Notes under the pieces: generated by a model
Told to the model about the DNA's origin: nothing
Seen by the model: the letters and a program-made list of their open reading frames with translations, nothing else
The model's database searches: none
Part shown: positions 1 to 64,000 of the stretch, piece by piece
How the letters are laid out: every line of letters begins with the position of its first letter
Numbering within the stretch: position 1 is the stretch's first letter
From: Malania oleifera
Lineage: Eukaryota; Streptophyta; Magnoliopsida; Santalales; Ximeniaceae
Assembly (NCBI RefSeq): GCF_029873635.1
Contig: NC_080422.1
Span: forward strand, 19,062,095-19,126,094
Direction of reading: 5' to 3'
DNA length: 64,000 bases
Position numbers and translations under genes: made by a program

Positions 1-251
1 AGTGCATTTTTGTTTCGATTGGACGAACGTAAACTTAGAGATTAAAACGCATTCCCTGAGGAGACGATCTAGCCTTTGGGCTTAATATTACACGACGTAA
101 CTCCTATACTTGGGATAGCTCTCGAGCTGCTCATTTTTCGAGTGAGTCAGCAGACTTGAAGAGAACTTTCCCAGGAGTGTCATAGTGGCCTCGAATCGTC
201 GAACCGACAAGAATCCGGCCCAAAATCTTAGAGAGTAGGGGGAAAGGAAGA

Positions 252-254
<3 letters not shown>

Positions 255-314
<60 letters not shown>
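255..314. repeat. (GA)n microsatellite
   Basis: About 30 uninterrupted GA/AG dinucleotides lie inside the truncated LTR, downstream of its TATA box in minus orientation. The serine-leucine ORF across it is a translation artefact. Confidence 0.95.
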
Positions 315-316
<2 letters not shown>

Positions 317-351
317 TTTTCGTGAATTTTGCTGCAGAAAAATCGAGTTTA

Positions 352-365
352 GACTATTTATACAC
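352..365 (-). promoter_or_regulatory. LTR TATA box
   Basis: On the minus strand this reads GTGTATAAATAGTC, a strong TATA box placed between the palindrome array and the presumed transcribed part of the LTR. Confidence 0.55.
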
Positions 366-367
366 TT

Positions 368-541
368 GCACTCGTTGACGAGCCATGTCACCTTGTAAAC
401 GAGGCCACGAAGGAAGTTCATCTACGAATGTTTATTCCTCGTCGATGAAATTCAAAACTGAAAGTAGCCTCTCGGTATCTTCTTGTCGACGAGACACGTG
501 TACGCATCGATGATCCCAATAAGCCACTTCATCGACGAGGA
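368..541. repeat. Palindrome array, CTCGTCGACGAG type
   Basis: Several imperfect copies of a CG-centred palindrome, for example CTCGTTGACGAG, CTCGTCGATGA, CTTGTCGACGAG and CATCGACGAGG, are spread over about 170 bases. The array lies directly upstream (minus orientation) of the TATA box at 352-365. The same word recurs at 11881-12080 and 17804-17953. Confidence 0.75.
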
Positions 542-620
542 CCGACTGTGACCACCCTTTATAATTTCCTTTTTCTCCCTCTCTTATTATTTAAATACCA
601 TAATTCTTTAGGTCACTACA

Positions 621-1405
621 AAACCTTTGACTAACTTCTTTCTAGACAAGTTTGATAATAATTCCATGATTACATGTCTTAGTCTTCTATGCCAAAGCCA
701 ACTGGCTTCATTCATGGCAGCCAAGCATGTTACATCTTGAGAGATTAGATTTTCAAGGTTTATACAATATACATTATTAACACTATAGGTTGTAAATAGA
801 ACTTTATGTTTTCTTGGATTTTGAACTATGCACTTATCTTGCTTAAAGACTATTTCAAACCCTTCATCGCAAAGTTGACTTATGCTTAAAAAATTATGCT
901 TTAAGTCATCCACTAGCAAAACATCATCAATGGTGAGGGATGGTTCTTTACCTATTTTACCAATACAAATGATTTTACCATTAGCGTTGTCCCCAAAAGT
1001 GACATACCCTCCATCTTTTTGAACTAAGGTGGTGAACTTTGTTCTATCCCCGGTCATTTGTCTTGAACACCTACTGTCTAAGTACCATTTTTCCTTTAAT
1101 GGAGTGGCCCTAAAACATATCTACAAGGAAGGATTCACGGTGTTACTTTGGACCCCAAACCTTCTTAATTTTCTTTAAGTCATATCCATTTTTAGTGTTC
1201 ACTTTCCATTCGTTTTGATTTTGACATATTTCTTTTTAAGTGGATAATTAAAGTTTATGTGTCCCTTATTCCTACATAATAAGCAAGTAGTGTGTTCATG
1301 AATATTTATAGAAGATATACTAGCATAGTATTTTACTACAAAATATCCCATAAATAAGTTTTTCATCTCTTTGTTTTCAACTCCATTGTAACCAATTCCT
1401 TCTTT
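621..1405 (-). pseudogene. Ty1/Copia pol fragment: zinc knuckle, protease, GAG-pre-integrase
   Basis: Minus strand, same element as the gag at 3551-5036. In order: a degenerate zinc knuckle (CLLCRNKGHINFNY, last Cys lost) near 1285-1245, a stop after KKVWGPK, the aspartic protease motif as YLDSRCSRQMTGD where the family has DSG (about 1090-1045), and the pre-integrase domain with WLWHRRLRH near its end (about 690). The open part is 608-1057, but its last residues are read from the inserted LTR. The missing Gly of the active-site triad and the stops mark it as dead. Family: SIRE/Maximus-like Copia, matching 27628-28336. Integrase and RT are not present in this window. Confidence 0.85.
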
Positions 1406-2640
1406 ATGTGTAGTCCCAAGAAGGGGGGGGGGTGTGAATTGGATTTAAAAAATTCTTTTTAGTTCTTTTCAAGAATCCTTAACCTCATTTAATTCTTTTC
1501 AATGAACTCTTTGACCTAATTTAATTCTTTCAATGAAATCTCGATTTCTTGTTGATTTATCAAATACACAATAAGTACTTAAAATAATATTCAATCCACA
1601 ACCATATACCAACAAAGTACTTAACTAATCAATCAACCAAACCAATCAATTTTCCAATCAACCACAATATTCAAACTAAGATATAAGATTCAACTTTTGT
1701 TTGTTTGCAGCCCTATATATATGAAAGTTTGATTCAAGTCTTGTGGTTAATGCAAGCCGTGTGATAATGAATTTGCTTTCTCAAAATGAAGTGCAATATA
1801 AAATCCAATACTCTTTCCAAAAGTTTAGATGTTAAATAAACTTTCAGTTTAAAGAGTCATTGGGTGTTTTACCAATCAACGTACTCCCTTACAGTTTCCG
1901 CAAAGTATGGCTCAACCAACGTACTCCCTTTCGGTTTCCGCAATCCCAAAAATAAATTAAGCTTAAATTTATTTAATATCTAATCCACGTAGTATACATG
2001 ATTAAACAATTTAAAACATCCACCCAATTCGTATATGCTGAAAGTAAAGAGAGTAAAGGAAAGAGAGTGACACCAGATTTTTACGAGGTTCGGCTTATCC
2101 GCAGCCTACGTCCTCACCTTTGGAAAACCACCAAAGGATTCCACTAGATCAGCTCCTTTTCGGGCAGAACAACACCGTTACACACTTCTTTAGTAGGCTA
2201 GAGCCTGCCTCTCCAAGCGATATCCCCTCACTTGGTCACTCCTTTAATTAGGCTAGAGCCCGCCTCTTTAAATGATACCCCACACTTAGCCAACGATCTG
2301 AACACCTCGAATCATCCAAGAATTACAAGAAATATGAAGTAAACAATGCGTACAAGAACATTCTCAAAATAGAGTAGATTAGTACAAATTCAGCACTGTG
2401 TACTTCAAGAATTCAAATATCAATATGAAATAGAATTGAAGCTCAAGTGTTTAGAGATCACCAAGAGTTCTTATATGATTGAGAAAACTTAGTATAAGAC
2501 CGTAGATTTGTGATTTAGCAACAATTCAGATGAATTCCCTTAGCAAGAACAAGAGCAATAGAGAATTTTAAGAGAGATTGAGAATTTTAATGCAAGTATG
2601 TTGTGTGATTGCCTTGGTTATTAATTTCTTAGGATTAAGG

Positions 2641-2654
2641 ATGTATTTATAGGC
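2641..2654 (-). promoter_or_regulatory. LTR TATA box
   Basis: Minus strand GCCTATAAATACAT, equivalent in place to the TATA boxes of the other SIRE-like LTRs. Confidence 0.55.
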
Positions 2655-2780
2655 TTTTTAGAATTAGTTTCCTTGTTCCCCAAGTTACTTGGAGTGTCCA
2701 CCAAGTTTTTATAACGTTCACATTTGAAAAACTAATTTTTAGAATTTTCCCGTTAAGGTTCAAAATTTAAAATCTTGTTG

Positions 2781-3051
2781 AGTCAGTCGGCTGGATAGGC
2801 GATTGGGTAGTGTATTTCACAGGGTCATTCGGTTGGACTGGCGGTTGAGGCCTTTCTGTTTGCCAGAAATAAATTCAATTAATTTTTCAGTCGGCTGGCT
2901 CGACTATGTTAAAAAATGTCAGTTGGCTGGACATTGTTAGTCGGCTGAGTAAGGTAAGATCATTTGGTGAGTCGGCTGGGCAGTATATTTAACCGTTGTA
3001 TTATTGTCAGTCAGGTGAGTAAACCCAGTGTAATCTTGTTAGTTAGCTGAC
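2781..3051. repeat. Palindrome array, CAGTCGGCTG type
   Basis: Around eight copies of a near-palindrome (CAGTCGGCTGG, TTCGGTTGGACTGG, GTCAGTTGGCTGG, GTTAGTCGGCTGAG and variants) separated by 20 to 50 bases of unrelated sequence. It sits about 130 bases upstream (minus orientation) of the LTR TATA box. Confidence 0.7.
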
Positions 3052-3550
3052 AAATTTATTTTTTTGGTTTTTTCATTTTTAGTTTTCAAAATTTGTTTTT
3101 CTCTCTTGCTTTGATTGTTCATAAAACATTTTCCGTGGTTTTAAAATAGGTCTCTAAGTCCACAAATATCCCCTAAAGAGCTTCAACATATTTCAAATGA
3201 TATTTAAAATATGAAGCACTTACATAAAGATTTCTAAGACTTTGAACATGCTTGGTGCTTGAGTCTTCATGCTTGTCTTTTCTTTGAGCTCTCTTACTTT
3301 TCTTTCTTTTGCCTCTCTTGCTTTTCTTCAAGCTTTGATATACTTTTAAGCTTTCTCTCATATTTTTCAAGCTTTAAAATATCATCTTGAAATCCATGCT
3401 TTAAGCTTCATATGATCAACCTTATTTAAAATATAAGCTTTTATTACATTCTCTTTCTTAAACCCTGAAATATCATTACTCAACCAAATATGTTATGTTC
3501 CACTTGTTTGTTAGCATCAAAACAGGATGTTAAGCCTTGTAAAGCCAACA

Positions 3551-5036
3551 CTAATCATTCTTTCTTATCCGACCATCTTCTCAAAATTCTCTTTTCCTCT
3601 AGTAGAATTGTAAATGATTTTGTCTTTATCTTCAATTTTACTTTTAAGGTTACTTATTTCTAAGTCTTTCTTGTTTTCTCCATTTACTTGCAATTTTACT
3701 CGATCTTGTGACATGTTGTTTATTTTCTTCATAAGATCATCAATGTGGGAGTTCTTTTCTTTTTCAGCTTATTTAGAATATTCTATCGGATTTTTCAAAT
3801 TCTCATTTTGTTCTTTCAAAGCTATATTCCTTTTAGTTACTTTAATGAATCTATTGTGAAAGGAAAATAATTCAGCCTGCATTTCTTTGTATGAAGGCAT
3901 ACTATCACATGAATTGTTCCATGATTCTTCACTAGACTCTTTTGATGGACTATAGTAGGAGTTTACCTCAGCATTGTGAGCATGAAGCACATGTTGGCAA
4001 CTTCTTGTTCACTTGATTCATTCTCTGATTCGCTTGAGCTTGTATCATCCCATGTAGCCTTCATTGCCTTCTTTTTCTTCTTGTTGTCTTTCTTTAGCTG
4101 TGGACAATCAGTTTTAATGTATCCGACCTTTTTGCAGTTATAACACCTAGGCGGTTCATTCTTAGTTTCCTTTGTGTTTTTTTCTCCTTTGTTAGTTTTA
4201 GATCCTTTAAACTTTCGAGGGAATTTCCTATTCTTTTTGAAAAAATTTTCAAGTCTTTTTGTAGTGAAGGCTAGTTTTTCATCATCTAACTCATTATCTT
4301 TGTCTTCATCACTAGAACTTTCTTTGGCAGCTTTAAGGGCTATTGATTTCTTATTTTTATTATTTTTCTTGGAATTTCTTTCGCTTATTGACATCTCATA
4401 TGTGAGAAGGGTTCCGATCAACTCATCAAGAGAGGTATTCATCAGGTTTCTTCCTTTTGTGATTGCTGTGGCCTTAGGTTCCCATATCGGAGGAAGCCCT
4501 CTAAGGATTTTTTGAATCATTTCATAAGTTGAGTAATTTTTACCTAAAGCATTGAGGAGTTTATTATGTGAGTAAACCTAGTATTCATGCTAGTGATAGT
4601 TTCATTTGGATTAATCCTAAAGGCCTCATACTCGCTTGTGAGTATGTCGATTCTACTATCTCTAACATCGACCGTTCCTTCATAGATAATCTCTAACTTG
4701 TCTCAAATTTCTTTGGCTGACTTACATGTCATGACCCTATTAAACTCGTTTACATCTAAGGAACAATACAATGCATTCATGACACTTGAGTTAACTTACA
4801 ACATTTTAAAATCATTATTAGCCATGTCTTTTTTCTTCTTTGGGTACTTCTTTGCCATAAACTAATTTAGTGGGGATGTGGTCACTAGGTGTGACAACTT
4901 TTCATGCTTTCCAATCCATGGTTTGTAGATAGATCCTCATTCTTTGTTTCCAAAAAGTATAGTTTACACCACAGAAAATTGGAGGTCTAGTTGAGGATTG
5001 ACCCTCAACAAAAGGGGATACACCTAGGTGTGCCAT
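3551..5036 (-). pseudogene. SIRE-like Copia gag (element A)
   Basis: Starts ATG at 5036 (MAHLGVSPFVEGQSS). The best open part is 3963-4520, holding the INSLNALGK / KILRGLPPIWEP segment typical of SIRE gag, a Lys-rich stretch, and a CCHC zinc knuckle CYNCKKVGYIKTDC (about 4145-4105) for RNA packaging. An acidic Ser/Glu region follows, then a coiled-coil tail (3769-3990, about 3550-3800) ending NFEKMVG. In-frame stops and frameshifts break the N-terminal third (for example near 4790 and 4700). It lies 35 bases downstream of the PBS at 5071-5093. The solo LTR at 1407-3550 cuts it from pol. Confidence 0.88.
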
Positions 5037-5070
5037 AGAGATCTTTACATAGCTTATAATTAAGATTTTC

Positions 5071-5093
5071 CATAACCCTGCTCTAATACCAAT
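5071..5093 (-). other. Primer-binding site (initiator tRNA-Met type)
   Basis: Minus strand TTGGTATTAGAGCAGGGTT directly abuts the LTR. It matches the canonical Copia PBS TGGTATCAGAGC except C to T, and fixes the LTR end at 5094. Confidence 0.85.
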
Positions 5094-6241
5094 TGAAAAG
5101 GAAGGTGTATTCCCAATAGGGAGGTGAATTGGGATTTTAAAATTTCTTTTTACCTTCTTTGATTAATTCTTTCTAAACTTATTTTAAGTTCAACAAAGTT
5201 GATTTACAATTACAAATTCAGTGGAAATTTTATTTGATTATAAACCATTATGAATGAATAAACCAAATTGAATATTTCTTTGAGCAAACTAAATCAATCC
5301 AACCAAGATATCCACAACACAATCCACAATAGAGAATGATTCTAGAAATGCTTTCAAAGTTTCAGTACTTGAGTAACTCAAAGTAGAGTTTATGTATGTA
5401 GTTGATAAAAGCCCTGTATTAGTGAACTTGATTTCTCAATATGAAGCAAAATGTAAAAGCCAATCACTCTTCCAAAACTCATATTTTAATTAAACTTTCA
5501 ATTAATGAGTCTTGGGTGTCAACAAATCAACGTACTCCCTTATGGTTTCCGCAATTAGTATTGATTAACTAACATACTCCATTTTGGGTTTTACAATCCC
5601 AAAATCAAATTAATTTGTAGTTTATTTATAATCCAATTCACGTAGTGTATATGAACAGAAAATTAAAATCCCACCACGCAGTTTATATATGCTAAAAATT
5701 AAATGAGAGTAGGGAAGAGAGTGAGACACGAGTTTTATGAGGTTTGACTATACCCGCCTACGTCCTCGCCTTAGGCAAACACACCTAAGGATTCCACTAA
5801 ACCACTCCTTTACGGGAAGGAGAAAGCTTACACACTCTTTTGTAGGCAGGAGTAGCCTTACAATCTCTCCTTCAATAGGCTAGAGTTCGCCTCTCCAAAC
5901 GATACCCCATGCTTGGTCCAACAACGATTCAAAGACCTGAACTGTCTACAAAATAAGAACAAATTTTGATGTACAAAGATACTCTCAATAAGAGCTTATT
6001 AGTACAACAATTAAACACTAAAATATACTTCAATTCAAAAGAACAATAGAAAGAATTTGAAACTTTTAGAAGTATATCACTATGAGCTTTCTTTCTAGAT
6101 TGAAAGAATTTAGAGTAGGCTCAGAATTGTGAGAGAGTTTCACTGCAAACTCAGTAAGGAACCTCAGAAAATTTGAGAGCAAGAGAGCTTGAATGCTGTA
6201 TTTGCTTGGTGTTTTGAATCATTAGCCTTGGGGGGGGGGGG

Positions 6242-6255
6242 GATATTTATAAATG
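6242..6255 (-). promoter_or_regulatory. LTR TATA box
   Basis: Minus strand CATTTATAAATATC, immediately upstream of a C-run (minus strand) unique to this LTR. Confidence 0.5.
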
Positions 6256-6380
6256 TTTAAACAAGATTGTTTCGTGTTCCCCAAGTGACTTGAAGTGTTT
6301 CCCAAGTTTTGATAACGTTTAGAATTCAAAAAATCAAAATTGGAAAGTTCTTGTTATGTTTAAAATTTGAAATCTCAAAG

Positions 6381-6541
6381 AGTTAATCGACTGGAAATAA
6401 AGAGTCAGTCGTTTGGATCCATTAAAACACAAAGAAGTTCAAAAGCATAAGGAGTTAGTCGACTGGGAAATCATGAGTCAATTGCCTAGGTCCTCTCGGG
6501 TTGTTTCAAAATCAATTCATTTATTTGTCAGTCGCCTGGAA
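6381..6541. repeat. Palindrome array, CAGTCGACTG type
   Basis: Five diverged copies: TTAATCGACTGG, TCAGTCGTTTGG, TTAGTCGACTGG, TCAATTGCCTAGG and TCAGTCGCCTGG. It is the sparsest array in the window. It lies about 130 bases upstream (minus orientation) of the TATA box at 6242-6255. Confidence 0.65.
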
Positions 6542-7030
6542 AGACCAAAATTCTGATTTTTCATTTTGTTTCCAAATTATTTTCATTCTTTTGCTTTCCC
6601 CAAAATAATTTAAGACTATTGAAAAGTATTTTCCGAGGTTTTTCAAAACATGGTCTCTAAGTCAATGAGTTTCCTAATGAGCTTCAAATCCAATCAAATC
6701 ATCATTTGAATGAAGTACTTACATAGAGACTCTTTTAAGACTTTAAACACATTCTAAGCTTGGAGTCTTCATGCTTGTCATTTGCTTAGCCCATCTTGTC
6801 TCTGAGCTTCAATTCTCTAAGCTTTCATCAAGTCCTCTTTGGTATTTATGCTCTCATGTTCTTAAGCTTTAATATTCTTTTTAATGTAGTCTTGCAATGA
6901 GCTTTGTATTTACATGAACTTGAGTTTGAAAACTTGATTCCTAAAGTATCATCACTTTCAACGAAACATATTATATGACCTTTGATTTGTTATCATCAAA
7001 ACAAGATTAGTAAGCCATGTTAGGCCAACA

Positions 7031-8600
7031 ATTACATTTCAACATGGTTAATAGGAGACTATCTTCGTTGTAGTGGACAGGTAAAAACGAATGCTGATAT
7101 TATCCATAGAGCAAAATCGGATATGTATTCGGTGATTTTGTGGCTAACCTTGCTTGTTTGCTTGACACCACAAATGAGAATCATTTGTGAGTTAAAGATA
7201 AAATAGAACAAGCAACCCATGTCCTTTTAAGTAGAATACTTTATAAGTTGACTGAAGATCCCCCTAAAGGGAAGGTTGCGATTCCTCTGCATCGAAGAAT
7301 CCTAGCAATCGTAGTGATGAACCTTCCAAGACGAAGGTAGAGATGGTAAGTGAATGGAGCAATGACGAGGAAGATTTCCCTCTGGATATGGAGGGAAAGC
7401 AGTTATCATGACCCAATCGCATGAATGAGTACTCTAAAACCATCACCATGGTGTGATGATAAGCTGCTTGAGAAGCAGCAACACCGAGAAGCACTGGCTG
7501 GTTAAGGAAGAAACCATAATACAAAATATTGCTTACCTCTAAAATCCATCACATGACCTGGTTTAAGATTTTGATCCTTCTCTTAACTTTGATCATCATC
7601 TTCTAATTTAACATGATGATGATCCAGTAGTGGGTATGAAGCCTATTTTCGCTTGAAATGTCATATTATGATATCTCAAAGGGCTTTTTGTTCAACATTT
7701 TAAAGGTACCACACAACTGGGTCACTTGCTAGAACCATTGGTGCCACTTTCAATTTGACAGTAGTTTCACTTGCATCAATGGGTTTTCCCTCCACATCCG
7801 GAGGGAAATCTTCCTCCTCATTGCTCTATTCCCTTTCTGTCTCTACCTTCATCTTGGAAGGTCTTTCACTACGATTGTTAGGATTCCTCGATGCACAGGA
7901 ATCACAACATCTCCCTATGCATTATTGCTTGATCAGATGGTGAAGTCTTAGGCTTACTTATCTTCATAAACACAAACTTCACTACAATTTTCTCGAGTCA
8001 ACATATGATTCTTCCATCAGTTGTAGTGCCTAATGGAAACCCCTTCTTGGAATGATTTTTACGGGACAGGCAAGAAGTTAACCTTGCCCGGAAGTTATTG
8101 ATCCATTTCGAATTGCATAGCCACCCAATATGGCAGATACTTTGCTACACAACCTATTCCAACTAGCTCACAAGCACCCCAAGCACCTAACAAAAGATCG
8201 TAGCTCATCGTCTAAACTAAACCAATCAAACACAGATTGTTTTTTTTTAACATGCATTATTAGCGTCTGCTTTAAAATACCGTCGTGAATACTTACACTA
8301 TTAGTTATGGTTAAACCACTATATTAGTGATGGTTTTAAAACCGACACTAATAATGCAACCCTTAGGGGGATCTTGAGTCGACTTATAAAGCATTCTACT
8401 TAAAAGGCCATGGATTGTTTCTTCTATTTTATCTTTAACTCACAAATGATTCTCATTTGTGATGTCAAGCACACTAGTAAGATTAGCCACAACATCATCG
8501 AATACATATCCGATTTTGCTCCATGGATAATATCAGCATTCGTTTTTACCTGTCCACTACTACGAAGATAGTCTCCTATTAACCATGTTGAAATGTAATC
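7031..8600. repeat. Imperfect large inverted repeat
   Basis: The left arm starts flush against the LTR of element A. Segment 7031-7271 is repeated in reverse complement at 8360-8597 with only scattered differences. Segment 7272-7400 is repeated in reverse complement at about 7780-7900. The centre (7401-7779) is unpaired, and about 460 bases (7901-8359) interrupt the right arm. That insert ends with a short hairpin, TTAGTGATGG / CCGACACTAA (8319-8353), like the subterminal repeats at 13795-14553. The mirrored ORFs at 7264-7524 (-) and 7755-7943 (+) share a KSSSSLL...LRLLGF core; I recognise no protein family in them. Confidence 0.8.
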
Positions 8601-10188
8601 AGCGTAGGCAAAGAAAGGGTATAAGTATTATTCTACTGGCTTTATCTGCACAAAGATGCGGAGACTCTATGAAATCATGTACCCCTTTAATGTATTCTAC
8701 AAAAAACCTACCTCGAGCCTTCACCCAACTCTTATCCATGTTCATTAAGTATCCTATAACATGTTCAAGTATATAGTGTTGATTATTCCCTCCTAATGTT
8801 TATGAGGCATGCATCATTAATCCTAAAATTAATGATCTTCTGTCTAAAAGGTACGGATCCAATCCCATACAGGAATGCTACATTTACATTGCAGTCAATC
8901 GCTCAAATTCCTTTGTCATAGACATTCTAAATTTCAATAGTATCTCTCTATGACTTTCCAAGTACATGAGATGGGGGAAGTGAACATATTGTTAGTTTTC
9001 CATCACTAACAAATTGTCACGACACCCCACTACAAAGTTATTGATTTTCAAGGCACACAAAGTTTATACCTTGAAGTCTGACCTTTCATGTTATTTAATT
9101 GGTCCATCTACATCTTATTCTACTGGTTTTGTCTACATGAGGTCGTGCGAACAATGTTTTTATCATGTACACCTTGCACGTATTCATCCAAAAACCTAAC
9201 CCGTGGCTTCACAATTTCTCCATCAAGCATGTAGACGCTTTGAACTTAACCAACAAGTAATATCCTAGTGATGTAGGAAATTTATAGAAAGCATAAGGAT
9301 GAAATTCAATTATTCATTTATTCACGCATCCTTTCAAACTATACAGGACATTGTAATCATTTGAGCACACATTTTAATGACTGTAGTTATGTATGGGATT
9401 TCTAAAGACATTTTGGCAGCATGCAGTCTGTAAATAGAATATTTCCCAAACATGCAAATAAAAAAAAAAAAAAAAAAAAAACGATTCATTTGAATCCCTA
9501 AGATAGTTAAATTTAGGCCAACTCACTAAGGATGGAGCTCTACTCCCCTATGTGTTCTCATACGTTTAATCCAAGCATGCAACAACTTAAGCAACAACCA
9601 GCATGCCGTTTATAAGATTCTGCATCAACCATGTAGATGGGGCTCAGTTCAAGTATGCAATTAAGTATAGCTCAATAATAGTTTATATCAAAATATAAAC
9701 CATCTATCAAATAAATTCAAGCATTCAATACATTAAGGATAGTAAGTGCAGTGATGATCTCAGAAAAGCATATAAGCACAAATAAGATGAGATTGTGAGT
9801 GCATTTAAGTTATAGAACTATGAAATTACAAAGGGAGATACTCCTAGGCAAATAGTAGTTGGCTTGCAGAATGACTTGATCTTGTGCTGTCGTGGAGGCA
9901 ATGATAAGAATTTGGATATACTAAAGTACTAATACAAATTCTCTAACTAAAGGTTAGTTGATTGTGTTGTTAGGGACCTGAGGGGCCAAATATGATGTTG
10001 ATTTATTTGAGATGAATCCATCATTTAGGTTAATTAACTAGATTAACCGAAAATTTTTTATTAAAGAATCTTGTTAGCTGAAGTGATATGAAATTCCATA
10101 TTGACCAAACCCAAAACCAACTGAATTGAGTTTTGGTTAAATCGATTAACCTATTTAATATTTTAATATAGAAAATATACATAATATA
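8601..10188. other. Degenerate non-coding DNA
   Basis: No gene is seen. Two diverged copies of a segment of about 150 bases (8625-8790 and 9108-9262) both contain TATTCTACTGG(C/T)TTT(A/G)TCT followed by similar sequence. A pure A run lies at 9461-9481. The rest is A/T-rich with stops in all frames. It may be decayed transposon sequence linked to the CACTA-like end at 13795-14553, but I cannot show this. Confidence 0.5.
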
Positions 10189-11040
10189 TGTCACACCCCG
10201 AAACCCGCTAGGTGGGCCCAGGGTGTGATGAGACCAATTACCGTCTCTGATACCATATTGAACATACACGCAGTGGAAAATAAAGAACAATCTCAAATAA
10301 AATACCAGAGTACTATATTTAACCCAAAAGAAAAATCCCTCCACATATATTACATAACTAGAAATTCTAACACATTATTACACATATTTCAGTTCTTACT
10401 ACCACCTGAAATTTACCTAAAATTCTCAGTCCTACCCCTGAGCTTTCTAGGCTATATCACCAGAAGAACCGGAAAAGATAATAATTCCTCGGGGTGAGAC
10501 ACCTCTCAGTAAGGAAGAAATAATTTATAGTAGTATGTGGCAAAAGAGTTTTAATACATATATAAAATATAACCTCATCAATTAATCAGTACCTACCAGC
10601 TAGGCACTTACACACTACAGTCACACAAACAAAACCAATATTTATAGTGCAAGTTCTCGAGAATAGGGAAGATTACCCGCCCATACAAGTAACTTTCCTC
10701 TGCTCTATTACCTTTATAGCTACCAAGGCACTCACCTTACTCAGTAAGCCCTTAGGGTTATATTTATAAGTGAAGTCTCCGAGAATAGGGAAATTTACAC
10801 GCCTATACATGTTACTTCCCTTTGCTCTAGTACCAGACTATAATTACTAGGACACTCGCATTTCTCAGCAAGCCCTCGAGCAGAGATATTTACTTCGCCA
10901 TTAATTTTTATACATTTAAATTCACATACCAGTATACACCCACATTCGTATAAATCATTTCATATAGTCTGCAAACATTTACACCACAGTTCATTCACAA
11001 AGGATGCAACACAATCCATTAAACTCAGTTCGTGACCAAT

Positions 11041-11256
11041 ACATGGCCCACGTAGGGCAGCTGTCGTACCTCACGGTACGTGGCCCATGTAAGGTAGCTT
11101 CGTATATCACAATACGTAACCCACGTCAGGAAGCTACGTATTTCACTATACGTGGCCCACGTAGGGCAACTGTGTACTCCACTATACGTGGCCCACATAA
11201 AGCAGCTTCGTACTCACACTATACGTGGCCACGTAAGACATCTATGTATTTCACTA
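11041..11256. repeat. 36-bp tandem repeat, six copies
   Basis: Six imperfect units beginning ACGTGGCCCACGTA in the plus strand, period 36. The period is a multiple of three, so it reads as a 12-residue repeat in spurious ORFs. It lies inside the transcribed part of the solo LTR. Confidence 0.85.
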
Positions 11257-11862
11257 CCCATTTACACTCACAACAGACAGTATTCACAATCAACTCATAT
11301 TCACCATCAAGCAATGGTCTCAGCTATGCAGTACTCACAACCAAACAGTATTCACCACTGATCAAATTTTACAAGTAGTCAGTATTCTCAATCAACAGTA
11401 ATATCAAGCAAACATTATTCTCAATCAATTAATTATAAGGGATTATTCTCATGCCACACATTTTTTCCCAAATTATAAATTATAAACAAATCATTATTTT
11501 AAATTGCCTGAACGTCCGGAAAATCATACTATAATTATACAGTTCCTATACTTGAAAATAACCGATTTAAATTTAAATAAAAACTTGGCATACTTTTATT
11601 TCCCTTTACCCACTCCTCGAAATTCTGCCTAAGACAAACGAAAAATCGAACCTCCTGGTTTTGGAGTGGTGCCCAAGTATCCCAAATCAAGTTTCTTCTT
11701 TGGCTAACTTGAAGAAAAACTCCCTAGGAACCTCATGATGGTTTATGATCGTTGAATCAGGCTAAATACGGGCCGGATTTGAAGAAAATAGGTAGGAGAA
11801 CCGAACCCTAGAGAGAAAAAATGAGAGAGGAGAGAGAATTCGCAGAAGCAAAAAATCCAAGG

Positions 11863-11873
11863 CCTATTTATGA
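11863..11873 (-). promoter_or_regulatory. LTR TATA box
   Basis: Minus strand TCATAAATAGG, between the palindrome array and a purine-pyrimidine biased leader. Confidence 0.5.
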
Positions 11874-11880
11874 CCCGGCC

Positions 11881-12080
11881 TTCGTCGACAAATTTAAAAG
11901 GTTCGTCAACGAGCCAAAGAAGGACATTCGTCGATGAGGTCATCAAGTTCTTTGATGAATCTATTGAAAATCTGAATTTTCCCTGCTCTCAATAATTCTT
12001 CATCGACGAGATACGTGTAGTCATCGACGAAACCCAGAAGAACGTTCGTTGACGAAGAGGTCGAATTCGTCGACGAGTCC
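11881..12080. repeat. Palindrome array, CTCGTCGACGAG type
   Basis: Eight or so copies (TTCGTCGACAA, TTCGTCAACGAG, TTCGTCGATGAG, CATCGACGAGA, CATCGACGAAA, TTCGTTGACGAA, TTCGTCGACGAG) spaced 15 to 45 bases apart, directly upstream (minus orientation) of the TATA box at 11863-11873. Confidence 0.8.
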
Positions 12081-12172
12081 CTCCTTGATGCCCTTTTAAA
12101 TTTTTTTTTCTTTTATTTTCCATTTTTCCTTTTATTTATTTTCTTTTATTTTTCCGAGTTCGGGTTATCACA

Positions 12173-13404
12173 ATATATATAAAATATATATAATTTTTTA
12201 TAATTATATTTTATAAAGAGATTTGTAATTCTCTCTTTTAATTTCATACTTTGGTGTGAAATACTATGTCTCTACAAATCCATCTAAAATATTATTACTC
12301 TAGCAGATTTATATGTGCATATAGTTGGTTATTGGTTAATTTTGTTTTGTAAGAATATCATACTACTAACATGGGCCATTATGAATGTTAAAGGAGCATA
12401 ATATTCATTGTTAAATGATACTCCAACTCCCATGTTAGCAGAGCATTGATACATTTGACAAGATAATTCCCCATTGGCCACATAAAACCGAAAAAGGGAA
12501 AAAATTATAATACATTGGAAGATAGAAATGATGAAAGAAACAAAAGACTTCTTTGGTACAAGCCTGAGCAAACAGGTGGCAAGGTAGAAGGGCCATCAAT
12601 TTGAGATCAAAAGACTTCTTTGGTACAAACCCGAGCAAACACTCACTATTGATATACCCGCACAATTCCAAATTCATACAAAGTGAATCCAAACAATTAC
12701 ATTCAACAAAGTGAAAATATATATATACACCAATAGTTATTCTTTGGAGGTAAATCTAGCTTTGAACAAACTCCATTGTTCATACTTATCAATATCATAT
12801 ATTTCAAGCTCATATTAAAACATAAAAATGTCTCCTAATCTTTTAAAAAATTCAATAGTTTACCAAATAAATCTAGTATCCACAAAACTAGGAATAATTT
12901 TCACCCACTTTCTTATTAATAACTGACCATAATAAATTTAAAACTTGCAAAAAAACTAAAATTTATAACATACTTCATAAATTCATACTTCCATTATAAC
13001 AGGGTTTCTCTTCGCTATAATACCAATTAAGAAGCTGTCAAGAATATGAGTACTCTAAAACACTTTTAACATACTCATGAAGCAAACACGACAAACTTGT
13101 ACAAACTAAAAATAGCTTATTCAAATTCTAAAGAAGAGGTGGATTTATTCTTCTCTATCTCTTCCTAAAAAAATAATTATTCGTATATAAACATAAAAAA
13201 AAATGACTTAAAAAATTTTCAAATACATAATAGAATTCTTAAAAAAGTTATCGATATGATAGTACAATAATAGGGAATACCGTAAAATAAAAATGAATGA
13301 TGGATGATTACCTTTGGCTAAAGAAAAATCCCTTTACATGGGTTTAACATATTCTATATAAGATTTAGGCATGTTTTATCCAAAAATATATATGGGTCTT
13401 TTAC
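12173..13404. other. A/T-rich intergenic DNA
   Basis: No gene is recognised. A short direct duplication (12541-12574 and 12608-12641) shares AAAAGACTTCTTTGGTACAA. At about 13010-13032 the minus strand reads TTAATTGGTATTATAGCGAAGAG, which resembles a Copia PBS, so a decayed minus-strand LTR may lie just to the right; I see no matching LTR end. Confidence 0.4.
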
Positions 13405-14553
13405 CTAGTCAACCCACTTGCATATTTGTCCAAATCCAACATGGTTCATAGCATTTCCCAAAACCAAACCATGCTTTGTAGCTAACGTAAAAAAAATGGG
13501 AATCGTCCGGCATTGAAATCGACGACGAGAGGCTGTGACGGTGATGGCGAGGGGCTGCGATGGCGATGGGCGAGGGGCTCTACGAACAGCGACGGGTGAT
13601 GGGTTGGACAAACAGCTACGACGAGGGGCTGGGGTTGCGACAGAGAGAGGAGGATCATGAGGGGAGGAGGGAAACAGATTAGGGAAGGAAGGATAGGATC
13701 GAGAGGGGAGGAGCGGGAAACAGATAGAGAAAGGAGGGAAATGAGGGAGATTGGGGGAAACCCAAGCGGCGCGTGTAGATATATTTGTAGGTATTAGTGA
13801 CAAATTTAAACCGTCACTAATAATCTATTATTAGTGACAAATAACCTTATTCATCAGTAATAGTATTAACTAAATTACTTTTACAATTTTTTAAAATAAA
13901 AACGCTATTAGGGATGAATCTAAACCATCACTAATACTCTCTTATTAGTAACAAATGGGGAGATTCGTCACTAATAGTGTTAACTAAATTATTTTTATAT
14001 ATATATATTTTTTAATAAAAACACTATTAGTGACGAATTTAAACCGTCACTAATACTCTATTATTAGTGATGAATCTACCCATTCATCACTAATAGTGTT
14101 AACTAAATTATTTTTACATTTTTTTAAATAAAAATACTATTAGTGACGAATCTAAATTGTCACTAATACCATATTATTAGTGACGAATCTCCCAAAGTGT
14201 CACTAATAGTGTTAATTATATTATTTTTATTTATTAATAAATACTATCAGTGATGCTTACTTAATCGTCACTAATAAGTGACTTTTAGTGACAGATTAAA
14301 TTGGTCATGAATAGCCCTTAATCATCGCTAATATTTTATCGGAATAATTTCCGCGTGAAAAATGATTTCTAGCAATAGTTTCAATAAGAAAATTGGTTTT
14401 TGGTGATGAAAGTTTTAGTGATGGTTTTAAAATCATTATTAATATTTTTGTATTAGTGACGGTTACTGAAACAGTCACTAATACCTACTTTTCATGACGA
14501 AATTGAGTTCATCACTAATAATTTTGTCACTAAAAACTTGTTTTTTGGTAGAG
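13405..14553 (-). mobile_element. CACTA-like DNA transposon end with subterminal repeats
   Basis: From 13795 to about 14520 there are many copies of TTAGTGACGAATxTAAACC and its complement CGTCACTAATA, often paired as short hairpins. The right end on the minus strand reads CTCTACCAAAAAACAAG, close to the CACTA terminal inverted repeat class (CACTACxAxAAAA). Inside it, 13500-13775 is a G/C-rich block as often seen next to such ends. I found no transposase exon and no matching left terminus. The ORF at 13405-13803 across the G/C-rich block is low-complexity and not supported. Confidence 0.6.
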
Positions 14554-14802
14554 CATAAATAAAACATAATAGAAAATTGTATACAGTTACATCTAAAGTC
14601 ACACAAATTTAAATCAGAGAACTGAAATTCATATGTGCTTCCAACTACAATATGAATGGTTTGACAATTTCACACAAAAAAAATTCAGAATTTTGGCTGT
14701 TGCCAAAAAAAAGAGAAAATAAAAATAAAAATGAGGAAGACAAAGCCACTTATGCCCAATTATAAACAGTGCAAACAATGGTGAAGCCACCTTACCCTCT
14801 CA

Positions 14803-16470
14803 TCAAGTGCTTTTGACCTGAAATATACGAGGGTTGTACACAGAACAAAAAGCCTGGAAACTCATTAGCAGCAAAAGCATAATTGCAGCCAACAATGAGA
14901 GAATTTTCCATGAGCCAAACACATAGCGCTTCATAAATTTATCAGCTTTTACCTTCCATCTGCTGTTGTAGTGCTTGTTCACATCTTCAATCACCTTGTC
15001 CAGGAATGGCACTCTTGTCAATCTGATGGACTTGCTCATACCATTCCACAGGTTGGCCACCTCTAGATCACTCTTCAAATGGTTCAAAATGATCCCTCTT
15101 TCTCGAAGTCGTCTCACATCCTCCTCCGTGTCGATTATCCCATTCATTAGTTCTGTGTAACGGGTAAAAACCAACGGCCCCGATGCATTCGATGCCTCGT
15201 ATGCTACCAAGTTTCTCAAAACAACCTCAGTGTTTACATCTACACTGACAATAAGGAGGTAAATTGTAGCCGTTTTAATGTTAAATCCAACGGTTGATAT
15301 GCCACCATTTGTGGGCGAAAAGCGAACTCCGGATTTTGAGAGCTGGGTGACAGAAGGTATTGCTATTTCTTCCACTAATGGGGGCTTGTAAATGTTACTA
15401 TTGGAGCTAGAGCTCCCATTTTCTGGTTTCACTGCCTCTTTGTCTTGGGCTAACAATAAATATTCAACAACTAACTTCAAGAAGGTAAAGCCAGGAAGGT
15501 TAGAGATGAGTTTCCAAGGTGCTTTAAGTATGACTTTAACTGCTCCTGACGTCAACACTTTTCTTATGGATTGTATTAGACCAATGTTTAATCTTGAAAG
15601 CAAGTTCCATGTCTGCTCAAAGAGTTGCTTTATGTAACTTGTATCCCCAAACCATCCATTTTTCTCTTCTTTTGGTTCATCTTGGTATTCGACCGTGATT
15701 GCAACAGATGGTTCTTCGACTTCGGGTGTGATGATATGGTACAAAAAGTCGAGCATGTGGGAACTATCTGAAACTTGGATTTTCGGAAACTTTTCCATCA
15801 TCTTGAAAGGCGAAAGCTCGTTACAAAACCCGATCAACATGGAAAGAAGCATGTCATCCGTAGGTTCTTGAGACGAGAATCGGAATTCCATCACCTTCCT
15901 CAATATGAAAAGAGGAATTTGGTTCTCAAGCATTATCATATCTCTAAGAGTCGCGTTGTAAGCTGATTTCCTCCGAGTATGATCTACCAACTGTGACTTC
16001 CCCGAGGAAACTCGCACTATTTCCCTTTCTTCTTTGACGATGCCATAGCTTTGAAGGATCTCAAGCAAGAAGGAAGCATCTAAGGCCATCATCCACGCCA
16101 AGGTTTCACCATTGAAATCAATATACATATGGTAGCATTCTCGAATCCTCGATTCCAGCTTGATCAGTTGATCGACAAGATTTTGAAACTCATGGCTTTG
16201 GAGCTGCTTCTGAACTCTTTTGGCGGCGGCAACCTTATATCGCTCCATGCCATAGAGCTCCGGACGCCAATGATGGTAAGGTCCGAGAGCAACTTGTTGT
16301 GGCATATACGAATGGGGATCACGACAAAAAAGAGATTTAGGGACACTGAAGATGCAGACAAGCTGGATATCTCCATCCTCTTCGAGCTTTTCCTCCAGCC
16401 TCTGGCGGATTTGAAGGATCCACTGATGCTCATCGAATTTTGAAGTCATGGTGGGCTGAAGAACCTGCAT
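14803..16470 (-). CDS. DUF247 family protein (UPF0481-like)
   Basis: The only intact host gene here: 555 residues in one exon, TGA stop at 14803-14805. The full DUF247 pattern is visible: IFSVPKSL (residues 40-47), GPYHHW (63-68), DASFLLEIL in the first third, the central LRDMIMLENQIPLFIL, and the C-terminal LVAYEASN...FTRYTELMNGIIDTEEDV, RGII and the basic segment before a hydrophobic helix (about 521-543) that should anchor it in a membrane with a short tail. Length fits the family. Start: ATG at 16470; Met8 (16449) is an alternative and would give MTSKFDEHQW. The molecular function of most DUF247 proteins is unknown; some grass members act in pollen self-incompatibility, but nothing here shows such a role. 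It stands alone, with a transposon end 250 bases beyond its stop. Confidence 0.95.
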   Translation of the reverse strand: MQVLQPTMTSKFDEHQWILQIRQRLEEKLEEDGDIQLVCIFSVPKSLFCRDPHSYMPQQVALGPYHHWRPELYGMERYKVAAAKRVQKQLQSHEFQNLVDQLIKLESRIRECYHMYIDFNGETLAWMMALDASFLLEILQSYGIVKEEREIVRVSSGKSQLVDHTRRKSAYNATLRDMIMLENQIPLFILRKVMEFRFSSQEPTDDMLLSMLIGFCNELSPFKMMEKFPKIQVSDSSHMLDFLYHIITPEVEEPSVAITVEYQDEPKEEKNGWFGDTSYIKQLFEQTWNLLSRLNIGLIQSIRKVLTSGAVKVILKAPWKLISNLPGFTFLKLVVEYLLLAQDKEAVKPENGSSSSNSNIYKPPLVEEIAIPSVTQLSKSGVRFSPTNGGISTVGFNIKTATIYLLIVSVDVNTEVVLRNLVAYEASNASGPLVFTRYTELMNGIIDTEEDVRRLRERGIILNHLKSDLEVANLWNGMSKSIRLTRVPFLDKVIEDVNKHYNSRWKVKADKFMKRYVFGSWKILSLLAAIMLLLLMSFQAFCSVYNPRIFQVKST

Positions 16471-17440
16471 ATATTTATGTATATTTGTATGGAAATATAG
16501 CAGCTCTAGATATGATGCTGTGGAAGATTGATCAGGCAGCTTGGTAAGGAGTGAGCTAGCTAGCTAGCTAGGTTCCTTTACAAAGAATATATGGTCAGCA
16601 AATTGCAACAAAGATTAGTCTATTGGTGTACTCAAGTACAGAGAGAAGGGAATGAGATTTTGTTTCGGCATACATAGTATTGCTTTTGTAGGCTTGTTGG
16701 GGAAAAGGAAACGCAATTCCCATGCACGTTTATTTTTACAGTCATGATTCAACGTAGACCATTCCTTGTGGTATGCATTATTCCCTTATAAAAGTTAAAT
16801 GGTGGGCATTAATAAGTCAACACGCTCCTCCAATCAATAATTCTCTTCAGGCATGCCAAATGTTTCACGTTTCAGTTGTAACTTGGGGTAAACAATAGAG
16901 GGAGAGTTTTGGTTTTTGCAATTTAGTCATGAGATAGCGATTCTGTTAACATCACTGTTGACGTTCACGCGAAGCTACAAAGCAAATGAAGGACCCTTAA
17001 ACCATGGACTTTGCTTTTTTTCTGGGCCATCTAGTCACTGTGGCAATTAAGTTTTCCAAGAGGGTGGGCTGTTTAGAATTAGGGGCGTTTTTCATGTTGT
17101 TTTATTTTCTTTTTGTTTTCATCTGTTGTTTTTAATTACAAAGAGAAACACTTCATTACACGATTACTGCAGCAGGAAGCTGCGCAGGAAATTAAACTCC
17201 CAGGAAAACCCCAATCCAAGATAACAGAAAGGAGTTCATGGCTATATCAAACACATATAAGAAGAATAATTATTATTTCAAATGGTATGTATCAAATTAA
17301 GTTTGTGTCATAAGGCAATGAGTGGCTTATATTATAGTAGTACTTCCAGTTTTTATTGATTTTTTTTTTTACTTTTATTGGTATGAAAATTTATTATTAT
17401 ATATAATAATAATAGTGTAATTTGGTAAGGATGACTTAGT
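16471..17440. other. Upstream region of the DUF247 gene
   Basis: No ORF is supported. It holds a (GCTA)4-like run at 16553-16571 and a TATA-like AACTTTTATAAGGG on the minus strand at about 16784-16797, roughly 320 bases upstream of the start codon; whether it is the promoter cannot be told. The rest is ordinary A/T-rich sequence with TAA/AT runs near 17390-17415. Confidence 0.45.
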
Positions 17441-17990
17441 CACCAAACTAGATATAGGATCAGATATTTCCATAAGAATTTTTTGTAATAATGGATAGAT
17501 ATAGGATGTACAGCGGAATAAATCCGCAACAAGCAAATCAAACTAAACCAGAAAATATGAAATAACAATCACAACAACAAGATGTATATAATTTGGCAAA
17601 GTCTACATCCACGGAAGCAATCGGCACAAAAATTTCACTAAGAAATTTGAGAATGCACAATACACTTTACAAAGATCTCTCTCATATCTCACAATACCCT
17701 CATATAGGAATAAATACACTTTCTTTCGGAGGTTTCCCTCCAATTACCCAACCACCGCAACGTTCAAATTCAAAATTTGAATTTCTTCTTGCCGCCTAGG
17801 CGCACTCGTCAACGAGAACAGGAGATTCGTCAGCAAGTCAAAGAGCCCACTCGTTGACGAGTCTATTCTCTCGTTCAACGAGTCTTTAAGTCTGAGATTT
17901 TTTTACTTTCGGTATCTACTCGTCGACGAGCACAGGGCACTCGTCGACGAGTCTTCTGCTACCAATACAAGAAAACATCTATCTCATGTT
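17441..17990 (-). mobile_element. LTR fragment, probably Copia
   Basis: Recognised from LTR-type features: a block TTTGGCAAAGTCTACATCCACGG (17593-17615) like the GGC...CTACGTCC block of the other LTRs here, and an array of CTCGTCGACGAG palindromes at its upstream side. Ends are not defined and no PBS or coding part adjoins, so lineage and borders are uncertain. Confidence 0.45.
17804..17953. repeat. Palindrome array, ACTCGTCGACGAGT type
   Basis: Six copies: ACTCGTCAACGAG, TTCGTCAGCAAG, ACTCGTTGACGAGT, CTCGTTCAACGAGT, ACTCGTCGACGAGC and ACTCGTCGACGAGT. Two are perfect over at least 12 bases. Spacing is 20 to 55 bases. Confidence 0.8.
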
Positions 17991-18484
17991 TTTTTTTTTC
18001 CTTTGTTCGTGATTCCCACCAAGTATAAGAGTCACACACAAATACAATAGAATTGTTTATTTTCAAATGTGATTATAATACATTTGGTGAATAGCTTTTT
18101 TTTTTTTTTTTAAAAAGTTTGCTTTCAGCTAAATTTTTAAACTAAAGAATATGACTCTTTTTAAAGTATAGAACTAGTTTTTCTTAAAAAAATTTTCTAT
18201 CATTTGTTATATGTCCTTAATGTTTTTTTTCTTTACTTCAAATATTGCAAAATTATCAATATTTTAATTGCATTTTCTAAAAATACATTAGCACTTTAAT
18301 CATTTTAAATATTTTCAAATTATAACTTTTTATCAAACACTTGAAATTAACTTTTTCTTTTTAACTACGCGCGCGCATGCACACACACACATACACATAC
18401 ATATATATATTACAATAATTTCAATTAGTTTATTTTCATCAATTCATTTTTAATAGTTCTTTTTAAAGCCATAAAGGGGCTAAA
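17991..18484. other. A/T-rich spacer with a microsatellite
   Basis: Poly-T runs at 17989-18000 and 18094-18110 and a CG/CA/TA dinucleotide stretch at 18367-18410. No gene seen. Confidence 0.6.
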
Positions 18485-18929
18485 CTAAGCCTGCGTATCT
18501 CAATGTATATCCCATTAGGTGTCTTCCACAAAAATCGTTAGAGATGGAGCCAGGAGACAGCTGGAGACGCATTGTAAGCTAGGAGCTAAGTCAGAAACGC
18601 GGTGGAATTTATCTCTCCATTAATCTCTCCGTTATAACTTCCATTTGTAATTGATTTCATTTAAATATGATTTAAATTCCAAGCCTATAAATTGAGGGTT
18701 GTGGAAATTGTAATTGAAAGCATAGAGACAGTGCAAAGAGAGCACAGAGAAGCTCAGAGAGAGAAGAGAGGAAGAAGGGAGGAAGAGAGAGAGAGTGTGT
18801 GTGAGAGTTGTAATATTTTCCGGCAATAGTGAATACTTGGTGTGTGCTCCATGGACGTAGGTCGTTATTGACTAAACAACGTTAAATCTTTGGCGTCACT
18901 TTGATCTGGATGCTCACAGGTTCCTAACA
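18485..18929 (+). mobile_element. LTR-like segment ending at a PBS (Copia)
   Basis: It ends GGTTCCTAACA at 18929, followed after 2 bases by TGGTATTAGAG (18932-18942), a Copia PBS. A TATA box, GCCTATAAATTGAG, lies at 18683-18696, then a purine-rich leader. The left border is not resolved. Confidence 0.6.
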
Positions 18930-19249
18930 AGTGGTATTAGAGTTGACGGTTCATAACTCTGGGTGAGTGACATCATAACAGTCGAGACGGGAAGCTAATT
19001 CTCCTGAAGTGCTAACAGTTGGAGGACCAAGTGTGTGGCTGAGGCCAATAAGGATCATTTAGGCTACGGATGGATCCAAATAGGGTCAAGACGTGGGAGG
19101 TAGGATTGGTTTGGAGGCACGTGGAATGCAATTTGAGGCACGTAAGACGCCAATGGTAAGGCCCACTTGAGCAACTGTTGGAGAATTATCCTAGAAGGGA
19201 GACGATTTCCGTTTAAGGGGGAGCAGGAACTCACAAATGAGGGGAAGAT
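18930..19249 (+). other. Deleted internal region: PBS directly followed by PPT
   Basis: Between the PBS at 18932-18942 and the polypurine tract GAGGGGAAGAT (19239-19249) only about 300 bases remain. They include a second purine block, TTAAGGGGGAGCAGGAA (19213-19229), and no gag or pol. It looks like a Copia interior reduced by deletion, or a miniature (TRIM-like) element. Confidence 0.55.
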
Positions 19250-19416
19250 TGTTGAGAATTCCACTTGTGAGCTTGTCCCCCATTGGAAAATTAAAGTAGA
19301 TAATGGGTGCTTATATACATGGATGGACCCAAGACCCAATTAGCTTGAGCTTTTGGGTCAAATTGGTGTTCACCCATGTGTATCAAACCCACCCATGGGC
19401 TCCTTCGGTCCTAACA
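19250..19416 (+). mobile_element. Short LTR of a Tork-like Copia element (167 bp)
   Basis: It starts TGTTGAGAATTCCAC at 19250 right after a polypurine tract and ends GGTCCTAACA at 19416, before TGGTATCATAG (19419-19429). It has both a PPT on its left and a PBS on its right, so it can be read as the 3-prime LTR of the deleted element and the 5-prime LTR of the Tork-like element to the right. A TATA-like GCTTATATACATG lies at 19310-19322. Confidence 0.75.
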
Positions 19417-20032
19417 AGTGGTATCATAGCCCGGTTGGAGCAGAAAAGTCATATCGGAAGTCATCCCAAGATTCATAGCTCTGTCCAGTGGATAGAAACC
19501 AAGTTTTGAGGCCACTATCGCACTCAGCTTGTCGAGACGAAGAGAAGGGTGCCAGCCAGAGCTCCAAAGGAGTTCAGAAGAAGCTGCACACACCCTCACG
19601 CGCCTTGCCAGAGCAAGACGCCTCTCCATGCGCTGGCGACAATTCCCTCATGTGCTCAATGTGCCACACGCGTCTTCTTCGCCCGATCCACCTCGACCCG
19701 ACCCGACCTGGCAAGTCACTCAGACCCGAGGTAACCCGAGATCCGGTTCCTGACCCGGGTCTATATCTTTGCTCGGCGCGCCACGTCGGCAAAGGCACCA
19801 CGTCAGCAGGGCCTGCCACGTCAGCTGCCACGCCATCTATGGGCAGCTGCCATGTCAGTAGTGCCATGTCAGCAAGTTTGACCAGGTTTGACTAAAACTT
19901 TGACTGAGCTTTTCGGAGTCGTTTTGAGTCCATTTTTTGAGCGACTTGAACCATTTTTAGGGTTTTCGATCGTTCCAGATCCAACTGCGCTATCCATTTG
20001 AGCTAATTTCATCTCTTGATTAGCGAATCGAG
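19417..20032 (+). other. PBS and 5-prime leader of the Tork-like element
   Basis: The PBS TGGTATCATAG (19419-19429) is followed by a leader that is G/C-rich compared with its surroundings and ends at the gag ATG. It contains a short repeat array at 19781-19873. Overlapping ORFs on both strands here have no family signature. Confidence 0.65.
19781..19873. repeat. CCACGTCAGC repeat cluster in a retrotransposon leader
   Basis: Five copies of CCA(C/T)GTC(A/G)G within 93 bases (19781, 19798, 19816, 19850, 19864), each starting 14 to 34 bases after the previous one, just before the gag start. The word contains ACGT, the core of plant bZIP-type binding sites; a role is inference only. Confidence 0.75.
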
Positions 20033-20883
20033 ATGTCGAATGAAAAGAACTCAAAAATCAAAATGTTCAACGGGAACAATTTCGGTTTCTAGAAGATGCA
20101 AATAGAAGATTATTTGTTTGGGAAGAAATTGCACTTACCGTTGAAGGGTAAGCCAACATCCATGAACGAGGATGAGTGAGAGTTGCTTTATTGAAAAGCC
20201 CTCGGAGCCATCAGAATGACGTTGTCGAAATCTGTGGCATTCAATATCAAGCATATAACATCCACCAAGTCTCTGATGGATGCGCTCTCTAATATGTACG
20301 AACAACCTTCAGCCGAAAACAAGGTACATCTCATGAAAATACTATTTACGATGAACATGTCTGCAGGTGAGAGTTTTAGTAGGCATTTGAATAACTTCAA
20401 TAAGTTGTCTAATCAACTCGCCTCAGTCGAGATAACGTTTGATAATGAGATTCAGGCCCTACTGATTTTCAGTCAGTTGCCTGAAAGTTGGAATGGTGTC
20501 TTTACTGCCATCAGTAGCTCCGTAGGAAAATCAAAGCTTGTATATAATGAAGTCATCAGCATGGAGGAAATAAGAATGCAGTCGAACCATGGCTCCACTT
20601 CGAGTTCAACCTTGAACATGGAGAGTTGAGGCAGAGGAAACAGGCATGGACGATCAAACAACCGCGGCAGATCTAGGCCTAGGCGGTCTAAATCCGAAAA
20701 TCCCAGAGGTACTCAGGACACAAGTTCACAGAGTACAAAAGTTATTGAGTGCTGGAACTGTGGAAAGACTAGTCATTACAAAAACCAATACATGAGTCAG
20801 AAGAAAGAATTCGATACGAGGGCAAAAATAGAAGCAAATATTGCTTCTGAGAATGATGAGATGTTGATCTTCTCTTTAGAAAG
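20033..20883 (+). pseudogene. Tork-like Copia gag
   Basis: Starts ATG at 20033 (MSNEKNSKIKMFNG). A UBN2-type gag domain follows; the longest clean stretch is 20216-20629, with SLMDALSNMYE and FSQLPESWNG motifs. After a stop comes an Arg/Gly-rich segment and a zinc knuckle CWNCGKTSHYKNQY in which the final Cys is replaced by Tyr. In-frame stops occur at about 20090, 20178 and 20627. The frame is cut at 20883 by the solo LTR and picks up again at 23034. Confidence 0.88.
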
Positions 20884-21394
20884 TGTTGAATTAACAAGGT
20901 CTTTCAATTGGTTTTGGTGATAACAAACAAAGGACGATTTAACTTGGAAATGTTGAGTTTTGTGTTTCAGGAAATATGGATCAAGTGTGGTTGAGTTTTG
21001 TGTTTCAGGAAATATGGATCAAGTGTGGTTCAAGCAAAGTTCAAGTATAGCTTAAGTATTGTTCAAAAGAAGATCAAGTATAAATCAAGTATGGGACAAC
21101 TATTCAATGATCCAAAGAGAATCTAATATATTTGAAGCTCAAGCAAATTTTTTCAAAGAACCTCAAGAGCAAAGCATGAGAAAGAACTCAAGTATGTCTT
21201 ATAAAGGCTTAGGAAACATATTTGTAAGTATTTCAAAAGCTAAAATATCATTTGAAATATGTTTTGAAGCTCTTTCAAAAGGTTATGACGTCTTAAAAAC
21301 CTATTTAAGATTTCTAAAATAAGTCTTGTAAAAATCATAAGAGAACAAATCAGTTTATTAGAGAAAAATATTTTATAAAATAGGATCTTGGTAG

Positions 21395-21679
21395 TTCAGA
21401 TGACTGAAGTGACAACTTTAGATGACAGACTTCATGTTCTGACATCTGAAGAATTACTTCAGACATCTGAAGATTAAGTGCAGACGTCTAAAGATTTTAT
21501 GGAACAAAATATAGCAGGCAGTAGTTGTTCAGATGACTGAACTCGACACTTCAAACATCTGAACTTGACACTTCAGACGTCTGAACCCTACTTCAGACAT
21601 CTGACCCGATGTGAAGTTCATTTTTTAAAGGGTTTTAGGAACTTCAGATGACTAAACTCGAATCTTCAGACATCTGAAT
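21395..21679. repeat. Palindrome array, TTCAGACRTCTGAA type
   Basis: About ten copies of half- or full palindromes (TTCAGATGACTGAA, TTCAGACATCTGAA, GCAGACGTCTAAA, TTCAGACGTCTGAA and variants), spaced mostly 15 to 40 bases, about 125 bases upstream of the TATA box. Confidence 0.8.
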
Positions 21680-21804
21680 ACTGTTCAATGGACAAATTTT
21701 TAAATTCTAATATTTTAAAATATAGCTGTTTTGAGCTCCAATTTTTCTAACAACTTGGGAAACTTTCTAAGGAAACTTTATCAACATGGAAACAAGTTTG
21801 AAAG

Positions 21805-21816
21805 CCTATAAATACA
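21805..21816 (+). promoter_or_regulatory. LTR TATA box
   Basis: CCTATAAATACA, in the same relative place as in the other SIRE-like LTRs. Confidence 0.55.
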
Positions 21817-23033
21817 TGGTTTTGCAAATCAAAATACATCCAAGAATTGAAAAATCTATTTTGAGAAGCTGAAAGCACTCTTGTTCTTCCAAAGCTCTCT
21901 TGCTCACGCATTGCAAATCTCTTTTGCTGAGATATTCTAAAGTGCTAATCCTTCCTTCTCTGAATTCCTACTGCTAATCCTCATCTAAGAAGGATATTGG
22001 TGAATTCTACACTTGAGCTTCATTCCATTTCATATTGATATTTTACATTGAAGTATATAGTGCTAAAATTGTACTAACTTGCTCTTTGAGAGAGTATACT
22101 TGTATGTAGATCTTATCTTGTGTTTCTTGTAGTTCTTTGACATTCCAAGGATTGTTTGGATCGTTGGCTAAGCAAGGGGATATTGCTTAGAAAGGCGGGC
22201 TCTAGCCTAAAGGAGTGACCAAACGAGGGGACATCGTTTGGAGAGGCGGGCTCAAGCCTAGTGAAGGAGTGTTTGAGCATGGGGTATTGCTTGTAATCAG
22301 GTTTTGTTCCACCCATCAATGGAACAGGTTTAGTGAATCCTTTGGTGGTTTGCCAAAAGTGAGGACGTAGGCTGGGTTTAAGCCGAACCTCGTAAAAATC
22401 CCCGTCTCACTCTCTCTTTTCCTATTATTTATTTTCAATGCATATTTAAATTGTGTGGATGGTTTAAATTTGAAAATCATATAAACTACGTATATTTGGA
22501 AATCAAACAAACTTAAGGTTTAATTTTGATTTGGGTTGCGGAAACCGAAAGGGAGTACGTTGGTTACACCATATCTTGCGGAAACCATACAAGAGTACGT
22601 TACTTGGTTAACATCCCAAAGATAAATTTACCAAGAGTTTATTTGAATTCTAAATATTTGGAAAGAGTGATTGGATTCATTTATACAAGGCTTTACATCA
22701 GCAAGCATAAATTCTCATTCACTACAGGGTTTGGTTCAAATTTGGCTAATATAAACAAACAACCATTTTGAGTTTTTATATTACATAAGTGTTGTGTATT
22801 GGCTTGTTTGTTTACTTTCTAATTATAGTTGATTGGTTTGGTTGAATGATTGGATGTTTGTATGGTTAAAGATTAAACAAAGAAACTAAGTTCTTGAGTG
22901 CTTAACAAATTAAACAAATAAGTCACGAATTGGTTAAAAGAAATAAAATAAGTTTAAGAATTCTAAAAGGAACTAAAACGAAAGTTTTAAAAGCCAATTC
23001 ACCCCCCCTCTTGGAAATATATTCCTAATTTCA

Positions 23034-24010
23034 GAAAGCAAGCAGGAGTCTTGGGTCTTAGACTCCAAAGCCTCATTTCATGCCACATGCTGTAGAGATT
23101 GCTTAGAGGAGTACACACCAGGTAATTTTGGTAAGGTGTACCTTGGCAACTATCAAACTTGCGACGTAACTGGCAAAGGAGTTGTGAAGATCAATATAAA
23201 TGGGTTAGTATAGAAGCTGAAGGATGTTAGGTATATTCCAGACCTGAGAAAGAATTTGATCTCAGTTGGTCAGCTGGCAGATGAGGGATACACGACGAAA
23301 TTCATTGGCAATGAATGGAAAGTTTCAGAGGGTGTACTAATGATTGCGCGAGGTATGAAAAGAGGAACACTTTTTCTAACCTCCAATGCCTCCATGTCTA
23401 TTTCAGTTACTGCAAGAAATGACGACAGCAATATCTAGCACCAACGACTTGGTCACATGAGCAAGAAGGGACTTAAGGTGATGCACTCAAAGGAAAAATT
23501 GAGTGGTCTACAGTCAATGCAGGTTGACATGTGTGAGGATTGTATAGTCAGGAAACAGAAGAGGGTTAGTTTCCAGATAAACACCTATGCCCCAAAGAAG
23601 AAGGGACTAGAATTGGTCCACTCAGAATGTGTTGGGACACATCAGCAGAATACCGAGAATCTTCAGGTGGAGGAACTAGTGGAGCAGATCGTCGCACCAC
23701 CATCTCCTACTCTAGATCCGAAGCTTAGGAGATCTACTCGGCCCCATATACCAGATAGAAGGTATATTGATTACTTACTTCCTACAGATGAAGGAGAGCC
23801 CGAATGCTATAATAAAGCATGTCAGGTGGCAGATACGAGCAAGTGGGAGCTTGCAATGAAGGATGAGATGAAGTCCCTCACCTTCAAAAGAATGTGGAAG
23901 TTGCCCAAAGGCCATCACAACAAGTGGGTGTACAGAATCGAAGAGGAGTATGATGGCTCCAGAAGGTGCAAGCCTCGGTTGGTAGTCAAAGGCTTTGAAC
24001 AGAAGGAAGG
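23034..24010 (+). pseudogene. Tork-like Copia pol fragments: protease, pre-integrase, start of RT
   Basis: It resumes the Tork frame with WVLDSKASFHAT, the protease site in which the Gly of D-S-G is Lys. Then come LRKNLISVGQLADEG and the pre-integrase HQRLGHMSKKGL with a C-x2-C pair. At about 23625 the frame jumps from early integrase to the region before RT (LRRSTRPHIPDRRY), so most of the integrase core is deleted. RT follows with KWELAMKDEMKSL, HNKWVYRIEEE and RLVVKGFEQKEG, then is cut at 24010 by the next LTR. Confidence 0.88.
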
Positions 24011-24454
24011 TGTTGACTCTACGAGTCAAATCCTGTTTTGATATTGACAAATCATTTGGTATTTGATCTGTGTATTGAGTTTGTGAACAGGAGTTACACT
24101 AAGCATGCACGGAAAGATAACGAGTCATGGAAGCCTTTAAGTAAAGCTTACAAATCTTGGAAAGCACCATGGAACTCAAAGAGTACGAGAATCAAGATGC
24201 AAGCGGTAAAGTTCAAGAATATCTTGGGAATGGGTATTTAGAACTCATGTACTTACATTTTCATATGATTTAATTTTAGGCTCAACATAACTTAGGATGA
24301 TTGTTAGGATTTATGCATTTCATGTACACCATTAGGGAACTTACATGGACTTAGAAAGGTTTTTAAAATCATGGAAAACTTGTTTTATAAAAGACCCAAG
24401 CAAAGAAGTAAAGAAGAATTTTAAATTGGAAATGAATATTTGAGAAAAAGGGGA

Positions 24455-24647
24455 CTTCAGTAGCCTGAACTCAACCTCAGGCGCCTGAAGAATTTCTTCG
24501 GTTGCCTGAAGATTAAGTTCGGTAGCCTGAAGAATTAAATGGGAAAACAGAACCTGGCAGAGGTACTTCGGTCACCTGACCCTGGAATCTCAGGCACCTG
24601 AAGTTGTAACTTCAGGAGCCTGAACCCCACTTCGGTTGCCTGAAGTT
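24455..24647. repeat. Palindrome array, TCAGGCGCCTGA type
   Basis: Nine copies alternating TTCGGT(T/A)GCCTGAA and TCAGGCGCCTGAA forms (also TTCAGTAGCCTGAA, TTCGGTCACCTGA, TTCAGGAGCCTGAA), packed about 20 bases apart. It sits about 90 bases upstream of the TATA box. Confidence 0.8.
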
Positions 24648-24736
24648 GCGGGAAAGTCTAAAAATCAAATTTTTATTAAAAAAACTCGCGAGCTATTTCA
24701 TTGATCCAACGGCTGAGATCAATCCTAAGGGTAATA

Positions 24737-24748
24737 AACTATATATTC
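24737..24748 (+). promoter_or_regulatory. LTR TATA box
   Basis: AAACTATATATTC region, the equivalent of the TATA box in sibling LTRs. Confidence 0.45.
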
Positions 24749-26003
24749 TGAATATCTAAACCCTAGAGAAAAATTTAGACAGACAAGAAAGAGAAGAACA
24801 CACCTTGTTGCAAGAACGTTGAAAATCTACTCCTAGTGCTATACGATTGCCTACTCTTCAATCTCTAATCTTCAAGCTTGAGCAAATCAACTCAGATTCT
24901 CAAAGGGAACTTGTTTACTCATCTGTACTTCAATCTAGTATTGAGGTTTGATCTTTCAAGTTATTATTCTTAAGAACATCTCATCTCATCTTATCTAGTG
25001 CTCTTGACTATCATTAGAGAAGTTTTGATCTTGAGTGTGCATATTCATATAAAAATTGAGTTTTGAAAAGATCATTACTTGAGAAAACTTATTTAACTTG
25101 GTTGATTGATTTTTGATTCAAGTGGGTGTTTTCTAAAGGATTTATATTTTAGATATATTAAAGCTTGATTAAATATCCTTGGTACTTATAACTATATATT
25201 TAATTGAGGGATATTTTCTGAAAATTAATATACTCAATTTGTCATTGAATACTTGAAATAAAACTTTGTGATTTTGATTGAGTGTGTATTCAAGACAAAG
25301 TTTTTTGTTAACTAGATCACATCAAACATACTTGTGCATTTTTGCAAAGTGAACCAAGAACCCTAGTTGACTCCAAAACATTTTGAATAGGTCTATACTT
25401 GGGAGTTTTGGTTAAATAGGGATTTGTGTGTTGAAGCATATCATACATAAAATGATTGTATTGTTTTCATACATTCATGAGTTTCCAGTTATATCATATG
25501 TTAATGTATTAGGATTTTGAATTGTACTCACCAGCTTTTGTTAGAAGCATTGTTTTGAGTGTTGATTTTTAGATTCTATTGTATACACGGTTCGGTGTGT
25601 GAACCGGTGTGTGAGAGGAGAGAGCTGTATCTCTTGTAAGTAGCGGAGTAGGAGGAAGTTGTGCCTCTTATAAGCAGCGGATTGTAAAGGAAGCTCCGTC
25701 CCACCTTAAGGAGCAGGGTTTTAGTGAATCCTTAAGTAACCGATCAAGGCAAGGACATAGGCCAAGTCGGCTGAACCTCGTAAAATTGTGTTTGTCTTCT
25801 CTCTTCCCTTTACTCTTTTTTTTAGCACTGCATTTAAATTATTTGTATTGCATGCATAAGTTGGTTAGTCTTGCACAAAAGTAATTGAGTAACATGAATT
25901 TATTGGTAAATATATAAGAAGATTTTAAGCCGTGAATTAGTGCCAAAGAAATTTTTAAATACCCAATTCACCCCCCCCTCTTGGGATTACACCTGATTCA
26001 ACA

Positions 26004-26016
26004 TTTGGTATCAGAG
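26004..26016 (+). other. Primer-binding site (initiator tRNA-Met type)
   Basis: TTTGGTATCAGAG abuts the LTR end; it matches the Copia PBS over its first 11 bases. Confidence 0.88.
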
Positions 26017-26060
26017 TGAGGTTTACATAGACTTGATAGTTAATTTGTAAAACGATCACA

Positions 26061-27361
26061 TGGCACACATTGGTGTAACTCCATTCAGTGGGGGACACTT
26101 ATCCACTAGACCACCAATTTTCTGTAGTGTAAATTACACCTATTGGAAATGAAGGATGAGCATATATCTACTGAACGTAGATTGGAAAGTTTGGAAAATA
26201 GTGACTAAGGGAAATTAATGCCACTGCCATGAATATACTTTCTATGCACTAGATGTCAATGAGTTTAATAGGGTAATGGCATGTAACTCAGCCAAAGAAA
26301 TTTGAAAACTAGAAGTTACATATGAAGGCACTAAGGAAGTCAAGGATAGTAGGATTCACTAGTGAATATGAAGCATTTAAAATGACGGTTGATGAATTCA
26401 TGCAATCCATGTACACTAGATTCACACACATCATTAACTCGTTAAATGCACTTGGAAAAACTTACCCTACTTATGAGTTGATCAGGAAAATACTCAGGGG
26501 ATTACCTCTAGTGTGGGAAAAGCTATGGCAATAGCATAAGGGAGAAATATCAAGGAGATGTCGGTGGACGAACTCATTGGATCATTCATCACCTATGAGC
26601 TGGCAATAAACGAGAGGAAAAATGAGCAGAGTAAAGCTAAGAAGGTCACTGCACTTAAGGCATCATCAAGCTATTCAAGTGAAGGAAGCGATTTCAAAAT
26701 AGATGATGACATGACCTTGCTAACAAAGAAGTTCGGGAAGTTTTTGAAGAAGAACAAAAAGTTCAACATAAAATTTCAGAACTCCAAATCGGAAAAAGGA
26801 GAGCAAAGCATGAAGAAAAAGAAGGAGGATCCACCAACATGCTACAACTGCCAAGAAGTTGGACACATCAAGCCTGAGTGCCCCAAGCTCATAAAAGCCT
26901 CAAAGAAAAAGAAGAAGGCGCTGAAAGTCGGCTGGGATACACACAGCATTAGTAGTTCAGAATCTGAATCCAGCGACGACGAGGTTGCAAATCTGTGTCT
27001 AATGGTGCATGATGACCTTGAGGTACAATCATCTTTTTCATCATCTTCATACTATTCTAGTGAATCTGAAAATGAAAATGATATGATGTCATATGATGAA
27101 CTGAAACAAGAATACCTATACACTATTAAAATGCTTGAGAGGAAAACAAAGAAAATTTCTGAGTTAAGAAGCAAAGTCAAAGAACTTTCAAATCTAGTTG
27201 AACACCAAAATGGATCCCATGCATCTTTCATAAAAGATAAAGATTTGAAAATTAAGGAGTTAGAAAATGACTTGAAAGGTAAATCTGAAATTATCTAGTA
27301 AATTTACTGATGGACAAAACAATTTTGAAAAGCTCTTAGGATCTCAAAGAAATTCCCTAGA
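26061..27361 (+). pseudogene. SIRE-like Copia gag (element C)
   Basis: ATG at 26061 (MAHIGVTPFSGGHLS). Stops and frameshifts break the first third. Open stretches are 26322-26534 (INSLNALGK, KILRGLPLVWE) and 26558-27298, the latter with SVDELIGSFITYEL, a Lys-rich tract, the zinc knuckle CYNCQEVGHIKPEC, an acidic Ser cluster, and a long coiled coil ending in NNFEKLLGS. Homologous in order to the gag at 3551-5036. A frameshift at about 26530 and a stop at 27296 are clear. Confidence 0.9.
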
Positions 27362-27389
27362 AAAGCAAGGGCTCAGTTTTAATGGTAAA

Positions 27390-28336
27390 TAAAATATAAA
27401 GAAAAGACATCTTTACATTAGGTATTTTACAAAAGAATCAAAGTCATATGTTCCAACTAAGAATCATTATAGAAATACTACATGTTTTAAATTTAGACAG
27501 TTGGGTCACATACAATTCGACTGTCCTTTCAAAAATAAAGATGTAAAAATAAAGAAAGTGTGGAAGGTTAAAGGTCAATCTAGCACTAACCCTCCTGGAC
27601 CCAAGACAATCTAGGTACGAAAGCTAGTTGTTTAATTGTGTCTTGCAGATTTGCTTAAGATCCGCATCCTCAAAAGATAGATGGTATATGGATAGCGGAT
27701 GCTCACACCACATGACCGGAGATAAAGCAAAATTCACATCCATCATACTCAAGGATGAAGGGTTTGTTACTTTTGGAGATAATGCTAAGGGAAGGATTAC
27801 ATGTGTCGGTAAAGTTGGTAATGATTCCTCACTCATTATTGATGATGTTTTATTAGTTGAAGGTCTAAAGCACAATTTATTGAGCATAAGTCAACTATGT
27901 GATAAAGATTACAAAGTATCATTTGAACATGATAAGTGCATAGTTGAACACAAAACTGATAATAAGACACTGTTCATTGCTAAGCGTCATGAAAAAGTAT
28001 ATACCACAAGCTTTGATAACTTAACTTCACAGAGTGTGACATGTTTATCTGCTATGAATGAAATAAGTTGGATTTGGCATAGAAGACTAAGACACGCAAA
28101 CATGGATTTAATCTCAAAGCTAGTTAAGAAAGAATTAGTTAAGGGACTGCCTAACACTAAATTTGTGAAATATAAAATTTGTGATGCATGCCAACTAGGA
28201 AAACAAGCAAGAACAAGCTTTAAGAAGAAGAAAGAGATCTCCAGTACTAGGCCACTTCAAATGCTACTCTTAGACTTATTTGGACCAAACTCAATTCAGA
28301 GTTTAGGAGGAAAATCATATGCGTTTGTCAAAATGA
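27390..28336 (+). pseudogene. SIRE-like Copia protease, pre-integrase and integrase start (element C)
   Basis: A degenerate second zinc knuckle (TTCFKFRQLGHIQFDC, about 27476-27523) is followed by a stop, then by an open frame 27628-28336. It shows WYMDSGCSHHMTGD with an intact D-S-G protease triad, LKHNLLSISQLCD, the pre-integrase HRRLRHANMDLISKL with C-x2-C, and the first integrase residues LLLDLFGPNSIQSLGGKSYAFV. At about 28336 homology stops abruptly and an inverted 3-prime region of another SIRE-like element begins; the remaining 30 codons of the ORF are read from that sequence. Confidence 0.9.
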
Positions 28337-30050
28337 ATCTAAGCCAAAAGATATTGGTGAGCATAACACGATTAGAATTTAGTTTAAGATGCTCCCCCTT
28401 TCAAATTGAATCCAAGCTTAGATGAAATAAACTGCTTAGACTTAATAATGATTGATTTCATTAAGAATTCCAAGAAGTATAAGCAATCAATTTTTTTTAA
28501 GTCTTTTAAAAAAAATATACTCGATTAAGATTTATTCATTTTACCATTGGACCAATATAATCATCCCTATACATCACACATGCATCATAATACATACATT
28601 AAGACATGAAATAAAGCACAAACCGAGAATAATTCATATCAAAACATAGAGCTTTAAAAAACGGGATATGATGTTCAGGGTTCTTAGAAGAGCCTCAATA
28701 TTCAAAAATCATAGCATAATGTATATGAGTTCTTTATGCTCTTTCTCTAGGGATGGAGTTACGCTCCTTAAATACCTAATGATTATGTGAGGATGAATTT
28801 AATTTTCATTTAGTTTTCACTCATCCTTTTAAAAATATTTTAACTTTAATTTTATTATAATCATCATTGGACAATGTTTTATGTTGGGAAAAGTCCATCA
28901 AAATTTTGGCAGTATGCCGTCTGTAAATTGGACATTTTCCCATAAAACCTGTACCTGATAGGTTGTTCTCAACAGATAGATCATATAAAGCAAGCCACAA
29001 CCTAATATCTACAACTAGCATGCAAATTTTATCACTGCATCTGCCATGCAGGAGGCATTCAACACAAGCATGTTTTCCAATAGTTCAATCAACAACTCAT
29101 AAAAGAAATGAACTATCCAACAGATGACACGAACAATAACTAACAATGGATAGTTATGAGATTAGTGCAGAGTTGTTCTCGCAAGAGCATACAGAAACAT
29201 AAGTATAAATAAAAATTGAGAGCATTTTAATGTATATAGATATGAAAGATAAATGCCCCCCCCCCCTCAATTATGCTCTCGACTTATTTAATGCCTTTTT
29301 CTTATTATTCAAGTTCTTTAGCCAAGTGTTTTAAGTTTCTATGATTATATCTTGGCTCTAAATGCTTTTAGCTTAAAGGACCAAAAGGTCACAGTAGATA
29401 TTTCTTTCAAAGTCATAAGCTTACAATGCCTTTTCTCTTTATGAATTTCAATATGCAAGAGGCCTGAGTTCAGAATGGCTTTCAATTTAAACTGCTCATG
29501 CGCAAGTTTCATTTGGACTATGAATTTTCTTTAAAATTGAAACCTAGTGCAATTAATTTACCCATTCAACTCATTTCTAAGGATATGAATCTCGAAGAGT
29601 ATTCAATATAAGTAGACATGATTAATGATATTTTCATGGAAGTGGATATGTCCAATCTCTTAGGCAAAGAGCATTTATGAGTACTTGAATTTTCTTGACC
29701 AACGCTCTTCGGAGAATGGAAAGTATCTTATATATATAATTACAATTTAAAGCAAGGATGTAAGTGGACAGGTGAAACCTTACCGAATATGATCATGGTT
29801 TGGTAAGGATTTCCTATGAAGGGGATAGATGAATCAAGATTAAAGGATTTAAATATTTAACTCAAGGGGAATAATTTGATTTAATAATAAAATACGAATC
29901 CCCTAGTGGATGCCTCTAATTTTGATTGTGTGAGGGATGTCTTATTATTAGCACAAGATAGATATGGAATTTATTATCATTGCTTATTCCTAGAGTGATG
30001 ATCAGGTTTTGACAAATGAGATTATGGTTCAAGATATATAGAATATGATG
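28337..30050 (-). repeat. Inverted 3-prime region of a SIRE-like element (left arm)
   Basis: Matches the reverse complement of 32735-34495 along its length. Shared landmarks: the GGGGGAGCAT block (28389-28398 versus 34434-34443), GATGGCATGTTGCCAAAATTT-like sequence (28896-28918 versus 33910-33930), GAATGCCTCCTGCAT...GCAGATGCAGT (29032-29060 versus 33757-33783), GAGAGCATT...ATATAGATATGA (29219-29247 versus 33556-33584), and GATAATAAATTCCATA (29966-29981 versus 32772-32787). No coding sequence is recognised. It abuts the LTR at 30051. Confidence 0.82.
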
Positions 30051-30512
30051 TGTTGACCTTATAAGTCATGCCCAGTTTTGATAATGACAAATACTTGTTG
30101 TATTTGATGGCTTTCAAGTGTATGTGCAGATTCATTTTAGTAGATCAAGTAATGGCACATGAAAGCAAAACATAAAGACCCTGAAGATTAGTTTCATGTT
30201 GTAATTCATTTTATGTATTATAGGTCTGTAATAGTAATTAGGATATAAGGTTTGTAATAATCTTTACATGTCATGCATGTAGGTTTTGTAAGCTCAACAA
30301 GACCGTAGTTTGACCATAGGGTACCGAATGTCATTAGGGTACCCTTTAGTCGACCGACACCAGATTTTTGGGACTATCTCAAAACAGCCCTTGAAAAGAC
30401 CTTAGTGAGACTTTAGGTCCCCACACGTATGCACTAATATATCCCCACAATATCTTGTCAAACAGAGGATCAATTTGAAATGGACTGAAGAAGATAAGCA
30501 TAAAATGAGAGG

Positions 30513-30885
30513 GCTCGGGCGATCGCACCCCAGGGGTTCATTTTACCTCGGGCGCCCGAACTGTTGGGAAGTCAACGGTTTGACTTGGGTTTGGGCTGCC
30601 GAACCAAGAAAGACTCTATTTCCCTTAGGCGACCGAACCCCTAGATGTGACCTTTTCACCAACTCGAGCTACCGAGTAGTTTAGTTAAAAATAGACCCCG
30701 GGCGACCGAACACGTGGATTCGGGCCACCGAACCTAGGACCGGGCACTCGAACCTACGAACAAAATGCTACTAACTTTTGTTCGGGCTACCAAACCTACA
30801 CTCAGGCTGCCGATCTTTTTTTAAGGATTTTTAAAAAATGAGTTTGGTTGGGCGACCGAACCTCGGTTCAGCCACCCGAACCTTG
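30513..30885. repeat. Palindrome array, TCGGGCGCCCGAA type
   Basis: About twelve copies: CTCGGGCGATCG, CTCGGGCGCCCGAAC, TTGGGCTGCCGAACC, TTAGGCGACCGAACC, CGGGCGACCGAAC, CGGGCCACCGAACC, CGGGCACTCGAACC, CGGGCTACCAAACC, CAGGCTGCCGA, TGGGCGACCGAACC, CAGCCACCCGAACC. The flanks GAACC are as in the GGTCGACCGAACC arrays but the centre differs. Confidence 0.85.
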
Positions 30886-31005
30886 TTGGGTTAAAATTAT
30901 TTTAACTGGGGTAAACACGGGTTAATTTGGGTTAATATTTCCTAAGAATTTTAGACTTTTCTAAGAATACTCAATAGGTCATAAACAGTTATGTTTTTGC
31001 TTTGG

Positions 31006-31017
31006 TCTATAAATATG
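31006..31017 (+). promoter_or_regulatory. LTR TATA box
   Basis: TCTATAAATATG followed by AGTTCATTTG, aligned with TCTATATATACCCCCTCATTTG of the LTR at 35621. Confidence 0.6.
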
Positions 31018-31555
31018 AGTTCATTTGTGAGGATTAAGCAAAGATTAAGAAAAATCATTAGCAAAAAATTCTCTCAAACTCAAAATCCCATTTTTCCTAT
31101 AATACTTCCAAACACTCTCATACCTTCATTCCGTTGATTAATTTTAGCTTTGTGAGATTCCTGCTTGGATTATTGCTTAGTATTATTGCTTATACTCCCA
31201 TTATTTTTTCTTGATTGATTGTTATTGTTTTTGGGGAGTCAAGCAAGAGTTTTCCCACAGATTTTTAATTGATAAATTTAGTGTTAGGAAAAACTCATTA
31301 GCTTAAGGATCTTTGCATTGTCATTGCAAAGATTCCTATAGTTCGATTTTGTTGTGCAAATTATTTTTAACAAGCTATTATTTTTTCAAACAACTCTTGA
31401 GTTTACTTCCTTGAAGAAAATATTTTGAGTTGTTTTGAATATTAGCAACATCTTTGAAACCCTGATTTATTATTGAGATTTGATATATACTGTTTCAAAG
31501 AAATAGCTTGATTAGAACACTCTTGATCATATTAGTGATAATACCTCGATGATAT

Positions 31556-32474
31556 TACCTCGATGCATGCAAATTCATATGCCATGGAACTATTATATTG
31601 TGCTTTAGATTCTAACATCCTTCTTGAGATCATGGCATGTCATAGTGCACAGGAAATCTGGGATGAACTTGAAAGAAAATAAGGAGAATCCCCGGAGAAT
31701 GAAACCACCACTCAATTAGTGGTAAATGATGGGGTTAGTGCATTAACAGAACATGAGGTATATGATTCTCACTCCAGCTCGATTGATGATTCATGTGTTG
31801 AATGCTTTGTTGCGACATATGCTAAATCACCAGTCGAATATTGTGTTAATCCTATTTTTGATGCATGTGATGATTCTTATGCTAAATGTTGTATTGTATC
31901 TTATGTTGAATCATCTAATAATCCTTGTGATAATCCTACTGATGACACATGTAATGATCCACATAATGATTGTGTTGAATTTTGTGATGAATCATGTGTT
32001 GAATTCAATGATGAAAGCATGGCTTGTAATGAAAAACTAGAAATTGCTTTAATGAAAATGCATAAATTTCTAGATAGGTTATCTAAGAAGAAAATGCTTT
32101 TGAAAAATGAAACTAATAGATTGGCAAAGCAATTAGAAAAATTAAAAAAGTATCACGCCATCCTTGAAAAGAAAAAGATTAAGAAGATCTTGAAAATCAT
32201 CTGCTTAGAGAAAGAGATAAATGATTATCCTAGTATGACACTCAAAATTAAAAATGAAAAGAATAATCACAATGAATCTTTAAGAATTAAAAGAAATAAA
32301 TTTTTCAGAAAGGGTTCATGGTTAGTTCATCAAACCCATAATCATGCCACGTCAAGTAAAAATGGAAGAGGCTTAGATAAAAAAATGATTTGGGTAATCA
32401 TGAAGGCAAACTCCGTAGGACTTAAAGAAAAATGGATTCAAATTGAAATTATCTTCCAGTTAATCTTTCCTTAG
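31556..32474 (+). pseudogene. SIRE-like Copia gag, N-terminally truncated
   Basis: It begins inside gag (AMELLYCALDSNILLEIMACHSAQEIW, about 31577-31657), matching 38748-38850 on the minus strand. After a stop at 31681 it is open at 31719-32474: a Cys/Asp-rich repetitive segment (VxYCVNPIFDACDDS-like units), ESMACNEKLEIALMKMHK, then a coiled coil (KKKMLLKNETNRLAKQLEKLKKYH) and a basic end. The zinc knuckle seen in the homologue at 37749-39035 is lost. Bases 32475-32734 continue the non-coding gag-pol junction seen there. Confidence 0.82.
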
Positions 32475-32734
32475 TTTCTAAGTTTAGGGTTTGTAATGAC
32501 TGTTGGCTTAGGAAGTGATTCGGGGTTAAAATATATAAACCTAGTATCTGCATCCACTTCCAATTGGACATAGGCATCTTTGCTTGGTAATTAACTTCAA
32601 ATTCTTATTGCATACTTAAATGTACAATTCTTAAGTTAAGTATATATTGTCCATTGCACAAACTTGTGGTTTAGGGAATCCATCTCACACTATATATCAC
32701 TTAATCCTAAACCCATCCTTGAAATTAAAAGCCT

Positions 32735-34495
32735 TGAACAGGTTGGAGTCATCACTAGGTATAAGTACCAATGATAATAAATTCCATACCTATCGAGTGC
32801 TAATAAAAAGCCATCCTCCTTGTAATCAAAATTAGAGGCATCCACCACGGGAGTGTTCCTTTTAAGTTTAGATTGTAAATCCCTTAATTTTGGCTCACTT
32901 CTTCCATAGGAAATCTTTACCATCTCACGATCACATCAGGTAAAGATCCATCCTCTCTTTGAGTCATATTCGTGCTTCAAAACTGTGATCATAGTCGAAG
33001 GATACATTCCAAATCTCCAAAGAGCATTGGTAAAAAATATTCATATTCTCCTATATGCTTTTTGCCAAAACAGTTAGGACATTTTCTTTAGAAATCTTAT
33101 CTTGTATAATGTCCTACTTTTTAAAATTACTCTCCCGAACTTAATAGAAATTTAACTGTTAAGAGTATTTGTTCTTTACTTCGCCTCATATGCTCTCAAA
33201 ACGTTAAGTCATATCCTTTAGAGCTTCATATCCTTAGAAATAAGTTAAATGGCTAATATGATGGCCATAGGTTTCAACATATAAGAAAATACAATAACTA
33301 AGAAACCTATGCTTGAATGTTAAGAAAGAAAAGCCATTTGAACTTGGGCCTCTATCATATATTGAAATTTATAAGTAAAGAGGCATACATTGGTTTATAA
33401 CCCTTAAGAAGTATTGCATGTGAATCTTTGGTCCTTTAAGCCTAAGCATGTTTAGCCAAGATTAAATCACGAAAAATCTAAACACTTGGCTAAGTAATTA
33501 GAAAATGAAAAAGGCATAAAATGGATTAGTGCATAGCTCAGGGGGAGCATTTATCATTCATATCTATATAAATTTGAATGCTCTCATATTCTTATATCGT
33601 TTATGCCTTTATGCCTATATGTGCACAACATTGCAGCACACTATCCATGATTTGATTAATGGCTAAAATTTTTTTGTTGGATAGTTTATATCTCTACTAT
33701 TGAGCTATACTCAATATCTAGAGTTGACTATACTGTTGAAATGCATGCTCAGTATAGAATGCCTCCTGCATAGCAGATGCAGTTGATGAGAATTGCATGC
33801 TGGTAGTGGATTATAGGTTCTCACATGCTCAAATTGAACTATTTTGAATTAATTGCTTGAATTTATTAGGTTTTGGTGCATAAAAATTTGGGAAATGTCT
33901 GATTTACAGATGGCATGTTGCCAAAATTTCAACAGGAATCTTCCCGAACCAAAACCTTTTATTAAAGATGATTAAGATAAAATTAACTTTAAAATATTTT
34001 TTGAAAGGATGAGTGAAAGTTCAAATAGATAATTAAACTTCATCTTAGCATAATCATCAATTGTTTAGAAAAGGCTCAGATCCATCCCTATAGGAAGTGC
34101 ATAAATGATCTATATGCATCACTTTCGTCTACTGAATTATTGAGGCTCTTATGAAATCCCTGAACATTATATCTTGCGCTTGAAGTTTTATGGTGTGATA
34201 TGGCATGTTCTTGGGTCATGAACATTATTGCATGCCTTAATATATATCTTCTGATGCATCCATGGTCTATAAGGACAACTATACTAATCAAGTGATAATA
34301 TGCAATTGGCAAATACTATGTATAGTTGATTTTAAGGATTTGGATTGATGGCTTGTACTACTAGACATAATGAAATAATTCTCTATCTAGTATAAGCAGT
34401 TTATTGTTTCTATGCATGAATTCTTATCGATAGGGGGAGCATTCAAAATTAAATCCTATTCTATTATGTTCTCCAACATCTTCAGCTTAGATCTG
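32735..34495 (+). repeat. 3-prime region of a SIRE-like element (right arm of inverted pair)
   Basis: Reverse-complement partner of 28337-30050. Plus-strand landmarks include GGGGGAGCATTTATCATTC (33541) and GGGGGAGCATTCAAAATT (34434), both resembling polypurine-type blocks. Stops occur in all frames and no protein is recognised. RT and integrase are absent between gag (ends 32474) and this region, so this element lost pol. Confidence 0.8.
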
Positions 34496-35620
34496 GCGTG
34501 AACTCTTTGTGGCTTGGGCTTAATTGTCAGGATTTTATTGAATATTTAAAAATGAAAATATATTGCTTTGCCACAAGTTGTTTGTCTTTGCCATATGATC
34601 TTGCACGTGACTGTTAAATCTTTAGGATCATCATGGTTGTTGTTTTCTGGTTATATTTTTGTATGTGCTTAATTGACAAACCAAAAAAATGTTGCTTGCT
34701 TGTTTTAAAATTAAAGTTTCTTTTTTAGCAAGCACCCCCAGTACTTTTTGCAAACATCATAAGGGGGATATATATTTATATATATACATATATATATTTA
34801 TTGTAATACTTTTTGGCAAGATCAAATTTCAAAATAAAACACTTTATCACTTGCCTTATTATTATTATATAGCATATGTTTTAAATTGCATAACTGATTC
34901 GGTAACGTCACATGAAAATGCATGTGAACTAGTTAGACTGCTTTTATGCTCAAACCTTCTATTTGGTATAATATGTCGTGTGCTTTTAACTCAAACTCTT
35001 CATGGGTCATATCATATATTTTAATTGCAATGATTTGTGTATATTTCTGGTCTAATCATGTTTGTTATCTCATTTGAACCTTTTAATGACCAGTTATACA
35101 GTTTGTGTACTTCATTGCTATATTTCATGCTTTGTGAATTTGGTTATATTTTGTAATACATAATTTTCATATCTATTGCATGATAATGATTCTATTTATG
35201 TTTTATGTCTTGATCACACTAGAACTGTTTGAACTGAGTAGTTGTGAATAAATTGTTAGATCTTAAAACTCAAAACAGGTCATTTTCATATAGGTACTTT
35301 TGGAAAAATGTTCCATTTTCAAACGACATATTGCCGAAATTTGTAAATTTTTTTCCCAATCTTATTGTGTATTTAAATAATTCATACCCAATGTCTTTGG
35401 CTATTTATGTTTTCAGCTCTTTTTGCTGTTGCCAAAAAGGGGAGATAGAGATAAGGCAAAAATTGGGTAGGTAGTAGAACTTAAAAAATAAAAAATAAAA
35501 TAAAATAAAATCTGCATTGAAATATGTTTGTCTTGCATTATGCATATTGTCATGGGGAGCCTTTCTAGGCTATACCCACTTTTTGCATGGTATGTTTGTC
35601 ATCATCAAAAAGGGGGAGAT
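34496..35620 (+). other. 3-prime UTR and polypurine tract of a SIRE-like element
   Basis: Non-coding. Two blocks AAAAGGGGGAGAT/AAAAAGGGGGAGAT (about 35436 and 35607-35620) lie here; the second directly precedes the LTR at 35621 and is the PPT. The text around it (TTTGTCATCATCAAAAAGGGGGAG) is repeated before the LTR at 52978. A TA run lies at 34770-34800. Confidence 0.8.
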
Positions 35621-35987
35621 TGTTGACCCTATAGGTCGCACCCGATTTTGATAATGACAAATACTTGTTGTATTTGATGGTTGTCTAAGGATATGTGCAA
35701 GTACACAATTGGCAAAACAAAATGATGACACAAGAAGTAGAAGTTGAAGGCCCTGAAGACTTTATTTGTATTGTATTTAAATTCATTATTTATTATGGAT
35801 TTGTAATAGTAAATAGGATCCAGTTTGTAATAATCAAATGCATCACATGCATGATATGATAGGTAAGCTCAAATGAAAAAGACCAATAATGACCCTAGGA
35901 AACTCATTCATGCATAAACATAATGTGTATATAATAATAGGGTGGTTGCATAAGGAAATAGAACCGAAATGCATTAAAAATGCATGT

Positions 35988-36386
35988 TCAGTCAACCGTA
36001 CCTTCACAATGAAAATATGTTGGTCGATCGAACCAGTCACTGGGTCAACAATTTGACCATTGCATGGTCGACTGAACCCTGCCTAGTTCAAATCACCCGG
36101 TCGACCGAACTCTCTCCCGGTTAATAGTTTGACCACACGATCGACCGCCCCTATTGCTTAAGCCAACCACCTGGTCGACTGAGTTCCCACATACGTTTGG
36201 CCAACCGCCCGGTCGACCGAACCACTTAATTCAAATCCACATGGTCGACCGAACTGCACGAAAATGAAAAATCACCTTTGGGAACCCTAGTCTGGTCGAC
36301 TGAACTTCCAATTCAAATTTTACCCGGTCGACCGAACTTCGTCACTGGGTTAACCGAACCTCACGTCCGGTCAATCGGTGCTCTTG
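35988..36386. repeat. Palindrome array, GGTCGACCGAACC type
   Basis: About twelve copies, several exact over GGTCGACCGAAC, others one or two changes away (GGTCGACTGAAC, GGTCGATCGAACC, GGTTAACCGAACC). It is followed by the conserved TTGGGTTGCC...TTTTTACCGCAATTAA block and then the TATA box, about 120 bases on. Confidence 0.9.
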
Positions 36387-36505
36387 GGTTGCCATATTAT
36401 TTTTACCGCAATTAAATTTTTTAAACGGGGTTAACTAGGTTAAAATGGTTTAAAATAAAATTAATAATACCCTATATGTCCTAGACGGTTATAATTATGG
36501 GGTAG

Positions 36506-36519
36506 TCTATATATACCCC
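36506..36519 (+). promoter_or_regulatory. LTR TATA box
   Basis: TCTATATATACCCC followed by CCTCATTTG; the same block occurs at 53915 and 63495. Confidence 0.65.
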
Positions 36520-37748
36520 CTCATTTGAAAAGATTAGCACCCAATTAGAAATCTTAATTAGGAAAAATCCTCTAAAATTCAAAAATCTCCTATACTTATT
36601 TTTGAGCCTCCTACACTCATTCTTACTAGATTTTATTGCTTAAATTTCTTTGCAAGTGTGATTAAGTGTTCTTATCATTAGGCTTAAGCTCTCTCTTGTT
36701 CTTGTTGATTGAGATTATTTTATTAGAGGGCTAAGCTTGAAGTTTTCCTAGGAGACTTTGTTAATAAATCTTCCCTAGGAATACTTCATTGAGCCTTTGA
36801 GTTTTGCATTGTCTTTGCAATACTCAAGGAGTTCACATTGGATTTTGATTGCTAAAATATTTTACAAATCATTTTCAAAATATCTCTTGTTCTTATATTT
36901 GAGAAATATATATTTTGAGATATTTTCTTGAGTGCTAAAAGATCTTTGTTGCTGTACCTTTTGATTGAGATTATCATTTTAATACAAAGATCAAATAAAT
37001 ATTTTACAAACCATTGTTGAATATCTCTTGTGGTTTATTTTGGTAAAAACTTCTGTTGAGATATTTGAAGTATAGTTGTGATCTTTGCTAGTGCATTGTA
37101 ATTGAGAATATTATCTTGCTACAAAGATCCTATCGTTTACACTCTCACGTACTGATTGCATTATTGGCATTAATTTTGAGAGTAGATACTAAGGCTACAC
37201 TAAGCTTATCATATCTTATCATTTGGTAGCGTGTTGATTAGATTTGTACATATCAGCTTGTGTAAGAAGCATTTCCTTGTACGTAAAATTTTCCACATTT
37301 GTTGTATTCCAGGCACGGGCCTAAAGAGGGAGACTAACCCTATTGAATAGTCCCAGACTGGGTTAGACCTGATTAAGAAAGTTAGGTGAGCCATCCTAGT
37401 AAGACGTGTTGGTTGAGGTCAGCCCCTTGAATTGACCTAATTGTAATCGGTGCCACTCCACCCGTGAAGTGAGCCATTAGTGGAATCCTTGGGCTTACGA
37501 GCTAAAGGCGTGGACATAGGCACAGTTGGCCGAACTCCGATAACATATCTAGTGCTGATTTTATCTTTTACAATTTACTTTCTGCACCTGTATGTTTATG
37601 TTTATCGTTTAAATATTTGATTGGGATTGTGAATACATAGAAAGACCCTAGTTTTGTGAAATACCGCTTGCTAGATTAGTTGAACCTAGGAGATTAATTT
37701 TTATATACCCAATTCACCCCCCCTCTTAGGAATACACCAAGGCTAACA

Positions 37749-39035
37749 TTGTTCATATTTTTGGCTTAATTATTTTAGATTCTTAGTATTCAATATAGTG
37801 TATAGTGAATGCATATACTAAGATTTGGAATTTTAAGCACGCACCACTCCTCGATCCTATAGTCATCACAACCCTTAAACCTAATCCTAAGATCTAAGGA
37901 AGCATAAAATAATTAGGTTATATCTATTTGACTCGATCTTCCTCAGGTCCTAAAGGGTTCATAATCACCCATATCATTTCTTTGTTTAGGCCTCGGGCAC
38001 TTCTAGATGAGCAAGTAAATCGAATGTGCCTTTTTCTTTTACAAAATAAGCATGATTTGTATTTACGTGAATGATTATGCTTATATATTTTGTTTTTGTT
38101 CAATGAGGTATGAAAAAGATTATGGGATTTAAGAGATGAACCCCTTTTGAAATAACTATTTCTTCTTAATTCTAAGGTTTGTTATGATAATTCTTCTCAT
38201 TTTTAGCTTTGAGTGTAAATCCAGAATAATCATATGTTTCTTTCTCTAAGCATGTAATTTTCAATATTTTCTCAATCTTCTTCTTTTCAAGAATAGCATG
38301 ATAATTTTCTAACTCCTTTAATTGTTTTGCTATTCTTTTGTTTTCATTCTTCAAAATTATTTTATGCTTAGACGTCTGAACTAGAAGCTTATGCATCTTA
38401 GATAAAGCACAATCTAGTTCTTTGTTTGAAGGCATGCTTTCAACAGTAAATTCAATGCATGATTCATCATAAGATATATCATAATTATTACATAAATCAT
38501 TGCATGCAACAACAACAGTATTTTCACAAAGATCAACAGATGATTCTCCATATAATATTTTGCAACAATCAACATAATAATCATCAACTACATAACAAAC
38601 TGAAACAGGAGGTAAATCATATACCTCCTTGTTGATTACTAGCTCATGATTCGCCACTACCAGATCATCTGATCTTGGAGTTTCTAGAGTGACAATCTCC
38701 TTTTCCTAGGTCTCTCCATATCTCTTTTCCAACTCAACCCAGATCTCCTATGCACTACTACATGCCATAATCTCATGAAAAATATCAGTATCTAAAGCAC
38801 AGTACAATAAATCCATGGCATTAGAATTAATCATATTAAAGTCATTTTCATTTATTTGTGCACATCTTCCCTTAGCAGTCACAAACCAGACACTATAGTC
38901 CATAGATTTTATAAATATGCTCATTCTAATTTTCCAATGGGTGTAATCTACACAACAAAATAATGGAGGGTTAGAAGGTGACTGTCCCTCTTCGAATGGG
39001 GATACACCAACTTGAGCCATCCTGATATTTAGCAA
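37749..39035 (-). pseudogene. SIRE-like Copia gag (element G)
   Basis: Reads from 39035: the open frame includes MAQVGVSPFEEGQSPSNPPL (ATG at 39020), then FIKSMDYSVWFV and LLYCALDTDIFHEIMACSSA, to 38748. After stops it is open again at 38172-38657 with a Cys/Tyr/Asp-rich segment, ESMPSNKELDCALSKMHKLL, a coiled coil (KNENKRIAKQLKELENYHAIL) and, further on, a zinc knuckle CLFCKRKRHIRFTC (about 38050-38010). Homologous to 31556-32474. It ends at the LTR at 35621-37748. Confidence 0.88.
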
Positions 39036-39059
39036 ATATGTTTAAGTCAATGCCATGAG

Positions 39060-39073
39060 ACTCTAATACCAAT
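39060..39073 (-). other. Primer-binding site (initiator tRNA-Met type)
   Basis: Minus strand ATTGGTATTAGAG abuts the LTR at 39074; one change (C to T) from the canonical Copia PBS. Confidence 0.85.
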
Positions 39074-40310
39074 TGTTAGTTTTGGTGCATTCCCAAGAGG
39101 GGGGTAGAATTGGGTATTTAAAAGTTATCGCTCAGGTCAATCGGTTTAACAACTGTATTACTCAACCTAGGGTCTGTCTATGCAATTATAAACCCAATCA
39201 TTCACTATAGCAAAATATAAACATTCATGTGTTGGAATTTAAAATGTGGAAATTAAAAGCACGCATAAGAAATGTTATCGGGGTTCAGCCAACTGTGCCT
39301 ACGTCCCCCCCTCTAGCTTGCAAGCCCGAGGATTCCACTAAAGCTCACGTAATGGGTGGAGCAGCACCGATGACAACCAGATCAATTCAAAGGGCTGACC
39401 TCAACCAACACGACTTACCAGGATGGCGCACCTAGCTTTCCTAACCGAGTCTAAGCTAGTCCAGGACTATTCAACAAGGCTAGTCTCTCTTTTCAGGCAC
39501 GTGCGTGGAATACAACAAATGTGAAAATTTTGCGTACAAGGAAATACTTCTTACACGAGTAGATATGTACCACTATGCACAATATCACAGATCAATGCAC
39601 ACTACCAAATGATAAGATATGATGAGCTCAATATAGTCTTAGTATCTACTCTCAATGATTTATGCAAATATTGCAATCAGTACGTGAGAGTGTAAAAGAT
39701 ATGATCTTTGTGTCAAATAATGATTTCAATCACAATGCACGAACAAAGATCCTAGGCACACTTTAAATATCTCAACAAATATTTTTCTTAGAATATAAAC
39801 CTCAAGAGATATTCTGATTTAGTTTGTAAAAATGATTTGATCTTTGTGTTCAAAATGATAAAGTTGATCAAAGAATATTGCTACAAAGATCTTTTAGCAC
39901 ATGGAAATATATCTCAACAAATATTTCTTAAGGTAAACCACACGAGGTATTTGAAGATGATTTAAAAAGTATTTTCAGCAATCAAAATACAATGTGAACT
40001 CCTTGAGATATTGCAATGAAAATGCAGTACTCAAAAGCTCAATGAAGTTTTTCCTACGGAAGACTTATTAATAAAATATCCTAGGAAAAACTTAATGCTT
40101 TGCTCTCCAAGAAAATAATCTCAATTAATCCAGCAGGGAGAGCAAAAGTCTATTGATAATAACACTCAAGCACACTTACAAATGGATTTAAGCAATAAAA
40201 TTTGGTAAGAATGAGTGTAGGATGCTTAAAAATGAGTATAGGAGATTTTTGAATTTCAGAGAATTTTTCTAATCAAGATTGCTAATTTGATCCTAATCTT
40301 TTCAAATGAG

Positions 40311-40320
40311 GGGGTATATT
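40311..40320 (-). promoter_or_regulatory. LTR TATA-like element (decayed)
   Basis: Minus strand AATATACCCC followed by CCTCATTTG, the decayed counterpart of TATATATACCCCCTCATTTG in other LTRs. Confidence 0.4.
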
Positions 40321-40449
40321 CAGACTACCCCATAATTATAACCATCCAGGACACAGAGGGTATTATTAGTATTATTTTACACCATTTTAACCCAATTAAC
40401 CCCATTTAAAATATTTAACTGTGGTAAAAATAATATGGCAACCCAAGAG

Positions 40450-40991
40450 CATCGATCGACTGGACTTGAGGTTTGGTTGACCTAGTGACGAAGTTTAGTC
40501 GACCGGGTAAAATTTGATCTAAAAGTTCGGTCGACCAGACTAGGGTTCCCAAAAGCGATTTGTCATTTTCGCGCGGTTTGGTCGACTGTGTGGATTTGAA
40601 CTAAGTGGTTCAGTTGACGGGGCAGTTAGCCAAACACACGTGGGAACTCGGTTGACTAGGTGGTTTGCTTAAGCAATAGGTGCGGTCGACCATATGGTCA
40701 AACGTTTGACCTGGAGAGAGTTTGGTTGAATGAGTGACTTGAATTGGGTAGGGTTCGGTCGACCGTGCTATGGTCAATCTGTTGACCTGGTGACTGGTTC
40801 GGTCGACCAAAAAATTTTCATTGTGAAGGTACGGTCGACCGAAAATGCATTTTTAATGCATTTCGATTCTATTTCCTTATGCAATCACCCTAACCGTATA
40901 AACACATTATGTTTATGCATGTATGAGTGTCCTAGGGTCATTCTAGGTCTTTTTGAGGACACCAAAAAAATCTTGTGTCGGTCGACCGAAA
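40450..40991. repeat. Palindrome array, GGTCGACCGAACC type
   Basis: About sixteen copies over 540 bases, read here as TTCGGTCGACC on the plus strand, many decayed (GGTTGACCTAG, TTGGTCGACTGTG, TCAGTTGACGGGG). The longest array in the window. It sits about 130 bases upstream (minus) of the TATA-like sequence AATATACCCC at 40311-40320. Confidence 0.85.
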
Positions 40992-41580
40992 GGTGCCCTA
41001 CGATCATTTGGTTTCCCTATGGTCATTTGAGCTTATCTACCCTATTATGCAGGAAAAGCATTGATTATTAGAAACCATTTTTCCTAATTACTATTACAGA
41101 CCCAAATTAAATAATAATGAATGTCGCGACGTCCCGGGAGCGCATGTGCCCCGGGCGGCGAAATTAAAAATCATTTTTATTTTTAAGGAAAAACATGGAT
41201 GTCGGAGTCGCCACTAACCTTTGGTGTGGTTAGAACACGTGATAACTACCCCGTTAGGGGTAAAATAGGTCTACATTACCAGAGTTAGGCTCGGGAGTTC
41301 GGTTACGCGAGGGAAAGGTACGAGCACCCCCTACGCACCCGTTCTTACGAACGGTACCTAATTAATTTGAAATTATCCCTAAGTTAATCTAATAAGTCTT
41401 TAAATTACTCATTTTTATGAGTTTATAAATACATAGGGAAAATGAATAAATAAATAAATATATACATATATTCCCTCAGAGCTTAGGGTACGTGATGCCC
41501 AAAGGCTCATACCCCCGCAATAAAATCATAGGGATTATAAAAATAAAAAATATTTAATATATAATAAAATATATATAATA

Positions 41581-41720
41581 AAATAAAATAATAATAATCA
41601 TTATAATAATGAACATAATAATAACAATAATAATAATAATAATAATAAATAACAATAGTAAAAATAATAATAATGGTACTAATGATAATAATAATAATAA
41701 TATTAATATTAATAGTAGTA
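41581..41720. repeat. AAT-rich microsatellite stretch
   Basis: Interrupted AAT/ATA runs on the plus strand inside the Gypsy LTR; poly-Ile, poly-Tyr and poly-Asn ORFs over it are artefacts. Confidence 0.9.
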
Positions 41721-43120
41721 ATCCCATAATGACAATAATAAATAATATTAATACGCACATATTAACAATAAATACATATTCTAAATATCATAATGGTAGC
41801 ATAATAATTTCACGCATGATAATAATAATACACTATAAATAAAAGGTAATAATAATAATCTTCCTAATGGTATACACACCTAATATCCTATAAATACCTT
41901 TACACCCATATGGAAATAATTGATAAAAAAGATAAACCAAAATTCAAATTAAAACATGGAAACCTATGCACAAGTAAAGAAATAATGAAATTATGGAAAC
42001 AAGGTATTGCTGAAAATAATAAATACAAAATGGTTGCCAAAATTAATACACAACCCTAACTATACAAATATTAAATACAAAGTGAGTACAATAATGACCA
42101 AAACCCTAAGTACATAATTTATATGGAAGCAATTTCAACCCTAAAAGTACATCAAGATACAATAAATCAAAATATGAGAATACAATAAATCAAAACATGA
42201 TGTACAATGTTAAGAATATATAGTAGTAATGCAGCAATTTTAAATATACCCTAACATATAATATAATAACATAATCCCAAAATACTAAGGTTACCAAGAT
42301 AAATGATATTGTGTACATTAAAATACTACGAATATGATAGTAATAAATATATAATATGTAATATCCATTATAATATTGAACATACCTTAAAACTAACATG
42401 CCAAATACACTAAAATACTAAACACAATATTACTAGATATATCAACATGCTAACCGTAACCAATATATAATATATGCAAATCAACTATATAAACCTAAAC
42501 ATAATAATGAAACAATCTACATAATAAACCCAATAATAGCATATAACAATAATAAAACAATCTACATAATAATAATACCAACCATATGCAAACAATAGAA
42601 TATTAATACTAATAAAATCAATATGATAATTAATATAATAATAACATCCAACCATACCGTAATTTTACTAATAGTAATATACAAACCAGTAACATAAGAA
42701 TAACGCAATCATGTAATTAATAATAATATACAAACTACGTAATACTAATACTAATATAATTAATATAATAACAATGCTAATATTAATAAACCAACTATAT
42801 AATAATATTACTAATAATGATATATAAAATCATATAATAATAATAATAACAATACCCATATGATTTTAGTACAATATTAGAAATATTATACAAATCATAT
42901 AATAATATTATTAATGGTAATATACGAACAATCTAACAACATTATTAATAATGATATACAAAACAACATAATAACATAATATATAAATAATAATAATATT
43001 ACTATCAATAATATACGTATAAAATGCTAATATGGTCAATATAGTATATACATATAGAGGCAAATATATGAAAAGTTTAAACTTTAAGTATTAAAACCCC
43101 AAACCAAAACCAATATATAC

Positions 43121-43125
<5 letters not shown>

Positions 43126-43161
<36 letters not shown>
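43126..43161. repeat. (TA)n microsatellite
   Basis: About 17 TA units next to the G/C-rich block. Confidence 0.95.
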
Positions 43162-43165
<4 letters not shown>

Positions 43166-43204
43166 CACTAATAAATATATAAATATATATATGTGTATTG
43201 TGTG

Positions 43205-43770
43205 TGTCAGTGTTTGCATGCAGTAGGGCTTACAGAGGGGGCCGGAGACGGGTGTGTCGTCTGGCTGTGCGGAAGCAGGAGGCCGCCGGGGTGATTGCTG
43301 GTCTGGCTGTGGTGCTGCAGTGGTATCACAAGGCTCACAGGGGGTTTGATGGAGGAGATTCAACCGCTGCTGGTGTCTCGGTTGGTGGCTGCTCGGGTGG
43401 TCGCCGGAGTTGCAGAGGAGCTGGAGTGTGGATGATGTTGCGGTCTCAGACCAGTGGTGCTCGCCGGAGGGAACTTTCGGGACTGGGTCGGAGGGTTCTA
43501 CCCGTGCTGGTGTGGAGAACCTCCTGCGGTTGCAGAAGATGGCGTCGTGGAGCCGAGACCAGCAGGAGTTGGGTGGTGCCGCGGGACTGAGGTGGTCTGA
43601 GGAGATCCACAGTTGCCGGTGATGGTTGAAAGATTGAGGTGAGATGGAGAAGAGAGGATGGAGGGGCTGGCCTGGTGGTGTGGGAGAGACAGAGAGCAGA
43701 GGGGAGAAGGAGATGGGAGAGGCTAGGGTTGCCGGAGAGCTGCTGGGTGCAGCGGTCAGGCTGAAGAACA
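43205..43770 (-). other. G/C-rich leader block of the Gypsy LTR
   Basis: An island of high G/C in an A/T desert, starting about 70 bases downstream (minus) of the LTR TATA box. It encodes a Ser/Pro-rich 226-residue ORF (43091-43771) with no family signature; it is more likely the transcribed R/U5 part of the LTR than a gene. Confidence 0.6.
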
Positions 43771-43838
43771 AAGAGAGGTTTTTTTTTTTTTATTTTGTTT
43801 CTGCCCCCCGGCTGCCTGTGGAAGAGAAGAAGAGGCCC

Positions 43839-43850
43839 CTTATATAAAAA
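43839..43850 (-). promoter_or_regulatory. LTR TATA box (Gypsy)
   Basis: Minus strand TTTTTATATAAGG followed by GGCCTCTTCTTCTC, a textbook TATA and pyrimidine-rich start region. Confidence 0.65.
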
Positions 43851-43964
43851 CTTTTAGCAACCCTAACCCATCTCTTTTCCTTTTTTGGTTTTTTGTATTT
43901 TATGGTATTTTTTCTTTTTGGAAACAATATATATGAGTATAACTACTTATTATGGTAATAAGGA

Positions 43965-44089
<125 letters not shown>

Positions 44090-44476
44090 GTGAATATAGA
44101 AATAATGTTAATAATAAAAAAAAATAAGATAATATGTACAAAAAAAATAATAATAATAATAATAATAGTAATCAGATAAAAATACTAATAATAATGAAAA
44201 AATTAAAAATAATATTAATAATGAATGAAAATAATTAAATAATAAAATAATAATAAATAAAATAGAAGTAAAAATAAAGAAGAAAAGGAATAATAATAAT
44301 ATAATGAAAAATAATAATTAATAATAAAATAATAATAATACAAACATGAAAAATTAATAATAATAGAAGAATAAATAAAATAATAAAAGAATACTAATAA
44401 TATTAAAAATAATCAACAATAATACTAATGATAGGTGTGAAATAATTGGGTAGGGAGTAAAAATGGGGTGTATACA

Positions 44477-44490
44477 GCTCCCCTCTTTTA
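44477..44490 (-). other. Polypurine tract of the Gypsy element
   Basis: Minus strand TAAAAGAGGGGAGC directly upstream of the LTR start TGTATACACC; it primes plus-strand DNA synthesis in LTR elements. Confidence 0.85.
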
Positions 44491-44651
44491 GGCTTGACGC
44501 TCCAACGTTAAAAGTAGGAATTCTCTAAGTTACTTGTAGCCAACAAGCCTGCAAAGATAAAAGACGCTGATTTTGGACCGGGCCCAATGTAACAAAAGAG
44601 ACCAAAATGATTTGTGAAAACCGATTTGCATGTATGATTGAGAGCACATGA

Positions 44652-45729
44652 GAATGACTTGTGTCGAGTGTAGGAACCCGAGCTATAGTTCACGAAGGGT
44701 GACTTGCACCGGGGGTTCCCCGAGCTATAGTTCACGAAGGATGACTTGCACCGGGTGTAGGAACCCATGCTATAGTTCACGGAAGGGTGACTTGCACCGG
44801 GTGTAGGAACCCGAGCTATAGTTCTTGAGAGGTGACTTGCACCGGGTGTAGGAGCCCGAGCTATAGTTCACGGAAGGATGACTTGCACCGGGTGTAGGAA
44901 CCCGAGTTATAGTTCACGAAGGGTGACTTGCACCTGGTGTAGGAACCCGAGCTATAGTTCACGGAAGGGTGACTTACACCGGGTGTAGGAACTCGAGCTA
45001 TAGTTCACGAAGGGTGACTTGCACCCGGTGTAGCAACCTGAGCTATAGTTCTTGAGAGGTGACTTGCACCGGGTGTAGGAACCCGAGCTATAGTTCACGA
45101 AGGGTGACTTGCACCGGGTGTAGGAACCCATGCTATAGTTCACAGAAGGGTGACTTGCACCGGGTGTAGGAACCCGAGCTATAGTTCACGAAGGGTGACT
45201 TGCACCGGGTGTAGGAACCCGAGCTATAGTTCACGAAGAGTGACTTGCACCGGGTGTAGGAACCCGAGCTATAGTTCACGAAGGGTGACTTGCACCGGGT
45301 GTAGGAACCCAAGCTATAGTTCACAGAGGGGTGACTTGCACCGGGTGTAGGAACCCGAGCTATAGTTCACGAGGGGTGACTTGCACCGGGTGTAGGAACC
45401 CGAGCTATAGTTCACAAGGGGTGACTTGCACCGGGTGTAGGAACCCGAGCTATAGTTCACGAAGGATGACTTGCACCGGGTGTAGGAACCTGTGCTATAG
45501 TTCATGAGGGGTGACTTGCATCGGGTGTAGGAACCCGAGCTATAGTTCACTGATGGTGACTTGCACCGGGTGTAGGAACCCGAGCTATAGTTCACGAAGG
45601 GTGACTTGCACCAGGTGTAGGAACCCAAGCTATAGTTCACAGAGGGTGACTTGCACCGGGTGTAGGAACCCGAGCTATAGTTCACAGAAGGGTGACTTGC
45701 ACCGGGTGTAGGAGCCCGAGCTATAGTGT
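44652..45729. repeat. 45-bp tandem repeat, about 24 copies, in a Gypsy 3-prime UTR
   Basis: Unit: GTGACTTGCACCGGGTGTAG then GAACCCGAGCTATAGTTCAC and GAAGG, with copies of 44 to 47 bases. I count 24 units by their CTATAGT landmark. Copies differ by a few bases each (GAAGGG, GGAAGG, GAGGGG, AGAGGG junction variants). The period is 15 codons, so long ORFs appear on both strands (SYTRCKSPFVNYSSG on minus). It lies between the pol stop and the PPT, the region in which Ogre-type elements are known to hold variable tandem repeats. Confidence 0.95.
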
Positions 45730-47604
45730 ATGTAGTAATAACTCAAACATTAGTGAGACAAAGGTTGTTTGGATAATGATCAAAAGAGATGCATGACAAG
45801 AGGAGTATGACTAGAATGTAGTAGTGCATGTATGCTGTCTACTGTGGTACCAGAAAATGGGGATATGTTGCTACATGTTTCTATGCAATGTATAAAATGT
45901 ATGGTAATGAATGAAGGAAATGCCTGAATCTTTTCCCCTAGTGCGTCTGTGATCAATAACCTCATCTTTCATCTTAGCCATGTTTTTGATACTTGCCACA
46001 TCTGCAACTGATCTTGGCTCAATTTTCTTAATTCACCCAATCATGGAGACGATTGACTTGGCTAAAAGGAAACTCACTAAAAAAATCTGCCTCAGTTGAA
46101 TGGATCTACAACCAATATTAACCCTGTTTGCTTAATGCAATTGGATAGGGAGACATCTGACAAGCTTTGGCACTACAATTGCCTCATTGCAAATGCATCA
46201 GTAAAAACTCTCAGTTTCATATGAAGGCCACAACCTCTTCGGATCCTGCCTTATTCATCGGTTGTACACCACATTTCCATTTTTCATGAAAGCTCTAAGT
46301 CATATTTGCTGATCATGCCTGAAACAGGAAGCATACTAGCGAACTCTTTTGATTACCCTATTCTTGAGACTATGAAAAAGGTTTTTTTTTTTTTTAAGAA
46401 ATATCCAACCATGTAATTGTAACATCCCTTTGCTACATCAAAAGATCATATATGCAAGATGACTAGTTTACCAGGCTTAAATGTCAGTTCAAAGGGAAAA
46501 CTTTATACTAGTATTCAAAAAGTCGAAACACATGAATGTTAAGTTGTCAAGCTTAATTCTCCTTTGATTGATTTTTCCCCTTTTGTTGATGACCCCAAAC
46601 ATTTCTCCCTCCTTTCGCCTTATTCTGTTGTGAACCCCTGTAATTCTCAAGTTAAATTATTGCCTCAGGTTTAGTTCATGTTTTGATCTCAAGATGGTCT
46701 TTAAGACTCGGGACAAAACGTAGGCTTGGGGATATAGGTTTTCTGAAGAAAAGGGAAACTATGGCTCAAAAATCCCAACCCATAATGACATTCTCTGCCC
46801 CAGTTTAAGTTAAGGCACTTTGTTTTGGCTTTGACCGAACTTGTCCTTTAAACAAGCTGCTTACGTACCTTTTCAGGATCAGGTCATTACGTAGTTCAGA
46901 CTTAACATTGAGTCTGACAAATCATTAGAGACAACAATGTATACCAATCTGGTCAGGTCTTTTATTTGGACTGTAATATAGGCTAGGGGTATGGGTTAAA
47001 GAAAGAAAGAGTTAAATAAGGCTCAAAATTAGCACTTTCATCAAGGGCAACTTTGGTCAAAGATCGCATGCGTAGTATGTCCTTTATTTTCTCTCTTTTC
47101 TTCTTTTTCCATTTGCTTTTGCTTCTCCCTTTTGTTTTTCTCTTTCATGAAGGGATTCGATCATTTTTGTTTGGACTTCATTTGGGACTAATCCTTTGAA
47201 ATTGCCCCAGTGTGGGGTGTGATCCTTTGACGGGTTAATCAAGAATTGAATTTTCCAGGCTCAAGAAGGGCTTGCAAGGGATCTCTTTTTGTTTCTTTCG
47301 GGTAGCATAAAGATGGCCTGCCATCATTTCGAGTAGCCAATTGTTGTCTCATATGACTTGCCAGACCCTAAAGGACCCATACCCAGGTTAAATTTTGTAA
47401 ACTGACTTTTGAAAAAATACTGGTTTATCATTTAGGCTCAACTTGGTTACCAAATGGTAAATCGTTATTTGGCTCTTTTATAGGAAAGCAGATCGGCCAA
47501 CGATGGCCATCTATCATTTGATCAAAACATGAGTAATGAACAGTCATTAGATTTATGAAGCAAACCATCATCTTATTGAATTTCCTTAAGAGTTTACAGG
47601 GTTT
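45730..47604 (-). other. 3-prime UTR of the Tat/Ogre-like element
   Basis: About 1.9 kb without a supported ORF between the tandem repeat and the pol stop. It contains two short blocks with TGCCCCAG (about 46796 and 47202) and a poly-T run at 46382-46395. Confidence 0.65.
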
Positions 47605-48294
47605 CTAAGAAAAATATTTCTTTACCGCATCTGAGTTTGTGGGGTGCACCAGATCGGCTCCATCCATGTTTGATAACAATAGGGCACCTCCTGAAAATGC
47701 TTTCTTTACCATATACGGCCCTTCATAATTTGGGGTCCACTTACCTCGGGGGTCATTATGAATTGGTAAAATCTTTTTCAAGACTAGATCTCCTTCTTGA
47801 AACCGTCGAATACGCACTTTCTTGTTAAAAGCTCTCATCATTCTCCTTTGGTATAACTGCCCATGAACTATAGCTGTCAATCTTTTTTCTTCAATTAGAT
47901 TCAACTGGTCATATCTAGATTGCACCCATTCTGCTTCGGTTAACTCTGCTTCTTTTAAGACTCGTAACGATGGAATCTCAACTTCTATCGGAATTACAGC
48001 CTCCATTCCGTACACCAAAGAGAAAGGGGTAGCCCCTGTAGATGTTCGAACAGTGGTTCGATAGGCCAATAAAGCGAAAGGTAACTTGTCATGCCAATCT
48101 CTATAGGTCTCTGTCATTTTTTTCAAGATGCTCTTGATGTTCTTATTGGCTGCTTCCACTGCTCCATTCATTTGAGGTCGATAGGGGGCTGAATTATGAT
48201 GCTTGACCTTGAACTGACTGCATAATTTTGTCATGAGCTTGTTGTTCAAGTTTTTAGCATTGTCTGATATTATCCTTCGGTTTGCGTCGTATGA
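47605..48294 (-). pseudogene. Gypsy integrase C-terminal half (second D and E of DDE)
   Basis: The coding match starts near 48290 with IISDNAKNLNNK (second catalytic Asp) and continues through HNSAPYRPQMNGAVEAANKN (catalytic Glu), ALLAYRTTVRTSTGATPFSLVYG, EVEIPSLRVL and the C-terminal GKWTPNYEGPYMVKKAF segment that binds DNA. The last 214 residues (from 48249) are open. Separated from the first half by the foreign insert at 48295-48715. Confidence 0.92.
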
Positions 48295-48715
48295 ACCATG
48301 TCCGACTGCTAACCTTTCCTTCCCACCAGTAACTCATCTGTCCGTCTACCGCTTCTTCCAGCCTTGGTCTTGCTTTTTTCCTGCCTATATTGATTATCTT
48401 TCCTCTCTTCAATTCCTTCCGTTCTCCCTCTTCTCCGCCTTCCATTTCAAGCACCTTCCCGCTCTTGTCCTTTTCTTTTCTTTTGTGTGTATTTTTTCGT
48501 ATTCTCCTCTTCGTCGCCCAATCTCTTCCATTACTGTTTCAATTTTCTTGTCTTGTATCTCTCAGTCCTTTCCACTCATATTTTTGGCATTACAACAGTT
48601 CGTTCTAGCTCCGTGATCCCTCAGTCTTCACCCTGTCTTTTATGATTAGGGTTCTACCAGGTGACCCCCTTGTGAGGTTGTAGGGGGATGGGGGGTTAAG
48701 TGGGATACCCTACCG
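48295..48715. other. Foreign insert of about 420 bases in the integrase core
   Basis: Homology to integrase stops at GAATTAATTTGCGG (minus, about 48718) and resumes at CGAAGGATAATATCAGAC (about 48294). The sequence between is pyrimidine-rich on the plus strand, with no transposon family that I recognise. Its borders carry short inverted sequence (TTTGCG at 48292-48297, CGCAAA at 48714-48719), and no clear direct duplication is visible. Confidence 0.65.
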
Positions 48716-49472
48716 CAAATTAATTCTCTCATGATAATGATTGTTACATTTGAGTGACATTAGAGATGATGCTGCTTCTACCCATTTGGTGAAGTAGTCA
48801 ATGCCACGAAAATGAATCGATGCCCATCTACTGGCCTTTGGGGTTATCGGTACGATCAAAATCCATGCCCCATGCTGAGAAAGGCAAGTGCATGTAGAAT
48901 AACTGGAAGTTGTGAGGAGGGTGCGACTTGTTGCGATATACCATGTAGATTTGACACTTATGGCACTTTTCGAATACATAGACTCTATGACCATCCCGTT
49001 CCATGGTATACAATAGTATCCTACTGACCTTTAGGATTTTTCGGGCCAACGAGTGTCCTCCCGCATGGGTCCCACAAACGCTGTCGTGTACTTCTTGTAT
49101 GATTTGTCTTGCCTCTTGCAACTCCACGCACCGTAGGAGGGTCATATCATGGTTCCTTTTATACAATATCTCCCCATCTAAAAAGAATCCCATAGCTAGC
49201 CTTCGAATTGTCTTTCGATCATTATTAGAGGCTCCTATGGGATACTCCTTCCATTGAATGTATGTTTTGATATCATGAAACCATGGCTTCCCATCAACTT
49301 CTTCCGTCATTATACAATATGCAGGTTCCCTATGCATCCTTATTCGAATGGGTTCAATCTCTATTCCGGACTCAACCTTAAATAAAGCCGCCAATGTTGC
49401 TAGCGCATCAGGGATTAAGTTACTCTCTCTCGGTAAATGTGAAAAACTGATAGTATCGAATTCCTGCATCAT
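48716..49472 (-). pseudogene. Gypsy integrase N-terminal half (zinc finger, first D)
   Basis: Open from 49472 to 48828: FDTISFSHLPRESNLIPDALATLA, then the HHCC zinc-binding domain (VHDSVCGTHAGGHSLARKIL ... CHKCQI) and AWGMDFDRTDNPKG. A frameshift follows; the next frame (to 48710) has HFRGIDYFTKWVEAAS with the first catalytic Asp region. Catalysis is impossible as it stands. Confidence 0.9.
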
Positions 49473-50565
49473 TTCCTAAATGAACTCCTGATATGGTATT
49501 AATTTGGAATCCCGAGTTTCCCACTTCCTAGTCAATTGATAAATTACCAAAGCGGAATCTCCTTTTACAATCAATTTTTTAATGCCTTGGTCAATAGCTG
49601 CCTGTAAGCCCAATACGCACGCTTCATACTCAGCTATATTATTGGTACACGGAAAGGTGAGTTTGGCTGTGACTGGGTAATATTTACCCTCTGGTGATAT
49701 GAGTACAGCCCCTATTCCATGCCCCCATATGTTGGTTGCCCCGTCAAATAGCATCATCCACCTAACATTACCTTCCTTTTCTTGATCAATTGAATCAATA
49801 TCTTGATTTGGGAAGTCAAACTCCATGGATTGGTAATCATTAACGGCCCTATCAGCCAAATATTCTACTATAATGCTCCCTTTGATGGCTTTTCTCGTTA
49901 CATATGTAATATCATATTCAGTCAACAGCATTTGCCAACGAGCCATCCGCCCTGTTACTGCAGGTTTCTCGAAAACATACTTAATCGGATCCATTTTAGA
50001 AATCAGCCATGTTGTGTAATACAGTGTGTATTGCCTTAATCTACTAACCACCCACACCAAAGCGCAACACGTCTTCTCCAAGTTAGAGTACCTAGATTCG
50101 TATTCTATGAATTTTTTGCTTAAATAATAGATGGCGCGCTCCTTTCTTCCAGACTCATTGTGTTGTCCTAACACACACCCCATGGAATTCTCTGATACTA
50201 CTAAGTATAATATAAGAGGCCTTCCAGGTACAGGGGGAACCAAAACTGGAGGGTTCAATAGATATTCTTTTATTTTCTCAAAAGCTTTCTGACAATCTTC
50301 ACTCCATTTTTCGGGGTTATCCTTCTTCAGCAGCTTAAATATGGGCTCACAAGTAGCAGTCAACTGAGATATAAATCGAGCTATGTAGTTCAATTGGCCT
50401 AGGAAACTCCTGACTTCTTTTTCGATTTTGGGACTAGGCATTTCTCGAATAGCTTTTATTTTATCTGGGTCTACCTCAATCCCTTTCTCACTTACGATAA
50501 ATCCCAACAATTTTCCTGAAGAAGCTCCGAATGTACATTTTTCTGGATTTAATTTCAGTTGACAT
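49473..50565 (-). pseudogene. Gypsy RT thumb, RNase H and second (archaeal-type) RNase H
   Basis: Open at 49476-50510: LGFIVSEKGIEVDPDKIKAI, FLGQLNYIARFISQLT, the first RNase H (VLGQHNESGRKERAIYYLSKKF, YSNLEKTCCALVW), a connector, and a second RNase H domain (RWMMLFDGATNIWGHGIGAVL ... FPCTNNIAEYEACVLGLQAA ... VKGDSALVIYQL). Two RNase H domains before integrase are the mark of the Tat lineage. One in-frame stop separates it from RT (about 50562) and one from integrase (about 49479). Confidence 0.93.
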
Positions 50566-51172
50566 TTTCATAGTCTTTCAAATAGCTTCCTTAAGTTCAT
50601 CACATGGCTATACTCATCCCGAGACTTAACAATCATGTCGTCCACATATACCTCTATCTCCTTATGCATCAGGTCGTGGAATAACGTTACCATGGCTCTC
50701 TGATAGGTTGCCCCTGCATTCTTTAAACCAAAGGGCATAACCTTGTAGCAAAAGGTCCCCCATAAGGTGATGAACATGGTCTTCTCTTTATCTTCTGGGG
50801 CCATCTTAATTTGATTATATCCGGAAAATCCATCCATGAATGAAAACAGGGCATGTCCCGCCGTATTGTCTACCAGCACATCTATGTGTGGAAGTGGGAA
50901 ATTATCTTTAGGGCTAGCTTTATTCAAGTCTCGATAGTCAACACAGATTCTCACTTTTCCATTTTTCTTCATTATTGGAACTACATTGGCCATCCACTCT
51001 GGATATTTGGCTATTTCTAAAAAACCAGCCTCAAACTGCTTCTGTACCTCTTCTTTTATTTTGATCAACATATCTGGGCGCATTCTCCTCAGTTTCTGTT
51101 TTACCGGTTTGCTATCTGGGTAAATGGGTATTTTATGTGTTACTAAGTCTGTATCCAAACCTGGCATGTCCT
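50566..51172 (-). pseudogene. Gypsy reverse transcriptase (palm and fingers)
   Basis: Open at 50568-51167: VKQKLRRMRPDMLIKIKEEV, VVPIMKKNGKVRICVDYRDL, KDNFPLPHID, FMDGFSGYNQI, FCYKVMPFGLKNAGATYQRA and the catalytic VYVDDMIVKS. All RT core motifs, including YVDD, look intact. A single in-frame stop at about 51173 precedes MPGLD; another follows LFERL. Confidence 0.95.
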
Positions 51173-51689
51173 AATATGACCATGCGAAAACATCTCGGTA
51201 TTCCTTCAGAAGGTTTATCATTTCGCATCTTTCTCTTTCTCCCAACAGTGCCTCGATTTTTACTTCTTTTGGTTCCTCATTAGTCCCCAAATTTATTGTG
51301 ACCGTGGGGTCACTACTGGTTAAAGTTGGTTTTTCATCTAATTTCAACATTCTTTGCATTTCAAGTGATAAGTCGGTCTCCTCTTCTATTTCAGCTTCTA
51401 GGATTAAGTTTTCAAAGTTAACATCAATTTCTGGCTCATGAATACTGGTATGATTATTTTCCCTATCCCTGCATAAAACAAAGGTAAACAATTCTTTGAC
51501 AAATGACCCCATGATGTAATAAATGCGAAAGAAATGCATACTGGTTTTATTGATGAAAAAGACAAACGGTCCGAGGCAATAATGTCCACGGATTACAAAA
51601 AGAAAGCAAAATGAGCAAAAGCTATTACATGAAGTGAATTGGGTAATCAAAAGATGTCCAGTTTTGAATTTCTGCTCTTGTAGTCAATG
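51173..51689 (-). pseudogene. Gypsy region upstream of RT, truncated
   Basis: Coding similarity from about 51530 (MGSFVKELFTFVLC) through EVKIEALLGERERCEMINLL and KEYRDVFAWSY, the usual lead into RT. Further right, to about 51689, is non-coding leader or intron-like sequence. Gag and protease are absent: the element is cut here by the Copia fragment at 51690. Confidence 0.8.
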
Positions 51690-52407
51690 GGTAGATCCAT
51701 CTAATGGATGAGCAAGAATCCCCTGTTGATGTTAAAATGATAGTGGGCATGATTGGGAAGAGTCTCCTAATCTCACTGCTAGTAGGTCTGATATTATGTT
51801 GAGTGGTGCATGTGTGCTGATTTTCAGGCTGACCCTAAGGAATCCCATCTGAAAGCTGTTAAACGAATTCTTAGGTATCTAGTTGGAACTATAGAGTTAG
51901 GACTCTGGTACCCTAAGCATACTACCTTTGAGATTGTTAGTTACCACTGATGCTGACTTTGCCGGTAGTAAGGTTGATAGAAAAAGCACTAGCGGCACTT
52001 GTCATTACTTAGGACAATCTCTTGTTTCTTGGTTTTCTAAGAAACAAAACTCAGTTGCCTTATCCACCGCCGAAGCTGAATATATTGCAGCTGGAAGTTG
52101 TGCCCAAACTCTTTATATGAAACAACAACTTATGGATTTTGGATTGCACTATGAAACAATACCGATTAAATGTGATAATACTAGTGCAATCAACATCTCC
52201 AAAAATCCTATCTCACATTCAAGAACTAAACACATTGAGATTAGACATCATTTTCTTCGTGATCATGTGCAAAAAGGAGATGTGGCTCTTGAGTTTGTAT
52301 GCACAGATGAACAGTGGGCTGATATATTCACTAAGCCACTACCTGAGGATAGATTCATACAAATTAGACGTGAGTTAGGCTTAATGCATAGTAGAGAAGC
52401 TTCCTAA
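51690..52407 (+). pseudogene. SIRE-like Copia RT end and RNase H (element E)
   Basis: It starts in the RT C-terminus (LTASRSDIM at about 51775; ESHLKAVKRILRYLVGT at about 51847) with frameshifts near 51830 and 51940. It is then open at 51928-52407: TTDADFAGSKVDRKSTSGTC, LVSWFSKKQNSVALSTAEAE, CDNTSAINISKNPISHSRTK and VCTDEQWADIFTKPLPEDRF, the full Copia RNase H signature, ending near GLMHSREAS. The 5-prime junction with the Gypsy element is within about 51650-51700. Confidence 0.92.
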
Positions 52408-52977
52408 ACTAAAATGCCTCATAACTTGCATAATTTTAGGGGGAGCCCTCTTATGTGAACTTTTCAAGTCTTAGCAACTGATCTTATTGTTGATTTATCT
52501 TTTTGCTTGAGATATTGTGAAAATTGGTTGTTGATTGGGTGCTTATGTCATACGCTCATTTATTGCATGTTCATATTGACTATTATCTATGATTGCATCA
52601 TTGTCCAATTCATGGCCATTTTGACAGTTTATTTGTTGTGTTGGACCATACTGAACTGTTTGAGTAGTTGTGGATAAACTATTAGGAAATATAAACTCAA
52701 AACAGGTTACACTTATACAGGTTTACTTTTGGAAATTCCTATTTACAAACGGCACTCTGCCGAAATTTTTCAAAATCCCTTTCCAAAATTATTCTTGTAT
52801 AAATGTACTTAACAACCCATGCCTAGACTTTTAATTCCGATGACCCTTTTTGCTGTTTCCAAAAGGGGGAGATGGAAAGAGAGGCAAATTGGATGCATCT
52901 TGTGAGGGGGAGCCTTCTTAGGGCTTAACCCCTATAGTTTTGCCAATCGGGTTTGTCATCATCAAAAAGGGGGAGAA
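52408..52977 (+). other. 3-prime UTR and PPT of SIRE-like element E
   Basis: Non-coding. TTTTAGGGGGAGCCCTC at 52436, AAAAGGGGGAGATGG at 52860, and AAAAAGGGGGAGAA (52964-52977) directly before the LTR. The middle part contains the same type of text as 35240-35460 (AACAGGT..., GGCACTCTGCCGAAATTT). Confidence 0.85.
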
Positions 52978-53254
52978 TGTTGACTTATAGGTCACACCCT
53001 GGTTTTGATAATGACAAAGACAATTGTATTTAATAAATATCTAATTCATGTGCAGGTTCATATTAGCATATCTTCAGTCGCACGTGAAAAGCTTAAAGAC
53101 TTGAAGACAATTTCATACTCTTAATTGTAATAGTTTTTAAATGAAATTTGTCTATAATAGTAATTAGGGTTTTCGGTTTGTAATAAGCTCACACACATCA
53201 CATGCATGAATTAATTTGTAAGCTCAAACCGAACCATAGAAAGACCTTAGGGTG

Positions 53255-53800
53255 AACCATCGGTAGACTGACACTGGACTTTTTCGGTGTTTCCAAATTG
53301 GACCCCAAGTGACCTTAGGACACGCACATATGCACATATGTTTATTAGGCACTTGAAATAGACTTATTTGGGTCAATTCGGGACCAAAATGCACACTTGG
53401 TGCACTTTCGATCGATCGGCCAACTCAGTTCAATCTGGCCTGGTCGACCGAAACCGGTCCGAGTCAATTGTTTGACCCAGGCCCGGTCGACCGAGCCCTT
53501 ATAGGTCATTTGACATCGGTCGACCGAACCTCCTGGGAGTCAACTTTTTGACCTCCCGGTCGACCGACCAGATTTGTACTCCAGCGACCTGGTTGACCGA
53601 AGGGTCTTGGAAGAATTCCCAGCGGTCTGGTCGACCGAGCCATGCAGTTCAAAAAGGGCCCAGTCGACCGAACCTCGGAGTTTTTGAAAATCGCCCTTAC
53701 CCGGTCGACCGACCACTCAGTTCAAAATCCCCCTGGTTGACCGAGCTACTTGAGTCTTGGTCGACCGAACCATTTCTAGTCGACCGGACCTCTCGGGTTG
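53255..53800. repeat. Palindrome array, GGTCGACCGA type
   Basis: Exact GTCGAC occurs nine times between 53443 and 53784 (53443, 53486, 53519, 53559, 53630, 53663, 53704, 53760, 53779), plus GTTGAC variants at about 53592 and 53736. Counting those, most steps between successive copies are 32 to 43 bases. A six-base word is expected about once in 4 kb by chance. Confidence 0.92.
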
Positions 53801-53914
53801 CTCCCATTTTTTACCGCAGTTAATAATTTTTTAACGGGGTTAAATTATCTTAAGTGTCATTAATCTTTTCCAAAAATCCCTAATAAGTCCCCAACGGTCA
53901 AAATTTTTAGTATG

Positions 53915-53928
53915 TCTATATATACTCC
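53915..53928 (+). promoter_or_regulatory. LTR TATA box
   Basis: TCTATATATACTCC followed by TTCATTTGG, about 130 bases after the last palindrome. Confidence 0.65.
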
Positions 53929-55103
53929 TTCATTTGGTGATTTAAGCACGGATTAGCAAAAAGATTAACAAAATTTCTCTCAAGCCAAAATACTCATTTT
54001 TGCCTCTCATTACTCACACTTCTTTTGAAACCTACTCAAGCTTACACTCTTCATCCATCTAAATCATTTGTAAGTGTATTGAGTACTTTTACTTAGAGGT
54101 TAGCTCTCCATATTGTTGCATATTTGAATCGATTTTTGAGAGCATAACCTAAGTTTTCTTAGGAGGCTTTGCCAATAAGCCTGCCCTAAGAAAGACTTGT
54201 TGTGACATCCCAAGTATTGCATTCTCGTTGCAATATCTTAGGAAGTTCATTTTTGTTTGGAGATTGCAAAAATACTTTCAAACATATCCGAATATCTTGT
54301 GGTGTTCATATTGATATATTTGTGAAAAGATATTCGTGTGTGTAATATATCAATCTTTGTGGTATTATTTATACAAGTATATATATATCATTTGCCGAAA
54401 ACAAAGATTATCTATATTGCAATCCAAGCATATACGCATTCTATTGATTGATAATATTGAGGCTTGTTTGATATTCTATGTGAACACTCTTGACTGAATA
54501 TTTTGAAGTACACAGATTATTATTGACACTCTCACGTACTTGCTACACAGATAGAAAACATTGTTGAGAGTTGACATATTTAGACCACACAGAGCTTACA
54601 TTATTAAATCATCTGTGGTGTTTGTGTTTGTGCGCACTTGTGGTACAAATCTGCTTTACGTGAAAGCACTCTTGTATTGTGCCTTTGATTGTATATCTGA
54701 GAGATTTCAGGTGTGGCCTGAGGGGGCGGTAATCCAGCCCGGTAAGGATTGGTGTAAAGGTTGAGGTCAGCCCTGTGTTAATTTGACCTGGTTTGTATAG
54801 GTGCCACTCCACCCGTTTAAGTGAGCAAGGTATTGTGATAATCCTTGTGCTGGTTAGCCAAGGCGGGGACGTAGGCAGTTGGCCGAACCTCGATAACATA
54901 TCTGCGTGTCATCCTCTCTTTTACTGCTTTCTAGTGCTTGTATGGTTGTTTAAACTGCTTTATTTTATTTTTGGTATATTTACATTATTTGCACTAGATT
55001 GACCCTAGGCTTGTGAACATACTGCTGCTAAGTTGAATACCTAGGAGATAAAATTTAAAAATACCAATTCACCCCCCCTCTTGGGATCACGGTAAAGCTA
55101 ACA

Positions 55104-57074
55104 GGTGTTATTTCATGTACAGTTATATAAGATGATTTTCATGTATAGAAACTTAGTATGTTATACCATGTTATGATAAATTATGTTTTATCCAGATATG
55201 ATACAAATAGTTTTACCAAATATGATTTTTGAACTATTACATGTATAACACGAAAATACGTATGTTACTACACACTGATGTTAGTTTATTTCCCTTACTA
55301 AGAGGTATCTCACCCCAGCATTATAAACATTTTGAGAAATCTAGATAGAGGGGCAGATAAAGCTCCGTAGCAGTAGAGACTGATTGGGTTACCCTATCAG
55401 AAAGGGTAAGTGGTAGAGTTAGGGTTAGTGATGTAGGACGGGAATGGTCGACCTATGACCTACGATTCAACCCTCACACAAGCACATACACTTAAACACT
55501 TTAATTTAAGAATTTAATTATCTAAACATAAACACAATAAATCATGTTTTATTTCACATGTTCAAGGATTTTCAAAAGGTGTATGACTTGTCTAGCAATT
55601 AAGTCCCAATTGGTTCTTTCACAAAGGAATCAAGTTATATGCTGAAAATTTGTTATTTCAAATATTCAAGAATAAAAGTTCTATGTTAGGAAACTAATAT
55701 TCATACAATTGATTTTAACTAGCAAGTACCAATATTGCAATCTATGGATCAAATGGGCTATTCAAAGATGTGATTTTAATCTACTAGCAAGGGTCCACAA
55801 GATATAGCAAAAGATTCAAGCACAAGTACTGAAGTTACCAAGGAATTGGTTTGGATGACTTGACGTTGTTCCACACGTAGTTAGGTCACACCGTAGGTCC
55901 TTCGTACAAGCTTTGAATCACAAGATGAACATAGCAATGAAGTGTAGATGATGATCGTCATGTGGGTGTATGAAGATGCTGGTCGTGTGGTGTTGATGGG
56001 AGCCGTGAGAGTATTAGATGGAGGAAGGGTTGATGGAGTCGTTAGATAGTTTAGTGGTCTCTCACCACTTGATCTCTGGAGAGAACGCCGTAGCCTCACA
56101 CTACTCACTCACAAGGAGATGAACAAGCTTACAAGCTCAAGCAAAGAGATGCTTCTTCAAAATTCAACTTCAACTTCATGTCTCTTGTTCTTACAATAAG
56201 AAGGCTATTTATAGGCATAGCCTGGGAGACAAAGCTTTAAACACTCAACAACTCTCAACAACTTTCAACAAAAATTCTCAATAACTTTCAACAACAACTC
56301 TCAACAACTTTCAACAACTATTAACCTAACACAATTAATACTTACTAAAAAACAAGGAACTCCAACTCATAAGCACACAAGTCAAGCTTAGTTGTCTTGC
56401 ATTATTACAATTCAAATTTGAAATTTAAACACATTCTAAAAGGAAGGCCAAAATCGTGTGGGACCCACATGGGTTTTGAGTTGGACTTTGCTTCAATACT
56501 TCACTTGGGTCTTCAAGCACCTAATAATCTTGAAATAACATATCCACGAAAAATATAAATTAACACAATAGCAAAGTCTTCACATAAAAAAAGTATTCCA
56601 TCAAATAAGTAGAAGATCTTCAATTAATCCCATGTGTTCCTGCAAAATATATATAAACAATAGTGGACATCTGGAGGTCGTCCACGTGTCACCAAGTCAA
56701 CAAAGGAGTGGAGATCGGGAGGTCGTCCATGTGTCATCATATCAGTAAAAGAGATACATAAGGTATGTTGATCCCCATCAGTTAGATGGATTTTTGGGTT
56801 GAGACCCTAGGAGCACTTTTTAGTCTTTTATGGATGATTGTATGTGTATGTATATTGCAGATTTAATAGAACTATGGTATTGATTCAGGTATTTATGGCA
56901 TGTATATGATTTTATGTTTTTCGCTGCTTAGGTATCAGGGTTGTATTTCAGGTATATCCTTGGTACCCATGGATCCAGGTTTATCATGTTTTATTAGCTT
57001 AATAGGATATCAGGATTATTATATTAAATGTTATTATAAAAAAAAAATTATGGTAAAATAGACAGGTCGTTATA
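55104..57074 (+). mobile_element. Tekay-like Gypsy LTR fragment, interrupted
   Basis: Contains CCCTTACTAAGAGGTATCTCACCCC (55293-55317), a motif also present (minus strand) in the solo LTR at 10189-12172, and ends before a PBS at 57078. It is split by the solo LTR at 55429-56780. The 5-prime end is cut by the LTR ending at 55103. Assignment to the Tekay/Del type is inferred from gag and LTR style. Confidence 0.65.
55429..56780 (-). mobile_element. Solo LTR with GTTAG target duplication
   Basis: 1352 bases, TGATGTAGGACGGG ... GATCCCCATCA, flanked by GTTAG at 55424-55428 and 56781-56785. The ends form a short inverted repeat (TGATG/CATCA). A TATA-like GCCTATAAATAGCC on the minus strand (56205-56218) suggests minus orientation. 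It includes a run of CAACTxTCAACAACTTTCAA units (about 56237-56330). Its family is not recognised. Confidence 0.85.
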
Positions 57075-57077
57075 GTT

Positions 57078-57090
57078 TGGTATTAGAGCC
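57078..57090 (+). other. Primer-binding site, copy 1
   Basis: TGGTATTAGAGCC, just after the LTR end; one change from copy 2. Confidence 0.8.
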
Positions 57091-57353
57091 TAGGTTGCTA
57101 GGTTCTATCAACTCTAGAGTGTAGCAGAAATAATACCAAAGTATAGGAAAAGGATTTGAGATTTTACTCTACATTTTGGAGGCAAGACTTTCGTGGTGGT
57201 TTCTGTGTCTTTCTTGGAGTGACGATTTCAGGAAAGTCATAGTAAACTATTGTCGAGTTGTGTTTCTAAAGTGAAGGAATGAATCTTGAATTAAGAAAAG
57301 GATGTCAAGATAGGGGCTTTTGGTCAGATGCGTAAATTATAAGAATAGGGTCC

Positions 57354-57635
57354 TTGAGCCATGTTTATTGTTTTTTTAGGATAGACCTTGGAGGAGGTAG
57401 TGCCCATGTGAGCGGTAGTGATGGTGCAGGGCCCTCGAGTGCAGGTGGGGCTGATTCAGTCGCAGTATTACGTAGTGTAGCTCAGCAGGTTATGGCTGAG
57501 ATCACTAGGAGCTCCCGAGAGCAGGGAGGCCCATCTGTAGGCCATGGGTTCATGATAGAGAAATTCACCAAGATGAATCCTCCCGCATTTTCAGGAGGTG
57601 TTGATCTTGCAGTCGCCGAAAATTGGATATAGGAG
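57354..57635 (+). pseudogene. Gypsy gag N-terminus, copy 1
   Basis: Open from before 57354: a Gly/Ser-rich N-terminus ([18 protein letters not shown]), then [14 protein letters not shown] and AENWI, the start of the retrotransposon gag domain (PPxFxG...AExW), then a stop at 57630. It ends where the second copy of the duplication begins. Confidence 0.85.
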
Positions 57636-57887
57636 ATTGAAAATTTGTTGGCAATATTATAGGTTATTGCAGATTTAATAGAACTATGGTATTGTTTCAG
57701 GTATTTATGGCATGTATATGATTTTATGTTTTTCACTGCTTAGGTATCAGGGTTGTATTTCAGGTATATCCTTGATACCCATGGATCTAGGTTTATCATG
57801 TTTTATCAGCTTAATAGGATATCAGGATTATTATATTAAATGTTATTATAAAAAAAATTATGGTAAAATAGACAGGTTGTTATAGTT

Positions 57888-57900
57888 TGGTATCAGAGCC
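57888..57900 (+). other. Primer-binding site, copy 2
   Basis: TGGTATCAGAGCC, a perfect initiator-Met-type PBS over its first 12 bases. Confidence 0.82.
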
Positions 57901-58160
57901 TAGGATGCTAGGTTTTGTCAACTCTAGAGTGTAGCAAAAATAATACCAAAGTATAGGAAAAGGATTTGAGGTTTTGCTCATTTTGGAGGCAAGACTTCCG
58001 TGGTGGTTTCTGTGTCTTTCTTGGAGTGACGATTTCAGGAAAGTCATAGTAAACTATTGTCGGGTTGTGTTTCTAAAGTGTAGGAATGAATCTTGAATTA
58101 AGAAAAGGATGTCAAGATATTGGCTTTTGGTCAGATGCATAAATTATAAGAATAGGGTCC

Positions 58161-59075
58161 TTGAGCCATGTTTATTGTCTTTTCAGGATAGACCTTGGAG
58201 GAGGTAGTGCCCATGTGAGCGGTAGTGATGGTGCAGGGCCCTCGAGTGCAGGTGGGGCTGATTCAGTAGTAGTATTACGTAGTGTAGCTCAGCAGGTTAT
58301 GGCTGAGATCGCTAGGAGCTCCCGAGAGCAGGGAGGCCCATCTGCAGGCCATGGGTTCACGATAGAGAAATTCACCAAGATGAATCCTCCAGCATTTTCA
58401 GGAGGTGTTGATCCTGTAGTAACCAAAAATTGGATATAGGAGATTGAAAATTTGTTGGCAATATTATAGTGTACTATTGTGAAACTCTTGGAGCAGTGGA
58501 AGACGACGCCGATAGCTATGACATGGGACCGATTTAAAAGAATTATTCTTTGATAGATATTTTCCAGCCACTATTAGAGAGGTCAAAGTGGAAGAGTTTC
58601 TGAATCTAAAGCAGGGACAACAGTCAGTCCAGCAGTATGTGGAGAGGTTCATAGAGTTGTTCCCGATGAAATAAAGAAGGCAAGATAGTTTGAAAAAGGA
58701 TTGAGGCGTGGAATATATAAGCAGGTAGTAGTGTTGAAGATACAGGAGTTTGCTGACTTGGTTGACAGAGCAGCATTGGCTGAGGCTAGTGAGCGGATAG
58801 ATGCAGAGGAGCAGGGATAGAAGAAGAGATCTACGCCTTTAGGCTTCCAGTAGGGATCTAGGCAGGGTCAGTGGAGGAGAGGAAACTATGGCAGAAGACA
58901 TAGGCAGAAGACTGGAGGTCGTGAGTTTCAGGCGGTGCAGAATTTCCCTGTCTGTCAGACTTGTGGAAAGAGACAATTGGGAGAGTAGGGAATGGGGAGA
59001 GTCGTTTGTTATCACTGCAGTAGGCAGGGACATTGGTGCGATATTGCCTTACACCACCTGGTACCGCTGATTATG
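58161..59075 (+). pseudogene. Gypsy (Tekay-like) gag, copy 2
   Basis: Same N-terminus as copy 1 ([16 protein letters not shown], then KNWI), then continues past the stop at 58437 in shifted frames: QFxRGQ-like and QSVQQYVERF-like segments (about 58570-58650), LRRGIYKQVV, QEFADLVDRAALAE (58745-58790), a Gln/Gly-rich stretch, and a zinc knuckle beginning VCYHCSRQGHWC (about 59010-59040). Several stops and frameshifts. Cut at 59075 by the next element. Confidence 0.83.
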
Positions 59076-62000
59076 TGCCATAGTTGCGTAATTATGCATT
59101 TAAATTCATGCATTCAAGATCATAATTTTAATTAAAATGCCCGATTTTGTCTAATGTTTTAATCATTGAGTTCACCCTATAATTTTAAGATAAATTAACC
59201 TACTTTTGTTGAAAATCTATGGACACTCATAATTTATTATTGTAGGATAATTTTTGGAAGCTAAGCCATGCACACAAAGAAAGGCCATTTTCGATACTAT
59301 TTTGTAATCTGTGCGTAATTCTCTTGTACGACCTCTAATTTAGATGATTCAAGATGCTATAGAAAGCTAAGAGAACCTTCTACAAATTTCATGTTTTGCA
59401 TTTTGAGAAATACTAACTGCATGAAGGTCGAAATAGGATGTGAAGTTACCATACGCTGTTTTTACAAATTATTTCGGCATTACTTCGTAATCTGGGCATA
59501 AATTTCTTGTCCGAGCTCTGATCGAGATAATTCAAGATGTTATGGAAAGGTGAGGAAGTTTTCATGTTTTGCGATTTGAGGGTTATAGGTTGTAGGAGGG
59601 TCAAAATTGGGCTTGAAAGTGGATGGTAAACCGTGTGCTTTTGAAAAAAGAAAAGAAATAAATAAATAAATAAATATAAAAGATGATGTGACACGGCCAT
59701 GCAACCGGGTCCTCTTGGTGGGGGCTGGGTGAGATGTACATGGATAGGAGGGGGATAAAACACAAAGAAACACAAAGAAAAGAGAAAAGAAAGGGAAGAA
59801 AAGGAGGATTTTGAAAAGTCAATGAAAAATGAGGCCAATTAGGTTTCTTGGAGGGGGCCCCAGACAAGGAAAATATAGAAGACATATGAGGGTTTCACAT
59901 TTTGCGTAAAGGAGGCCGCACCACACACATAGGGTTTTTCGCTAGGACTGAAGGTGGAGCACGCGGACAAGAGGATTCTTTTAGTGGTAAATACTCACAC
60001 ACACTAGAGTCTTTTTTTTTTTACTATTCTTTCTTTTTTTTTTTGGTGAGGCCACATACAGGAAGTCGTAGTAGGGGACTTGTCTTGGATTCTTTTTGGA
60101 AGACTGCGGGGAAGATTGAAACGTTTGGCTGGAGACGTTAAAACAAGCGCTAATGGGAGGCAACCCAAAAAGCTTTTCTTTTGTTTATTTATTTTATCTT
60201 TATTAACTAATTTATTTATCTATTCACTTTTGAATAATTTAGATTTTTTATGCAGGTTTATTTGGCACAAGTACAGAGCTGAAAATTTAATTCCTCGACA
60301 GTTTCATCAAAAAGCTAGGGAAGTTTCTTTCTTTTCTTCGATCTTTCTTATCTTTGAATAACATTGTAAAAAAATGGAAATATGGATGATTAGGCAATGA
60401 TTGACACTACTTATGCCCTTCACATACTTGCATATAACCTAGGAGTACACACTTGGGCCAATTATATGTAGTTTCTCTTTATATTGCTAAACTAGGAATT
60501 ATAACTTATTGAATTATAACTTATTCATGTGACCTGTCGTACTTAGGGTTCCTTGTGAAAACTGAGAGAGTGCCTATGGTGACTTTAACACCTTGTGAGG
60601 TACAATTGAGCCTTTTATTGCTCTTTTGAGTTTTTGACGTCAACTCCGAGTTCATGAAACTCAAATTTCCCTATTTTTCAGGATATTCCTTGTACACTAG
60701 TCTTAGTTTTTGACTTGCTAGCCTAGGGGTGACATCTAGTGGGGAGATAGAAACCTAGATCTTCTAGCCTACTCAAGATGTAAGGGCTGAGCCACCACTA
60801 AAAGTAGACTTATTTCATGGACTTTCGTTCGAGCTCAATGTACATGGGTGGTATGAAAACAATAAAAGAAGTGTTATGATTGTCCTAACTGATCATAAAA
60901 AGAAAGAAATTGAAAAATGAGGAGAAGAAAGAAAAAGAGAAAAATAAATACCCCAGAAGAGGTGAAAAATTAATATGTGCTCCACACAACTACAACAAAA
61001 GTCAGAGACACGACACATGTTCTCAACATATGAAGACTCTTCAACCGCCTAATGCCTCAGATGTATTCTTGACTGGTTTGTGAATAAGTTGATCTAGGGT
61101 GGTCTTTGTTTGATATGGCGAGTAGGTGAGAAGATGCTAGGGTGAAGGACCCGACACCTCGTAAATAGGCTGGATCCTTTTCAGACTAGTCCACTCCGTA
61201 CATTTAGCGTTTTTTTCTAACAAAATGTCGGATGTTTGATCATGAAGCTCCTCCTCACATATGATGAGTGAACCCATCCTTTTCTAGTGTTTTTTAGGGT
61301 ATACCAGTTACGCTGAGTCAAAGCGACAGTTTTATAGGTGTCCATGAATATCCTGGGTGTAATGAGTTGTACACATTACACATGTCTCAAAATTTTGCCT
61401 ATTTATACTCGAATTTATATGACTACATTAAATCTTGATTATGATTTCTAGTTAATTTTATATGAGTATACAGTTTTTAATGGCTATATAATGCAAGAGT
61501 GACTTGCATCAAATTTGTGTGAATTGTGTATGAATGAGCTTGTGTGTACATTGGTGATATTCCTGTATGTGAAATGGTATGATTGTGTTGCATGTTCATT
61601 CATTCATTGAAATTGATATGGCACCACCCTAGATTGCATTCCCGTTATTTGCTAGAAACTAGCAAAATGCTAGATGAGGGTTGTGAAAACGCTCCATAGT
61701 TGCGTAATTATGCATTTAAATTCATGCATTCAATATCATAATCTTAATAAAATGTCCGATTTTATCTAATGTTTTAATCATCGGACTCACCCTATAATTT
61801 TAAGATAAATTAGCCTACTTTTGTTGAAAATCTGCGGACACTCACATTTTATTATTGGAGGATAATTTTTGGAAGCAAAGCCACGCAAAGAAAGGCTGTT
61901 TTCGACACTATTTTGTAATCTGTGCGTAAATCCCTCATCCAATCTCCAATTCAAATGATTCAAGATGTTGTAGAAAGCTAAGAGAACCCTCTACAACTTT

Positions 62001-62492
62001 TATATTTTGCATTTTGAGAAACACTAGCTGAATGAAGGATGAAATAAGACGTGAAATTACCATACGTTGTTTTTATGGATTATTTCAGCATTACTTCGTA
62101 ATCTGGGCATAACATTCTTGTCCGAGCTCCGATTGAGATAATTCAAAATTTAGTGGAAAGCCAAGGAAAATTTATACAATTTTAATGTTGTGAAATTTTA
62201 GAGTTACAAGCTGTAGGAGGGTCAAAATTGGGCTCGAAAGTGGATGGCAGACCGTGTGCATTTGAAAAAAAAATAAAATAAATAAACTAATAAAATGTAA
62301 AAGATGATGTGACCAAGCCATGCATCCGAGTCCTCTTGGTGCGACGCTAGGTGAGATGCACATGGATAGGAGGGGGAGAAAACACAAAGAAACACAAATA
62401 AAAGTGAAAAGAAAGGGAAGAAAATGAGGATTTTGAAAAGTGGCCAATTAGGTTTTCTTGGTGGGGGCCGCGGACAAGGAAAATATAGAAGA
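59076..62492. mobile_element. LTR-like region with long direct repeats
   Basis: 59078-59884 and 61694-62492 are direct repeats of about 800 bases (both start CCATAGTTGCGTAATTATGC and share text through GGACAAGGAAAATATAGAAGA). Between them lie about 1.8 kb without a recognised protein, including GGGAGGCAACCCAAAAAGC (60155-60173), a phrase common in plant Gypsy LTRs and UTRs. Either the repeats are the two LTRs of an element lacking genes, or one large LTR-like unit of 2617 bases is tandemly repeated and its second copy is cut at 62492. Confidence 0.6.
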
Positions 62493-62764
62493 TGTTGACC
62501 CAATGGGTCATATCCTGTTTTGATTATGACAAATACTCTAGTATTTAATGGTTTGATGACTTTGTGTGCAGGACAAATCGAACGTATCATATGGTGCACG
62601 CACATGGATTTGTAGAAGACAAAGACTCAAAATGTGTATTCATTGTAATTTATATTTATCATATTGAGTTTGTAATAGTAAATAGAAAATGGTATGTCAT
62701 AATTAATGTCTTACCTGCATGGTAGGATCGATAAGCTCATGACCATAGATGGTCCTTATGGAAG

Positions 62765-63345
62765 GTCGACCGACACCGAATTTTTTCAGTGTTCTCAAAC
62801 TAAAAAAGACCTAGAAATGACCTCAAGACACTCACTCATGCATATATATGAATGGTCATTTGAATAGGGAATTTGTATGCTTAAAAAGGACTGAAATGCT
62901 TTAAATAGGTACTTTCAGTTGACTGTATTTCACAGTACATATACTCTCTATCGACTAAACCCGGACCAGGTCAATAGTTTGACCACAGTCCGGTCAACCG
63001 AACTCATATAGTTCATTTACACTCGGTCGACCGAACGCCCTTTTAGTCAACCCTTTAACCTCCTAGTTGACCGAGCCCAAAATGAATGCCAACGCTCTGG
63101 TCGACTGAGGGTCGTCGAGAGATACCCCAACAGTCTGGTCGACCGAACCATCTAGTTCATTTCTTCCCGGTCGACCAAACCACGATGTTTGGAAAAATTG
63201 CCCTTCCCGGTCGACCGAGACCATAGTTCATTTCCCCCTGGTTGACCGAACCTCAGTAATTTTGCCCTCGACACATGTTTCCGGTCGACTGAGTCCCTAG
63301 TTCATTTTTATCCTAGTCGACCGAACCATATGAACTTGGGTCGAC
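62765..63345. repeat. Palindrome array, GGTCGACCGAACC type
   Basis: Exact GTCGAC at 62765, 63026, 63100, 63138, 63170, 63210, 63284, 63316 and 63340, plus GTTGAC and GTCAAC variants between. From 63026 on the steps are about 25 to 75 bases. Confidence 0.92.
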
Positions 63346-63494
63346 CAAAAATGTTTCTTGTCAACTGAAGCTCTCGGGTTGGACTTAATTTTTACTGTGG
63401 CTAATATTTTTAAATGGGGTTAACTTGGTTAAAATATATTGAAACTTTCCTAATAATTCCATATGTGTCCTTAACGGTTATATTTTAGGGGTTG

Positions 63495-63509
63495 TCTATA
63501 TATACCTCC
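63495..63509 (+). promoter_or_regulatory. LTR TATA box
   Basis: TCTATATATACCTCC followed by TCATTTGG, 150 bases after the last palindrome. Confidence 0.65.
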
Positions 63510-64000
63510 TCATTTGGAATAATTAACATTAGATTAGCAAATATAATGAGCCAATATCCTCTTAATCTCAAAAAGCCTATATTTCATATTCAAGCTTTAA
63601 ACTCCCACTCTTACTCATTCATATTGCAAATACCTCTTTGTAAGAGTATTCTTGTGCTTATCTCACCATGCTTAAACTCTCTCTTGATTGTTCTATTTGA
63701 GATTTATATTTCATAGAGAGTAAGCTGCAAGTTCTCGTAGGGGGCTACGTAAATAAGCCTTCCGTAGGAAAACTTCTTCGGGCTTCTAAGTTCTGCATTC
63801 TCATTACAATACTCAAGAGTTCATATTGTGTTTTGGTTGCAAAAATATTATACATCATTTTCAAAAATATCTCTTGTGCGTATCTTTGAGAAATCTATTT
63901 TGAGATATTTTCTTAAGTTCTAAAAGATCTTTGTTGCTACACCTTTTGATTGAGATTATTTTTTTATTACAAAGATCAAATAAATATTTTGCAAACCATT

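Follow-up and report, generated by a model that had tools for sequence, protein, structure and literature searches.

Palindromic box arrays in Sirevirus LTRs of Malania oleifera and a parallel array in a Ty3/gypsy-type family

Short palindromes recur inside the long terminal repeats (LTRs) of a 64,000-nt stretch of the 1.49-Gb Malania oleifera genome (C6:19062095-19126094; hereafter the window), which raises the questions of whether they form genuine arrays, why their words differ between LTRs of similar framework, and whether such a system has been described before. In a preliminary description of the window, nine LTRs were each credited with an array. Seven of these arrays were clear, whereas that of the LTR at 1407 was weak and the LTR at 5094 had no shared word (Table 1); the loose box frame defined below matched five times in 1407-3300 (1.8 in shuffles) and six times in 5094-7000 (2.05 in shuffles).

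The window LTRs, three of which (1407, 5094 and 39074) have minus-strand orientation, showed the marks of Sireviruses, namely a TGTTG start, a polypurine tract, a polyC signal and a primer-binding site, with no single LTR showing all of them. The polypurine tract adjoined the LTRs at 35621 and 52978, the polyC signal was found near the end of six LTRs (20884, 24011, 35621, 52978, 39074 and 1407), and a primer-binding site followed three 5' LTRs (24011, 39074 and 5094). The LTRs at 30051 and 62493 were assigned to Sireviruses from start sequence and array alone, and for the LTR at 39074 no LTR start was found and the far boundary is approximate. Copia-type gag/pol sequence lay beside the LTRs (gag_pre-integrs, Pol_BBD, zf-CCHC or weak RVT_2 matches in Pfam, in pieces 23439-24041, 26540-28425 and 608-1120), and an ORF piece upstream of the LTR at 52978 (51901-52407) had no Pfam match at 0.01. 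As a separate observation, a direct repeat of about 800 bp (59078-59882 and 61694-62492, 84.6% alike) has its second copy ending exactly at the start of the 62493 LTR.

Table 1. Positions of LTRs, box arrays and associated signals in the window
Feature	Position	Strand	Remarks
YTCGTCGACGAR array, 4 boxes	372..538	undetermined	LTR start not found
Sirevirus LTR	1407..3550	-	weak array (CCAGCCGACTG-like) ~2784-3052
Sirevirus 5' LTR	5094..7030	-	without detectable shared box word
Gypsy-type LTR array, YTCGTCGACGAR, 7 boxes	11882..12076	-	LTR start-like sequence at 12172
YTCGTCGACGAR array, 4 boxes	17806..17950	undetermined	LTR start not found
Sirevirus LTR, 3' end approximate	20884..23031	+	AA-class array (TCAGAYRTCTGA) ~21396-21678; TATA ~21806
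Sirevirus 5' LTR	24011..26003	+	AG/GT unlike-half array ~24457-24644
Sirevirus LTR start, 3' part not delimited	30051..31300	+	GG/GT unlike-half array ~30515-30880
Sirevirus 3' LTR	35621..37748	+	GT-class array ~35988-36359; TATA 36507
Sirevirus 5' LTR	39074..41122	-	primer-binding site 39060-39071 (-); GT-class array ~40451-40989
Sirevirus 3' LTR, 2126 bp	52978..55103	+	TGTTG...CTAACA ends, polypurine tract directly 5', polyC signal near end
52978 LTR array, GT-class (TCGGTCGACCGA-like), 10-12 boxes	53437..53793	+	
TATA box CTATATATA, 3' of 52978 LTR array	53916..53924	+	
Sirevirus LTR, cut by window end	62493..64000	+	GT-class array ~62762-63349; TATA 63496

The palindromes were far denser than in shuffled sequence. 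In the window, GGTCGACC was found 24 times (shuffle mean 0.19, shuffle maximum 2). Genome-wide exact matches were compared with those of the same word reversed, other palindromes such as TCGGCCGGCCGA being outside this comparison: TCGGTCGACCGA occurred 17,197 times vs 47 for the reversed word, TCAGACGTCTGA 3,656 vs 15, TCAGGCGCCTGA 2,507 vs 0, and TCGGGCGCCCGA 1,106 vs 2. In a survey of 639 overlapping 800-bp windows, taken from this window and 20 evenly spaced 10-kb genome stretches, a palindrome with four or more G/C letters occurred at least four times in 59/639 windows vs 0/639 shuffles, one shuffle per window giving a maximum of three copies. The 40 survey windows with at least five copies were sorted by eye into 22 of the TTCGTCGACGAA type (one of them with the word variant TTCATCGATGAA), 13 of the Sirevirus type and five belonging to two satellite-like repeats. 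The words listed in the preliminary description did not hold as array words: TCGGGCGCCCGA (at 30548, in the 30051 LTR), TCAGGCGCCTGA (at 24477, in the 24011 LTR) and TCAGACGTCTGA had one perfect copy each in the window and CAGTCGACTG none.

Palindromic box arrays in the Sirevirus LTRs are real. Seven window LTRs contained 8-12 boxes each (up to three mismatches), grouped in the upper LTR half; the 52978 LTR, for example, had 10 copies at 53437-53771 with steps of 24-43 bp, and most steps in the 20884 array were 20-22 bp. A TATA box lay about 94-148 bp past the last box in six of the seven, isolated frame matches beyond the TATA box not being counted as last boxes, and the seventh, at 39074, had no TATA match. 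Strict helical phasing was considered and rejected by eye, because steps of 24-25 and 45-46 bp (gypsy arrays, described below) and 38-41 bp (Sirevirus arrays) did not fit whole turns.

Such arrays have been described. RM boxes (Bousios et al. 2010, PMC2829016) are, in the text of that paper available to us, palindromic boxes present in at least eight copies in the upper LTR half of 13 Sireviruses, with a CGG-CCG core in all but Tnd-1 (one exception in 13), clusters with CpG islands, a TATA box after the cluster and a word that varies by element; ENV-bearing elements have extra copies upstream of ENV. Its Table 3 gives different words for the 13 elements, and two of them, CGGTCGACCG (Vitis) and GTCGGACGTCCGAC (Usier), resemble words in the Malania oleifera arrays. 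The seven clear window arrays share the palindromic box, the copy number of at least eight, the upper-half position and, in six of them, the TATA box past the cluster, and judged by these sequence features they are RM boxes as the available text defines them. A described system of this kind thus exists, contrary to what had been assumed at first. The Malania oleifera arrays differ from the RM boxes of that text in three respects: where that text has a single consensus for each element, this one genome contains a number of half-site classes; two of these classes tend towards boxes whose unlike halves stand in a set order; and the core is CAG-CTG, not CGG-CCG, in the AA class and in a large part of the AG/GT class. 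In maize Sireviruses, a palindrome-rich cis-region of the LTR, likewise resembling the arrays here, is said to evolve rapidly (Bousios et al. 2016, Genome Res, as presented in PMC5311732 and PMC10760457), for which small-RNA data are also given. No binding factor for the Sirevirus boxes was named in the accessible parts of the literature searched.

The variable part of the Sirevirus boxes was the half-site TTCRGNC, the whole box being TTCRGNC-GNCYGAA with up to three CpGs. A loose frame, TTCRGNNNNCYGAA with up to two misses, yielded 304 boxes from 34 LTR segments of 1-2.3 kb, including chance frame matches at 0.55-2.95 per shuffled segment. Half-site types agreed at 0.412 within LTRs vs 0.189 between LTRs, a contrast somewhat inflated because 24 of the 34 segments had been fetched around an exact word. 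The earlier claim that copies agree within an LTR held in this sense, but a single word per LTR did not, since the arrays of the 30051 and 24011 LTRs consisted largely of unlike-half boxes such as TTCGGGC-NACCGAA and TTCGGTN-GCCTGAA. An overall like-half preference was also rejected: 131/304 boxes had like halves, vs 126.8 expected when halves were shuffled within each LTR and 59.8 when they were shuffled over all.

The classes behaved differently in this respect. With 32 LTRs and 293 boxes, class names given after the boxes had been seen and most loci fetched around an exact word, like halves were in excess in the GT class (48/82 vs 38.4 expected, p = 0.001), and the counts were 12/54 vs 13.4 in GG/GT, 17/49 vs 19.8 in AG/GT (with 0/49 GT/GT boxes) and 53/108 vs 53.5 in AA. 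The orientation of unlike halves departed from random in AG/GT (p < 0.0005) and, L041 excepted, in GG/GT (p = 0.004); it was borderline in AA (p = 0.06) and unbiased in GT. CG had been reported at every centre; it was found in only 46/82 GT, 23/54 GG/GT, 17/49 AG/GT and 29/108 AA boxes. The CGG-CCG core was present in GT and most GG/GT boxes, AA boxes had mostly CAG-CTG, and AG/GT boxes were mixed. Both features of the first reading, pure words and a CG at each centre, are idealised.

We then related box class to the LTR framework by building a tree from the initial 330 bp of 22 of the 35 sequences, leaving out one that was too short and 12 fetched loci in which no LTR start could be recognised. 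Class changed seven times on this tree, vs 11.3 times when classes were shuffled, and none of 200 shuffles was as low, which supports the view that LTR framework predicts box class overall. The proposed clustering of words by subfamily held at this level and for two classes, AG/GT forming one clade and GT being clustered (1/500 as low), but GG/GT (108/500) and AA (500/500) were not clustered singly. The best hints of a whole-array switch came from L036 (AA), sister to the AG/GT clade (support 99/98), and from L038 (GT), sister to L041 (GG/GT; support 95/92); for L036, the comparison with its sister framework points to an apparent switch of half-site class. In L035 the match to the LTR start was weak.

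A second family carried arrays of similar appearance. The word TTCGTCGACGAA had 37,861 exact matches in the genome vs 67 for its reverse, and 159 boxes from 23 arrays (up to three mismatches) gave the consensus YTCGTCGACGAR, of the form YTCGTC-GACGAR. The four inner non-CpG bases were 98-100% constant, and the remaining variation, at the six CpG positions, was almost entirely C-to-T or G-to-A. Steps were mostly 20-21 and 24-25 bp, and the TATA start lay 7-10 bp past the last box in 7/15 LTRs and 27-28 bp past it in 2/15, being unmatched in 6/15. Outside the window, arrays of this type were among the fetched loci L005-L027, and at three of these the coding domains assign them, as far as Pfam matches tell, to a Ty3/gypsy chromovirus-like family and not to Sireviruses: L022 has an LTR from 4708 and a primer-binding site at 6756, followed by RVP_2 (2.7e-26) and RVT_1 (4.1e-28); L005 has SH3_Tf2-1 (5.6e-18) and Chromo (0.0049, below the Pfam cut-off); and L015 has SH3_Tf2-1 (2.4e-23), the array lying downstream in the latter two. 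We guess the lineage to be Tekay/Del. The claim of Sirevirus specificity in PMC2829016 does not extend to this family, because the comparison given in the available text was of Ty1/copia elements. Our literature search, covering texts available in part, found no description of gypsy-LTR arrays of this kind, which does not establish their absence from print.

How the arrays are maintained was approached through the sequence between and around the boxes. Flanks more than 8 bp from a box agreed within an LTR at 0.28-0.32, near the chance level of 0.26-0.28, and those within 8 bp at 0.27-0.37 (11, 6 and 16 arrays), the boxes having been chosen by likeness to the word, so that their own mutual identity is partly by construction. 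Between elements, conservation was limited to the boxes: box divergence was lower than spacer divergence in 89/90 ordered pairs of 10 GT-class LTRs and in 72/72 ordered pairs of nine gypsy LTRs (43/45 and 36/36 in an earlier form of the test), boxes and spacers being those of the first sequence of each pair; ordered pairs are non-independent, and the aligner can match a box to the one next to it and so bring box divergence down. Box divergence reached only 0.165-0.215 where spacers stood at 0.40-0.52. In the GT class, where alignment was easy, the means were 0.067 vs 0.112 in six pairs with spacers less than 0.15 apart and 0.122 vs 0.175 in eight pairs with spacers 0.15-0.25 apart. CpG changes exceeded other changes per position (0.12 vs 0.073, 0.095 vs 0.061 and 0.231 vs 0.093).

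Within elements the control was thin. In three LTR pairs pooled, no protection of boxes was detected (boxes 26/264 = 0.098, rest 182/2428 = 0.075, p = 0.18), and the pairs disagreed: 0.018 vs 0.044 in L046/L047, 0.089 vs 0.059 in L048/L049, and 0.198 vs 0.112 in L023, where another box definition gave 36/140 = 0.257 for boxes vs 0.137 for spacers. The L023 LTRs, flanked by the same 5 bp, are the only pair confirmed by a target-site duplication; L046/L047 and L048/L049 were accepted as pairs because they are 94-96% identical and lie about 10.5-10.8 kb apart, and two of the four candidates fetched, L050/L051 and L052/L053, were rejected as LTR pairs. A loss of box protection after insertion was thus partly shown by three pairs. 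The L023 Sirevirus copy itself (5010-8944) has a full 3' LTR and a truncated 5' LTR with about 740 bp between them and the 5-bp duplication flanking. On C1, exact TCAGGCGCCTGA sites near 10121503, 10126942 and 10132509 are about 5.4-5.6 kb apart, vs 10.5 kb in L046/L047, and possibly belong to shorter elements.

Local duplication has left traces in the arrays. Flank identity was above chance for gypsy boxes two steps apart (0.354, with 20/76 pairs at 0.5 or more) and for neighbouring AA boxes (0.36, 7/33 pairs at 0.5 or more), and units of 73-76 bp recur in the 52978 LTR; these shared flanks suggest that arrays grow by unit duplication, after which the spacers drift. That the arrays are neutral tandem repeats, similar through recent duplication or gene conversion, appears highly improbable even so, because most flanks are near chance while the boxes are alike, and the boxes are conserved between elements; simple tandem repeats were rejected on the same grounds. 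The earlier proposal of a recognition-site array, as opposed to neutral repeats, was in part borne out by these results. The arrays look selectively maintained, and selection on the boxes during the active phase of an element is the likeliest reading.

We consider it probable, on this evidence, that the array is a U3 module bound by a host activator dimer and kept by selection while its lineage is active. Under this model, the array, lying in U3 before the TATA box, would be a cis-regulatory module, and each box, being two inverted half-sites placed head to head, would have the shape expected for a DNA-binding dimer site. A putative host transcription activator, rather than an element-encoded factor, would bind the boxes and drive element transcription. 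Arrays would expand by duplicating one- or two-box units, with spacers drifting afterwards; boxes would be kept by selection during lineage activity and decay after insertion, chiefly at CpGs that are presumably methylated. The different words may then reflect diverged LTR lineages, each with its own mixture of half-sites.

Two other functions have to be weighed against this model. The palindromes might act as RNA hairpins or small-RNA templates in U3 transcripts and thereby feed silencing, as proposed for maize Sireviruses, in which small RNAs are in excess over palindrome-rich LTR regions according to the accessible text of PMC5311732 and PMC10760457. Array RNA folded better than shuffles (z = -7.0 for 53430-53800, -5.9 for 21390-21690 and -4.2 for gypsy L016, vs only -1.7 for a neighbouring part of the 52978 LTR), but this is no independent evidence, because any palindrome array folds well. 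Unlike halves in one orientation, as favoured in the AG/GT and GG/GT classes, would weaken self-pairing, and a pure silencing template would be expected to be lost from active lineages, so that we regard this explanation as unlikely.

Still less probable, in our judgement, is an array read by a host or element factor that adds or removes DNA methylation in the manner of VANC at the motif arrays of VANDAL elements, with the classes as diverged specificities. VANDAL elements have arrays of short motifs in noncoding sequence, whose types differ by subgroup, as in VANDAL21, and whose copies change together (PMC5735166 and PMC10398659, as far as their accessible text goes), which resembles the concerted change suggested in the preliminary description and makes them, with RM boxes, a second described precedent; the CpGs of the Sirevirus boxes and the faster change at CpGs would also suit this reading. 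However, VANDAL is another kind of element that encodes its factor, its motif YAGTATTAY is not palindromic, and it is not an LTR feature. A search of 16 ORF pieces (five from gypsy-type loci) with Pfam found no domain of an element-encoded factor, and the position before the TATA box suits a promoter module equally.

The arrays are real and mostly explained, and what departs from the known pattern is that a single genome has such a diversity of classes and that a gypsy family has a parallel array. Repeated activator sites are also present in the U3 of plant copia elements as Tnt1-type boxes, which have other words and belong to another lineage. Tnt1 box I is named in the available text of PMC2829016. 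A natural comparison is offered by related LTR frameworks that differ in half-site class, together with the invariant box of the gypsy family in tens of thousands of copies, and both the box binder and the cause of word change become directly testable in Malania oleifera. More speculatively, one host dimeric-factor family reading inverted TTCG-type half-sites might have been co-opted separately by two unrelated retrotransposon superfamilies of this genome, with the Sirevirus classes GT, GG, AG and AA as successive specificity shifts with loss of outer CpGs and thus a record of an activation-methylation contest, a scenario that we hold to be doubtful.

Other features of the window were recorded alongside the arrays. 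A 45-bp minisatellite at 44668-45727, its 23.5 copies about 90% identical, shows a higher-order periodicity of roughly 181 bp; tandem 113-bp units at 13792-14315 show a self-match also in inverted orientation; and a head-to-tail pair of about 810 bp (56853-57662 and 57665-58469) is 95.4% alike. On the minus strand, a 586-aa ORF at 14803-16563 matches DUF247 (E 2e-106).
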